From positions 1 through 64,000 of the forward strand of contig CAMXCT020001700.1 of the NCBI GenBank assembly GCA_947184155.2: a stretch of 64,000 nt of DNA, read 5' to 3'. Below are positions 1 through 64,000 of the stretch, in pieces; position 1 is the stretch's first letter, and every line of letters starts with the position of its first letter. The translations under genes were made by a program, and so were the position numbers. A model generated the notes under the pieces. The model ran no database searches. It was not told where the DNA came from and saw only the letters and a list, made by a program, of their open reading frames with translations. The stretch comes from Cladocopium goreaui (Eukaryota; Sar; Dinophyceae; Suessiales; Symbiodiniaceae).

Positions 1-40
1 TCCCCTTGCCCCGGAATTTTAATATTCCCTCCAGGTCAAA

Positions 41-815
41 GACCTCGTAAAACTTGGTCTTTTAACTTTGCTGAAAAGGACCTACTATTACTTGATGGGG
101 ACCTACTATTACTTGGACCTTTTGGGTCCAAAGTTAAGATGATGGCCATGGATGTCCAACAGTAATATATAAGATGCATAAACCCATAATTGTTGACCTA
201 AATTTCAGGATAGCCACATCCCTTCACCGACCAAATATCCTATTTGCGGTTTATCATAGGGTACCCCACACTATTTTATCATTGGGAGTCCAGGGCTGGA
301 ACCACCACAAACGTATGGTTTTTGAATTATCAGGGGCCCAGAATCGCTAGCGTGAGCCGAGCGTGAACCGAGCGTGAACTGGACCAACTATGACCGGCAA
401 AAGACCAACTATGACCGGCAAAAGACCAACTATGACTGGCAAAAGACCAACTATGACCGTGAACCGAGCGTGAACCGAGCGTGAACCGAGCGTGAAACCC
501 TAGGAACCATTTTTTCAGTGTGGAAATTTCTGCCAAACATATATAATTTCTTGAGGGGAAACGCCACGAATTTGCTTTGCATATGCTCCGGAATGTCAGC
601 CTTAGTGGCTGTTCATTGCAACTTGGAAAGGCCCATTCGGGGCTATGATCTGTAGGTGATTGAATGCTTCCCAATCATGCATCAACAATTTCAAATGGGG
701 TTCAAGTCAAATTCAGCATTGATGGGAAAAAGGGCTGAGCTCTATAAAACCAAGTAAACCAGAGGACCTCGTAAAACTTGGTCTTTTGCAAAAGACCTCG
801 TAAAACTTGACCTTC
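41..815. repeat. Dispersed short repeat, three copies
   Basis: A motif beginning gacctcgtaaaacttg occurs near 42, 764 and 797, the last two almost adjacent. Nothing coding is recognisable in 1-348 or 500-1200 apart from this repeat; the small open frames there have no family resemblance. Confidence 0.6.
349..497. repeat. Tandem repeats (21-bp and 11-bp units)
   Basis: Four 21-bp units of the form accaactatgaccggcaaaag are flanked on both sides by 10-11-bp units of gagcgtgaacc. The overlapping minus-strand open frame is repetitive (HSWSFAG units) and is a product of the repeat, not a gene. Confidence 0.75.
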
Positions 816-1204
816 CGACTTGCAGGGATTGGATGTTGTGCAAACGAGAAGCTTCTTAGATTGATCGCACACCGGCGCGTTCGATTTTTCACGTTTATGT
901 TTGTATCAGCATTGGTCTTGGGAGCAGGGGGGGGGAGCTGTTGAATCTAATTCAAGCTTTGGAAAGTATTGTGATCCTGGAGACTCATGAGTGTACCTCC
1001 TCAGTGGTTGCTGTCCATTCAAAGGTTCTGGTAATTGCCACAAAGCATGGGTGTACAGTCCGTGAGTGATTACAGGAATCCAATGGCGCGCCTTGCTTTG
1101 CCATCAGTTCTGGTAGCACATACAGTACTGCGAGCAGTGCCGTCCCAAGACAGGACGGCACCGCGGGCCCACACAAAGAAAAGGCCAGCAGGGCCAGACT
1201 GCCA

Positions 1205-1515
1205 AATTCGGAGTATGGCGGTAACCGGCCGACCGGACCGGGCAACCGGCTGACCGGATCCCGGTTGACCCCTCCCCTCCCCGGTTGCCCGGTTGCCCGG
1301 TTGACCGGCTGACCGGGGCGGTTGCCCGGTTGACCGGCTGACCGGGGCGGTTGCCCGGTTGACCGGCGGAATGCCCGGTTGACCGGCTGACCGGCCGATC
1401 GGCCGACTAGGGGAAGAAATGCCCGGTTGCCCGGTTGACCGGCTGACCGGGGCGGTTGCCCGGTTGACCGGCGGAATGCCCGGTTGACCGGCTGACCGGC
1501 CGACCGGCCGACCAA
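1205..1515. repeat. GC-rich minisatellite, CCGGTTGACCGGCTGACCGG type
   Basis: About 310 bp made of 10-bp CCGGTTGACC / CCGGCTGACC variants arranged in longer blocks that repeat (compare 1290-1400 with 1420-1510). Long open frames on the minus strand through it are repeat shadows. The same word family returns at 27.5 kb and 29.0-29.3 kb. Confidence 0.8.
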
Positions 1516-2261
1516 GGGACACAAAAAATCGAAGACAAGAACACGAGACAAACAAAAGCAACAGCAACACCAGACACAGAATAGAACCAAAGGCAAGATC
1601 AAAGCACTACAAGTAGCAGCTAACCTGCCAAAAACTGAAAACGTAAGTATTGAAAGTGGCAAGGACACAAAAGCAGTTGAAGAGAAGAGGAGAGCAAAAA
1701 AGACCACGGAAGAAAAAAGAGCCTGAAGAAAAACACTGGAAAATAGAAAGCAAAACAGCAAAGAAAAAATTGACAGAAGAAAACTTTTTGGGAAAGTCCC
1801 GCTAAAAAATGTAGACCGGAACCATTAAAATGCGAAAAGGAACCATGGGAAATGCAAAGTCTAAGTAGGAAATTTGTTCCATGCAAGCACTAAACATAGA
1901 CCTCAACCAACAAGTGTAAACTTGCATCACCCAAATTGTAACGTCGTAGCGGTAAAGTTAGAACGGTCACGAGTAAAAATGTAAAGGGCAACCATGAAAA
2001 TGGCAAAATGTAAGCATGAGAATCTTTGAAAATATATCGTGCCAAAAACATTCGAACCGTGAAAACATGGACCAGGCGAGAATCGATACTCCACCTGACA
2101 CATACCTGCGTCATTATCTTCTGTGAACCTGACAAGTAACATCTCTTCTAACTCTTCGCGGTTTCGAAGCGTTGCGGAGGCAAATAAAAAACATATATAT
2201 ATATATGATTAGTGTAGACGATGCACAGGAGGACAAGAAATAGATGAAGTCCATGAAGCTG

Positions 2262-2340
2262 ATCCTCGTTTCACGTGTAAAGACGACCCCCGCTTCGCGT
2301 GTACAGACGAACCCGTTTTCGCGTGTACAGACGACCCCCC
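2262..2340. repeat. Short tandem repeat, about 25 bp x 3
   Basis: Three units of the type cgcgtgtacagacgacccc lie next to a short AT microsatellite at about 2199-2209. The flanks 1516-2260 and 2341-2999 hold no gene that I can support; 2,480-2,490 has a short GT run. Confidence 0.6.
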
Positions 2341-2999
2341 GACCTTAAGCTGCAAGGCAAGCGGCTCCGTAGCAGCAGCCCGTTGCAGCCGGATGACGAC
2401 TCGTTGCACGGCACATGGAGAGAGGTGCTGATGGGCAGCGCTGGTTGTGTGAGGCTGCGATTGGCAAAATGCCATGTGTGTGTGTGTGTTTTAGCTAAGG
2501 TAGAAGCATGTGCTTTGGACTGGACTATGTTCAAATAGGGCATGGGAAGTGCATGTCTGCATTGTGGTGAACTCAATAGATATCTAAGGGAACTGGAGTC
2601 TATGGAAACTGGGCGCTGCAAACCGAAAGCTGCAAACCAAGGCAGTGTAACAAGATTAAATACGATTTGATACGCTACAACCTAAGGCAAGTTCAGAGAC
2701 CAAATGTCGTTAGTGTGCATATGCCGTGGAGGTTCGGTACAAGACACAAACTGCATGTTAGTTTCGTGGATGATGGAAAACATGTTGAAGAAACAGAGAC
2801 GACAGTACAGATACACATTGCACGGTGTCATGGCTGAGATGGAGGACTTTGGCAATGGAGATCGAACAGGAGACATAGAGGTTGGCAAGTAGGACACATT
2901 TCGCACGAAAGTCGCTGCCGAAAATTTCATTTTGCTGCGGTTCGAACTCTGTCGGCTTTTTTTGTAAAGCGGGTGAAACAGCAGGAGGTCGGCATGGAT

Positions 3000-5900
3000 T
3001 TAGAGCTGCTGCGAAGCTGGTCGTCGAAATGGCAGCGTTTCCACTGCATCCTGGAAGTTGCGGCGCGCCATGAATTTTCGCTTCTTGGCCGCTGCCAGTT
3101 CTGCCTTTTTGATCCCCATGAGTTCGAGTTGTACATTGCGAGCGTGCAGCAATGACGCAAGGAAGAGAAGGCCACGCACTGGGGTCATGCGCCGCGCCGC
3201 CACCGCAATTTTGCGAACAAACGCAAAAGATTGTTCAGCTGCGCTGTCATTAATGTTGGGGAAGCTCGAGGCATGCGTCTGAGGCCACGTTTTGGGAAAC
3301 GGGCGAGTGCCATCAGGCTTGCAGCCGCTGTGCCCTTTGCGAAAATGGAACTTGTCGATGACAAGGCGAAGCCGGCTGAGGGTACGAGCAACTTTGCTCA
3401 TGCGGCGTCGTTTCTTGGAAGCCATGAAGCGCTGCAACGTGCACGCGCAATCGTAAAAGACCAGCGGCATGGTTTGCTGAAGTGTTCGCAGGCGAGTCTT
3501 CCGCTTGGCAGTCTTCAAATTGACATTGCGGCCGGCAGACAGAAACTCAAACAGCTCAGCCAAGAAAAAGTAGACCCCTGTTGGGGATTCGTGGGTGTAC
3601 ACGAGCTTGATGGCGCTGATGATTTGGCATTCCTTGACAGCGGCTAAAATGCCCCCACTGCGCCGTGCTGCACGAGATTTTTCCCATTGCCGGCGACACG
3701 CGTCATTTTTCTCGGACGCAGAGAACTGGACTTGATGTCCGACGCGTGGCTTTGATTGGCACTCTCGTGAAACGGGCTCCAACAAGGATTGACCATATTG
3801 CTGTTGGTAGTGCGTGGGAACCAAGGCGCTTGATAGCGAAAAGGCTTGGCCTGTCTTGGTTTGGAAAGCATACCGCCGCGAACGCGGAATACGTTTGACA
3901 GAAAGAAGCGAAACTGGATATTGAAGCTTAGCGTGGCTCACAGCAAAACTCAACGCTTTCCGCGTTCGTCGACAAAGCGGGAAAAGCGCGACAATATCTG
4001 GCGACTTGTGGCGACCAGCTTCGGTGCGAGAAAGCAGGGTTGCTGTCGTTGCGAGGAAGGAAAGGATCATTTGCAAAATGAGATCGCAACCAAAAATCGG
4101 GTCAGCATCTCGGAGGTGCACGGCGCAATATTTTCGACCAGGAATGGGAGCACTCTGGCATCCAGTCAGGCAATGGGCGTTCAGAGGCCTGCAATCCCAT
4201 ACGCCCGCATCCGTGTTGGCGCACAGTTTGGTACGAACTTTGGCATTGCCGTCCACGCCTAGAATGCCTCGTTCGCACTTGGAACACTGGTGTTGCAGGA
4301 GCCAGCGACGCTGAAATTGGTGAAGCACCTGGTCTTCGAGTCCACGGCACCAGGGTTCCATGCCATTCTTGCCGACAAAGCAATTGATGGAAGTGCGATT
4401 GTTTGTCAAAAACTTGCACACGGAGTATTGCAGCCACGAATCGCGGAGATGCTTCTCCAGCGTTCGAATTTTCATGTGGAGCTTGGGCCGCAGCACATTC
4501 ACAATGCCTCGGAAAGAACCGCCGCAATGAAGCAGAATGTCGGTGACTTGGTCCAAGAAAGCTGTCGCAAAGACGATGTTTTGCGTGATGCAGAAGTAGC
4601 GTGGGTTGTCTTGCACTAGCATCCTAGCCCGCGCACCAGTTGCATCTTTGCCCTCAACCCACGGTCCAAAATAAGAGCGACTGCAGGAGCAGCAAGAGTA
4701 GCTGAGGAGCAGGACCTGTTCCACGCAATGCAAGCCAAGCGCACAAGGCACTGCGCGAGCGGCGGCACATTTGAGATGTGCGTGGCACGTCAGACAATGT
4801 TTCACGTCTGGTTGAACGCATCTCGTGGGAATGTGCTTTGGCAAGTGGCACTCAGCTCCAAGCCAATGCGGGGCACGTCGGAGAAGCTTGCCAAGAATAA
4901 AGTCGCAGTCCCTTTCAGACAGGTGAAGATGGAAACATTGTTGTTGCAGCAATGCGTGCGCCACAGACGCTCGACATGCAGGATCCGCGTGGTGGAACGC
5001 GAGAACGAAAGCAGGCAACAAACTGAGGGACCCTGGGTACATCAACGAAGAGCACGCGTCGCTGTGGGTGGCCCCGGCTAACATCTCGGTTCCTGGAGGC
5101 GGAGGAGGAGGATTGTTAGGCGCTACCTGCTTGGCTGCCACGCGCTGGGATTTGACATTCAGAATTTTGGCACTGTGCTCGAAAGGGCGGGCGTCAGTGG
5201 CGTATTGCGTGAGCAGCTGCAAGCACTGCTCCATGCGCGGGACATCGAAATCGGGCGGCAACAGGACCTTCAAGTCGGCAGCATACAGAGTGGAGATAGA
5301 CGCGGTCACCGTTAGGCAGGATTCTGCGTACTCCGCCAAGCTGTTCGCCTGCTTGTGCTGGAAAAGATGCAGCAAATTTGAAAATGCAACTTGGGAAGTT
5401 GGGCATTGCGGAGGCTTTCTTTTGCGCAGCCTGTGAGCCGCCTTTTCGGAGGTCCTGGTCAAGGCTGCCAACTGGCAATATTTCAGAAGCAAAAACGCGT
5501 TTTGGCAATATGGCTTGGCAGCATCTCTTGGTAATGCCACGCCTGTGTCTTTTGCATGAAGTTTCTTCAGCAAGGTCCCCTGGTCAACCATGATTGTGCT
5601 TGCGCTCGTGAGAACCCAGTGCGCAGCAACGAAAGCATAGAGTTTGTTGTCCGGGGAAAGGGCTTCCCACCAAACAGTGAAAGACGGGCTAGCATCCGGC
5701 AACGAATTGGCAGGGGCAGCTTCTGCGCGAGCAGTTGGGAGAGTGTCGGTTTCGATCAAAGTGATAAGATACGGATACCTCTGCGCAGCAAGCTCGCGCA
5801 AGTCGTGCGTGTCCAAGGTGCTGACGAGGTTGGATCCCGGCGCGAGCAGTTGAGACTGCAAGGACAAATAATCGAAAATAGCTTTAGCCGGCTCCACGAC

Positions 5901-8900
5901 TTCGCGAGAAAGCTCTCTGCTCCAAGCCGTGCCTGACTGATCGGCGGCAGAACACGCACGCGCCCAAGAATGCAACAACAGAGCCAAACGCCAGGGAAGT
6001 GATTTCAGTTTGCCGGCATGGCTGAAAAGCTTTGGGTCCTGCAAGTATGATTGTTCTTGCGTGAGAACTTGGGCGTCGTAGTGCTCTCGAAAATAATCCA
6101 AGGCATCGGGGGCAAAGAAATATGGAATGAATTCCCGCGACGCATCAAAATCAGGAGCATTTGCAGTGTGAACGTTTTCGATTCTTGTGAGGACAGAAAC
6201 AAACTGGGTGAGCAATGAAGCTGGAAGGACCGGCGCACCTCGAGAGCGCGCAGCCCCCGTGGAATACACCGCAGGTTCGAGGACTGCGTCTGCTTTCTCG
6301 AGGCGGGGGCTGCTGTGAAACATGAGAAACCGACTTTGCATGCCCAAGGCACCATCTTTGGCCAGAAAGTCATGCCATTCCTCGACATGGAAAGTCATTG
6401 CTAAACAAAGGCATGTCTGGTGCATGGAGAAGCGGTTGTTATCCTTCACAACCGTCCTTTTCCAAATGGAGCCATTAAAGAGCTTGGACATAGTGGAGGC
6501 ATTAAATCCGGAACCTTCTCCGTTGGCCAGCGCTCGGAGAAGGAACCGGCCTTCATCATATAATCCAATAGCCCGGTGCCCGTTGTGCGCCATTTGCATG
6601 CCAATGGCGGGCAACGAGCCTTCGTCGGAAAACAAGGCGGGCTTGTTGTTGTGGATGGCCGCCAATGCTTTCGACAAGGAGGTCTTGCGTTTTTTTGACG
6701 AAGGCTCATCTGGCTCCGCACCGTGTGCATCCTCCTCCTCTTCTGCCAGCTGCGCTTCCTTACGAGCTTCGTCCAGCGCCTTTTGGAGCAACTCCTTTTC
6801 AAAGCCAGAGACGATGTCTGCCAAGGCTGTCATGATGCCGCTTTTGTTGGCGCCGCTGTCGAGGCATAAGCCCAACCAAAGCAGCGGCGGCACGAGGAAA
6901 AATTCGTTGATGAACAGCCTGGCTTTGGAGCACGCAGTGCCAAGAACGGGTAGAAAAAGGAGGAAAGCCCATTCAAAGGGGCAGCCCGCTTTTTGGGCAA
7001 GGTTGTCTGTCATTGAATAGACGTCCGGCAAGGCATTTTTCAGCTGCTCATGTGGGAAGGGGGCAAGGTCGGCAAGGATGTATCGAGAGATCAGCTTTGC
7101 TCTTTCTGGATCTTTGCGGTACACGTCTGCAAAAGCTCGGTTGAAGTCTTCAGGTGTACCCCGAAGCAAATTGCCCGGCGAGGCTATACAGGCATTGACT
7201 GAGTCGTCTTCCATTTGCGCAGGGCCCGACGCACCCGCTGTGCAACTGGCAGCGTCTGGCGAGGAAGTGAGTAACTCGCATGGCGTAAAAACTGTCAGCG
7301 CTTCACGGCTGAGCCGCTCGGTGAGCGTGGGTTCTGCCAGGTTCAATGGAACGGTCGCCACGCACGCTGCATGAGCCGTGGGCTGCGCCCGGCCTAGCCA
7401 AGCCTCGGCGTGACCAGTGGAACCTGGAACGCGCAAGAGCGCTTGCAAAAAATGCTTGGTCGAATGGATGAAAACGAACAGGAAACAATTTGGGTTCTTA
7501 AGCCGGAGCAATGCGGCGCCCCATTCAATTCGCTGGAAGGTGTGGAAGCTGGAGACGTGGAACAAACAACTGTTGCTGTCCAGGATCAAAAGGTCTACAG
7601 GCTCTGCAGGAGCCAACACAAGAGCAAGCTGCGAGAGCCCCCGACCACAAAGATGCTGGCCCATTTCCAGGATGCAAGGGCAAATGGACAACGCTACTGT
7701 GTCACGCAGCGTCTCCAAGTGACCTACGCATTCCAAGCGCGTAGTTTTGAAGCAATGGAAAAGGTTTTCCGTCGGAGGTAGAAGCGTGGGAGCCAATCCA
7801 AAAACGAGAAGGTGCAGATATCCGACTGCGGGACAAGAGCTCAACGCTGGGACAACAATGGGGCGCAATGTCATCACCACGGGAAAGAACCAAGCATTGG
7901 TAGAGTTGAAAACAATCGTTGGAAAATCCACAACACTGCCTTCATACGGCTCGCAAAAACCATCCGACAAGAGAAGCAGATCACCGGCCGGAAGGATCCA
8001 AAGCAGTAGCGGCGCACACGAAAGGTGGGAGTGGACGTCTTGAATGAAGGAGAAAGGAAGCTCAGAAGAAAAGCGTTTTGGATGGGAGAAGAAGCAATGC
8101 CACGCAGACGAAGTTAAAGCCAGCTGCGCGCAAGTCTTTGCCAAGCAAGCAGAACGCAAGCCACACGCGTTCTGCAACGCCTGAAAGAACGAGGAAGCTC
8201 TGCAGTTGGAAGAAAGAAAAGCCAAAAACGCGTCTGCCCAGGCATCAGAACTAGAATCAGAAGCATCGTCACGAAGGAGGGCCGCTGACAGTGAAATCGC
8301 CGGAACCTCCCCAACAGTAACAGTTGGACTGTGAGGAGCACGCAGGCGCGGAGAACCGGGGTAACTGGCGCCGAGCAATGTCGAAGCGGGCGTTCGATTC
8401 GGGGAAAGCAGCCGGCTTGGCGAAGACTCAAAATGGAAATGATCGTCGCAAAATACCACTGGAGCGGAAGCAGCGGCCGAGGTGACAGAAACAGATCCAG
8501 TGGAGTCGGAATCCACTACGTCGCACCACAAAGGGTTGCCTGCCGCGCTGGTTGCGCCGGCTGAAAATTGGGCCACACTACCGCCATCCAGCTTAACCCA
8601 CTTCATGCAGCCTGGTTTGTGGGTGTACGGCCGCGGCGCAGGATACTTGCGCGCATGTTCCATGACCCACGCATAGGCTTTCTTGTAGTTCACCGACGAT
8701 TGGTCAGTAATGCAATGCTTGTTTGCGTTGTCGGGTGCCCAAATGTACTGCGAAGGAGGGCCCGTGGAAACCCAAACGCCAGGTGAAGGTTGCTCACCGA
8801 TGAGAAAGCATTCGGCCAGGGTGACTTCCCCCACCAATTGTTTGGAACCAGCTTGTGCGATCGCAATCCTTCCCCGCTTCGTGGTCGGCTCCCCGCGAAC

Positions 8901-11636
8901 CTCCCACGTTTTTTCGCCTGAAAGAATGAGCTCGGCCCACTTGCGTTTGATGATCAAAGCCCGTTTGGGCATGGCCACGTCTTGGCGGTGAGCCTTGGTG
9001 GAACGCGGGTCGGTTGGGCGGCGGCTGCCGGCTTTGGATCCACTCGCCTTGCCACCGCCGGTCAATGTCAAGGGACCAATGTGCAACACATGTGGCCCGA
9101 CGATACGCAGCAGAGGCTGCAGCTGCAAGGCTTCGCGACGAGCTTGAGTCAAGACTGGCTGAATAATTGTGGTGTCCCGGTCCGGGCGGGGCAAAGGTGC
9201 GGCGCCCCTTAAGCCTATGAAGCCTTTCAGCTCATTCGACTCTGTGGCCGGCCAAGGCTGCGGACAAAGCGAGACCAAGTCCCCACGGGAATCAAACAGC
9301 GCAACACTTGCAGGAGAGCATACAAAGGTGAAAGTTTGACATCGCGAAAAATCGATGGGGCGCAGCGCGTGCATTTGCATTCGCTCGACTTCTGTGCACC
9401 AGCGCGCGCCGTTGCAACGCCCATCTCGGATCTCCAGCTGAAGCCCGCGTTGGGAAAATGGGGCCTGCAGGCTGAAGAGGTGTGGCCAAGCAACTGCTGC
9501 AGGGTGAGGTCCCGTGCTCATGCCTATTGTCAAGTAGAGCTGCGACTGCCCGAGCAACACGGGCGACAACTCGATGACGGCCGTGGAAACTGAAGGGGAA
9601 ATGCGCGAAGCCATCCGAACGACGTGGCGAAAGTCAACAGAGTGGAAAGTTTGCCATGTTCGATGAAGAGGAGGGAAGGAGCGCGGGTTGAAACACCCCA
9701 AAAGGAACTTCTTGTGGATCGGAAAACCTTGGGACAGCAGCGCTTCAATGCATTTGTTCAAACACAGCCTCGTGCAACAGCAAGGGGAAACAGACGCGAC
9801 CAGTGCATTGTGCTGACTCGCATCGATCAGAAAGGCACAAGCGGCTCTGTGCGTTTGTAGGAACGTCACAAGATCGTTAAGAGCACACAAACACGCCAAA
9901 ACTGTGTGCTGACAAGTCTGCGGCAGTCGATCCCAGAAGCCCCCGCATAGGTCCAGGCACGGCAGCACGCGAGCGAGGCCAACCCCTTGATGCAAGCGCG
10001 CCTGTGTCACCCGCACCGGCCGCCGGAAGCCGTTTGACGGAGCGGGCGCCAAATTGGACAGGGGAGCCGATGGAGAATGCAACGCCACGAAACAGTTTAA
10101 CGGCGTGTTCTTTGGCAAACCGACGCAGCGCCACTGCAGCAGCACAGAACCGTCATTGCCAAACAGGCAGCAGATTTGGTCTTGCTGGCGACATGCAAAA
10201 GTTAACTCTTGTGGAGCGATGCCGGCCAACGACAGATCACATGAGTTGGCTTGGAAACTGTCATGTGTGAGGAAAGAGGCCAAGGAGCAGCACTGGCCGG
10301 AATTGATGTTGAGCTTCGCAGCAGCCACATTGCGGGCGTCGGGGGGGAAGGTGCTCAAGTGAAGCAAACCCTGCAAAGAAGAAAAGCCGGAAGCAAAAAC
10401 CCCTAGAAGCAATTCCAAGTCCGGGCACTCCGCCAAACCAGCACAGCGTGCAAAAGATAAATTCAAAGCGAACACCGGCGGTGAAGGAGAAGCAGAACTC
10501 GTGAACCAGAAATTGGCGCCATGAGGCTCAGCATGGTAGTGATGCCAGGACCACAATGGATTGCGGGGCCGCGGCGCGAGCGCGAAAGTCAAATGGGCAA
10601 CAGGGGAGTAAGGACATGAATGGGGCACTGCCTGGACAACCGCTCGAAGACAGAGGTTCGCACAGAGGCGCTGGCATGTGCATGGTGCGAGGCGCAAGTT
10701 TCCGGGCCAAGTATGCGGTGATTGGACTAGCTCGCAAAATTCATTGGAGACGCGCATTGTGTAGCAGAAAGTTTGCGGAGAGAGAGCGTAGTGCAGAATT
10801 TGGACGAGGATCTCAGGCTCCAGCGCCTCCAATATGTTGCTGCTTTCTGCGCTTTCGCGCAAGATTACACCCCCGGACAACAAAGGATAACAGTCTCGTT
10901 GGGAAGACAACGCGCCGCAAGTTGCAAACAATGGAAAACGACATAAGCCCAACGCCCGGCAAATATGGAATAAATCCATTTGGAAAAGAACCTGCCAGCT
11001 GTCGGGCCAAGCAGCTTGCATCAATGTAGCAACGACAGCAACCGGCGCACCTGTGTCCACAGCAACGGTGAGAGGGGTCTCCAGGCGGAGGTTGCGGCTC
11101 GCGCCTGGCGCTGATGCGGCAAGCAGCAGCCGAACACAGGCAGCATCCCCATAAACTGCAGCGACATGGAGGGCCGAATCTTGTTCCACGTCAGTTGCAT
11201 CCACCGGGGCATTGGCGTTGATTAAAAGATCAACAGCTGCTGGCATGCTTTGCCTGCAAGCCAAATGCAACGGGGTGCCGCCGAAATCATACCGGCAAGC
11301 GACATCAGCGCGCGCCAGGAGGAGAGCGCGGACCATATCTACATTCTTCTTGTTCAGGGCTGCATACAGAGGGTGCAGGGTGCCTTCTGCAGGGTGATTG
11401 GGGCACTGCCCATCAAACAACAGCTCCTGAGCGCAAGCAACGTCATTCAAGTCAATGGCTCGGAGGAGCTCGTCAGCTAAGTCTTTGCGCGTTGGGATCC
11501 GCAGAAGCTTGACGGACACAAGCGGCGCAAGCTGCGGGCCAGTCGGGGTTGGACAGACCACGTCGGAGGACGCAAACAACCGCAGGTGGAAGGGCGACGC
11601 CTGCAAAACATTAGCAATGACTTTGATGAGAACCAT
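3000..11636 (-). CDS. Giant ANK / F-box-like / ASCH / DUF3987-like / CxC / KDZ-transposase-like protein
   Basis: One uninterrupted frame of 2,878 codons; the stop is at 3000-3002. The frame stays open to 12035, but that end lacks an ATG at its edge and the first protein-like segment begins at the ATG at 11636-11634. A good splice acceptor (ttttgcag) at 11608-11601 is an alternative 5' boundary. Approximate residues: ankyrin repeats 53-209 (GGTPLHLACRQ, DSALHVAAVYGDAACVRLLL); F-box-like 267-317 (LEPEILVQILHYALSP); ASCH 889-1012 (KRKWAELILSGEKTWEVRG); DUF3987-like P-loop near 1593 (DSGANKSG), Walker-B-like DE near 1692 (GLYDEGRF), GMQSRF near 1765; CxC5-like cluster from 2280; CxC6-like 2460-2504 (VDG, then CxxxC and YCAVH); KDZ-like C-terminus 2726-2830 (FYDCACTL, DKFHFRKGHSGC, NINDSAAEQSF). 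CxC clusters are known companions of KDZ transposases, so I infer a mobile-element protein. The stretches 320-885 and 1015-1470 look like beta-rich repeats and are unidentified. Only the C-terminal part of a KDZ domain is visible, so catalytic competence is unknown. Confidence 0.7.
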   Translation of the reverse strand: MVLIKVIANVLQASPFHLRLFASSDVVCPTPTGPQLAPLVSVKLLRIPTRKDLADELLRAIDLNDVACAQELLFDGQCPNHPAEGTLHPLYAALNKKNVDMVRALLLARADVACRYDFGGTPLHLACRQSMPAAVDLLINANAPVDATDVEQDSALHVAAVYGDAACVRLLLAASAPGASRNLRLETPLTVAVDTGAPVAVVATLMQAAWPDSWQVLFQMDLFHICRALGLCRFPLFATCGALSSQRDCYPLLSGGVILRESAESSNILEALEPEILVQILHYALSPQTFCYTMRVSNEFCELVQSPHTWPGNLRLAPCTCQRLCANLCLRAVVQAVPHSCPYSPVAHLTFALAPRPRNPLWSWHHYHAEPHGANFWFTSSASPSPPVFALNLSFARCAGLAECPDLELLLGVFASGFSSLQGLLHLSTFPPDARNVAAAKLNINSGQCCSLASFLTHDSFQANSCDLSLAGIAPQELTFACRQQDQICCLFGNDGSVLLQWRCVGLPKNTPLNCFVALHSPSAPLSNLAPAPSNGFRRPVRVTQARLHQGVGLARVLPCLDLCGGFWDRLPQTCQHTVLACLCALNDLVTFLQTHRAACAFLIDASQHNALVASVSPCCCTRLCLNKCIEALLSQGFPIHKKFLLGCFNPRSFPPLHRTWQTFHSVDFRHVVRMASRISPSVSTAVIELSPVLLGQSQLYLTIGMSTGPHPAAVAWPHLFSLQAPFSQRGLQLEIRDGRCNGARWCTEVERMQMHALRPIDFSRCQTFTFVCSPASVALFDSRGDLVSLCPQPWPATESNELKGFIGLRGAAPLPRPDRDTTIIQPVLTQARREALQLQPLLRIVGPHVLHIGPLTLTGGGKASGSKAGSRRPTDPRSTKAHRQDVAMPKRALIIKRKWAELILSGEKTWEVRGEPTTKRGRIAIAQAGSKQLVGEVTLAECFLIGEQPSPGVWVSTGPPSQYIWAPDNANKHCITDQSSVNYKKAYAWVMEHARKYPAPRPYTHKPGCMKWVKLDGGSVAQFSAGATSAAGNPLWCDVVDSDSTGSVSVTSAAASAPVVFCDDHFHFESSPSRLLSPNRTPASTLLGASYPGSPRLRAPHSPTVTVGEVPAISLSAALLRDDASDSSSDAWADAFLAFLSSNCRASSFFQALQNACGLRSACLAKTCAQLALTSSAWHCFFSHPKRFSSELPFSFIQDVHSHLSCAPLLLWILPAGDLLLLSDGFCEPYEGSVVDFPTIVFNSTNAWFFPVVMTLRPIVVPALSSCPAVGYLHLLVFGLAPTLLPPTENLFHCFKTTRLECVGHLETLRDTVALSICPCILEMGQHLCGRGLSQLALVLAPAEPVDLLILDSNSCLFHVSSFHTFQRIEWGAALLRLKNPNCFLFVFIHSTKHFLQALLRVPGSTGHAEAWLGRAQPTAHAACVATVPLNLAEPTLTERLSREALTVFTPCELLTSSPDAASCTAGASGPAQMEDDSVNACIASPGNLLRGTPEDFNRAFADVYRKDPERAKLISRYILADLAPFPHEQLKNALPDVYSMTDNLAQKAGCPFEWAFLLFLPVLGTACSKARLFINEFFLVPPLLWLGLCLDSGANKSGIMTALADIVSGFEKELLQKALDEARKEAQLAEEEEDAHGAEPDEPSSKKRKTSLSKALAAIHNNKPALFSDEGSLPAIGMQMAHNGHRAIGLYDEGRFLLRALANGEGSGFNASTMSKLFNGSIWKRTVVKDNNRFSMHQTCLCLAMTFHVEEWHDFLAKDGALGMQSRFLMFHSSPRLEKADAVLEPAVYSTGAARSRGAPVLPASLLTQFVSVLTRIENVHTANAPDFDASREFIPYFFAPDALDYFREHYDAQVLTQEQSYLQDPKLFSHAGKLKSLPWRLALLLHSWARACSAADQSGTAWSRELSREVVEPAKAIFDYLSLQSQLLAPGSNLVSTLDTHDLRELAAQRYPYLITLIETDTLPTARAEAAPANSLPDASPSFTVWWEALSPDNKLYAFVAAHWVLTSASTIMVDQGTLLKKLHAKDTGVALPRDAAKPYCQNAFLLLKYCQLAALTRTSEKAAHRLRKRKPPQCPTSQVAFSNLLHLFQHKQANSLAEYAESCLTVTASISTLYAADLKVLLPPDFDVPRMEQCLQLLTQYATDARPFEHSAKILNVKSQRVAAKQVAPNNPPPPPPGTEMLAGATHSDACSSLMYPGSLSLLPAFVLAFHHADPACRASVAHALLQQQCFHLHLSERDCDFILGKLLRRAPHWLGAECHLPKHIPTRCVQPDVKHCLTCHAHLKCAAARAVPCALGLHCVEQVLLLSYSCCSCSRSYFGPWVEGKDATGARARMLVQDNPRYFCITQNIVFATAFLDQVTDILLHCGGSFRGIVNVLRPKLHMKIRTLEKHLRDSWLQYSVCKFLTNNRTSINCFVGKNGMEPWCRGLEDQVLHQFQRRWLLQHQCSKCERGILGVDGNAKVRTKLCANTDAGVWDCRPLNAHCLTGCQSAPIPGRKYCAVHLRDADPIFGCDLILQMILSFLATTATLLSRTEAGRHKSPDIVALFPLCRRTRKALSFAVSHAKLQYPVSLLSVKRIPRSRRYAFQTKTGQAFSLSSALVPTHYQQQYGQSLLEPVSRECQSKPRVGHQVQFSASEKNDACRRQWEKSRAARRSGGILAAVKECQIISAIKLVYTHESPTGVYFFLAELFEFLSAGRNVNLKTAKRKTRLRTLQQTMPLVFYDCACTLQRFMASKKRRRMSKVARTLSRLRLVIDKFHFRKGHSGCKPDGTRPFPKTWPQTHASSFPNINDSAAEQSFAFVRKIAVAARRMTPVRGLLFLASLLHARNVQLELMGIKKAELAAAKKRKFMARRNFQDAVETLPFRRPASQQL

Positions 11637-12572
11637 GTGGAGCGATCTGTTCCAGAGGTCCGAAACTGGCAGCGTCACAGTGCAGAGGTGAGCGCCGGAC
11701 AGGAGAGAGCGCAGCGTGAAAGTGACAAGTTGCTGCAAGACTCCAGGACCGTTCTGCGGAAGCAAAACGCAAAGGTCTATCCTCAAAGTTGGTCGGCACC
11801 ATGCAAGCAAAAGAGCCGCCGGCGAAATCCAAACTCGATGGCTGCATGGCACGGGCCGCAGGCAAGGCAGAAGATCGCCCAAGCAACCCCGCTCGCGACT
11901 TTTCAAAAGGAGTAGAGTGAAGCAGAACGAAATGGGGGGCACGGATGCTAAGCAGTCCCAGAACGCAAACAGATGCGGAAGAAATGTGAGACGCCAGTTG
12001 CACATCGCCATCAGGCTGAAAATGGATGAAGTCAAGGCCGGCGTGAAGTTTGCGAACTGCGATGCCGTCCGGAAACCAATCGCGCAGCTGGCTGAGCAAC
12101 AAAATGTGGCGGTGCGACAGCCAAGCTGCGCGGGAGCAGGGGTTGGCAGGGTCCATGGCCATCACAAAAGCCATGAGCTCATGAGGCTGGAAGGTGTGCT
12201 GCGCGGCCAGCATCAACGGAAGGAGTCGCTGCATGACATCCGTCCAAGAAATTCATAAGAATTTCGCAAGAGCTCTGTATCCGCACCGTCCATCGCCCTG
12301 CACATTGAATGCGCGCCAACCCGAAGGAACGGGAGCGTGAATTCGGACATCCGGCTCAAGCACTTTTGCTTTCGGGGGAAGAAAGGACGAGCGGCGAAAG
12401 GATTGGTTGATTGCGCTGTGGTGCAAGCGGCAGAAGCGGTGTCCTGCGAATGCAGGGTGTGGCTGCCCGCACTGTAGATCGCGAAGCTGAAGGAAATCCT
12501 GGCGCGCACACTTCGGACAAAAAAATCTAGACAAGAATCCGAACCAGTCGTGTGAATGGCCGTCACTCGCAC
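11611..12572 (-). pseudogene. OTU-like cysteine protease frame with internal TGA
   Basis: After a strong acceptor (tttgtttgcttttag, ending 12573) the frame reads a zinc-ribbon-like stretch (FFCPKCARQDF ... HRFCRLHH) and then NVQGDGRCGYRALAKFL, the Asp-Gly-x-Cys motif that starts OTU proteases. A TGA at 12255-12253 follows immediately, and the same frame then stays open to 11611 with protein-like sequence ending in IRAPHFVLLH, a fair candidate for the OTU catalytic histidine. So one continuous OTU domain appears to be broken by a single stop codon. The end overlaps the start of the giant ankyrin/transposase frame by 26 bases in another frame. It may be a decayed 5' module of that element, a separate gene, or a sequence error at the TGA. 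The fold is inferred from the motifs only. Confidence 0.5.
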
Positions 12573-12797
12573 CTAAAAGCAAACAAACAGCAACAAAAGG
12601 GAAATTCACAACGTGCATTGAACAACTGTGTTGAAAGCATGAGGGTATACAGTGTAAAGGATATATGCAACAAAAATGAACGTGCAACGACCCGTACACT
12701 GCGCGAAGCGCGAAAGTGTTAGGCAAACGACATATTTCGTATTTGCATGAAACCAGAGACGGACGTAGCAAAAACAGAAATAGTTGAAGCATCAAAC

Positions 12798-13142
12798 CGT
12801 GCGATGTCCTTGGAGTCTTCCAACGAGAAGTAGGAAGCAACACTTTGGAAATCATCCGACGCCTGCGCGAGATGGAATGCCACAAAAAACAGAGTGAGAA
12901 CGTGCTCCCAGCTAACTGTGTTAAAAGAATGACTGTATAAACAGAAAAGGGTATACAGGCAAGGAAACGGGAAATACAATGATCCGAACACTGCGTGAAG
13001 CGCGAAAACGAGACAGTGTCAATCAAAACACAGGTTTGACATTTGAATAAAACCAAAAATAGTTGCAGCATCAAAACCGCGCGATCTCCTCTGAGTCTTC
13101 CACCGAGAAGTAGGAAGCAACACTTTGGAAATCATCCGAGTC
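12798..13142 (-). repeat. Duplicated 65-nt exon-like block, period 280 bp
   Basis: Two near-identical 65-nt blocks at 12798-12862 and 13078-13142 each follow a ctcgcgcag acceptor and end at cg|gttt, a possible donor. They encode ASDDFQSVASYFSLEDSKD and DSDDFQSVASYFSVEDSEE. The surrounding sequence is also duplicated with more divergence, so the whole is a tandem duplication of about 280 bp. Whether the blocks are exons of the downstream OTU-like gene is inference; phases do not join cleanly by eye. Confidence 0.5.
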
Positions 13143-13559
13143 CTGCGCGAGATGCAATGCAAAAAAAAGATTGAGAACGTGCCCCGGCGAACTGTGTCAA
13201 AAGAATGACGGTATAAACAGAAAAGGCCATGTGAAACAGCAAAAGACCCCGGACGTGAAGTGTGACATGTGAAAATTGCAGCATGAGAAGGGCACACAAG
13301 CTGAAACCTGTTCGGCATGCTTGCGCCTCTGCACAAGAAGCCGCTGCCGTGGGACTTGCTGCAAGTTCGGGGCCAAATTCCTGACGTGTAAAGGGAAGGG
13401 CCATGGAAGTGGAAGATGCAGAGGCCGCATTCGACGCAAGAAGGAGTAGCGTTCTAGTATATAGGTGAAGATCTGAAGCAAGGACACGTAAATAGAACTG
13501 GATATGGAAGGTGGCATCCTTAGGTTAGCCAGCTTTGAACGAATTGCATTGAAGCCTGA

Positions 13560-13850
13560 CCCCCCCCCGTCCTCGTCATGAAGATCAGCCCACGCGGTGC
13601 GGCCGCTCCAGACAAACAAGTTGCTTAAGACCAGAATCTCGTCTTCGACCTGACATGCAGTGCAAAAGTGTGAGGTGTCAGCTTGCATGCACATGCACAT
13701 CGCCTCAGCGAAGGTACTGAGCTTGAAAAAGCGCGCCATCCTGGCGAGAAAGCCGAGCTGTCCCGAGCGGAGATGAGAAGCCCAAGGTGGCAAGCGAGCA
13801 AAGTAAACACCAGCTGAAAGGTCTGAAGTCCGGGCCTTGAACAAGGGAGA
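13560..13850 (-). CDS. Candidate exon upstream of the OTU-like frame
   Basis: The minus strand is open and protein-like here (GFLARMARFFKLSTFAEAM, HFCTACQVEDEILVLSN, WADLHDEDGGGSGFNAIRSK), unlike the low-complexity shadows around it. I do not recognise the family. It sits 0.4 kb upstream of the duplicated exon-like blocks on the same strand and could be a 5' exon of the same gene. Exact ends are not resolved; 13151-13560 and 13850-14200 otherwise show nothing definite. Confidence 0.3.
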
Positions 13851-14254
13851 AAAGGGAGCGGCGTAGTGACAGACACAAGTTGCGATTTTGAGCGCTTAAG
13901 CTGCACGCGAGAATGCAATCAGTATGGAAAGGCTCGGCCAGAAAAGCATGGAAAGAGAGGCTGCCCCACTTTGAAGTTTAAAACGCGCTGAAGCGAGTGA
14001 GCAATTCACTTGAGAGTTTGAAGAGCTGCGTGTGATTGAATTATTCGTGCTTGCAAATTAAAAGAAAACTGTTGCAAGCGGCTGTTGTTGCAGAAACTTT
14101 TGCATAGCACAGACGTTGTACATGGAGGATGGCAACCCAACGAGCAAGTGATAGGAGTCATACCTGCAAAATGGCGAAGCACAGTAAAACTTGAAATTTG
14201 GATAGATTGTTCAGAGCATGTTCGAACATTGGGTGGTCAGTAAATAGATTTGGT

Positions 14255-14640
14255 AGAAGCGAAATGCAGCAGGGCATGCATGTCAATTTCAAAGACCTAT
14301 GTGACGAAAATGCGGGTGGAGAAATTGATGTTCAAAGGTTTGGAGGTGCAGATCTTCATGGAGTGGGGTGGTGCAGTAGGGGGGTGGGGTGGAGAAGTGA
14401 ATGGGGGGAATTAACGTTCAAGTTGCGTGTCAGGTGCATGGCACGGTACGTGGAAGAGGTCTTACAGATGCAGTGGGGGAGGTTTCGGTGTTAATATGGA
14501 GCGGCTTTTACATTCAAGTTACGTGGAAGGTGAGTGGCACGTTACGGTCCAGATGTCTTACGCTGATGCAGTGGGTGTGGTGGGATGGAGTGGCATTAAC
14601 GTTCAAGTGACGTCTAAGGTGCATGGCACGTTACGTTGAA
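14255..14640. repeat. Diverged tandem repeat, about 100 bp
   Basis: Units share ttcaagttacgtg, ggtgcatggcacg and gatgcagtggg. They resemble the 33.2-33.5 kb repeat in their alternation of GT-rich words with taacgtt. The open frames on the plus strand are repetitive and not credible genes. Confidence 0.5.
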
Positions 14641-14904
14641 GAATCTTTATATTTTGTTCGGTTACATGCAAGAAGCGATTATACCATAGAATGTAAATGT
14701 TATTCAAGAACGTCGCACAGAAGTCACGAATGCAGGACTTGTAAAAAGGGTTCCCAAAGATCTCATGATTTTTGCAAATGGAACCAGAGGCTTTCCAAGC
14801 TCATGCTCGTTACATTTCCCCAACAAATCTCTCATATTGGCACAAGTGAAACACAAGAAACTTTTTTTCATGAAGCGATATGTATGCAGACATGAGTTTA
14901 CATG

Positions 14905-16145
14905 AAGCCACGGGTTGGCGTCAAGCCGCAGGGTGGCAATGAAGCCACGGGTGGCAGTCAAGCCGCAGGGTGGCAATGAAGCCGCGGGGTGGCAATGAAG
15001 CCGCGAAGTGGCAATAAAGCCACGGGGTGGCAATGAAACCGCGGGGTGGCAATGAGGCCGCAAGGTGGGAATCAAGCTGCAAGGTGGCAATGAAGGCGCG
15101 GGGTGGCAATCAAGCCCTCAGGTGGCAATGAAGCCACAGGTGGCAATGAAGCCACGGGTGGCAGTCAAGCCGCAGGGTGGCAATGAAGCCGCGGGGTAGC
15201 AATCAAGCCGAGGGGTGGCAATGAAGCCGCGGGGTGGCAATGAAACCGTAGGGTGGTGGGGGTGGCAATGAAGCCGCGGGGTGGCAACGAAGCCGCGGGG
15301 TGGCAATGAAGCCGCAGGGTGGTGGGGGTGGCAATGAAGCCGCGGGGTGGCAAGGAAGCCGCGGAGTGGCAATGAAGCCGCGGGTGGCAATGAAGCCGCA
15401 GGGTGGCAATGAAGCCGCGGGGTAGCAATCAAGCCGCGGGGTGGCAAGGAAGCCGCGGGTGGCAGTCAAGCCGCGGGGTGGCAATGAAGCCGCGGGGTGG
15501 CAACGAAGCCGCGGGGTGGCAATGAAGCCGCATGGTGGGGGTGGCAATGAAGCCGCGGGGTGGCAATCAAGCCGAGGGGTGGCAACGAAGCCGCGGGGTG
15601 GCAATGAAACCGCAGGGTGGTGGGGGTGGCAATGAAGCCGCGGGGTGGCAACGAAGCCGCGGGGTAGCAATGAAGCCGCAGGGTGGTGGGGGGGTGGCAA
15701 TGAAGCCGCGGGGTGGCAATGAAGCCGAGGGGTGGCAATGAAGCCGCGGGTGGCAATGAAGCCGCAGGGTGGCAATGAAGCCGCGGGGTAGCAATCAAGC
15801 CGCGGGGTGGCAAGGAAGCCGCGGGTGGCAGTCAAGCCGCAGGGTGGCAATGAAGCCGCGGGGTGGCAACGAAGCCGCGGGGTGGCAATGAAGCCGCATG
15901 GTGGGGGTGGCAATGAAGCCGCGGGGTGGCAATCAAGCCGAGGGGTGGCAATGAAGCCGCAGGGGGGTGGGGGGGTGGCAATGAAGCCGCGGGGTGGCAA
16001 TGAAGCCGAGGGGTGGCAATGAAGCCGCGGGTGGCAATGAAGCCGCAGGGTGGCAATGAAACCGCGGGTGGCAGTCAAGCCGCAGGGTGGCAATGAAGCC
16101 GCGGGTGGCAGTCAAGCTACAGGGTGGATGAGCCGCAGGGTGGCA
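14905..16145. repeat. 1.2-kb minisatellite, 18-19-bp unit, 366-bp higher-order period
   Basis: About 65 copies of ggcaatgaagccgcggggt. Variant units recur in the same order: the ggtagcaatcaagcc variant at 15421 returns at 15787 and the gccgcatggtgggg variant at 15528 returns at 15894, both 366 bp apart. Six-frame open frames here (up to 296 aa, PPRGFIAT-type) are artefacts of a repeat without stops. Confidence 0.9.
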
Positions 16146-17690
16146 GCATTGCTGCAAGTTAAGCGAGCAATAAAGAATAACACACTGAACTGTCATGAAC
16201 ACGCTGATACACTTTGCGTTTTGGTTCATTTAAAAGAAATCGATGTTAAATCTACTTTTGCTATCATTTTACGTACAGAATGACGTACACAAACAGAAAG
16301 ACTAACGAAAAGAAACAAAGCAGGAGCAATGAAGGCAAAATCGTTTATTCACCCCGCTCCGCGTGGGGTGGCCGCCCACACCGCAGGTTATTTCGGTTCG
16401 TACACGCTGTGGTTGTGGTGGTGGTGGTGGTTGTTGTGGTTGTTGTGGTTGTCGTCGTCGTCGTGGTCGTCGGGCCCATGCTGAGCCATCTTGCGCCCAG
16501 CGTAAGCTTATGTCATGCCCAGGAATGTACATTCCGATCAAAACGTCGCGACGTGCAACGGGCCGCAAACAAGGCTTCAGCCCCCAGACGTACGACGACC
16601 AAGAAAACAAAGAACTCTTCGCTACGCATTCGGGGAGGAAGAAAATATATTACGAAAAAATAAAATCAAGGGTTCGGTTCTATCTGGTTTGAACCATTTA
16701 TACTGGGATATGACTAACCAACGTTTACCGACCGTCAAAACATCATTTCCCAGTGCTTCCAAAGGATAGGTTTACTAAGTCCGTTATCACAAAGGACAGG
16801 TTTGACTAAAAGGCTACAATTTACCCAAATGACAGGAGATTGTGGTAAACATCAAGAACCATATTTTCACGGGCTTTTCACGGCCTTTTCACTGACTTTT
16901 CACGGCCTTTTCACATGTATCATAATAAGTTGTAATTTCATCAAAATTGCCCAGTTTCACAAGGGCTAAGTTTAACCTCGGCGTTGTGACTGGGTGAGTT
17001 TTTGGTGTCCTTTGAAGTTCTGGGTTTCATAGCAATATGACGATGGTATATTGCGTTCCTTCTGTCATTTAACCTTGCTTTCAGACAACACCATTCAGGA
17101 ATAGCATACACTGTGTGAGAGGATATACAATATAAAGAAATAAGTCTCAATATACAAAAAAAAAGCGGCGCGCAAAACGACTTAGTACTCGGAAAAGGAC
17201 GTGGCCAAAGTAGGTGGTCCCCTATCGGTTGTGAACTTTGGCACTCCCATGCTAGGTGACAAAATAGGATGCCGGTAAGTGGATGTTCCGGCATCGCTCG
17301 TGAAAGGTTTGCACACATATTTGAACATCCCAAGTCTAGCACCTATACTACTTGAGCCCTCCACTAATTTTGACGGTTACTTATATGTATTTGTGGCCAA
17401 TAGTTGGCTGTCCGGCATTACTCCATTTCCATTCTCCCACTGGTAACATGAACAAACCGCACAAAACGGTTTTGCAACCAGCTCGACGTGGCCAGGAGTC
17501 CGTTCGAAGTGCATCTCACTTGAACAGTGGCTGGTCATTCAGCCGAATCAATTATTCAAAAGGGACGCTCCACGGACACAAAGTTTGAATGTCGGGCTGG
17601 TGGAAGTCAAAACGTAGGACGTAAATTGTAAACTTATATAATTCACCAATACAAGTTCAGGGGTCAGAATTGCAACACCATAACGGGTTT
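16146..17690. other. No gene recognised; GTG/GTT run at 16411-16475
   Basis: A trinucleotide run rich in gtggtg, gttgtg and gtcgtc lies at about 16411-16475. At 16862-16910 the motif cttttcac recurs several times. Nothing else coding is supported. Confidence 0.5.
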
Positions 17691-18195
17691 CACACTTGTT
17701 CAGAACAATCTTATCGAATTAGGATGATGAATGGATCTTACGTGCAAAAACAATTCAGATTCACCTGCCGGGAAAACCCTTTGCGACCAGAAATGAGGAA
17801 TTCTCAGATTGCGACAACAGTGCAAAAGCGAAAAGAAACTGATTGTTTGACAACGGCAAGGTGGTTCTTGGGTTAGCCACGTCCCATTGCAGAAAAGTAG
17901 GTTTGACAAAAATGCAGGTATGTCGGGATGATCAGTCCCGATATCCTCCCAACTCATGAGTAGCTTCGTTGGCAGTGGACTCATGAGTGGGCCACTGCCC
18001 CCTGCTTATATACTTAATTAAAAAACAAAAACAAAAAACCTAAACCTAAAAAGCCTACCTAAAGAAATGAGACCTGAGCCTGGGATGAACATGAGTATAT
18101 GAGGTGAAGAACCTAAAATATGTATATATATATATATGATGAAACCTTTACAAAAGTAGAAGTTTTACATCTATTCAGATGTTACACACACACAC
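17691..18195. repeat. Dispersed repeat, copy 1 (about 0.5 kb)
   Basis: Nearly identical to 19216-19727, from cacacttgttcagaac to the CA run after catctattcagatg. Both carry a 94-codon minus-strand frame (MSPLPTKLLMSWEDIGTD) with only a few differences, but no family resemblance, so I treat it as part of the repeat. The 3' end has AT microsatellites. Possibly a non-autonomous transposon; no terminal repeats were identified. Confidence 0.8.
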
Positions 18196-18212
18196 CCTCC
18201 CGCAGGAGGGTG
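18193..18212 (-). other. Hairpin with UGCG tetraloop
   Basis: CACCCTCC (193-200) pairs with GGAGGGTG (205-212); on the minus strand the loop reads TGCG closed by C-G, a member of the UNCG tetraloop class. Confidence 0.6.
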
Positions 18213-18340
18213 GACAATTTAAAACCTCAAAACCTAGACCTAACAAGCCTAACTAAAGAAATGAGACCTGAGCCTGGAATGAACATGAGTAGATGAGATG
18301 AGAGGCCTAGCAAAATATAAATATATGATGAAACAACTCA

Positions 18341-18364
18341 CCCACCCTCCCGAAGGAGGGTGGG
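18341..18364 (-). other. Hairpin with UUCG tetraloop, 10-bp perfect stem
   Basis: CCCACCCTCC (341-350) pairs perfectly with GGAGGGTGGG (355-364); in minus-strand RNA the loop is C(UUCG)G, the most stable tetraloop known. It sits beside a diverged repeat of the text around 18,030-18,180 (gagacctgagcctgg). Confidence 0.65.
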
Positions 18365-19215
18365 AGGATAAGGTCCGGACAATAAGATGAAAATGAAGAG
18401 AAAGGGAAATGAAGATGAGATGAAAATGACAATGAGATGAAAGTTACTTAACCAGGACACGAAGAGGGGGAACGCAAACGCAGAGGGAAGGAGAAAACAC
18501 CAACACATGAAAACCTAGCCCACCACGGGCAAACCCTGAAAGGGGAAGGAAAAAGAAAACGGAGGCAGACGGAAACGGAACCAGACCCGCGGAGGGGGGG
18601 GAAGACGGAAGCGCCTGAACCAACCTACACCAGCGAAACCTACACCTACCTGGGCACGCGAAGGGCCAAACCTACCTGGAGAGAGGAGCACGCAGAAACA
18701 CATGAAATAGGGGATTCAGGTGTAAAAGTTCAACAGTTTCAACAAATGATGCATTCATCAAATCATGCAAAGTCGTGATTAGGCTCAAGGCCCTCGGTGT
18801 TCAAGTCAACCCTTGGACGGCTTACGTGGTGAACCCTTGAATTACATGCACAAATTTCCTCCGTACCAAAGACCATCAAAAGGAAAAATCACCAAACCTG
18901 CAAGGATGTCCTGATGCCTTAAGTCCTCATGTAAAGGGGCTGCGGTCAGTCTCTTGAGAAAGGGAGATTGTTGGCGCAGCTTCAGGCTACAAACCCTTGC
19001 ACAACCGAAAAAATGAAGCCAGTCTCAGCGGCCAGTTGTTTAACACATCGACCGACCAAAGGTGAGAAGCTGAAAGGTGAACGGCTTCTTCACTTTACTT
19101 AAACGAATTACTAGGTTGAAAACTGTAAATTCGGAGGTCGAGTCTTGGCGTCACATTCTGCTTAGAAAAGCATTCCCCGAAGAGTTCATGACATCGTGTC
19201 GAAAGCGTCATGAAG
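18365..19215. other. Intergenic, purine-rich, no gene seen
   Basis: 18,380-18,620 is purine-rich with repeated gaaatgaagatgag words. No coding signal or RNA gene was recognised. Confidence 0.4.
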
Positions 19216-19727
19216 CACACACTTGTTCAGAACAATCTTATCGAATTAGGATGATGAATGCATCTTACGTGCAAAAACAATTCAGATTCACCTGACAGGA
19301 AAACCCTTTGCGACCAGAAATGAGGAATTCTAAGATTGCGACAACAGTGCAAAAGCGAAAAGAAACTGATTGTTTGACAACGGCAAGGTGGTTCTTGGGT
19401 TAGCCACGTCCCATTGCAGAAAAGTAAGTTTGACAAAAATGCAGGTACGTCGGGATGATCAGTCCCGATATCCTCCCAACTCATGAGTAGCTTCGTTGGC
19501 AGTGGACTCATGAGTGGGCCACTGCCCCCTGCTTATATACTTAATTAAAAAACAAAAACAAAAAACCTAAACCTAAAAAGCCTACCTAAAGAAATGAGAC
19601 CTGAGCCTGGGATGAACATGAGTATATGAGGTGAAGAACCTAAAATATGTATATATATATATGATGATGATGAAACCTTTATAAAAGTAGAAGTTTTACA
19701 TCTATTCAGATGTTACACACACACACA
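19216..19727. repeat. Dispersed repeat, copy 2
   Basis: Second copy of 17691-18195, offset 1,525 bp, a few percent divergent. It lacks the hairpins that follow copy 1; sequence similarity ends in the CA run. Confidence 0.8.
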
Positions 19728-19784
19728 TGCCACCCAGTAGTACATTCCGGCAAAACATAGGCCCCGCTGCGATGCTGCAATGGG

Positions 19785-19875
19785 GCCGTGGACGCTGCGA
19801 CGCTGCAACGCTGCGACGTTGCGACGCTGCGATGCTTCAACGCTTCGACGCTGCGACGCTGCCGAGCCAGAGCGA
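19785..19875. repeat. Short tandem repeat, GACGCTGC units
   Basis: About ten imperfect 8-10-bp units of the form gacgctgcga / aacgctgcga. Confidence 0.75.
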
Positions 19876-19889
19876 CGCTGTGACACTGT

Positions 19890-20520
19890 CCTTTCAAGAT
19901 CCGTTGAAGCTAAAATCCCATTCAATGTATGGGTCAGAGGGGGTGGCGGATTTGAATCCTTTTGAAGATCAGTTGAAGTTAATATCCCATCCGACTTATT
20001 AGTCAGAGGGGGTTGCGGATTTCATCCCTTATGCAGAAAAGTTGTGAAGTGAATATCCCAGTGAACAGATTGGTCAGAGGGTGTGGCGGTTTTGATCCCT
20101 CCTGGAAATCAGTTGAAGTTGATATCCCATGCAACGTATTGGTCAGAGGGGGTGGCGAATTTGAGACCCTAAGAGAAGTTGTGAAGTTGATATCCCAGTC
20201 AACGTATTGGTCAGAAGGGGTTGCGGATTTGATCCCTTAAAAAGAAAACTTGTGAAGCCAATATCCCATTCAACGTATTGGTCAGACTGGGTGGCGGATT
20301 TGATCCCTTTTGAAGATCAGTTGAAGTTACTATCCCATCCCACGTCTTGGTCAGAGGGGGTGGCGGGTTTGATCCCTTAGGAAGAAAAGTTGTGAAGTTA
20401 AAAACCTATGCAACTTATTGGACAGAGGGGTTGGCGCATTTGATTTCTTACTAAGACAAGCTTTTGAAGTTAAAATCCCAGTCAACGTATTGTTCAGACG
20501 GGGTGGCGGATTTGATCCCT
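19890..20520. repeat. Satellite of about 62 bp, about ten diverged units
   Basis: Units share tgaagttaatatccca, caacgtattggtcagag and ggtggcggatttgatccc. Divergence between units is 10-25% by eye, so the array is old compared with the minisatellite at 15 kb. Confidence 0.8.
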
Positions 20521-20692
20521 TCTCGGCTTCTCGGCTTGTCCGGTGGCTTCTCGGCTTCTCGGCTTGTTGGCTTCTCGGCTTGCCTTGTGGCTTCTCGGCT
20601 TCTCGGCTTCTCGGCTTCTCGGCTTGTCCGGTGGCTTCTCGGCTTCTCGGCTTGTTGGCTTCTCGGCTTGCCTTGTGGCTTCTCGGCTTCTC
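20520..20692. repeat. Minisatellite ggcttctc, with about 88-bp higher-order unit
   Basis: Nine-base units of ggcttctcg are grouped into a longer block containing cttgtccggtgg and cttgccttgtgg that occurs twice. Predicted peptides through it (LLGFSASRL type) are repeat shadows. Confidence 0.8.
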
Positions 20693-21115
20693 AAGTCACC
20701 ATGGGTTTCAATAGTAAGGTCTATTGACTGATGTATACATTTACATATGATTATTTGGGGTACCCTCATGACTTAGGAAAACGTCCATATTGGTTCTTCA
20801 GTTTTTCGGTGTCCAAAGAGTTTGACCCAAACACCTCAGACAAAAGGCTTTCCATTTATGGAAGAAACCAATGTCTTTCTGCGCAAGGTATCAGAATCAG
20901 CCGACTTGCGCGTGGCGCACCGCGGCACAGAAGGGGTTGGTTGCTGCATCTGATTTGCGGACATCCTAGTATGGATCCGTGGTTCATCCAAATGAATATG
21001 GATTAGATTGGATTAGCATCCTAACATGATTCACCATTTTGATCTGTATTGATCCAAAGCAATATGGATCTTTCTGATGCGAACGAATTATCCAAAAAAT
21101 CGCTCCGAAGTTGTC
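20692..21115. repeat. Dispersed repeat family B, copy 1
   Basis: Starts caagtcaccatgggtttc and runs to the aatatggatctttctg words; repeated at 21451-21865 with minor changes. Contains a plus-strand frame (M-Y-T-F-T-Y-D-Y-L-G) shared by both copies, not recognised as a protein family. Confidence 0.75.
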
Positions 21116-21450
21116 ACGTATTGGTACAACTTCTGGCATCACAAAATCGAGGTGTAGGTCTGAATTTTGGATCTCCGAACTTCAATCCAACGCTTGAAAT
21201 ATATGGGGGGTTCCAAAAATGGAGGTACCCAAAAATGGATCGCTTATAAGGGAAAGCCCATCTATACATGGATGATTTAGGGGTACCCTTATTTTAGGAA
21301 ACCTCCACATCAAGATATACAGAATAAGAGATGAAAATTCACACCGTCCCTCCAATGAACACAGACTCTGCCAGGACTTTGGAGTAAGACAACTGTCTGC
21401 TTGAGATGAGCGGTTTTCAGGGTCAATGTTGTGCGGGTGGTATGGCATCC

Positions 21451-21865
21451 CAAGTCACCATGGGTTTCAATAGTAAGGTCTATTGACTGATGTATACATT
21501 TACATATGATTATTTGGGGTACCCCCATGACTTAGGAAAACGTCCATATTGGTTCTTCAATTTTTCGGTGTCCAAAGAGTTTGACCCAAACACCTCAGAC
21601 AAAAGGTTTTCCATTTATGGAAGAAACCAATGTCTTTCTGCGCAAGGTATCAGAATCAGCCGACCTGCGCGTGGCGCACCGCGGCACAGAAGGGGTTGGT
21701 TGCTGCATCTGATTTGCGGACATCCTAGTATGGATCCGTGATTCATCCAAATGAATATGGATTAGCATCCTAACATGATTCACCATTTTGATCTGTCGAT
21801 CCAAATCAATATGGATCTTTCTGATGCGAACGAATTATCCGAAAAATCGCTCCGAACGCCGCAAA
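21451..21865. repeat. Dispersed repeat family B, copy 2
   Basis: Copy of 20692-21115 lacking a short duplicated segment near the gattagattggattag words. Its first 28 bases recur in inverse orientation near 34125. Confidence 0.75.
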
Positions 21866-23859
21866 GCGAGTTGTGATCCCAAAGCAAACCAGCCAGCCCA
21901 ATGGAGTAGTTTGACGGAAAATCAAAGGGAAACCATGCCTTTTTTTGAATTGCTATTTACCCCACAATTTCAGCAGTTTCATTAATTTCTGAAGGTCAAC
22001 TGACAGTCAGGTAGACCAAGCGTGGAACTCAAACGTAACGTTTTCATGCGAAGAACAACCATTTTGAATCACTTTGATACAGACTTGGTGTCCATGAGTT
22101 TTAAGAACTCGGGGTGCAGCAACATACAAAGGACCACACCCACATGTTCCAACCTTAGCTATGCTGCAAGCCAATCAGCATGTAGCTGGATAGTTTCCAT
22201 GGTTTTCTTCCAATGCTGCTGGACATTTACCTTAAGCTATCAGAACCTTTCAACCAGTATGCCAATCACCCACCATCATGGGACTGCAGGAAACCTTCGA
22301 TTTGTCACCAACAAAATGGTGGTTTCCTAGGTACTATCTTTTTTCTTAAGCCAACAATAATAGGAGTGGACAATTGGTCATTGAACATGAGGATCCAACA
22401 TTGCCACATCAAACTGCCATTGCTCGTTTACTTTCTAGCTTTCTTCCCGCAATAGGTTAGTCTATGGTACACTCCCTGTTTCCTTCCATACTGCGTAGAG
22501 AAGCCTGGGATACCCCGCAAAACAGTTGTCAGGTATATACATATTGTGATGGTCAGTGTGTAGATTCTATATACCGTTGGGACAAAAACACGGACAAAAA
22601 CACCCATTGACCTACCTACCAATCACCGTTCAGTTGATTGGCTGACCCTGTTCACCTCATTGAAGCGTCTGTTTGTACTCCAAATAGCGCCCGACGGGTT
22701 CCTCGATGACTTGCAGGATGGGGGCAATGGCAACCCAAGACTAGTGGCGAAATGGGCTGTGAGCAAGCCAAAAATACGGTTCACTTATCTTTATAGGATG
22801 GTTTGAAGTAAAGACTTCAAGGGTTTTGCCAAAACTTGCAAAATAGTGATCTCCCGGTAATCAAATATTTGGTTGAAGGATTCCGAACAAAACAGTTTAA
22901 GGTTTAAACCCTTGGATGGAAGTCAACAAATTGTACCCAGAGAGCCACAAAATATGGATATCAGGCGTTCACCTGCAAACTTCAAATTAAATACCATCTG
23001 GCAATTCTACGAAGGCGGTGAAGCTGATGGCTGAAGTGAACCCATCTTCTCAACATGTTCCTGACAGGACACACCCAGCGAGAAGAGCTGCCGAACCTCG
23101 CTTAGCGAGGCCAGCATGCACTTCCTAAGATGCGTGCTGCGATTGATTCCAAGGTGTCAGGTCGACCACTCCGTCACAGAAATGATGGCATGTTGAAGAA
23201 TTGCATCATTCCAAAAAGAAATTGTTCATGGGATCCTGAAAAGGTTGCCATTCCAATGAGCGGGACATTACAAGGTGTACCCCATCCCGTCAAGATTGAA
23301 GTGGCTTCCAACTGCTGGACTATACCAAGTACCAACGGTTCTGCAACTTATGGCCGATCCCAGCGGATGTGACGTTGATGTTTGAACAAAAAATGTAGAG
23401 AAGAAAAGGTGACCTTTCAAGATCATTTAGAAATAACCTATACTGTCGCGATGATATGCAGTAAATAAACTGAAATTTGTATATATATATATACACATAT
23501 ACATATATACGACTATGATCAAATACGAAACATTGGCGAACAAAATGACCTGGCAAAAAACATCTGCGACCCCATGCGGCTGAAGCAACGGCGTGAAGCG
23601 ATGCACTCAGAGGAGATTCAGATGTAGTAGCTAGTCACTATCTCAGGCGAAAGCACGGCTTTTGCAGACAGCAAACTTTTACACCGAAATTTGTATACGG
23701 TCTGGACATTGTCAAAACAAAACACACACGAGTTTGTGGATAAATCCGGCGGCTGAAACTCTGAGACTGCTGAATCGAATGGCAGCTCGGCTCATTACAC
23801 GCGGCCAGGGGACAATCAGCTTCTGAGCGCAAATCATCAGGCGGCACATGCTTCTGAAC
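21866..23859. other. No gene recognised
   Basis: About 2 kb of unique-looking DNA with a (TA)n/(CATA)n microsatellite at 23479-23512. A plus-strand frame at 23130-23372 has no recognisable features. Introns or 3' flank of the minus-strand gene at 23.9-24.9 kb may lie here. Confidence 0.4.
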
Positions 23860-24875
23860 CTGGGAAACAATGGAAAGCTGCAACCCTGCTCCACATGTGT
23901 CCTCTCTAGTTTCTTCATCTGGAAATTTGTTACAAACAGCGTACGCATTCCAGCAGTAAGTTGTGATGCTCAAATGTTTGCATCGTTTGATGGCACATCC
24001 AGACAAACTGTCGGCAATACTGACTTCACTGCAGCTAAAGCACACGGCGAACAGTTTCTGGCACTGGCTCTTCCAAAATAGTTTCATTTTCCGACTCTTC
24101 ATCACGGAGAATCCTTAGAGACGAAATAATGGCATGCAGGAAATGAAAGATATAGGAAGGGCAGAGAAAGGTCGCCGTGTAACGGTTAGGTTGATGATAG
24201 GACGATGCCAGTGGCATCAGACACGATAAGGCCGATTCCCAAATTAATGCTCGCTCGTATCCATACTGTCCATGCTTCCGACATGTCCCAAATTTTGCGA
24301 GTGACGTGCGGCGATCCAATGCGGGCTGCTCAAGAGAGCGAGGATCTTCCTGGAGCAATGTGCTTGGTTTCACTGCCACAAGCTGAAAGGCAGGACAAGA
24401 AACCAAAGTGAAAGCAAAGGGAAATGAAAGCATCTCTTCCTAATTATTATTAAGGAAAAGAAGTAAGAACGAAAGCGATATTAATATATATCCGTATGTC
24501 TTCTTAGATTTTCTCGAAACTAAAAAGAAAGGAAAGTGAAGGTTGATTCAAAGGAATGGAAATCTATCTAATGCTTTTGCGTTTTCAAGTTTCAAAGGCA
24601 AAGCAGCAGAATGTAGATCCTTACTTGAGAAATGTGGCTTGGATTCCCCAAACCTGGTCGTCCACAACTTTCTCCTTGAAGCGTCCTCTCGACTTCTTCG
24701 GGGGTCATACAAATCAGTGTAGTAGCTGTGCTTCATTGTCGAAAAGCAAATTTCATCCATGAACCCAATGTCCTTTGCCGTCGCGTGCACAAAGCGGCAG
24801 CGACTTCCTCTTCGGCAGTCTCCTCTGGAGAAATCCCTGCACTTAACGGATTTCTTGACGCGATTGCGATCCAAC
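23860..24875 (-). CDS. CCCH zinc-finger protein, partial, spliced
   Basis: The exon at 24625-24875 follows a pyrimidine-rich acceptor and ends at a consensus donor (GTAAGG at 24624). It encodes KCRDFSRGDCRRGSRCRFVH, a C-x7-C-x5-C-x3-H finger of the RNA-binding CCCH class, then a basic and acidic tail (DPRRSREDASRRK). A second clean exon at 23860-24028 (acceptor ctgcag, donor CAG|GTTCAG) encodes SEVSIADSLSGCAIKRCKH and KFPDEETREDTCGAG. Protein-like sequence between them (RRTSLAKFGTCRKHGQYGY at about 24,300; DEESENETILEEPVPE at about 24,080) probably represents further exons, but phases were not reconciled. An RNA-binding role is inferred from the finger alone. The upstream end is unknown; the two exons could belong to different genes. 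Confidence 0.5.
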
Positions 24876-25085
24876 CTCGGGAAAGGGAGACATAGAAGGA
24901 AACGGAAAGTAACAGAGAAAGAGAGAGGGATAGAAACAGTGGAGGAGCGAGAAACACAGGGCAATGCAGCACCAGGAAAAGATGAGAAAGCAAAGTCCAT
25001 CAAGACATGTCACTTCAAGCGGGCAAACATTCAAAGGTTGTGCCAACGAGAAAATCTGTAAAGATTGTGTTAAGATGGAACAGCA

Positions 25086-26399
25086 TCAGTAAATCACACA
25101 TCCGTCCGTGCTGAACTGTGGGATGGGGGTCGTGAAGTTTCGACCGAGCTTCTGATTCCACGCCTTGTCATAGCGATTGTTAAACCTGCATCAAACAAGG
25201 AAAGCAAGGAAAAGATAAGTGACAGACAGAAAGGCAGACAGCAAGATTATGCGCAGCCCATGCTGGGAACGCCGAGTCGCAACCAATTCAATTAACGCAA
25301 TGAACGCTAGAAAAAAAATCTATGGTTTTTATTGAAAGAAAGAAAGAAAGCAAGAAAGAAAGACACGCATCAGGATCTGGCATTCTTTCTGGCATTCTAT
25401 CTGACATTCTATCTGGCATTCTATCTGGCATTCTTTCTGGCATACTATCTGGTATTCTATCTGGAAATCTATCTGGCATTCTATCTGACATTCTATTTGG
25501 AATTCTATCTGGCATTCTTTCTGGCATTCTTTCTGGCATTCTATCTGGCATTCTATCTTGCATTCTATCTTGCATTCTATCTGACATTCTATCTGACATT
25601 CTATCTGGCCTTGAGATCCGGCAGTGCCGACTGGGATGTGGAGCTCGCCGTTCAGGCCGGGTAGTGCCCACTGAGATCGAGAGCTCGCGGTTGAGGTCCG
25701 GCGTTGTTGACTGGGATCGGGAGCTCGCTGTTGAGGTCCGGCAGTGCCCACTGGGATCTGGAGCTCGCGGTTGAGGTCCGGCGTTGCCCACTGGGATCTG
25801 GAGCTCGCCGTTGTGGTCCGGCGTTGCCCACTGGGATCTGGAGCTCGCCGTTGAGGTCCGGCAGTGCCCACCCCCCTCCGTCCCCCCCGCGCAGCCATGG
25901 TAAAATCTAGTAACCCTCACCTGGCAGGTGGAGAAATAAGTCCAACGTTTCCGGTCATGGCAACAGGCCACATAAACTGAGAAAAGCCAAAAAAGAAATC
26001 AGAAGACTATCTTCCAGAACGAAAATATTGACAACAATCAGGTACACATGAAACCGTTACTTCTGATCTCACACACAATCCAAAGCACCCTTTTGAAACA
26101 AGGCTTCGCGATGTCGTCCCCTTCTTGCAGTCATCCTGCGGCAATGGCCTCGCAGAGCGATATGCTTGGAAATGGGAAAGATCACAGTTAAGTCCCACAA
26201 ACAAGACGTGTGAGAAGGAGAGACCGAATACAGTTAATAGAGATGAAGCTGGAGTGGGTTCTCGGGTCCGGGGTCTGAATCGTGATCACACCAGGTCCAA
26301 AAAAAAATAGCGCAACAAGACCGCGACGGTATGTTTAATGGAACCCATTTCTTTGAGGGCGACATCTGACAGAACAGCTTCACCCATTTGCAGCAAGAC
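25086..26399 (-). CDS. Spliced gene of unknown function, partial
   Basis: Four exon-like blocks with good splice signals: 26322-26399 (LLQMGEAVLSDVALKEMGSI), about 26085-26166 (HIALRGHCRRMTARRGRHR), 25922-25977 (acceptor ttttctcag, donor CAG|GTGAGG), and 25086-25185 (acceptor tttgatgcag) ending in TGA. The first two join in phase 0. The last two join in phase as PPAR|FNNRYDKAWNQKLGRNF and end FSTDGCVIY. The join between the second and third block is uncertain: the alternative frame reads CCHDRKRWTYFSTC. I do not recognise the protein. The 0.7-kb intron before the last exon is filled with the tandem repeats described separately. Confidence 0.4.
25377..25612. repeat. 12-bp minisatellite (ctatctggcatt), about 19 units
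   Basis: Near-perfect 12-bp units with t/a variants, lying in the predicted last intron of the minus-strand gene. Repetitive peptides in all frames (IECQ, DRMP) are shadows. A short (gaaa)n run precedes it at 25335-25362. Confidence 0.85.
25617..25870. repeat. Tandem repeat, 42-bp unit, about six copies
   Basis: Units contain cccactgggatctggagc and cgttgaggtccgg; intronic in the gene model at 25086-26399. Confidence 0.85.
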
Positions 26400-26838
26400 C
26401 TACAGGTCTACCAAAAGAGACACGAACAAGTGAATACATGTCAATTGCAAACCCGTCGGAAACCAGGCACCGTCCACGAGATGAATCAGGAAGAATGCGC
26501 CTCAGCAGGACGAAGCGTGTGAATGCAACGGCAAACACAATGAAGACAAAACCATAAACCAATGACATGCCTCCTCAACCACAACCCTTGATGGCGAGAG
26601 CGAAAGAAACAGAAAGCACCCTATCTGTGGCCAAACCTAGCATAAGAAGTTACGAGTACTTTCCAGACACAGGTGTGGTTCACCAAAGCAAGAATCCTAA
26701 ATCGAAGATTCATCATTGGTGACCTTTCTTCGAGTGATCCCCACCATGAATGTCATACAGATTTTGACATTCTTTCTGGCAAAACTTTCTGGCAGGGAAG
26801 AGGAGGAGAGGACAACTCTGATGAAATCTAGAGACCTT

Positions 26839-27363
26839 CACGGTTCGGGTTCCACGGTTCCACGGTTGAACCGTGGAAACGTGGGCCACGGTTCGAGCTC
26901 CACGGTTTCACGGTTTCCACGGTTGAGTTCCACGGTTCACGGTTGGAGAGTGCCCGGCTCCGCCCTTCTCTGCTTTTCATGCTTTTGCTTTTTTCTTGGA
27001 TGTGCGTTTGGGCTGCCATCAAATATTAGCTGTAAAAACCAGAACATAGAAATAAGGATGAACATCATACACGTGTCAATACAATGACTGCCGCACAAGT
27101 TAAATTCGGCAATTTGTGGAGGGGACCCTTCTTTGAACTTCAAATTGCCTTTTTTAGTAAAGAAAGTTGTCAAAAACTGGTCCGTTTGGGAAACTATGTT
27201 TTTCTCAAATCCTGATCTAAAAGTTATTGACATATTACTTTTTTGTTTAAGGGTGTTTGCGTGTAATTTCTTCTCTTCCTCCTCATGCTTTTTCTGCTTT
27301 TGCTTTTTTCTTGGATATGTGTTTGGGCTGCCACTACTACGACGGCGACTACTACGACTAGTA

Positions 27364-27395
<32 letters not shown>

Positions 27396-27474
27396 ACTGC
27401 TACTGCTACTGCTGCTGCTACTGCTACTTCTACTGCTACAACAACTATACTACTACGACTAGTACTACGACTAG

Positions 27475-27532
<58 letters not shown>

Positions 27533-27605
27533 GGCCGGTCAGCCGGTCGGCCGGTCGGCCAACCGGGCCGGCCGGTCAGCCGGCCGGTCAGCCGGCCGGT
27601 CAGCC
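26839..27605. repeat. Segmental duplication, unit A
   Basis: Begins cacggttcgggttccacg and includes palindromic CCACGG repeats, about 400 bp of unique sequence (from ggttggagagtgcccgg at 26941), an ACT array (27331-27532) and a CCGGTC array. It repeats as unit B at 28333-29050, offset 1,494 bp at its start and 1,450 bp at its end. Confidence 0.85.
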
Positions 27606-28060
27606 CGTACTACTACTAGTACTAGTACTACTACTGCGACTCCTACTACAACAAGTAGTACTAGCACTAGTACTAGTACTAGCACTAGTACCACTAGTAC
27701 TACTAGTACTACTAGCACTACTAGTACTACTGCTACTACTACTACTACTACCACCACTACTACTACCACCACTACCACCACTACCACCACTACTACCACT
27801 ACCACTACCACTACCACTACCACTACCACTACCACCACTACCACCACTACTACCACTACCACTACCACTACCACTACCACTACCACTACGACTACGACTA
27901 CCACTACCACTACCACTACCACTACCACTACCACTACCACTACCACTACCACTACCACTACCACTACCACTACCACTACTACTACTACTACTACTACTGG
28001 TACTGGTACTGGTACTGGTACTGGTAGTGGTACTGGTACTCGTACTCGTACTAGTACTAG

Positions 28061-28106
<46 letters not shown>
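27606..28106. repeat. 500-bp ACT / ACTACC trinucleotide array
   Basis: Almost uninterrupted trinucleotide array of ACT with long ACC-interspersed stretches and a few ggtactggt variants. Frames give poly-Thr, poly-Val or poly-Ser/Gly and are not genes. Confidence 0.95.
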
Positions 28107-28107
<1 letters not shown>

Positions 28108-28432
28108 GAACCGTGGAACCGTGTGCCACGGTTCGGGCTCCACGGTTTCACAATTGAACCGTGCAACCGTGGGCCACGGTTTGGGGGCCACGGTTTGGGC
28201 TCCACGGTTCGGGCTCCACGGTTTCACAGTTGAACCGTGGAACCGTACGCCCGTCCGCCACGGTTCAACCGTGGAACCGTACGCCGCGGTTCGGGCTCCA
28301 CGGTTCCACGGTTGAACCGTGGAACCGTGTGTCACGGTTCGGGTTCCACGGTTCCACGGTTGAACCGTGGAAACGTGGGCCACGGTTCGAGCTCCACGGT
28401 TTCCACGGTTGAGTTCCACGGTTCACGGTTGG
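28107..28432. repeat. Palindromic CCACGG minisatellite
   Basis: Units of ccacggttcgggctccacgg alternate with the near-perfect palindrome ccacggttgaaccgtgg, so each unit can form a hairpin or cruciform. A shorter array of the same kind lies at 26839-26945. Confidence 0.85.
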
Positions 28433-28948
28433 AGAGTGCCCGGCTCCGCCCTTCTCTGCTTTTCATGCTTTTGCTTTTTTCTTGGATGTGCGTTTGGGCT
28501 GCCATCAAATATTAGCTGCAGAAACCAGGACATAGAAATAAGGATGAACATCATACACGTGTCAATACAATGACTGCCGCACAAGTTAAATTCGGCAATT
28601 TCTGGAGGGGACCCTTCTTTGAACTTCAAATTGCCTTTTTTAGTAAAGAAAGTTGTCAAAAACTGGTCCGTTTGGGAAACTATGTTTTTCTCAAATCTAA
28701 AAGTTATTGACATATTACTTTTTTGTTTAAGGGTGTTTGCGTGTAATTTCTTCTCTTCCTCCTCATGCTTTTTCTGCTTTTGCTTTTTTCTTGGATATGT
28801 GTTTGGGCTGCCACTACTACGACGGCGACTACTACGACTAGTACTACTACTACTGCTGCTGCTGCTGCTACTGCTACTGCTACTGCTGCTGCTACTGCTA
28901 CTTCTACTGCTACAACAACTATACTACTACGACTAGTACTACGACTAG

Positions 28949-28982
<34 letters not shown>

Positions 28983-29050
28983 GGCCGGTCAGCCGGTCGG
29001 CCGGTCGGCCAACCGGGCCGGCCGGTCAGCCGGCCGGTCAGCCGGCCGGT
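28333..29050. repeat. Segmental duplication, unit B
   Basis: Second copy of 26839-27605. Compared with unit A it has a shorter ACT array (28813-28982), an 8-bp loss in the CCACGG part and a 7-bp loss near 28698, so the copies are recent but not identical. Confidence 0.85.
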
Positions 29051-29332
29051 CAGCCGGCCAGCCGGTTGGCCGGTCGGTCAACCGGTTGGCCGGCCGGCCA
29101 GCCGGTTGGCCGGTCGGTCGGCGGTTGGCCGGTCAGCCGGTCGGCCGGTCGGCCGGTCGGCCAACCGGGCCGGTTGGTCGGCCGGCCGGTCAGCCGGCCG
29201 CCCGGTTGGCCGGTCGGTCAGCCGGTTGGCCGGTCGGTCGGCGGTTGGCCGGTCAGCCGGTTGGCCGGTCGGCCAACCGGGCCCGGTCAACCAGGCCGGT
29301 CAGCCCGGTTGCCCGGTCACCGGTCAAAACCC
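28982..29332. repeat. CCGGTC / CCGGTTGG minisatellite
   Basis: About 350 bp of ccggtcagccgg, ccggttggccgg and ccggtcggtcgg variants with almost every unit self-complementary. Related to 1205-1515. Confidence 0.85.
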
Positions 29333-29517
29333 CCCTGGTACCGCCCTTCTGGTCATATCCCCATATCAAACATTATCAAACTATTCAATTTATATATGTG
29401 TTTATATGTTATGTCAATTTATGTCAATTTCACCGAAAAACTCACCATCAACTTCCGAATTAGGACTCGACTCAGTGCGTTCCTCCTTGCCATGGCAAAA
29501 TCATCCTGTGTCACCAC

Positions 29518-29630
29518 CTTGCGATGGCCTGGGTGTCGCACCCTCTTTTCAGGCACCAGCTCTGCCTCCAAAGCGCAGCGTTCGCAACTGCCTCAGCGAA
29601 CAATCCGTGCCTACTGCAATCATAGGCAAG
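29518..29630 (-). CDS. Candidate exon, possibly 3' part of the SET gene
   Basis: Acceptor acttacag and donor GCAAG|GTGG bound a 113-nt open block encoding LAYDCSRHGLFAEAVANAAL and KRGCDTQAIAR. The alanine-rich helix pattern resembles a TPR helix pair, and SMYD proteins carry C-terminal TPR-like helices, so it may continue the gene at 29972-32098. An alternative plus-strand exon ending at a GTAAGT (29633) uses the same DNA; the minus reading fits the strand of all neighbours better. Confidence 0.35.
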
Positions 29631-29971
29631 CTGTAAGTCCCCCGGCTTTACTCGGAAAATCATCGAACTAAAATGCGGGAGTTTCCAGATTTTCCAGTCA
29701 TCAGAAGTCTATGTTTGACAAAGTCAGGTCGTTCACAACAGAAAACAACAAACCTGGAGGAAACATGCCTAAGACTTGGATGGGTCCATTTGTTCCACTA
29801 ATCCCAACATCGCCGAAATCTGTCGCCCAGGCACAAGAGAACTGAAATGTGCCAGACAGGCGCTGGCGTCGCACATGTCGCGGCCTCATCAAGGCCATCA
29901 ATTTTAGTCATTGGAACAACTTTGAGTCGGTATGCTGAACTGGGTCCATGACTGGAAGGGGGAAACATACC

Positions 29972-32098
29972 TCAGTCGTTCAGCATTTTTCCAAGTCCTT
30001 CAGACATTCCTTGCACAAGTCCCTTTTTCTGAGCCCAGGACGACATCAACAACTCCTGTCCAAACAGAAATGACCCTCTGGACCCTCTGGACCCTCTGGA
30101 CCCTCTGGTACTCAAACATGGCTGGTTCGATGATTTTCCCAGCTAGTGAGGTTCCCAGCCATGGTATATGCCAAGGCATCAGCAGCTGCTGCACCTCTCC
30201 GGCTGCGATGGGCCGTGCTGCCCTCAGGATCAAGAAATCACCGAGAAAGTGCTCCTGCACCTGAGCCAAGGATGGCCGATGGGAGATGGGAAATGAACCA
30301 TGCAAGTTTGCAAATGATCTTGAGCCATATCCATCTGTTCACATGTACACCGGGGTTGGCACTGGGAGGAAAAAAATACGAAGTACATGCAGCCCAAGCC
30401 AAAGATCTTGCAAACTTTGAGGACCATCTGTTGAGCCATCTTTGGGAGGTAGAACCAAGGCTCCGACGTTCGGGAGGCAAGAATGGTTGATCAAACTGCA
30501 TAGAGGCCACACCCCACACCTGGCTTTCAGGGAGTCAAATGGTTTGGAAGCGTCTCGTGGAAAAGTAATTCACAACAGACCGGTGTCAGTCAGATTAACC
30601 AAGCTGGCTCAGGGCGCAACAAAGCTGCTTCTTCTGCAAAACCTTGCCCATTCAGAGAATCCCTTGCCAGGCTATTGAATTGCAAGACCTCGGCTGTCAG
30701 AAACTTTGATGCTCCAAAGTTTGACCATTTCGTATCGGATCAACTTCCCGGACCAACCTTAGGGCACCAGGCCTTCGCCACTTTCTTGGCGTCCACGGAC
30801 CTCTGATGTTGCACTGTCCTGTCGATTAGCCAAGCAGCTGAGAGCTTGCAGGAACTTGTGGCGTTCCATGTTGTTGATGCCAAAAATGCATGTCTTGATC
30901 AGCAAAACGGATGCGGTGTGTCCATCAAATACGATGGCGTTCCCTCCCAACAGGAGGTTCCAAATTCGACCCCACAACCGACGGGTAGGATCAAGAATTT
31001 CACTCCTGCAAGAATTATATAGACATTCAACGCAAAAAATGACCGAAACCATCTGTAGTTGACAGCACCAAAAAAAAAAGTTTGAGATCAAATCTCGCAA
31101 TTCAACTTGGCTGAATTTCATGAAATTCCCTGGATCCTAAAGTTTTTAACTCTCCACAATCCCATTCTCATGGTTTCCAGCCTTGGACCACGCGTCCAAC
31201 TCTGCAACTTCATTTCCTGGATGTGCATGGATCACGGGGGTGAACGCAACATCAAGAAGTCATGCCTAAGTCATGCCTTTTGGTCTTCCCCCATTGTGAA
31301 CGCAAGCGTCAAAATAACCCTTTCCAAATCAGAACCTTTCACTTTCACCCGTTTTTCTCTTCCCTGTGCTTTGTACAGTAGGTCATATCTAAGTGTGGTG
31401 GTGGTGCCGCCATGTTTTTTGTGTTGGCTCTACCTTCTACACCGAATCTTTAGACATTCGAACTCGGCTGAGAAGCCAGCGGTTTCTGTGACGAATCTCG
31501 TGCCATCAGACCCTGCAGGGCTGGTGATCCGTGTCCTCATCAAGACACCATCCAGGCATCTATGAAAAATGTTGGCAATCTCCAAGCCATTGGATATGTA
31601 CAAAAAATGGAGATATTAATGGGGAACATTGAAATTCAATCAGTGCCTATCACAGTTTAAGTTGTTGCTTCACGTCCCCAGCTTTGGTTTTATCCCTAGC
31701 CCCATCTTTCATTGGTGAGCATCTGTATTTTTGCTGGCCTACATGCCCCGAGTCAGTGAAATATGTTCCAACGCCCTGCATGCTTTAATTTTGGTGAAAC
31801 CCGACGGCCTTGCAAAGACATGAAGCGGTTGAAATCCTCCTGTGGCTGAAGCCAAATGATCAAACTGCTGAAACGCCATGAAGTCAATCCAAATTGGATT
31901 TGGTACCAGTTTTCAAGACATTTTCAGATGGGAGAGATCTCAAACTCTATATTGGCTCCCTGATCCTCACATTGACCACTGGTGAATTCTGTAGAATATG
32001 GCTGATATGGGCATCAACACCATGGTCCCCTAACAGACAAAAAGCGGGTGAATCCAACCGTCCTCTGGAACGGATCGCAGCTTCTTGACGGTTGCTTC
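29972..32098 (-). CDS. SET-domain protein, SMYD-like, spliced
   Basis: Exons joined in phase: 31434-31559 (ends AEFECLKIRCRR), 30801-31005 (SEILDPTRRLWGRIWNLL; NNMERHKFLQALSCLAN), 30600-30688 (VLQFNSLARDSLNGQGFAEE), 30456-30519 (CGVWPLCSLINHSCLPNVGA) and 30195-30260 (FLGDFLILRAARPIAAGE). NHSCxPN and the later RAARxIxxGE are the two signature blocks of SET methyltransferases, with the spacing of the SMYD family; ECLK before DPTRRL also fits. Likely upstream exons are 31809-31867 (donor GC) and 32039-32098; a possible last exon at 29972-30028 ends in TGA. Expected activity is lysine methylation of a protein using S-adenosylmethionine. No MYND zinc cluster was found, and the tyrosine block after GE is not located, so the C-terminal SET half is incomplete here. 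Same strand as its neighbours. Confidence 0.65.
30069..30112. repeat. 12-bp tandem repeat (gaccctctg)
   Basis: Four units of gaccctctg+gac in a predicted intron of the SET gene; the final unit ends accctctggta, matching the terminal repeat of the MITE at 32642-32752. Confidence 0.7.
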
Positions 32099-32224
32099 CT
32101 GCAAACCAGATGCTGACCCAATCACGAAGGGCTCGCACCTCGCCGAGGGCCCATCTTGTGGCGTCTATGAAGCATACAACCTTGTCGGTAACCTTGTCCT
32201 AACAAGTTCCAAGATTTATAAGTT

Positions 32225-32480
32225 CATGCATATATCTATGCATGGAACGCATGGATCTGCACAATTTTGCAGACGTGCGGAACGTGCAAGCTAAGGAAAG
32301 TATGGATGCATGGAACAATGGGTGTCAGGAACCATAGGCGCATGCATGGACGCATGAACATCTGGATGCAGCATGGAGCTAGAGATGTCTACGATGCACA
32401 AAACCATGGACACATGGAACATCATGGAACTATGGATGCATAGGATGCATGAAATTATGGGCCAAAACATGAAAGACGTG
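32225..32480. repeat. Degenerate ATGGA/ATGCATGG-rich stretch
   Basis: Imperfect repeats of gcatggaac and gcatggatg over about 250 bp; no gene recognised. Confidence 0.5.
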
Positions 32481-32641
32481 CTAAAAACTGGATGGTTTTC
32501 TATGGTTTCCCAAGATGTTCCTCAAACAAGCTCCGACCAGGCGCGATCCCCCCCGTTGAGGGCACACGAAAAGGATCTCCCCTTCTTTGGCTGAGGCCGA
32601 AAGGAACAACCTCAACGAGTGGTTGTTATATATGGACCAGC

Positions 32642-32752
32642 TACCCTCTGGTAATTTAAGATAGCTATTGAAAATGACCATTTATAGTATATAGTGAATT
32701 TTCCCATTAAAAATTGTAATTTTCCATAGTTATGTTAGTTTACCAGAGGGTA
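32642..32752. mobile_element. 111-bp MITE with perfect 13-bp terminal inverted repeats
   Basis: The left end TACCCTCTGGTAA (32642-32654) is the exact reverse complement of the right end TTACCAGAGGGTA (32740-32752). The interior is AT-rich with no frame. If the outer TA on each side is the target duplication, the insertion would fit the Tc1/mariner habit; that is inference. Single copies of the end motif occur at about 38060, 45316 and 58206. Confidence 0.75.
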
Positions 32753-33165
32753 TATGCAGCTATTTGATGAAATCCATTTGGGTAGGTGGTTGGACTTGTG
32801 ACTTATGTGTAGGGCATCTGCTCACTTCAAAACATATTCTCAGTGGTTCTTCCTCTACTATCTGTTGGTCTTGGGTAGTGGACCCTACTTGCAACTATCA
32901 TAGGCCCAGGCCCACTATTGCAGGAATCAAACGATGTTTCTGTAGTAAATTCATCATTGGAAGGTGCTTTGATTCTTCTGTGGTGGTCATGTGGGATTTT
33001 TGGTTGTGGGTCAAAACCCTCATACCCTAGTGACCATCCCAACAATGCAGAAACTAGACCAGTCATATGCAGGTTTCCATCAATGAAGGGACCCAATCAT
33101 CCAAGTCATCAGACCATTTTAGTAGTTTTAGACGCAACGCCCACCATTTGCCCCACAGTTTACAT

Positions 33166-33565
33166 GGGGTGGGTTGGAATGGAGTGGGGTGGGGATGTTA
33201 ACGTTCCCTCGACCATGTTCCCTCGACCATGCACAAGATGTTGATGCTACGCTCATATGGGGTGCATGGGGTGGGGTGGGGATGTTAACGTTCCTTCGAC
33301 CACGTTCCCTCGACCTTGCGCAAGATGTTGATGCTACGATCACATTGGGTGGGGTGGGGATGTTATAACGTTCCTTCGACCACGTTCCCTCGACTTTTCG
33401 CAAGATGTTGATGCTACGCTCACATAGGGTGGGGTGGGGTGGGGGGATGCTAACGTTCACCCGGCTTTGCACAAGACTTTGATGCTGCATCAGTGGTGTG
33501 GGGTGGGACGGGGCGATGATAACGCTCATTCGACCTTGCGCAAGACTTTGATGCTGCGCCCAAGA
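33166..33565. repeat. Tandem repeat, about 80-95 bp, four to five units
   Basis: Each unit has ggtggggatg, taacgttcc, ctcgacc and caagatgttgatgctacg. Units differ by indels. 32753-33165 shows no gene. Confidence 0.8.
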
Positions 33566-33594
33566 TGATCTAATTGTCATGGTTTAAGGTGGGG

Positions 33595-33750
33595 TGGGGT
33601 GAGGTGGGTGCATTTTGCAGCAATTTGCTAGGATTCTGTTAGAGCTGTTCGTTCTCACAAGATTGCGGGAACTGTGCATTTTGCAACGGTTTGTTAGGAT
33701 TCTGTTTGAACTGTTGGTGCAACCAAAAGTGCTGGAACTGCGCATTTTGA
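33595..33750. repeat. Tandem repeat, about 75 bp x 2
   Basis: gcattttgcagcaatttg and gcattttgcaacggtttg begin two related units, with a third partial start at 33739. Confidence 0.7.
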
Positions 33751-33767
33751 ACTGATCATACCAATAT

Positions 33768-33860
33768 TGTTGTTGTTGTTGTTGTTGTTGTTGCTGTTGC
33801 TGTTCTTGTTCTTGTTCTTGTTCTTGTTCTTGTTGCTGTTGCTGTTGCTGTTGTTGTTGC

Positions 33861-33891
<31 letters not shown>

Positions 33892-33952
33892 GGTGGTGGT
33901 GGTGTTGGTGGTGTTGGTGTTGTTGGTGTTGTTGGTGTTGTTGGTGTTGTTG

Positions 33953-33984
<32 letters not shown>

Positions 33985-34073
33985 GGTGTTGTTGCTGCTG
34001 TTGTTGCTGCTGCTGCTGATAATGCTGATAATGCTGATAATGCTGATGATGATGATGATGATGATGATGATCC
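33768..34073. repeat. Trinucleotide array (GTT/GCT/GGT, then GAT)
   Basis: About 300 bp of TTG, TTC, TGG and TGC triplets passing into TGATAA and GAT units. Poly-Leu/Val and poly-His/Gln frames are artefacts. Confidence 0.95.
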
Positions 34074-34117
34074 CGTCGTCGAACTCTTCCAGAAGCGGGG
34101 CAAATGGTGGGAGTTGA

Positions 34118-34170
34118 TCGTAATTTTACTATTGAAACCCATGGTGACTTGGGGATTCCCCATGACTTAA
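34118..34170. repeat. Inverted fragment of dispersed repeat family B
   Basis: ttactattgaaacccatggt is the reverse complement of the start of the repeats at 20692 and 21451. It adjoins gacttggggattcccc, suggesting that this is a mobile-element end. Confidence 0.55.
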
Positions 34171-37100
34171 GAACCCCCCGGGTGCAGCTGCGAAACCCTC
34201 GCCCTCTGTCAGTGTCTCGCAGCTCCAAACGTTCGGAGACCCAGGGCTGGACCTACCCCAAAAGGCCATCGTGGGGGCGAAGTTGGCTGTCCAGAATAAT
34301 CATCTTAAACCATGGTTTATTAGTTAGGGGAACCCTCCAAATGGTGATAGTATATGATAATGTGATACTTCATTGGATCAATATAACAATAATGATTCAT
34401 CCAGGGTTGAAATGAAGTCTGAATTAGATCAACAACTACCAGTATGGTAGCCGCTACACCAAAACTGTCGCCGTGAAATGACAATATCGAAAAGCAACAA
34501 AGAAAAGGTCAAGATCCTCACACTTCATGCGTTGCATTTATCTTGTTTGTTGCTGCGAATATCCCCTTGAACCAGGACGTTTACCCAACCCCTGGCCAAC
34601 TGAAGCGCCCCAAATGGGTCCTCGGGTGGCTCTGGAAGGCTCTCGCCAGCTCCAATCCACTGCGAGCGTGCAAGGTTGGTGGCTCAGGAAGAGGTCTATG
34701 TCTGTGCTTGCAGATCCCACAATTCGGACCCCTTCCGAGCGTGAATGTCCATGTTGAAAGGTCAATCTTTTAGTGTCCATCCAAGCCAGCGAAAACCAGG
34801 GGTTCGTCGTGTATCCCCTTTCTTTTAGCATCGGTGTACCTCTCGCTCGTAGCACGGCGACAAACATTTCAAATCTGGGCTCTCCATAGTGCGGCACAAT
34901 GTTGCGAATCCCAACAAAAATATGTAGGTTTCTCCAAAAATGATGGATCACTGAGTATCCTAAAATGGCTACATGCAGAACATGCAGAAATTCTATGGTA
35001 AATCAAATCATGGGACTTTGTACCCGATTTTCAGAGAAACTTCTTGTGCCATGAGTCTTCTGCTGAACAAACTTTCTGAGTCTTTCAACAGGCTCTCTTG
35101 AGAAGAAAGCAAAAATGGGCAGCGGAGAAGAACGCCAAATTCAGAAGCTGCAAATGTAATGACTCGTCTCAGACTCGTCTCTATCAGAAATATTCAGAAT
35201 GCCATCTACCTACAGCTTCATCAGATCCCTCTGGTCGTCAAAGAAGTCACGCACTCTCTGGCTCCAAAGAGCACAGCTTCTGCCGCGGCAACTTTTGCGC
35301 CAAAGTTGGCTGCTGCCCTCTTTGTCCAGCTTGAGATGCCAATGCCTTTCCGGTCGTGACTCTGCTCGAATTTGGCGCCCGCAAATCAAAAGGTGGTCGT
35401 TATGTCCAGCGCCGAAATCCACTTTGCTGCCGGACAGATGCCACGGAACATTCTGGTGTTGTTTGCTCGTGGAGCCAACACCCAGGGGCGCCTGCCCCGA
35501 ACAAGACAACACCCTTGCCGGTGGGTCAAGATGTGATGCAGATCGCAGCATTGGAGACCTAGAAACTTCTGCACTGAAAACGAACCAATGTTGCCATGTT
35601 GCATGGCTTTGGCCTGCTGATAGTGATTTTTCTTTGCCATTTCCTTGATCCCACTCCAAGGAGTGTAGCCTCTCGCCATTGACTCGGTCGATGACGCATG
35701 GATCTCAGAGGGTCCTGGGAGGTGACACAAATCTGATCTGTACTTCGCTCTCGAAAATCCAAATTTCTGCCGGTCAGCGCCAGTGGGCACGTCTGCAGCT
35801 GTCTGTAAGTCTGAAAATTCTTTAAGCCATACTGCCATACAGCATGATGAAGTTTTAGGTCCCAAAACACATGCCCACCTCGGTTGGGGGTCCGGAAGTG
35901 GCCCCCATCCTTTGATGAGACCAGGAGGGAGTCCTGGGTATGGCGCCCTAAGACACCCTGGTGTGACTGGGTTTCCTTAGGAATATCGCCATACCCTGTT
36001 GAAATCTCCTTAAATTCGAGAGTCGTCGCACGTGTTTTTCCAGCTAAGATACTTTTGCTCCAGCTGACATCATGCACCACCGGAAGCATAAAGTCATCAG
36101 AGGATACAAAAAGCTGAGAAGTATGGTGCCAACAGTTTCGTTCCAAAATTTGAGTTAGACGATTAGACACAAATGTGAACTTCTTTGGCCCGAGGTGTGA
36201 TGGACCAGATCTTGGGATGAGTAAGACTCAACCGTGCAAGGCGCAGCAAGGCGCAGGCCGAGGTCAGCCCCCAGTGTTTCCCCAACAACACTCACAAGTT
36301 GGCAGGTTGCAACAGCCACATTTCAGAAACACCAGAAACACATAGAAACACCCCAATCAGCAGATCTTTGGGGCCCCTCGTTTTGTCGGGTTGAATCTGG
36401 AAAGCATCACACTTTCCAGGCCATGCATTCGGGAGACCACAACTCAGTTGCACATCACTGCTCACCGAGTTGTCCGAGTTCAGAAATGGGTCAGAAAGCC
36501 AACCGTGGAGGTTGTATGGTGACCTCGCTGCCAAACTTTCCGAACAAAATCCAGCGGTTTTCCAGTGAAATTTCCAGCATGGGGGCCATGGGCTGCCAGT
36601 AAGACCCCAGACTCCAGTTGGTTCCTCCACTGTGATGACTGGACCTTACCAGGGCGCATTCAGGACTGAATCAGGTTTGATACGGTCAGAGAACTGCATT
36701 GGCAGAGGATATTGAATTGCAACTATTGAAGTTGTGTTTTTTTCTTGCATATTCCGTAGTCGCCGTAGTCTCATCTCGTGTAAATGAATGTTGCCAATAG
36801 AAGTTTGCAAACAAGTTGGCACTCGAAAAATCCAACAACTGGGAAAGCATCCTGGTTGGTCAAAAACCTGGTACCATCGTGAAAAGAAAATCGCAAATGT
36901 CAATGGATGTGCCTCCCACCATGTTTGGCATTGGTCAAATCATTCTGGGAAACCATCCGATTCTGGGAGCTGATTCCAAATTCCACAAAAAACGTGGGAA
37001 ATTTTACAGGAAACATCAGGAAACGCTCCTTTCTGGGAGCTTCAAAGCCGGCATTTCCCGCAAGCACCAAGCACCCGGCCCGTCATCTTCTGGCTCCCGG

Positions 37101-37925
37101 CCGCTCCATTCGGGGGAATGGGCGTCCTGTCAGTGGGGATAGTGGTGGCTCAGAGGAAGATAAATATCCCATGGCCCATAGGCACAATGGGGTGAATAGT
37201 AGTTTTATAGATATGTGTGTTCTCTGCCATAACAACCCATAGGGATATATTTGTATGTCCATGTATCATTTATCCCATAGTTTTTATTTGGCCCAACAAA
37301 TAATGGAGATCATTGGAGGTCTTGGATCAAGAACAATAAGTGGAGATACACAAACTATTTCTGGGGAGGCTCATGTGAGACTCTGGAAACTGATGCTTGA
37401 ACGTTCATGCTGAAAATGACCAGCTTTGCTGGTGCATCGGAACCCCTATTTTGGCCAATACCAAACTGGTCGCTAGCTTCCCAAGCTGCCAGAAGTCTGT
37501 TCCATGGGGTCAAACGCTCAAACTAGATGGACAGGATGCCAGCTGCTGCAAATTCCACACCGGCGAATCAAACCAATGTGGTAAAACTAAGGCCATAAAC
37601 ACCCAATTTTTGATGGTTAATACTCATCCATTGTTGGTAAAATTGTCAGGACGGTTTATGACATTGGGTATACCACATTTTACTCAAAAAGTTGATAGGG
37701 GAAACCCTACTCTGTTGAAGTGGGACCCATTTGGAGATTCTCTAAGGAAACCGGTGGAACGTGGAAAGCCCCGCGTTCAAGTCCTGCAAGGATGCTCTGA
37801 ACTCCATGTCCAACTTGTCACGACCTGAATCCAGTGTCCAAGTTCCACATGCCACTAATGTGGTAAAGCCGGGGCCATAAACCATCCCCGATTTCACGCA
37901 ATTGGAGGGTTACTGTTGGGTTTAC
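34171..37925. other. Intron-like DNA with unresolved coding-like blocks
   Basis: No gene could be assembled. The most protein-like minus-strand blocks are at about 34,840-34,940 (GIRNIVPHYGEPRFEMFVAV before a GAG|GTACAC donor), 35,240-35,345 (AAANFGAKVAAAEAVLFGAR) and 37,700-37,820 (SILAGLERGAFHVPPVSLEN). At 35.2 kb the plus strand is also open, so strand is uncertain. Confidence 0.3.
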
Positions 37926-38058
37926 CACACTATCAACATAGTCTAGAACAATAAAGTGAACAAACACGTCCAGCCCTTGGTTCCCTGATTGTTGAAAAGC
38001 CAGCAATCGCTCGGGCTCTTGGAACCTGCACCAAGCAAATTCCGCCTGACGGAGACAC
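37926..38058 (-). CDS. Orphan coding exon, unknown family
   Basis: 133-nt block with acceptor ggtag and donor GTG|GTAAAC, encoding CLRQAEFAWCRFQEPERLL and NQGLDVFVHFIVLDYVDSV. Strongly protein-like but not recognised. The acceptor lies inside a copy of the MITE end motif (taccctctggt at 38060), so the element may have supplied the splice site. Confidence 0.4.
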
Positions 38059-38189
38059 CTACCCTCTGGTGATATATCCATGGCACCATGGGTGCAGCTT
38101 GGTCACCCCTGACCGCCACATAAACAGCTCGTCTCTACAGGGCTGCCTTCTTCAAAACAGCTATGCACGATCAAGATCCGGAAAAAAAA

Positions 38190-38665
38190 GGAAATGGACA
38201 AGATAGATGGCATAGATTAGATAGATGAGATAGAACAGAAAAGACAAGATCAGATAAGATAAAGTAGAATAAGACAAGGCAAGAAAAGACGGGTAGATAG
38301 GATGGATAGATGGATAGATGGATAGATAGATAGATAGATTAGAAAGATAGATACATAGATACATAAATAGATGGATGGATAGATGGATGGATGGATAGGT
38401 GGGTGGTGGGTGGACAGATGGATAGATGGATGGATAGATAGATAGATAGATAGATAGGATTGGATTAGATTAGATTAGGTTAGATTAAGATAAGAAAAGA
38501 TAAGATTAAGATTAAGATTAAGATAAGATCAGATAAACTAAGATCAGATACAGTAGATGTTAAAAGATGAAAAAAAACTGAATATAGAATAGATAAACTA
38601 GATAAGATAGATCAGATAGATAAGATAGACTAAATAGATAAGATAGACTAAATAGATAAAATACC
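38190..38665. repeat. GATA/GATTA simple-sequence array
   Basis: Mixture of gata, gatg and gatta repeats with short unique interruptions. 38,666-38,960 is unique but shows no convincing gene. Confidence 0.9.
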
Positions 38666-38959
38666 CGGCGGACCTGGCACCGGCCCATGATTGTCCAAAA
38701 ATTGTTGTTTCGCTGTGGCGCCAGCGCGATTTCATGTGGCAAACGACCATCAAAAAAAAACATCCGCTTTACTGTGGCTTGCAACCCTTGCAGGGTTTTG
38801 TGCTGCAAAACCCGACGAACGAACAAAGTGGCCTTTTCTCTTCACCGCATGAGAGATCTTACAGCTTCGCCAGTTGCGGTCAGCAAGTCGAAGCCAGTGT
38901 GTTCCCATCTCCATTGTTGACTTCGAATGTACTTGAACAACAAACCATTGCGTTTGCCT

Positions 38960-39770
38960 TGTGTTTACCCCATGCGTAGCGTAGCATCACATCATGTCTT
39001 GCAGTACTGACGAATGATATCACGCCCCACCCCACCCCACCCCACCCCATGCGTAGCGTAGCATCGCATCATGTCTTGCAGTAATGACGAATGATATCAC
39101 ACCCCACCCCACCCCACCCCATGCGTAGCGTAGCATCGCATCATGTCTTGCAGTACTGACGAATGATATCACACCCCACCCCACCCCACTCCATGCGTAG
39201 CGTCGCATCTCATCATGTCTTGCAGTACTGACGAATGATATCACAACCCATCCCACCCCACCCCATGCGTAGCGTAGCATCGCATCATGTCTTGCAGTAC
39301 TGACAAATGATATCACACCCCACCCCATGCGTAGCGTAGCATCGCATCATGTCTTGCAGTACTGACGAATGATATCACACCCCACCCCACCCCACGCGCA
39401 GAGTTGCATCCCATCATGTCTTGCAGTTCTGACGATTGATATCACACCCCACCCCACCCCACCCCATGCGTGGCGTAGCGTAGCATCACATCATGTCTTG
39501 CCAGTACTGACAATGATATCCAGCCCACCCCACCCCCCCCCATGCGTATCGTAGCATCGCATCATTTCTTGCAGTACTGACTGAATGATATCACACCTCA
39601 CCCCACCCCCACCCCCCCCATGCGTAGTGTCGCATCGCATCATGTCTTGCAGTAATGACGAATGATATCACAATCCACCCCACCCCACCCCATGCGTAGC
39701 GTAGCATCGCATCATGTCTTGCAGTGTTGACGAATGATATCACACCCTACCCCACCCTAACCCCATTTTG
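38960..39770. repeat. Minisatellite, about 65-70 bp unit, about 12 copies
   Basis: Units contain catgcgtagcgtagcatcgc, atcatgtcttgcagtactga and cgaatgatatcacacc, separated by a variable (CACCC)n tract. Confidence 0.9.
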
Positions 39771-39794
39771 TGGGCCGGTAAAAGGTCCGTCTGC

Positions 39795-39864
39795 ATAAAA
39801 TAGATAAGATAGATAAGATAGATAAGAAAGAAAGAAAGAAAGAAAGAAAGAAAAAAAAAGAGAC

Positions 39865-39958
<94 letters not shown>

Positions 39959-39959
39959 C

Positions 39960-39994
<35 letters not shown>

Positions 39995-40002
39995 TAGATA
40001 GC

Positions 40003-40037
<35 letters not shown>

Positions 40038-40865
40038 GTAGTAGGTAGGTAAGTCGGTATCTAGATAGGTAGGTAGAGAGATAGAGATAGAGAGATAGAG
40101 AGATAGAGAGATAGAGAGATAGAGAGATAGAGAGATAGAGAGATAGAGAGATAGAGAGATAGATAGAGAGATAGACAGATAGTTAGATAGGTAGATAGAT
40201 CAATCGATCGATAGATTGATAAATCGATAGATCGATAGATGGATAGATGAATAGATGCACAGATGGACAGATGGACAGAAGGACAGAAGGACAGACAGAT
40301 GGACAGATGGATAGATGGGTAGATAGATGAGTAGATATATATATATATATATACGTATATATATATATGCATGCACGCACGCACGCACGCATGCATGCAT
40401 GCATGTGTGTGTGTGTCTGTGTGTCTGTGTGTCTGTGTATGTATGTATGTATGTATGTATGTATGTATGTATGTATGTATGTATGTATGTATGTATGTAT
40501 GTATGCATGTATGCATGCATGCATGCATGCATGGATGCATGCATGCATGCATGGATGGATGGTATGGTATGGTATGATATGATATGGTATGGAATGTATG
40601 GAATGTATGGAATGTATGGAATGTATGGAATGTATGGAATGTATGGAATGTATGGAATGTATGGAATGTATGGAATGTATGAATGTATGAATGTATGAAT
40701 GTATGAATGTATGGATTGTATGGAATGTATGGAATGTATGGAATGTATGGAATGTATGAATGTATGTATGAATGTATGAATGTATGTTGTATGTTGTATG
40801 TATGTGTATGTATGTGTATGTATGTGCACGTATGTATTATGTATGTATGTACATATATATTAATA
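39795..40865. repeat. 1-kb microsatellite block (GATA, GAGATA, GTAT, GGAATGTAT)
   Basis: Successive blocks: (gata)n 39865-40035, (gagata)n 40075-40165, mixed gata/gacag 40165-40330, (ta)n and (gcac)n 40335-40395, (gt)n and (gtat)n 40400-40540, then a (ggaatgtat)n array 40590-40760. Long open frames here are artefacts. Confidence 0.95.
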
Positions 40866-41202
40866 TATATATAGGTAAATGTCAGTAGTTCACAGCAAAA
40901 TAGATGGTAAGCTGCTAGCTGGGAAAAAATCTGCCAGGTATTCCCTCAGCTTGCGACGGAACAAAATCTCAACAAGAGTTGTCCGAATGATCTTGGGCTG
41001 CTCGCGCACCTTAAAAAATCACCAGAGGAAATAATATCAGTTTCTCAAGTAAAGTTGATGGATGTCAAATGACTTAATACCAAAAATTGGTTTTAAGGTA
41101 ACCATCAATCATTGAGAATTGAGACTTAATCACAAAAATATATCATGAAGCATTACCAGTCGGAACATCACCAACAGAAATAAGCAGGAATCCCAATTGT
41201 TC

Positions 41203-42118
41203 CTTGCACAGGCTGAAAGTAGAACTTGAAATGGACCATGTTGGGATCAGTAGAGCCATGGGTAGTGGCACTTTTTTCTCAGGACCGGGCATCGTTGAAC
41301 TTTGAATCAGAGATGATCCAAATGCTCCCAGGCTCAAAAGGCAGAGTCACCAAGCGATTGGCGATGCTGTCCTGTCCAGCAACCAATCCAAACCCAACAA
41401 ACTATTTTCATGGATCAGGATTGAACCTTTAAACACAATTTGACTTTGTTGGCTCTAAGTCACAAAGCCAATGCTAGATGCTTGAGGACTCAAGTATTAA
41501 GGCAAAAAGAAGGTAAAGGCCAAGAATTGCAACTGAAATCACTACAAAATACCAACAATCAAGCGTTCACATCATACTTTTTTGGCAGGAATACATCCCA
41601 AGCACTACATCCCCCATGCAGCACCAAGCCCAACGTTTCAACGTGAACCGCTCCTCCCATTGAATCGAAGGTCCGCAGTCTTTCAACTGCCGACGATCCT
41701 CGGAAACCGCGATAAACCCAGCAAATCCCAGCAGTACACCCAATTTTGGGTGGCTTATGTGTGTATATATATATATATTTATTTATTTATTTATTTATTT
41801 ATTCATTTATTTGTTTACTTATTTATGTACTGTAATTATATATATATCTATACAACGTATGTCCGGTAAAGATGTGGGTTATGATTGGGTTTATTAAATG
41901 CTTATTTTTCACATCAAAATCAAGCTTTGAAACTGTCAACGTTGGCGCCTTCACGAACTTGTACTCGATGTGGATCAACTGCTGAGGATTGGTATCCGCT
42001 TCTCCACCTGAGGCTTCAACCGGTGTGCACCAACAGCTCCACCATAGAAACTGAGCACTGGACTATCACCACTAGACACCACTTCCGGCTCTTCTGGTAT
42101 CACAGAAGCATCCCTGAC
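41203..42118 (-). CDS. Spliced gene of unknown family, three exons
   Basis: Exons 42008-42118 (VRDASVIPEEPEVVSSGDSP, SFYGGAVGAHRLKPQ; donor CAG|GTGGAG), 41286-41371 (LVTLPFEPGSIWIISDSKF; donor CG|GTCC) and 41203-41270 (ATTHGSTDPNMVHFKFYFQ). The last two join exactly in phase (CG+T), and 42008-42118 ends in phase 0, as required by 41371; an exon between them may be missing. The distal His and beta-strand pattern loosely recall 2-oxoglutarate oxygenases, but this is a guess. The exon at 43069-43133 may belong to the same gene. Confidence 0.45.
41760..41855. repeat. AT and (TTTA)n microsatellite
   Basis: (ta)n followed by about 14 attt units, in an intron of the minus-strand gene model. Confidence 0.9.
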
Positions 42119-43068
42119 CTTGGTTATAAATGATGTCTCAAATGATATAAATGGTGCAACCAGGGTTCCACGGTAGGGGTGCTGCACAGAAAAATCAAAA
42201 ATTGGCTCACATGTTTGGGGGAAGTCTGAAGGAAACCATGGTCTTTGCACTGAAAAAAGAGGAAATCCCGGAAATCCCGTATTTTTCAAATCATCCACTC
42301 ATATCACATATCTCTCTCAAAGTGAAGCAAGCTGAAGCGCTCGTTTTGCCGAGTTCCCCTGCAATTCGTGGGCTTGCGATGGAGTGGCCAGGAGTGTCTA
42401 AATCCTGGCAACAAAAAGGAAATCTCAGGATCATCTGCAGCACCCTCCAAACCCTTTATGGGGAAAACATCATGGAACTGTCATCCTGGGAATGACTAAC
42501 CCAATCGGCCTGGGAACGGCAAAGTGAGGCAGAAGAATCGCTGGTCCCCGGCCTCAAGTTTCACTGTGCCGCACTAAACTGGGGCCAGGTTTCACTCTTG
42601 AAACAGACCCTAGGTCACTAGGGGGATACCTCCGTTTATGGCAGTTTCAACGGGGAAAATGATGACAAACTCTTAGATATTTCGGGATACCCTAGTTCCA
42701 AAGAATTCCAACACGCTCGTCACGAGGGCTGAGTGCCAGGCGAGACCCACACTGGTGCCAGCCTCAGCTCAGGCATCTGCTCAGTTGGAGACCACGACTA
42801 CATCGCTAACATCACCCAGTGCCCAACATCGCCCAGCAGGGATACAATGAAGCACCTGTGCGAAGCTGCCTCGGGTGGCGAAAGTTCAAGGCTTGTCCTT
42901 TTTTTCAGACAAAGAATGGAGAACCTACGGTCTAAAATTATAGAGTTGAGTTTTGAAACATCATTTTCCAAACGCGGGTTTCTCCCCATGGTTTTTCCAC
43001 ATCGTTTAACGCGAATTTTGCACCGAGGATGGGGCAAACCAGATGTGTAGCAATCCCAAGCACCAAGC

Positions 43069-43133
43069 CTTCGAAAAAAGAGCTGGACGGAAGCGAACTG
43101 CCACGCCAGGGTGGAATCGTCGGGGACATGAAA
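43069..43133 (-). CDS. Orphan coding exon upstream of the 41-42 kb gene
   Basis: Acceptor acttacccccag; the donor is probably CGAAG|GCTTGG, a GC donor. It encodes FHVPDDSTLAWQFASVQLFF. Unknown family; strand and type of splice sites match the neighbours. Confidence 0.4.
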
Positions 43134-44842
43134 CTGGGGGTAAGTGGCAATGCCTCCGATGTAACATGTTGTGACTATCCAAAAATACGATTTTAACATA
43201 TTTAAACCATGAAATATGGAGATTTACCCCATGATACAGTCTTGAACGCCCATGACCACGCCGCATCTCCGTTGACCCCTTCGCTTGCGCGCAGCTCGAC
43301 GTCCCATGGGTTCCCAGACTCTCCACGGGCTCCAACGACTGTCACCATCTCCCCTCATGGACAGTTTGATCATGTCCCTATTTCGTAGCAATATGTAGCA
43401 ATAGTAATGGTGAAAACATGGTTCCACCATCATATCTCCATCATGAAAAAATTGATGCCAATAGCAATGATAACGCCATCGTATAGTGTCATCATGGCAT
43501 TTTCATGCATTCTCTACACTTAGAATGAGAATGGCTATCAGCGATGATGACACTAATTAAATATTTATGACTAGTATCACAATCCTTCACTATGGTTTTT
43601 TGTAGGTTTCTTGATGGTCAAATACCCGTTCTTGGTTCCCATGTCTCCTTCGGCGTATCTTGCCTTATTCCCATGGCCGAATCGGGAACCAGGAATCGGG
43701 AACCAAGGACCGTTTTGTTGGCCCCCACCAACACTTCAGAAAGGGAAAACCATGGAAAACCACAATCAATGTAGGCAAATTGAAAACTCGCTACAACTAT
43801 ATATATATAATTATATATATATACACGTTCCATTTCCGGCTCCTAAGCAAAATTGTCGTCGCTGATTCGGGAAATCTGGTGGCGACAAAATGCACAGCTT
43901 CAGCACCACTGCTGACATTCATGTGATTGAACACCAGTACAGGTAAGAGTGGGGGGATATCACAACCACAACAATCACAACAACCAGCACAACAACAACA
44001 AGAAGAAGAAGAAAAAGAAGAAGAACAAGAACAAGATCAAGAACAAGAAGGAGAAGAAGAAGAAGAACCACTACAATTACTACAATGGAATAGAGGTGGA
44101 TATGGCAACTGATCATTTCATATGTAAGAACACATTTGAAAGTCAAGACAAGTTTGCCCAAAAACAGGGTATCCCAAAATCCAATGGCTAATCGCAAATT
44201 TCCTGTGAAAATGACAATAAATAAGGTATTCCCAATTATGGACACACTCAAATACAGACGTTATGATATTGTTGATCATAAAGCTATACATACATATAGA
44301 TATATACATACATATATATATATATATATGTTCCATTAAGTCGCCAGTACTATGTGTTTTATACCCGCCAAGTTCATTGCTAATCCAGTTTTGGAGTTTC
44401 AGTTTTGTGACCCCTTGGTTCAGACTCACGAGCCTCGTATCTGCATGTCGCAGCTCAAATAGCACTCCGATACGGCCCATCTCGCCTCAGTGCTGCGGCA
44501 CTGGTGGGGAGCTCCCATATCGAATGGATACATGCATAAGAGTATGTGTATATATATATATATATGTGTATTATGAATATTTAACTGCTCTGTGTAGGTA
44601 TATACAGAGTGTGTGTGTGTGTATACATAAATAAATAAATAAATAAATAAATATATATATATATGATCACTCAGCATCACATACTGTAATCCCCAAGCAT
44701 GAACTGGGCATTGCTTCAGGTTTTCTCCCTCTGAATGGTGCACCGTAAGAAGAAGCTACCAATGAAATAAAGACACCAGCAAATCTCGGACCAAATTTTG
44801 AGCCGAGACTGGAACCATTTCGAGATATGTACCTCAGCTGCC
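43134..44842. other. No gene recognised; AAG/AAC and AT microsatellites
   Basis: An (aac)/(aag)n tract lies at 43965-44075; (ta)n microsatellites at 43798-43825, 44312-44330, 44550-44568 and (taaa)n at 44625-44663. The plus-strand block at 43605-43720 follows a ttttttgtag acceptor but has no recognisable product. Confidence 0.4.
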
Positions 44843-45021
44843 TCAGTTTCCAACTGTTAGCATGTGTTTGTTCACCATGTCCTGTGTCCAAGAACAGCAC
44901 TTTCACGGGCTGCCCCACAACTTACCAGGTGTCCTGGAGAGTCCAAAAAGCACGGTGTGGCGGTGTCCTTTTTTCTCACAGCTTTTTGAGTGTCACACCA
45001 AGCTTTATGTTTGGGTTCGCA
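44843..45021 (-). CDS. Two small exons of an unknown gene, possible C-terminus
   Basis: Exon 44926-45021 (acceptor cttgacctgcag, consensus donor CTG|GTAAGT) encodes CEPKHKAWCDTQKAVRKKDT then ATPCFLDSPGHL. It joins in phase 0 to 44843-44881 after the acceptor cttggacacag, giving DMVNKHMLTVGN and TGA. Cysteine- and lysine-rich, not recognised. Confidence 0.4.
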
Positions 45022-47050
45022 CTGCAGGTCAAGCCACGGTCAAGCGATGTCAAGCCCGCGCTTCACTCCACTTTGAGAGCGAAGGACATTAGCTGATGCC
45101 AATGGTTTCGGCTGCACTTATCAAGCGCCCTTGCGTAACCTCAGTGTCCACAGGCACGGGGCAAACTGCAAGGAGTCTCATACGAGTTTGTCTAAAATAT
45201 GGCACGCCAAAATCCAGTGGTTTGTCATCATTTTTCCCATATGGTTATTTGGGCGCATACCGCATTTTCAGACAAAGCCCTTCATAACCTCCAATATATC
45301 AATATATATATATATACCCTCCGGTACTTAGGCACATGGCTGCTATAGCTTAGAAAATCCCACAGCAATTCGATGATTGTCCCAGTGAAACCCTCCATGG
45401 CTAGGTCCAGAATTTCACAGCGATGATGACATTAGGGTCCTCATTCGCGTTCGCTGAGTTCCCAGCTTTTGAACTTCCATTCGTAGTTCGTGCAAATGCG
45501 CCTAAACTACGAATAGAATGACTGGCACTTGACACCCCAGGGCCCCCACCAGAGAACTGTCGCAACTTGCCTCCTGGTGATGATTCTCCTACAAAATCAA
45601 GAAATTTGAAGGCAAAGGAAACAAAGGAAACTCATCCTTTGATCATCTTTGAACATCGAAGATTTTCCACGTTTTTGAACTTGGAAGGAGAACGAAATGA
45701 GCACATAGAAAGAAAATAGCATTCCAAACAGCATGAGATGTGCCTACATTTCCCAACGTTCAAAGTCAACGCCGGATTTCCACGAGTGTGTCTCCTCCTC
45801 TTGATGAAGATGCTCCGCTATATGGCCTGAGCGAGCATCTCAGTGTTTCCCATGTTTTGGGAATGAACGATTCAATCTGAGCGCCCAAACCCCGTGTCAC
45901 TTGGTTGTACGGGCTTATCTCACTATGCTTCATTCACACTATTTTCTCTCTGAAAATCATAGTGATCTAGCGTCGCCTGCAAGCACCATGCTGATCGCCA
46001 GTAAATGGACCTCCAGATGGCAGATGGAAATAAAACCTGGCAAACGAACCCAAATTCCTCTGGATATGATGTATCAGTGAGCGCTGGGCCTTGGGTGTGT
46101 TGATGCTGTGCAAGATCTTGTGCATTCTGCTGCTGGCATGGCTGGCCTTTCCAGTGCGGCGCAGGCGGAAAAATCAGCTGGATGCAGTCAGTGACTGGAG
46201 CAGCGCACCTCCAGCAACCATTCCAACGCATAGCCCAGGAGACCCAAATACCTCACTTCAGCATCCAATTTCCGGGGAAGACGTTTCAAATTCAACTCAT
46301 GACCAAAGTGGAGCTCTTTGAAACTGCTGGGATGGGTAAACTGTTTTCAACTGTGGATTGGTTTGAGGAAACTCTGATTTCTAACCCGGGCTTCTGCGAA
46401 ATATCCACTCAAAACAAGTCAGCGCTCCTTAGGCGAGCAAGGATTTTCACCACCGCCACCCACAATGCTCCCAGACTGGAGGTCTGTGCCTGCACCCAAG
46501 CAGTCAATGTATCACTGGGCACGGGATCACAATTCAATGGATCATGCAGGATACGATGCGTATACACTTCTTTTTGTGGAAATATATCATATTGCGCATA
46601 TAATATACATATACATATACATCTATATATATATATACATACATACATATGTATTCTGTATACTCATATGGAGAAATGGATAGATGGATGGATGGATGGA
46701 TGGATGGATAGATGGATAGATAGATAGATGGATAGATAGGCAGATCGACTGATGGACAGATGAATAGATGAATAGATAGATGGATAGATGGATAGATAGA
46801 TGGATAGATGGATAGATGGATAGATAGATGGATAGATGGATAGACCGATGGATAGATGGATAGATGGATAGCTGCATAGCTGGATAGGTAGGTAGGTAGA
46901 TAGGTAGATAGGATGAGAAGATAGGATGAGAAGAGAAGAGATAAGATCAGATACATCAGGTAAAATCAGACAAAATCAAAAAAGTCAGAGAAGATCAAAT
47001 AAGATCAATAGATCGATTGATTGATACATTGATAGACTGATCATGACTGA
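45022..47050. other. No supported gene; GATG/GATA microsatellite at 46677-47045
   Basis: A block at 46186-46335 on the plus strand (AAHLQQPFQRIAQETQIPHF) lies between an AG and a GTAAAC and is protein-like, but it would be the only plus-strand exon here. From 46677 the DNA is (gatg)n/(gata)n with gaagagata tails. Confidence 0.35.
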
Positions 47051-47456
47051 TCCATGTTGAATCCCATGGTCTTCGGCGTGAGGATTTCACAGCCAGCCTT
47101 GGAAACTGCTTGCCCCGTCATCTCTCAGTGCCGTCCTCCAGCGATCTGTGGGTCTTTTCTGAAGCAAAATGGCTGTCAGGTCATTCAAGCTCCGCACAGC
47201 GCTGGTAAAAAGCGATACTTTCCAGAACAAAACATTCACTCTGCCACTGCTAAAATCATGGTTGATCGTTCTTCCATTGCAAACACCTGCAGACATCAAA
47301 AGGCCACTGTGACACTTGGAATTGCCGCCTTTTTCAATGCACTGTCTGTGATTCCTGCTTGGAAAAATAAGGGACAGCAGCTACTGTCACCAGAATACCC
47401 CGCATGAGCACATGCGGCCAAAATGTAGTTGGAACAAAAAACAAGGCAGCGAGAAC

Positions 47457-49001
47457 TCACTTGTCATCCAATGCGGCCACACCAGGCAGCACCTTGCCTT
47501 CCAAGAGCTCCAGGGAAGCACCTCCACCAGTGCTGCAGTGGGAGACCTTGTCAACGGTCTTGTAGACCTTGCAGGCTGTGGCGGTGTCGCCTCCGCCAAT
47601 CACAGACACTGCTCCCTCCTCAGTGACCTTCACAATGGTCTCCATCATCTGCTTGGTGCCCTTCTCGAAAGAGGCCATCTCGAAGACACCCATTGGGCCG
47701 TTCCACACAATTGTCTTGGCCTTCTTGATGGCCTCGTCGTTCATTGCAATGGACTTGGGACCAATGTCCAAGCCCAAAAAGCCGTCTGGGACACCTGTCT
47801 CCATGTCGCCGTCCTTGATTTCGCCATCCTCTCCAAACTTGGAAGAGCACACAAAGTCCACTGGCAGGATCAACTCAACACCCTTCTCCTCTGCCTTCTT
47901 CTTGATGTCTGGCACCAACTTGGCTCCCTCCTCATCATAGAGGGAGGCGCCAATGTTAACACCAGCCTCCTTGATGAAAGTGAAGGCCATGCCACCACCA
48001 ATGATCATGATGTCCACCTTGTCCAGCAAGTTCATGATCAGCTGAATCTTGTCAGCCACCTTGGCTCCGCCAAGGATGCCGCACACAGGCCTGGTGGGAG
48101 AGTCCACAACCTTGGCAAAGTAGTCAAGCTCCTTGGCAAGGAGGAAACCAGAGCACTTGACTGGGAAGCCTTCTCCGACCATGGAGCTGTGTGCTCGGTG
48201 TGCAGTGCCAAAGGCATCGCTGCAGATGATGTCAGCCAGCTTGGCAAGGGAAGCACGGAACTCCTTCACCTTCTCTGGATCTGCCTTCACCTTGTTACCA
48301 TCAGCATCCTTGCCCTTGCCCTCCTCCTCGACATAGAAGCGAGAGTTCTCCAGGAGGATCACGGTGCCTGGCTCGGGGTCAGCGCATGCTTCCTCAACCT
48401 CGGGGCCAACCACATCATGCATCAGCTTCACTGGCTTGCCCAGCTTCTCCTCAACCACCTTTGCAACTGGCTTCATGGAGAACTTCTCGTTCTTCTGACC
48501 ATCTGGACGGCCGAGGTGAGAGCACAAAACCACAGACTTGGCACCCTTCTCAAGGGCATACTTGATGGTAGGCAGTGCAGCATCAATTCGTGCCGTGTTG
48601 GTGATGATGTTGGGGTCCTTCTTGTCCTGAGGCACGTTGAAATCCACACGGATGAAGATTCGCTGATCCTTCAGATCAATGTCTTCAATGCTCTTCTTGG
48701 CCAAAGCTTTGCAAGCAACCACGTTCTGGGCAGCCTTTGGCTGAACACCCTTGCGGCGAGAGGCTGCTGCTGCTCCTCGGATGGCAGCCACGCTGAGTCC
48801 TCCAACTGCCAAGGCACCGCTCAGGCCCTGCACTGCGGAGGAGCTGCTGGAAGGGGCTGATGAAGAGAGGAATTTCTGGCTTGCAGCAGTTGCCTTGTTC
48901 TCGACTTCAACTAGTCGACTTCCTGGGGCCACAAAGGACAAACCACCCAGGGTGGCTGCTCCCAGCACGGAGCCAACAGCAACCTTCGAGGCGCGTGCCA
49001 T
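47457..49001 (-). CDS. PGK: Phosphoglycerate kinase, plastid-targeted, copy 1
   Basis: 514 aa, intronless. It converts 1,3-bisphosphoglycerate + ADP to 3-phosphoglycerate + ATP and back (EC 2.7.2.3); in the plastid it runs toward bisphosphoglycerate in the Calvin cycle. Residues 1-100 form a leader: hydrophobic 7-26, FVAP at 23-26, Ser/Ala-rich linker, second hydrophobic run about 59-80, then SRRK. FVAP and a second membrane segment are known marks of class I leaders in peridinin dinoflagellates. The core starts near 101: RVDFN (Asp120, Asn122), Arg138, SHLGRP (His162, Arg165), [42 protein letters not shown]. The start is the ATG at 49001; the frame runs seven codons further up to a TAG without another ATG. 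This is the most downstream copy, and its 3' flank is unlike the others. It has Ile-Ile-Cys where copies 4 and 5 have Ile-Tyr-Cys before SDAF. Confidence 0.95.
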
Positions 49002-49477
49002 GACTTCGGGACAGCAGTTCAACTACAGCACGGTTCTCGCAAAAATGCTGCGGGACAAGTGCACCAAATGCTGATATTGATGCTGCGTTCACCTAGTGTT
49101 TCTCATGCCAACCACACCTCTCAATATTGATTCCATCCCCTGCATCTTGGAAAAATGACAAAGTTGCTTTTGCACATGTATCTTCCTGATCAAAATATCC
49201 CAGACATGTGTAGTATATTATTGTATCTCCAGCGTGTGTGTGCAATTGTGTGTGGGTGTGTGTGTGTGTACGTTTCTGTCAAAATCAAGGCACATCCAGA
49301 AACATGTGCTGTCTCTCGCACATTCAATGCTTTTTCTGCAAATGCTGTATGGGAAAAATTGATTGTGGCAAGAGTCATTCAAGAAAATACCGCATGAATG
49401 CTAGGCCAGTTGCCAATGTATTCAACGCGATCAAGAAACTGAACACTGTAACATTCTAGTCAATCTATCTACTTCCC
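49002..49477. repeat. PGK array spacer 1
   Basis: 476 bp between copies 1 and 2, nearly identical to 51022-51501 and 53047-53528. It holds the 5' flank of copy 1 (CAG acceptor-like site 48 nt before the ATG), a (GT)n tract at about 49237-49270 and the 3' flank of copy 2. No conserved TATA box is evident. Confidence 0.85.
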
Positions 49478-51021
49478 TCACTTGTCATCCAATGCGGCCA
49501 CACCAGGCAGCACCTTGCCTTCCAAGAGCTCCAGGGAAGCACCTCCACCAGTGCTGCAGTGGGAGACCTTGTCAACGGTCTTGTAGACCTTGCAGGCTGT
49601 GGCGGTGTCGCCTCCGCCAATCACAGACACTGCTCCCTCCTCAGTGACCTTCACAATGGTCTCCATCATCTGCTTGGTGCCCTTCTCGAAAGAGGCCATC
49701 TCGAAGACACCCATTGGGCCGTTCCACACAATTGTCTTGGCCTTCTTGATGGCCTCGTCGTTCATTGCAATGGACTTGGGACCAATGTCCAAGCCCAAAA
49801 AGCCGTCTGGGACACCTGTCTCCATGTCGCCGTCCTTGATTTCGCCATCCTCTCCAAACTTGGAAGAGCACACAAAGTCCACTGGCAGGATCAACTCAAC
49901 ACCCTTCTCCTCTGCCTTCTTCTTGATGTCTGGCACCAACTTGGCTCCCTCCTCATCATAGAGGGAGGCGCCAATGTTAACACCAGCCTCCTTGATGAAA
50001 GTGAAGGCCATGCCACCACCAATGATCATAATGTCCACCTTGTCCAGCAAGTTCATGATCAGCTGAATCTTGTCAGCTACCTTGGCTCCGCCAAGGATGC
50101 CGCACACAGGCCTGGTGGGAGAGTCCACAACCTTGGCAAAGTAGTCAAGCTCCTTGGCAAGGAGGAAACCAGAGCACTTGACTGGGAAGCCTTCTCCGAC
50201 CATGGAGCTGTGTGCTCGGTGTGCAGTGCCAAAGGCATCGCTGCAGTAGATGTCAGCCGCTTGGCAAGGGAAGCACGGAACTCCTTCACCTTCTCTGGAT
50301 CTGCCTTCACCTTGTTACCATCAGCATCCTTGCCCTTGCCCTCCTCCTCGACATAGAAGCGAGAGTTCTCCAGGAGGATCACGGTGCCTGGCTCGGGGTC
50401 AGCGCATGCTTCCTCAACCTCGGGGCCAACCACATCATGCATCAGCTTCACTGGCTTGCCCAGCTTCTCCTCAACCACCTTTGCAACTGGCTTCATGGAG
50501 AACTTCTCGTTCTTCTGACCATCTGGACGGCCGAGGTGAGAGCACAAAACCACAGACTTGGCACCCTTCTCAAGGGCATACTTGATGGTAGGCAGTGAAG
50601 CATCAATTCGTGCCGTGTTGGTGATGATGTTGGGGTCCTTCTTGTCCTGAGGCACGTTGAAATCCACACGGATGAAGATTCGCTGATCCTTCAGATCAAT
50701 GTCTTCAATGCTCTTCTTGGCCAAAGCTTTGCAAGCAACCACGTTCTGGGCAGCCTTTGGCTGAACACCCTTGCGGCGAGAGGCTGCTGCTGCTCCTCGG
50801 ATGGCAGCCACGCTGAGTCCTCCAACTGCCAAGGCACCGCTCAGGCCCTGCACTGCGGAGGAGCTGCTGGAAGGGGCTGATGAAGAGAGGAATTTCTGGC
50901 TTGCAGCAGTTGCCTTGTTCTCGACTTCAACTAGTCGACTTCCTGGGGCCACAAAGGACAAACCACCCAGGGTGGCTGCTCCCAGCACGGAGCCAACAGC
51001 AACCTTCGAGGCGCGTGCCAT
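49478..51021 (-). pseudogene. PGK: Phosphoglycerate kinase, copy 2, one-base frameshift
   Basis: Same gene as copy 1 but one base shorter: the other copies read gccagcttgg where this one reads gccgcttgg at about 50258-50259. Translation goes out of frame after EFRASLAK (about residue 270), losing the nucleotide-binding domain. Downstream the original frame is intact to the stop, with almost no other substitutions, so the lesion is very young or an assembly/read error. It also carries Ser for Ala in the IDAALPT block (about residue 141) and a Tyr codon at the Ile/Tyr site. Confidence 0.85.
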
Positions 51022-51501
51022 GACTTCGGGACAGCAGTTCAACTACAGCACGGTTCTCGCAAAAATGCTGCGGGACAAGTGCACCAAATGCTGATGTTGA
51101 TGCTGCGTGCACCTAGTGTTTCTCATGCCAACCACACCTCTCAATATTGATTCCATCCCCTGCATCTTGGAAAAATGACAAAGTTGCTTTTGCACATGTA
51201 TCTTGCTGATCAAAATATCCCAGACATGTGTAGTATATTATTGTATCTCCAGCGTGTGTGCGCAATTGTGTCTGGGTGTGGGTGTGTGTGTGTGCGTTTC
51301 TGTCAAAATCAAGGCACATCCAGAAACATGTGCTGTCTCTCGCACATTCAATGCTTTTTCTGCAAATGCTGTATGGGAAAAATTGATTGTGGCAAGAGTC
51401 ATTCAAGAAAATACCGCATGAATGCTAGGCCAGTTGCCAATGTATTCAACGCGATCAAGAAACTGAACACTGTAACATTCTAGTCAATCTATCTACTTCC
51501 C
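51022..51501. repeat. PGK array spacer 2
   Basis: 480 bp, near-identical to spacer 1 apart from GT-tract changes (about 51256-51297) and a handful of substitutions. Confidence 0.85.
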
Positions 51502-53046
51502 TCACTTGTCATCCAATGCGGCCACACCAGGCAGCACCTTGCCTTCCAAGAGCTCCAGGGAAGCACCTCCACCAGTGCTGCAGTGGGAGACCTTGTCAAC
51601 GGTCTTGTAGACCTTGCAGGCTGTGGCGGTGTCGCCTCCGCCAATCACAGACACTGCTCCCTCCTCAGTGACCTTCACAATGGTCTCCATCATCTGCTTG
51701 GTGCCCTTCTCGAAAGAGGCCATCTCGAAGACACCCATTGGGCCGTTCCACACAATTGTCTTGGCCTTCTTGATGGCCTCGTCGTTCATTGCAATGGACT
51801 TGGGACCAATGTCCAAGCCCAAAAAGCCGTCTGGGACACCTGTCTCCATGTCGCCGTCCTTGATTTCGCCATCCTCTCCAAACTTGGAAGAGCACACAAA
51901 GTCCACTGGCAGGATCAACTCAACACCCTTCTCCTCTGCCTTCTTCTTGATGTCTGGCACCAACTTGGCTCCCTCCTCATCATAGAGGGAGGCGCCAATG
52001 TTAACACCAGCCTCCTTGATGAAAGTGAAGGCCATGCCACCACCAATGATCATGATGTCCACCTTGTCCAGCAAGTTCATGATCAGCTGAATCTTGTCAG
52101 CCACCTTGGCTCCGCCAAGGATGCCGCACACAGGCCTGGTGGGAGAGTCCACAACCTTGGCAAAGTAGTCAAGCTCCTTGGCAAGGAGGAAACCAGAGCA
52201 CTTGACTGGGAAGCCTTCTCCGACCATGGAGCTGTGTGCTCGGTGTGCAGTGCCAAAGGCATCGCTGCAGATGATGTCAGCCAGCTTGGCAAGGGAAGCA
52301 CGGAACTCCTTCACCTTCTCTGGATCTGCCTTCACCTTGTTACCATCAGCATCCTTGCCCTTGCCCTCCTCCTCGACATAGAAGCGAGAGTTCTCCAGGA
52401 GGATCACGGTGCCTGGCTCGGGGTCAGCGCATGCTTCCTCAACCTCGGGGCCAACCACATCATGCATCAGCTTCACTGGCTTGCCCAGCTTCTCCTCAAC
52501 CACCTTTGCAACTGGCTTCATGGAGAACTTCTCGTTCTTCTGACCATCTGGACGGCCGAGGTGAGAGCACAAAACCACAGACTTGGCACCCTTCTCAAGG
52601 GCATACTTGATGGTAGGCAGTGCAGCATCAATTCGTGCCGTGTTGGTGATGATGTTGGGGTCCTTCTTGTCCTGAGGCACGTTGAAATCCACACGGATGA
52701 AGATTCGCTGATCCTTCAGATCAATGTCTTCAATGCTCTTCTTGGCCAAAGCTTTGCAAGCAACCACGTTCTGGGCAGCCTTTGGCTGAACACCCTTGCG
52801 GCGAGAGGCTGCTGCTGCTCCTCGGATGGCAGCCACGCTGAGTCCTCCAACTGCCAAGGCACCGCTCAGGCCCTGCACTGCGGAGGAGCTGCTGGAAGGG
52901 GCTGATGAAGAGAGGAATTTCTGGCTTGCAGCAGTTGCCTTGTTCTCGACTTCAACTAGTCGACTTCCTGGGGCCACAAAGGACAAACCACCCAGGGTGG
53001 CTGCTCCCAGCACGGAGCCAACAGCAACCTTCGAGGCGCGTGCCAT
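51502..53046 (-). CDS. PGK: Phosphoglycerate kinase, plastid-targeted, copy 3
   Basis: 514 aa and intact; protein identical to copy 1 as far as I can read, including the Ile-Ile-Cys variant. ATG at 53046-53044. Same class I plastid leader and same 48-nt 5' flank. Copies 1 and 3 being alike while copy 2 between them differs at the Ile/Tyr site suggests exchange between units rather than simple stepwise duplication. Confidence 0.95.
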
Positions 53047-53528
53047 GACTTCGGGACAGCAGTTCAACTACAGCACGGTTCTCGCAAAAATGCTGCGGGA
53101 CAAGTGCACCAAATGCTGATATTGATGCTCCGTTCACCTAGTGTTTCTCATGCCAACCACACCTCTCAATATTGATTCCATCCCCTGCATCTTGGAAAAA
53201 TGACAAAGTTGCTTTTGCACATGTATCTTCCTGATCAAAATATCCCAGACATGTGTAGTATATTATTGTATCTCCAGCGTGTGTGTGCAATTGTGTGTGG
53301 GTGTGTGTGTGTGTGTGTGTGCGTTTCTGTCAAAATCAAGGCACATCCAGAAACATGTGCTGTCTCTCGCACATTCAATGCTTTTTCTGCAAGTGCTGTA
53401 TGGGAAAAATTGATTGTGGCAAGAGTCATTCAAGAAAATACCGCATGAATGCTAGGCCAGTTGCCAATGTATTCAACGCGATCAAGAAACTGAACACTGT
53501 AACATTCTAGTCAATCTATCTACTTCCC
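53047..53528. repeat. PGK array spacer 3
   Basis: 482 bp; homologous to spacers 1 and 2, with the longest GT tract (about 53278-53322). Confidence 0.85.
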
Positions 53529-55073
53529 TCACTTGTCATCCAATGCGGCCACACCAGGCAGCACCTTGCCTTCCAAGAGCTCCAGGGAAGCACCTCCACC
53601 AGTGCTGCAGTGAGAGACCTTGTCAACGGTCTTGTAGACCTTGCAGGCTGTGGCGGTGTCGCCTCCGCCAATCACAGACACTGCTCCCTCCTCAGTGACC
53701 TTCACAATGGTCTCCATCATCTGCTTGGTGCCCTTCTCGAAAGAGGCCATCTCGAAGACACCCATTGGGCCGTTCCACACAATTGTCTTGGCCTTCTTGA
53801 TGGCCTCGTCGTTCATTGCAATGGACTTGGGACCAATGTCCAAGCCCAAAAAGCCGTCTGGGACACCTGTCTCCATGTCGCCGTCCTTGATTTCGCCATC
53901 CTCTCCAAACTTGGAAGAGCACACAAAGTCCACTGGCAGGATCAACTCAACACCCTTCTCCTCTGCCTTCTTCTTGATGTCTGGCACCAACTTGGCTCCC
54001 TCCTCATCATAGAGGGAGGCGCCAATGTTAACACCAGCCTCCTTGATGAAAGTGAAGGCCATGCCACCACCAATGATCATGATGTCCACCTTGTCCAGCA
54101 AGTTCATGATCAGCTGAATCTTGTCAGCCACCTTGGCTCCGCCAAGGATGCCGCACACAGGCCTGGTGGGAGAGTCCACAACCTTGGCAAAGTAGTCAAG
54201 CTCCTTGGCAAGGAGGAAACCAGAGCACTTGACTGGGAAGCCTTCTCCGACCATGGAGCTGTGTGCTCGGTGTGCAGTGCCAAAGGCATCGCTGCAGTAG
54301 ATGTCAGCCAGCTTGGCAAGGGAAGCACGGAACTCCTTCACCTTCTCTGGATCTGCCTTCACCTTGTTACCATCAGCATCCTTGCCCTTGCCCTCCTCCT
54401 CGACATAGAAGCGAGAGTTCTCCAGGAGGATCACGGTGCCTGGCTCGGGGTCAGCGCATGCTTCCTCAACCTCGGGGCCAACCACATCATGCATCAGCTT
54501 CACTGGCTTGCCCAGCTTCTCCTCAACCACCTTTGCAACTGGCTTCATGGAGAACTTCTCGTTCTTCTGACCATCTGGACGGCCGAGGTGAGAGCACAAA
54601 ACCACAGACTTGGCACCCTTCTCAAGGGCATACTTGATGGTAGGCAGTGCAGCATCAATTCGTGCCGTGTTGGTGATGATGTTGGGGTCCTTCTTGTCCT
54701 GAGGCACGTTGAAATCCACACGGATGAAGATTCGCTGATCCTTCAGATCAATGTCTTCAATGCTCTTCTTGGCCAAAGCTTTGCAAGCAACCACGTTCTG
54801 GGCAGCCTTTGGCTGAACACCCTTGCGGCGAGAGGCTGCTGCTGCTCCTCGGATGGCAGCCACGCTGAGTCCTCCAACTGCCAAGGCACCGCTCAGGCCC
54901 TGCACTGCGGAGGAGCTGCTGGAAGGGGCTGATGAAGAGAGGAATTTCTGGCTTGCAGCAGTTGCCTTGTTCTCGACTTCAACTAGTCGACTTCCTGGGG
55001 CCACAAAGGACAAACCACCCAGGGTGGCTGCTCCCAGCACGGAGCCAACAGCAACCTTCGAGGCGCGTGCCAT
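53529..55073 (-). CDS. PGK: Phosphoglycerate kinase, plastid-targeted, copy 4
   Basis: 514 aa, intact, with Ile-Tyr-Cys before SDAF (closer to the usual PGK pattern of an aromatic/aliphatic pair before N/S-D-A-F). The upstream TAG present in the other copies is changed to TTG, so the frame stays open 22 codons further, but without an ATG; the start is kept at 55073. Its 5' flank keeps only 73 nt of array homology and then becomes unique. Confidence 0.95.
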
Positions 55074-55462
55074 GACTTCGGGACAGCAGTTCAACAACAG
55101 CACGGTTCTCGCAAAAATGCTGCGGGACAAGTGCACCAAATGCTGTCAGAGACCCTGAATCAATACTGGTATGTTTTGCAAGCACTGCCTTTCTCATTGT
55201 TGTGGGATCTCTATTTTTCTCATTTCTGTTGGTTTCATTGAGGGCCTGCATTGTATATGTCTACTAGCACAAGCACCCTTTCTTTCAAATAAAGGCTGCT
55301 CCTGGCATTTTTTTTTCTTTGTTCGGCTTAGGAATCTCGGAAAAATTCATGGTGGAGACTTTGCCAAGAAATACATGGCATGATTGCTAGGAATTGCTCT
55401 AAAGAAACTGCAAATGTATATACAATGATACAAAAATTCTAAAGTCAATCTATCTACTTCCC
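55074..55462. other. Divergent spacer between PGK copies 4 and 5
   Basis: 389 bp. Only the first 73 bases (5' flank of copy 4) and about the last 22 bases (tcaatctatctacttccc) match the other spacers; the middle is unrelated, lacks the GT tract and has an 8-T run at 55310. Confidence 0.8.
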
Positions 55463-57007
55463 TCACTTGTCATCCAATGCGGCCACACCAGGCAGCACCT
55501 TGCCTTCCAAGAGCTCCAGGGAAGCACCTCCACCAGTGCTGCAGTGAGAGACCTTGTCAACGGTCTTGTAGACCTTGCAGGCTGTGGCGGTGTCGCCTCC
55601 GCCAATCACAGACACTGCTCCCTCCTCAGTGACCTTCACAATGGTCTCCATCATCTGCTTGGTGCCCTTCTCGAAAGAGGCCATCTCGAAGACACCCATT
55701 GGGCCGTTCCACACAATTGTCTTGGCCTTCTTGATGGCCTCGTCGTTCATTGCAATGGACTTGGGACCAATGTCCAAGCCCAAAAAGCCGTCTGGGACAC
55801 CTGTCTCCATGTCGCCGTCCTTGATTTCGCCATCCTCTCCAAACTTGGAAGAGCACACAAAGTCCACTGGCAGGATCAACTCAACACCCTTCTCCTCTGC
55901 CTTCTTCTTGATGTCTGGCACCAACTTGGCTCCCTCCTCATCATAGAGGGAGGCGCCAATGTTGACACCAGCCTCCTTGATGAAAGTGAAGGCCATGCCA
56001 CCACCAATGATCATAATGTCCACCTTGTCCAGCAAGTTCATGATCAGCTGAATCTTGTCAGCCACCTTGGCTCCGCCAAGGATGCCGCACACAGGCCTGG
56101 TGGGAGAGTCCACAACCTTGGCAAAGTAGTCAAGCTCCTTGGCAAGGAGGAAACCAGAGCACTTGACTGGGAAGCCTTCTCCGACCATGGAGCTGTGTGC
56201 TCGGTGTGCAGTGCCAAAGGCATCGCTGCAGTAGATGTCAGCCAGCTTGGCAAGGGAAGCACGGAACTCCTTCACCTTCTCTGGATCTGCCTTCACCTTG
56301 TTACCATCAGCATCCTTGCCCTTGCCCTCCTCCTCGACATAGAAGCGAGAGTTCTCCAGGAGGATCACGGTGCCTGGCTCGGGGTCAGCGCATGCTTCCT
56401 CAACCTCGGGGCCAACCACATCATGCATCAGCTTCACTGGCTTGCCCAGCTTCTCCTCAACCACCTTTGCAACTGGCTTCATGGAGAACTTCTCGTTCTT
56501 CTGACCATCTGGACGGCCGAGGTGAGAGCACAAAACCACAGACTTGGCACCCTTCTCAAGGGCATACTTGATGGTAGGCAGTGCAGCATCAATTCGTGCC
56601 GTGTTGGTGATGATGTTGGGGTCCTTCTTGTCCTGAGGCACGTTGAAATCCACACGGATGAAGATTCGCTGATCCTTCAGATCAATGTCTTCAATGCTCT
56701 TCTTGGCCAAAGCTTTGCAAGCAACCACGTTCTGGGCAGCCTTTGGCTGAACACCCTTGCGGCGAGAGGCTGCTGCTGCTCCTCGGATGGCAGCCACGCT
56801 GAGTCCTCCAACTGCCAAGGCACCGCTCAGGCCCTGCACTGCGGAGGAGCTGCTGGAAGGGGCTGATGAAGAGAGGAATTTCTGGCTTGCAGCAGTTGCC
56901 TTGTTCTCGACTTCAACTAGTCGACTTCCTGGGGCCACAAAGGACAAACCACCCAGGGTGGCTGCTCCCAGCACGGAGCCAACAGCAACCTTCGAGGCGC
57001 GTGCCAT
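55463..57007 (-). CDS. PGK: Phosphoglycerate kinase, plastid-targeted, copy 5
   Basis: 514 aa, intact, Ile-Tyr-Cys variant, most upstream unit of the array. One synonymous change (gttgac for gttaac, at about 55962) and one shared with copy 2 (cataatg near 56013) mark it. Array homology upstream of the ATG ends after 51 bases, exactly at a CAG. Confidence 0.95.
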
Positions 57008-57512
57008 GACTTCGGGACAGCAGTTCAACTACAGCACGGTTCTCGCAAAAATGCTGGCAGAAAACATCAAGCACCATCTAGCCATGAAGGCTCTGATATT
57101 TTCACGGGTCATGACTGCACATGATTCAAGCCTCCATCCAAAACAGTGCCATTGGTGCGTATTGTCTTCACCAATATTCAATATTGACAAGGAAACTTAC
57201 TCTAAGCTTGCACCATGCTCCGAATCTTTGCCGTATGCAGCCTGTACGAAGTTTTTGATGCTAGCAACAAAATGCTCGCAAGGCAGGGTCTAACCAGCGG
57301 TTTCTTGAGCAAGCTGTTGGCTCAACACTGGTTGCAGAGTGCTAAAGTCATCATTAATCTATTCCTAGGGTCAAAAATTTCAGGAAATCGTGCCATCAAA
57401 TCAAACCTTTTAATGGCGTTTGTGACAAGGCTACTACAGTTTTCTTAGTGCTTCAAATGGCATTTCCACTTCCAGTTGTCCAGCTCAGGGTCAGCCAGCT
57501 GCACCATCTTCG
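57008..57512. other. 5' flank of PGK array / 3' flank of Dus3-like gene
   Basis: About 0.5 kb separates the first PGK unit from the stop of the upstream gene on the same strand. Apart from the 51-nt shared flank, nothing recognisable; ttttctgccag at about 57068-57058 is the candidate trans-splice acceptor of copy 5. Confidence 0.5.
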
Positions 57513-60500
57513 TCAGGTTTTGCCTGGCTCAACTTCCGGCTCAAAATCAAAGTCCTCCAAATTGGGATAAGTTGGGTACCTTTCCAATGGTATAGTCCTG
57601 GCTATCCGAGTCTGTCCTGAGCATTTCTGGGATCTTGCTAGGAACTCTAAGTTCTGCTCCTTTCCACCTGTGGTGAATCCCCACCTGTGTGGCTGCACTC
57701 GCTGCACCCTCTGCTTGGTATGCATTGGACTTGTGCTTTGGAACCTCGGTCCATGGCCCAAAATCCAGACTGTCCAGCCCCATTTTTTTCATTCCTGAGG
57801 CGTTCACGAAGGAAAAGCCATCTGGAACCTGGAGTGGGGTCCCAAGTCAATGCTGCAACTGCCCACATCTCACTTTCTGAAATTGCAGAGGAAGTTCTCT
57901 TCAGAGTGTCTACAAAGTTCTAGAAAATTCCCCAAGAAAAGCGGGACCAAGAAATTCGAAAAAGTCTCTGTTTCCGCACCTTGCCCAACATCATCTCTGT
58001 GATCTCGACCCAGTCCTGCCGCAGTGAGTGCAACACACCAAGCCCAATTTCTGGAAAATTCCGGCCCTTCCAAGTGGAAAAGTGCTGATGACATGCTGTG
58101 GCCAGTTCTCAACATTGCATCTGGGACTTCCTTCAGTGGCTCAACAGATAGATAACTGTTGCCATCACGCTATGAAAAGACTGACTGCCGTCCTAAGGTT
58201 GACGAAAACCAGAGGGTACCAACCACAAAAGCATTCTTTGGGTCTTGAGTGATAGCTATCATCGACACCTTCCCCCTAGTCATCCTTGGAATTGGTCGAG
58301 GCAAGTTTGGTTTCCAAGTCACTTCGACCAACATAAGGTCGCGGACGCCAGTTGATTTTGGCCTCCTGTACCTGCCGCTTTCAGTTCCAGGTGGTGCAGA
58401 AATGCGATTCCCAGGTCCCCCTAACTCCAAAGAGTTTTAGCAATCACAGTTTGAATGGCTGTTTGAATGTAAACATACCCTAGAGTTTCACAGCTTTCAC
58501 AGCTTTCACAGCTTTCACAGCTTCACAATCTGTTTCAACGGGAGGAAAACTGCAACAGCATCCCAGTTGATCCATCCTCGAGGAGTCCCACTGGAACATA
58601 ACCTCGGCAGGGAACAAAAACCACCATCACCTGATTCGGTTGACACACTCATATCTCATCATTTTAAGGAAGTTCAAGGCCTAATTGTTTGGGAAGTCTG
58701 ACCACGCAAAACAGGTCGGTAATGGTCTGTAGCAGATGTATCAGTCCATAATCTGTTTGACCAGTGGATAATCAAGATCCCCCATTTAGCTTTGTCCCAA
58801 AAATTACATATAAATCCACCATAGGTCAATCCTCATTTTCCCTACGATTCCCCACGGTTAAACAGCCACTTTGATGTAAAGGCATCGCTGGGTCGCCCGG
58901 ACGACAGTGGAAGGAGAGCCATTCCAACAGAAAGCGCCGAGTCGTCTCAACTCCTCGAGGATCCGCTCCCCAATGCCTTGGCTATCCCAAATCTTGCTCA
59001 ACTCAAGACTCTGAATGATTGCAGAACCACTTTCTGAAAACGAACTTCTAATTGATTCCTGAAGCCTCATTGGCATTGGGGTTCGACTGAAAATAGGGCC
59101 CAAGTTTCATAAGTTTACCTCTGGTTCCCCATTGTTTCATGGATTCATGGTCATAAAATTGGGGCTTTATCGGCTTAATCGGCTTAATCCCATCCGACCC
59201 CAGTCATCCCCCTACTGTAGTCATCCACCTGAGCAGCCGGGCTCAAGGCCATAGCGGGTGAAGTCTCGAATGAGATCCAATCGCTCACTGGCGGAAATGT
59301 CCCAGTGCCTCTTTTCTTTGATCTCCTAGGGCCGGAGATCGCGAGAGCACCCTGAAGCAGCTGGAGAATCCACCATTTTAAATCTCTATTCTGGACTCGA
59401 AACAGGTGGATTCCACTTCGATGGCCCGAGGGTCAGTGATGCGAACTTGTTATAGTACAGTCCTATAGTGGCTTGCTATTAAAGCCAGCTGGAATCGAAC
59501 TGTCCAAAGGCAAAGCCACGCCAAATAGCCACAGCAAGAAAGATCTGATTGCTGTAAAATGTGAAGTCTCCCTGAGACTGCAACTGGTGAGGCAACACAT
59601 GAGGCAATACATTTCGGTACACTAGACGCTGCATGCCAACTCCCGAACTCGTTCAACCAAAATCTCTCAAGATCAGCCCTTTGAACTTTTGAACCTCCCT
59701 GCACTCGTTGGATCAAAGCTTCTGTAAAGAGCCAAGGTTTGATGAGGGCACCCCGTCCCACCATGACAGAGTCCACACCATGAGTCGCACCTTGGTGAGG
59801 TGGGTACCACGGTCTCACCACTTAACTTACGTCTTAGTTAAGTTTGGGATGTTGCGACAAATGTCCAAAAATTCCTGGAGATGTTGCAACAGATCTTCCA
59901 TGAGTACGGCTATCAGGGGGAATGATCTTTCTATCCTCTATGCCAGTTTCAGATCTTTCCACCCAACCACCAGGTTTCACCAGGCAACAATGCTGTTCGA
60001 CTTCTTCCCAGTTCATGGCATCGCCACATCCTGCCACTTCGACAAATGGTGGTCTGCAAAAACAAGGGGTCCCCATGGAAAATCGGAGGAAAATCTGATC
60101 AACTTAAAGACCACCAGAATGTGGTGAGCCGAGCCACCTCTGATTTCTTGGATTTCTTGGATTTCTTGGATTTCTCATTCCAAAATGTATGTTAGATTTC
60201 AGACCATGACTATCTAGGCAGCATTTTCCAAAATTGAGACCCTCAGATCCAAAATGAACGCTCTAATGATCCCCAAAGGTCAGCACAAAAAAATAAAGTT
60301 TCTGCTTGAAACTGATATTGGCCATCACCAGCCTGATCAACACTAACCACACAACATTAACATTGAAGAGTCTCAGCCCTAATCACAGAATGCTACAGCA
60401 AAGGTATGCAGATTGAACACCCAACAACGAGGTCAATTTCCAGCTACGCAAAAACCTAGTTCCGAGACGTTTTTGGAAGATCTACCTACCCAAACAAGTA

Positions 60501-62946
60501 GACTTGCCCTCCACGGGTTGGAAATGAGCAAATACTGAAGCCTATGAAAGGAGTTGGGCACTTTCTTCGGCCACTGCACCTCAGCTTCAGAGAAGTTTAG
60601 CTTCGGCCATAGTTTTTGTGGAAGTCATAGGAAAGAAACATCTTAAATATTAGCGGTGTTTTTTGGGGTGCGATGTTCATCATTCATAGCAAGAAATCCC
60701 CAATAAGTTGGAGAATCATGTCCAATGAAAAGCCGTCATGTGGGGTGAAGTCGATCATTTTGACCCATACCGTCCAGTACGGTCCATACCCACACTTTAG
60801 AGCCAGAAATCACCAGAAATGTTCCATCGAAAGCTGCCTGCGACATGGTCACATGTCCCGTTCTCTTACACCAATCGAGCCCAAAAAGATCCAAAAAGTA
60901 TGAAAGTCACGAATGATGGATCAGCATCCTGATACAAAAATTGAAGCCATCCAGATAAATCCAGATATATAAATCCAGAAAATCCCTGGCCAAGGTGCTC
61001 CTTGATGTAATCCCAATCCGCCAGTTTGGTATAGCGCTGTCGTGCAGTTCGACCGTGCAAGACCAAGGCGCTGACACCCCAGCCCTGGCACGAGCCCCGT
61101 TATTTGGTGGATGATCTTTGATGGTAACCACCATTTAAAATTTATGGGGATATTTACCATTGAATTGGAAATATCATAAATTGAATAAATTTTGGATTTG
61201 GGAGACCCCATTGTCAGACAAACCCATGTCTAGACAGCATGCCGAACTGTGTCTCTGGCTTGAATTCCATGATGCCATGCCCTTCTTCCTGCGTTTTTTT
61301 TTCAAAGACACACATCTAATCTAGTGGATAGTCTCATGGTTGGCTGGCTCAGTGCTAGCACCGAAAGAAATAGAAATCATTGAGGCTCTACTCAGATTGC
61401 GGCGCCTGGGACCAGCTCAAAATCATGGGTAAATTTGGACTTTTTCCCAAAAGTGAGCTGCAAAAATGGCACCCCCCGCACTCCTCCAGCTTGGGCACCA
61501 AGTTGTGAGCATAGCGGCCATTGAAATCCTTCAGCCTGTTATCCTGCACCCACAATGGAGCAAGCTTGGCCTGCAACATCTACATTGCCGCTAAAACTGC
61601 AAAGCTCCAAATGTACTGTCACTGGGCTACGATGTTTCCCTCTTGCCTCCATGTGAGCTGTGCGCATTTTCAATGTCAGGGCTTTTGTCTTCAAAACACC
61701 TGACCTCAGATACAATCCTCACGGTCCACCTACTCTCTGTGCAAGAGGTAGAGGTAGTCAAACTAGTACCGCATATCTTTCCAGGCTGAACCATTTTTCC
61801 AGCTGAACCCACTTTCCAGCTTTTCTTCCAGACAACACTGATAGGTGGCAATGTCAAGGAAATCCCGAAAACACTGACACACCTGACAGCACCACAATCT
61901 GCACCCTGCTTGAATTGGGATTGCTATCTATCTATCTATCTATCTAATCTAATCTAATCTACTGCAATCTAATCTAATCTAATCTAGTCTAATCTAATCT
62001 AATCTAATATAATAAATCTAATATAATACATCTAATCTATCTATCTCTCTATCTCTCTATCTCTCTATCTCTCTATCTCTCCATCTCTCTGTCTCGATCT
62101 GAATGTGTATGTGCAGTCACATCCATGCAGCTGAGCAGCATGCATCTCACTATGCCTTCCAAATGGCCAGCCTTCGCCATGAGCCTCGAGCCAGCACCTC
62201 GCCGATGCACCTGCTGCGTAACGATGAGTGAACGATCTTCTACAATGCCACAAGAATGTAAGTTGTTCATCCATGAATCTATGAGAGGTATCTGCCCCAA
62301 ATGCGATATGTCTGATGAGTATTCATATTTCAACACAAGCTCACACACTCTAATTCGTTGCAGCTCTGGAGAACACATGGAGGAATGCTAAGTGGTGAAT
62401 GCGCCGCCTCATCGAGCGGACATCCGCAATTGATGTCCACGAAATCACAGTCAACATTCTCATCAATAAATTGTGCCGCCTGAGATTGGATTTGAGGCAC
62501 CTCCCTGTTCCAAAAAAACTGGTCCATGTACAAAAATAGGCAGCTGCTCATGATTGGGCGGTTCTCAAACTGTTGGACACAGCAAGGTTTGCAAGGTTTC
62601 TAAATGCCATGCCGCTTCATTGGATAAGAGATCGGAGAAAAAGGCGGGTCCCTTGCAAGTCCAGGAACTGTCCCAGCTAAAGCCCAAGCCAAGATCAAGT
62701 CATCCATAAGTGAATTTTGAGATGCACAGGGTGCCCATGTCAGCCAAAGCGCTTTGGACATCATGGCCACATCGCCACCTGCGATTTGGACCCCAAAGAT
62801 CTTTTCGGACTCGTGCCGTCGCAGGAGCGCCAGTTCACTCTGATAACCTCGGATGGGCCAAGTGGCCAAAGTGAGACACATCGAAAGTTGCTGAGTCCCT
62901 GGCCATCAACAATTGACATGGATAAGGCCATTTCACCAACAGTCAC
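57513..62946 (-). CDS. DUS3: tRNA-dihydrouridine synthase, Dus3 type, 17 exons seen, 5' end missing
   Basis: Flavoenzyme expected to reduce uridine 47 of tRNA to dihydrouridine with NADPH. Exons: 62904-62946 ([15 protein letters not shown]), 62753-62847 ([20 protein letters not shown]), 62408-62479 ([13 protein letters not shown], catalytic Cys in the N-x-GCP motif), 62121-62210 ([15 protein letters not shown]), 61705-61734 ([10 protein letters not shown]), about 61478-61543 ([13 protein letters not shown]), about 60985-61084 ([18 protein letters not shown]), 59971-60053 ([15 protein letters not shown]), 59723-59790 ([18 protein letters not shown] phosphate site), 59243-59325 ([20 protein letters not shown]), 58903-58976 ([14 protein letters not shown]), 58577-58602 (YVPVGLLE), 58285-58371 ([15 protein letters not shown]), 57980-58015 ([12 protein letters not shown]), 57685-57828 ([16 protein letters not shown]), 57580-57644, 57513-57554 with TGA. 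Order and phase match eukaryotic Dus3 throughout. Several donors are GC or GA. The N-terminal part with zinc fingers and the PLTxxGNLPFRR block was not found and may lie outside the window. The last two exons form an acidic extension absent from human DUS3L. Confidence 0.85.
58482..58527. repeat. 10-bp tandem repeat (tttcacagct)
   Basis: Four units in an intron of the Dus3-like gene. Confidence 0.8.
60136..60175. repeat. 10-bp tandem repeat (gatttcttgg)
   Basis: Four units in the intron between the Dus3 exons at 59971-60053 and about 60985-61084. The rest of that 0.9-kb intron has no recognisable feature. Confidence 0.8.
61921..62098. repeat. TCTA / ATCTA / TCTC microsatellite
   Basis: Pyrimidine-rich on the plus strand; sits in the Dus3 intron between 61735 and 62120. 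Confidence 0.9.
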
Positions 62947-63180
62947 CTGCAGGCACGATTCGAACGAAATCTTCCCACCCAGCTGTGACTCAGCCGGACT
63001 TAAAAAATATGCTCCTAGAAATGAAACCTCGGTGTTTTATCGTTTGTCCAAAACAGGTGATTTTACACCGACACGAAGCTATCTGTTTTTGAATCTACCA
63101 TCAAATCAAAATCCATTGGATCATGGCCAAGGGGGTTCTCATCATCATAGATTTGATTTGTACATTATGTGTGTTTTTCG

Positions 63181-63197
63181 ACATATATATATATATG

Positions 63198-63228
<31 letters not shown>

Positions 63229-63262
63229 GTATATATATATATGTATATATATATATGTATAT
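63181..63262. repeat. AT microsatellite with GTATAT interruptions
   Basis: Five blocks of (ta)n separated by tgtatata, giving a period of about 18-20 bp. Confidence 0.9.
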
Positions 63263-63274
63263 GGCTCAGCGTCG

Positions 63275-63427
63275 GCCAGCCCCCCCACCAATGGGGATGG
63301 CTTATGGTTCCCCCCCACTGTGGCCTGTGGTGGTGTGGTGTTTGGGATGTTAGTGATGGATGTCCAGTCTTGCTTCTTATGGTTCCCCCCTCCCCCCCTG
63401 TGGCCTGTGGTGGTGGGGTGTTTGGTA

Positions 63428-63430
<3 letters not shown>
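63275..63430. repeat. Tandem duplication, about 90 bp
   Basis: cttatggttcccccc and tgtggcctgtggtggt each occur twice, 79-83 bp apart. Confidence 0.7.
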
Positions 63431-63459
<29 letters not shown>

Positions 63460-63612
63460 AGTATGTATGTATGTATGTATGTATGTATGTATGTATGTAT
63501 GTATGTATCTATGTATGTATGTATGTATGTACGTCTGTATGTCTGTCTGTCTGTCTGTCTGTCTGTATGTATGTATGCATGTATATAGGTAGGTAGGTAG
63601 GTAGGTAGGTAC
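63430..63612. repeat. TGTC / GTAT / GTAG microsatellite
   Basis: (tgtc)n, (gtat)n, (tgtc)n and (gtag)n blocks in succession. 63613-64000 has no gene that I can support; the missing first Dus3 exons were sought here without a convincing hit. Confidence 0.9.
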
Positions 63613-64000
63613 ACATTTCTTTGGTTGCAACCCCAGTGTGGCTGAATATTTTTCCATGGGACACACCCCCTGAACTTTGAAAATACCAAAGTTGGGCCCG
63701 AATGAATTTCCTAGAGGGAAAATATCTTCGGGCACATGGTCAGGAAAAAAATCTTGCCAGCACGAACCCGGTTCCTTTTACGTACGATGCCTACCTCAGT
63801 CTCGGGGTCTTCCTACCTCGTTTTACAATTTAACTATATCCGTCCACCCACCCATCCATCCGTCCGCGCGGGTTTGCGGCGGCACAGTCATCTGCACCGT
63901 GTCCTCCTCCTGCCGGATTGGTTGGTAATGTCAGCATATGTCAGCATTGAACTGTCACTGCAGAGATCAGGGCTCCTGTGGCGGAGGAGGAGCCACAGGC

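Follow-up and report, generated by a model that had tools for sequence, protein, structure and literature searches.

The window, that is, the whole 64,000-nt stretch of DNA that was analysed (contig C1700 of the 1.17-Gb assembly that was used for genome searches), carries a giant open frame on its minus strand, and this frame lies inside a longer element (Table 1). The single open frame named in a preliminary description of this DNA was confirmed, and its 3053 codons compare with 385 codons for the longest frame obtained in 50 shuffles of region 3000-12161. Codon bias was positive in 30 of 30 consecutive 100-codon segments; since the bias table was trained on codons 227-3053 of the tested frame itself, and the first segment and part of the second fall in a probably non-native stretch, this lends weak support to the frame. 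The first ~140 of the 3053 codons are probably not the native reading frame. Elsewhere, a phosphoglycerate kinase gene is repeated in tandem as five units, recognised from their frames, with Pfam run on the first unit only; these units and the size of the genome would suit a dinoflagellate host.

Table 1. Features of the element and its gene in the 64,000-nt window
Feature	Position	Strand	Remarks
Whole transposon	1211..29351	-	28,141 bp; gene runs right to left; placed from the shared 3' end, the 5' boundary, the tips and the flanks
3' terminal inverted repeat, AGTATGGCGGTAAC	1212..1225	+	Outermost base G at 1211
Open frame	3000..12161	-	3053 codons plus stop
KDZ-like catalytic end	3225..3560	-	Presumed second Asp, in YDCAC, 3450-3452; presumed Glu, in AAEQ, 3234-3236
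Second cysteine cluster, holding the candidate for the first catalytic Asp	4116..4286	-	VDGNAK; D2637 at 4251-4253
CxC5-like cysteine cluster	4497..4829	-	Mapped from paralogue L051
DUF3987 (predicted helicase-type ATPase)	5847..6983	-	P-loop variant SGANKSG 6837-6857; acidic motif FSDEGS within 6615-6638
ASCH domain, complete	8580..8963	-	Within aa 1067-1194; Pfam 1.8e-4, above cut-off
F-box-like segment	10707..10817	-	Below Pfam cut-off
Ankyrin repeats	10998..11483	-	Aa 227-388; Pfam Ank_2 4.4e-22, above cut-off; extent from PDB matches
OTU-like part	11842..12585	-	GDGRCGYRA, Cys codon 12283-12285; APHFVLL, His codon 11932-11934
In-frame stop breaking the OTU-like part, window copy	12253..12255	-	With a small deletion near 11736, splits the frame
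Minisatellite within the element, upstream of the gene	14902..16145	.	Common to other copies
5' terminal inverted repeat, AGAAGGGCGGTACC	29337..29350	-	Outermost base C at 29351; 11/14 match to the other tip

Three of the domains claimed for the protein, the ankyrin repeats, ASCH and DUF3987, were all found above their Pfam cut-offs. The DUF3987 match (E 1.5e-21 on the whole protein) covers profile positions 2-360 of 364, and this part of the protein also matched a PHROG DNA helicase at 2.1e-8. Its P-loop is non-canonical, and the same variant is present in the paralogue L051. DUF3987 had no match in the plasmid collection and two weak ones in phages (E 0.3 and 0.7), and the viral and prokaryotic collections, in scans that detect close relatives only, gave no relatives for the pieces tried. 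Between aa ~490 and 1040 there was no Pfam match to a second F-box, SPRY or other domain, and weak internal similarity was all that was seen.

The ASCH domain of the window contains the motif GxKxxExR and is 37-43% identical to five plasmid and phage ASCH proteins; a profile built from these five proteins and the window domain matched TTHA0113 (from Thermus, by its name) and human ASC-1 in the PDB. Matches outside the host genome were to bacterial plasmid and phage proteins only, in collections without eukaryote genomes. Inside the host genome the ASCH module had 81 matches, 15 of them within the element, and most of the others are frames of 120-220 aa, several occurring in sets with identical scores; in C557, ASCH matches lie a few kilobases before DUF3987 matches. 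Because of the 81 genome matches, and because the outside matches are to plasmid and phage proteins, it is unlikely that ASCH is a freshly captured RNA-binding domain, as had been suggested.

At the C-terminal end of the protein, the KDZ-like transposase of the preliminary description was recovered as a weak match on short pieces, but it fell below the cut-off and disappeared on longer ones. Pieces of 401 and 316 aa matched Pfam KDZ (PF18758) with E 2.2e-4 and 1.1e-4, scoring 21.4 and 22.5 bits where the cut-off is 26.6, and KDZ was unmatched on an 876-aa piece, on the whole protein (E up to 1) and on other pieces of the same protein. The match in the window spans aa 2868-2962 and ends before the Glu candidate, while those in the paralogues L049 and L050 extend past it. 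Five of the seven relatives scanned gave weak KDZ matches with E from 4.6e-5 to 0.0038 (L049 0.0038, L050 0.0035, the distant L052 4.6e-5), all below the curated cut-off, and the relatives L051 and L053 gave no KDZ match in Pfam. The CxC5 and CxC6 clusters that had been claimed stood only in part, since CxC5 was matched in a paralogue below cut-off (E 0.0018 in L051; 0.11 in L055), but pieces of the window protein had no CxC5 or CxC6 profile match up to E=10, and CxC6 was matched nowhere; CxC4 was matched in L052 at 0.03, likewise below cut-off. The number of CxxC motifs is by itself not above shuffles (3 versus 2.0, with 652 of 2000 shuffles reaching it), and most cysteines of the clusters are conserved in the paralogue alignment. 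VDGNAK, YDCAC and AAEQ are all kept in L051, which is 47-56% identical, and YDCAC and AAEQ are kept in L053. We take the second cysteine cluster to be CxC6-like, and the Asp of VDGNAK, the Asp of YDCAC and the Glu of AAEQ presumably play the D-D-E roles. The KDZ-like end gave no PDB match.

The paralogues L049, L050 and L051 share all or part of aa 1135-3046 with the window protein, at 29% identity for aa 1135-1381 of L049 and 44-59% elsewhere. In these three relatives nothing homologous to the OTU, ankyrin or F-box segments was found over the upstream sequence present, which is ~4.2 kb only for L049 and L051 and reads largely N for L050. Conservation in relatives is among the strongest at the C-terminal end, where it peaks at 56-63%, and DUF3987 is kept at a higher level, 67-70%.

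Using the C-terminal 767 aa as a query, at least 48 matches were obtained in the genome. Fourteen full-length matches, the window included, were 99-100% identical, and C3043 and C1280 hold the same protein in two pieces each, giving sixteen copies altogether. Below these near-identical copies, the same query found relatives at 41-63% and then at 28-33%. In five of the sixteen copies one frame of 3379-3380 codons runs through the OTU-like part and the rest without a break, and the frame of the window copy is broken by a stop and a small deletion. The OTU-like motif had been placed upstream of the giant frame; because other copies read the two in a single frame, this placement holds for broken copies such as that in the window, but not elsewhere. 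With the OTU part as query, one TGA was counted at 4 of the 13 places that hold the element, and it was located in the window copy only. Broken copies may spread in trans, or mis-joined contigs may have that stretch in common. Another reading, in which a 46-nt intron separates the OTU-like part from the giant frame, was dropped because in the other copies the frame runs on unbroken and differs slightly in length.

Of 16 downstream flanks compared, 15 leave the shared sequence at ...GGTTACCGCCATACTC, after which 13 distinct 8-mers were read; the sixteenth flank, L022, departs from the shared sequence earlier. On the other side, a DNA search found the 5' boundary at window 29351/29352, plus or minus one base, at nine places besides the window (C2286, C5923, two in C143, C735, C2965, C3223, C4832 and C1851). 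The 5' tip CAGAAGGGCGGTACC was identical in 10 of 12 stretches, and the other two, both from C1851, did not hold the tip. Collinearity with the window extended upstream to ~17.2 kb in three copies, and in two of those to ~25.9 and 26.7 kb. The shared 3' end, the 5' boundary and the tips therefore delimit the element in the window as 1211-29351, which reaches far beyond the 3000..12572 region described previously. Its terminal inverted repeats are imperfect, with 11 of 14 bp identical, a level that 21 of 200,000 random tip pairs reached. A scan of the window alone, with ends sought within 1-3000 and 12160-26000, had found no terminal inverted repeat with a 7-9-bp duplication; it had to fail, given a 5' end at 29351, unlike outer tip bases and window flanks that do not form a pair. 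No paralogue was found inside the window. In C143 copies meet head to tail, with CATACTC joined directly to CAGAAGGG, and similar tandem junctions are present in C2286 and C1851; these would fit insertion adjoining an end, or copying.

When ten 5' flanks were compared with the 13 distinct 3' flanks, eight of the ten were equal to a 3' flank at exactly 8 nt, and none matched at 6, 7, 9 or 10 nt; the number of 8-nt matches expected by chance among the 130 pairs is 0.002. One of the two unmatched 5' flanks is a tandem junction, preceded by the 3' end of another copy, and the other is the flank common to the window and C1851. One insertion is located within a dispersed repeat, and its joined flanks match uninterrupted copies of that repeat across the insertion point (L026, 94% over 67 nt; L021, 88% over 69 nt; 11 nt beyond the point). 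The large mobile element with a KDZ-like transposase end that had been proposed was thus borne out by the search for other copies and the alignment of flanks suggested with it, which gave multiple copies, defined ends and 8-bp target duplications; with many copies at distinct sites, a single-copy locus is therefore excluded. Spread of a host gene family by segmental duplication or retroposition, with no transposon involved, could account for a large intact frame, for the 3' flank common to the window, C735 and C1280, and for the 5' flank of the window that recurs in C1851 at 99%. The base-exact ends, the distinct 3' 8-mers, the 8-bp duplications and the inverted tips all argue against it, as do non-coding minisatellites far upstream that travel with the gene among copies, and no spliced-leader relic was found in the window with the leader sequence used. 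We regard such spread as scarcely credible.

Two non-tandem ends on one contig were read for four copies (window, C5923, C735 and C3779), and in none of the four did the flanks match, so the duplications were seen across contigs only. Some flank pairs resemble plain contig breaks, such as C2965, a contig that breaks off 7.8 kb inside the element and pairs with C2130, and the window, C5923 and C735 are among the contigs with two ends that do not belong together. These non-matching ends suggest that contigs were mis-joined or that copies exchanged sequence. Contigs were probably mis-joined inside the repeat, and the two flanks of the window are then probably not true neighbours. This is also a warning that assembly contigs are probably mis-joined inside such repeats.

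The N-terminal part of the protein is where ubiquitin-pathway domains had been claimed. The F-box-like segment did give a profile match, but below cut-off, with E 0.0069 on the whole protein and 22.4 bits against a cut-off of 24.3 for the piece alone, both being below. The OTU-like motif is present and conserved, but no profile or structure matched it: the OTU profile had no Pfam match up to E=10, the unbroken L031 version included, and the part had no PDB match. Its Cys and His motifs are 117 residues apart, and GDG.C..RA occurs once in the six frames of the window, against a mean of 0.0 in 60 shuffles. Nine diverged matches to the OTU-like part were found in the genome and two were read; C5733, which is 41% identical, keeps the blocks GDGRCGYRALA and HFVL, and C256 keeps the Cys, with GDSRC in place of GDGRC, in a match that stops before the His. 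It is conceivable that the OTU-like and F-box-like parts are divergent segments and not ubiquitin enzymes or adaptors, as would be suggested by the F-box score, by the places with a stop in the OTU-like part and by an OTU profile that fails to match even where the copy is unbroken. The conservation in C5733 points the other way, and so do reports, in the portions available of the sources, of an F-box in one platyfish Zisupton isoform (PMC12062965) and of OTU in proteins of Ginger1 and Helitron transposons (PMC2836005). Divergent segments are a plausible, if the less probable, reading of these parts.

With near-identical copies spread over many sites, base-exact ends, 14-bp inverted repeats that match imperfectly and 8-bp duplications, the 28-kb element is very probably a DNA transposon active in the recent past, and the long gene the one that encodes its KDZ-like DDE transposase. 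It has been considered that another protein moves the transposon and that the giant protein is cargo. The sub-threshold KDZ scores would agree with this, as would the stop in the OTU-like part at 4 of 13 places, from which some copies may move in trans, and the 13-29 kb part may contain a spliced gene. Against it, the interval from 13.1 to 29 kb has a single frame of at least 180 aa not made of repeats, at 13197-13895, and this frame has no Pfam match; moreover the C-terminal end is among the best-kept parts of the protein, though DUF3987 is better kept. Cargo status for the giant protein therefore has a small chance of being right, and we continue with it as the transposase.

Among known systems, the Zisupton/Dileera/Kyakuja (KDZ) transposons share the KDZ-like transposase end with cysteine clusters, which here scores below the profile cut-off. 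An 8-bp target duplication is reported for Zisupton and Dileera in the available part of PMC12730594, and a duplication of that length, here seen across contigs, is present together with imperfect terminal inverted repeats. The element differs from KDZ transposons in its 28-kb length and in fusing its transposase to DUF3987 and ASCH within a single frame that reaches 3380 codons; Zisupton proteins of P. pacificus are described, in the text accessible from PMC9297572, as multi-exonic and up to 1400 aa long. Ginger1 and the Helitrons bearing OTU or VTD share with it OTU-like or other deubiquitinase domains in transposon proteins (PMC2836005 and PMC9741609, both available in part), whereas their own transposases are a Gypsy-type integrase and a Rep/helicase, respectively, and here the OTU-like part is N-terminal and known by motif and conservation only. 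The prokaryotic primase-helicase mobile elements share DUF3987, predicted in the available excerpt of PMC5862659 to be their replication helicase; there it is tied to primases, whereas here it is tied to a DDE-type transposase in a eukaryote-type genome. The literature search gave no report on a KDZ transposase or on DUF3987 in dinoflagellates, and the sole match for DUF3987 with a eukaryotic transposon concerned Bacteroidetes. Starship, Teratorn and Maverick are giant eukaryotic transposons of tens of kilobases, as is this element, with different recombinases. Helitrons make no target duplication and have a CTRR 3' end, a pattern that the 8-bp duplications and the CTC end of this element do not fit.

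The preliminary description knew of no element with this combination of domains, and among the literature matches listed the full combination was not found, but each half has precedents. An F-box has been reported in Zisupton, and OTU in Ginger1 and Helitron.

The C-terminal module of cysteine clusters and a putative RNase-H-type D-D-E would bind the tips and catalyse strand transfer, by a route that may be cut-and-paste or copying. The fused DUF3987 ATPase may open DNA or travel along it, letting so long an element move, and the N-terminal ankyrin/F-box-like/OTU-like/ASCH part may serve as an accessory that targets nucleic acid or the ubiquitin signalling of the host. Capture of the ubiquitin-type domains from the host, and their use to shield the transposase or to send silencing proteins to degradation, as the preliminary description proposed, are conjectural.

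Two other contigs, C5810 and C66, which belong to a distant family, show the reverse of the order in the window, with a KDZ-like frame first and a DUF3987-like frame after it on the same strand. Their Pfam values are 6.5e-4 and 7.8e-4 for KDZ and 0.075 and 0.17 for DUF3987, and the DUF3987-like frame resembles that of the window at 26-27%. C5810 and C66 are 92% identical to each other over 797 bp, and as members of one family they count as one case. Given the reversed order, the association may have arisen more than once. A broader proposal, which we make tentatively and consider rather unlikely as a whole, is that KDZ-like transposases of the host genome work with a DUF3987 helicase-type ATPase, either fused or in a neighbouring reversed frame, as a distinct class of giant transposon, here with an added OTU/F-box module that controls ubiquitination of its own or of host proteins.

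The element is a defined DNA transposon of 28 kb, very young and with ends placed to the base, from a type of genome whose mobile DNA is poorly described. Because its transposase is united with a helicase-type ATPase known from prokaryotic mobile elements, the way in which a DDE transposase copes with an element of this length becomes testable. It also joins Ginger, Helitron and Zisupton as a transposon lineage with ubiquitin-type domains, to the extent that its OTU-like and F-box-like parts are such, and its copies are young enough for comparison.

The element copy in the window is flanked by positions 1-1210 and 29352-64000, two stretches that probably do not adjoin each other in the actual genome: the 5' flank terminates in GATATGAC and the 3' flank begins with CGAATTTG, which matches the 5' flank of the copy on another contig of the same assembly, C5923. 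The window also holds a tandem array of phosphoglycerate kinase units; the first of these, the only one scanned, matched Pfam PGK at 1.4e-142, and the second is divided over two frames.

Direct repeats lie within the 5' half of the element, and tandem units are found upstream of the OTU-like part of its protein. Two of these units contain a 65-nt exon-like piece (SDDFQSVASYFS) bordered by splice-like signals.

Features of the window and of related stretches in the same genome assembly
Feature	Location
Five-unit tandem array, phosphoglycerate kinase gene with leader	47457-57028
Internal direct repeat pair, element 5' half	17691-18195 and 19218-19727
Internal direct repeat pair, element 5' half	20685-21109 and 21444-21856
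Tandem units of ~280 bp each, upstream of OTU-like part	12617-13226
Head-to-tail junctions between element copies	C143:168565, C2286:16336, C1851:80840
Small KDZ-like frame, 473 aa	L052 (C5931:359200-364200)

Copies of the element are joined head to tail on three contigs, and the copy on C3779 carries an insert of ~8 kb within its 3' non-coding part. A genome search found pieces from the 5' part of the element on many contigs, a recurrence that suggests the existence of internally deleted derivatives.

In the distant relative L052, a cysteine-cluster frame adjoins the small KDZ-like frame, which has at least 13 genome matches with near-equal scores. DUF5710 matched weakly, under the cut-off, in the KDZ-side frame of one paralogue of the element protein (L051:112-1473; Pfam 5.2e-4), and at 0.046 in a second paralogue, L049. 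Some ASCH modules of the genome, 31-44% identical to the ASCH of the element, fall into several sets within which the matches score the same, and they are perhaps carried by other mobile elements.
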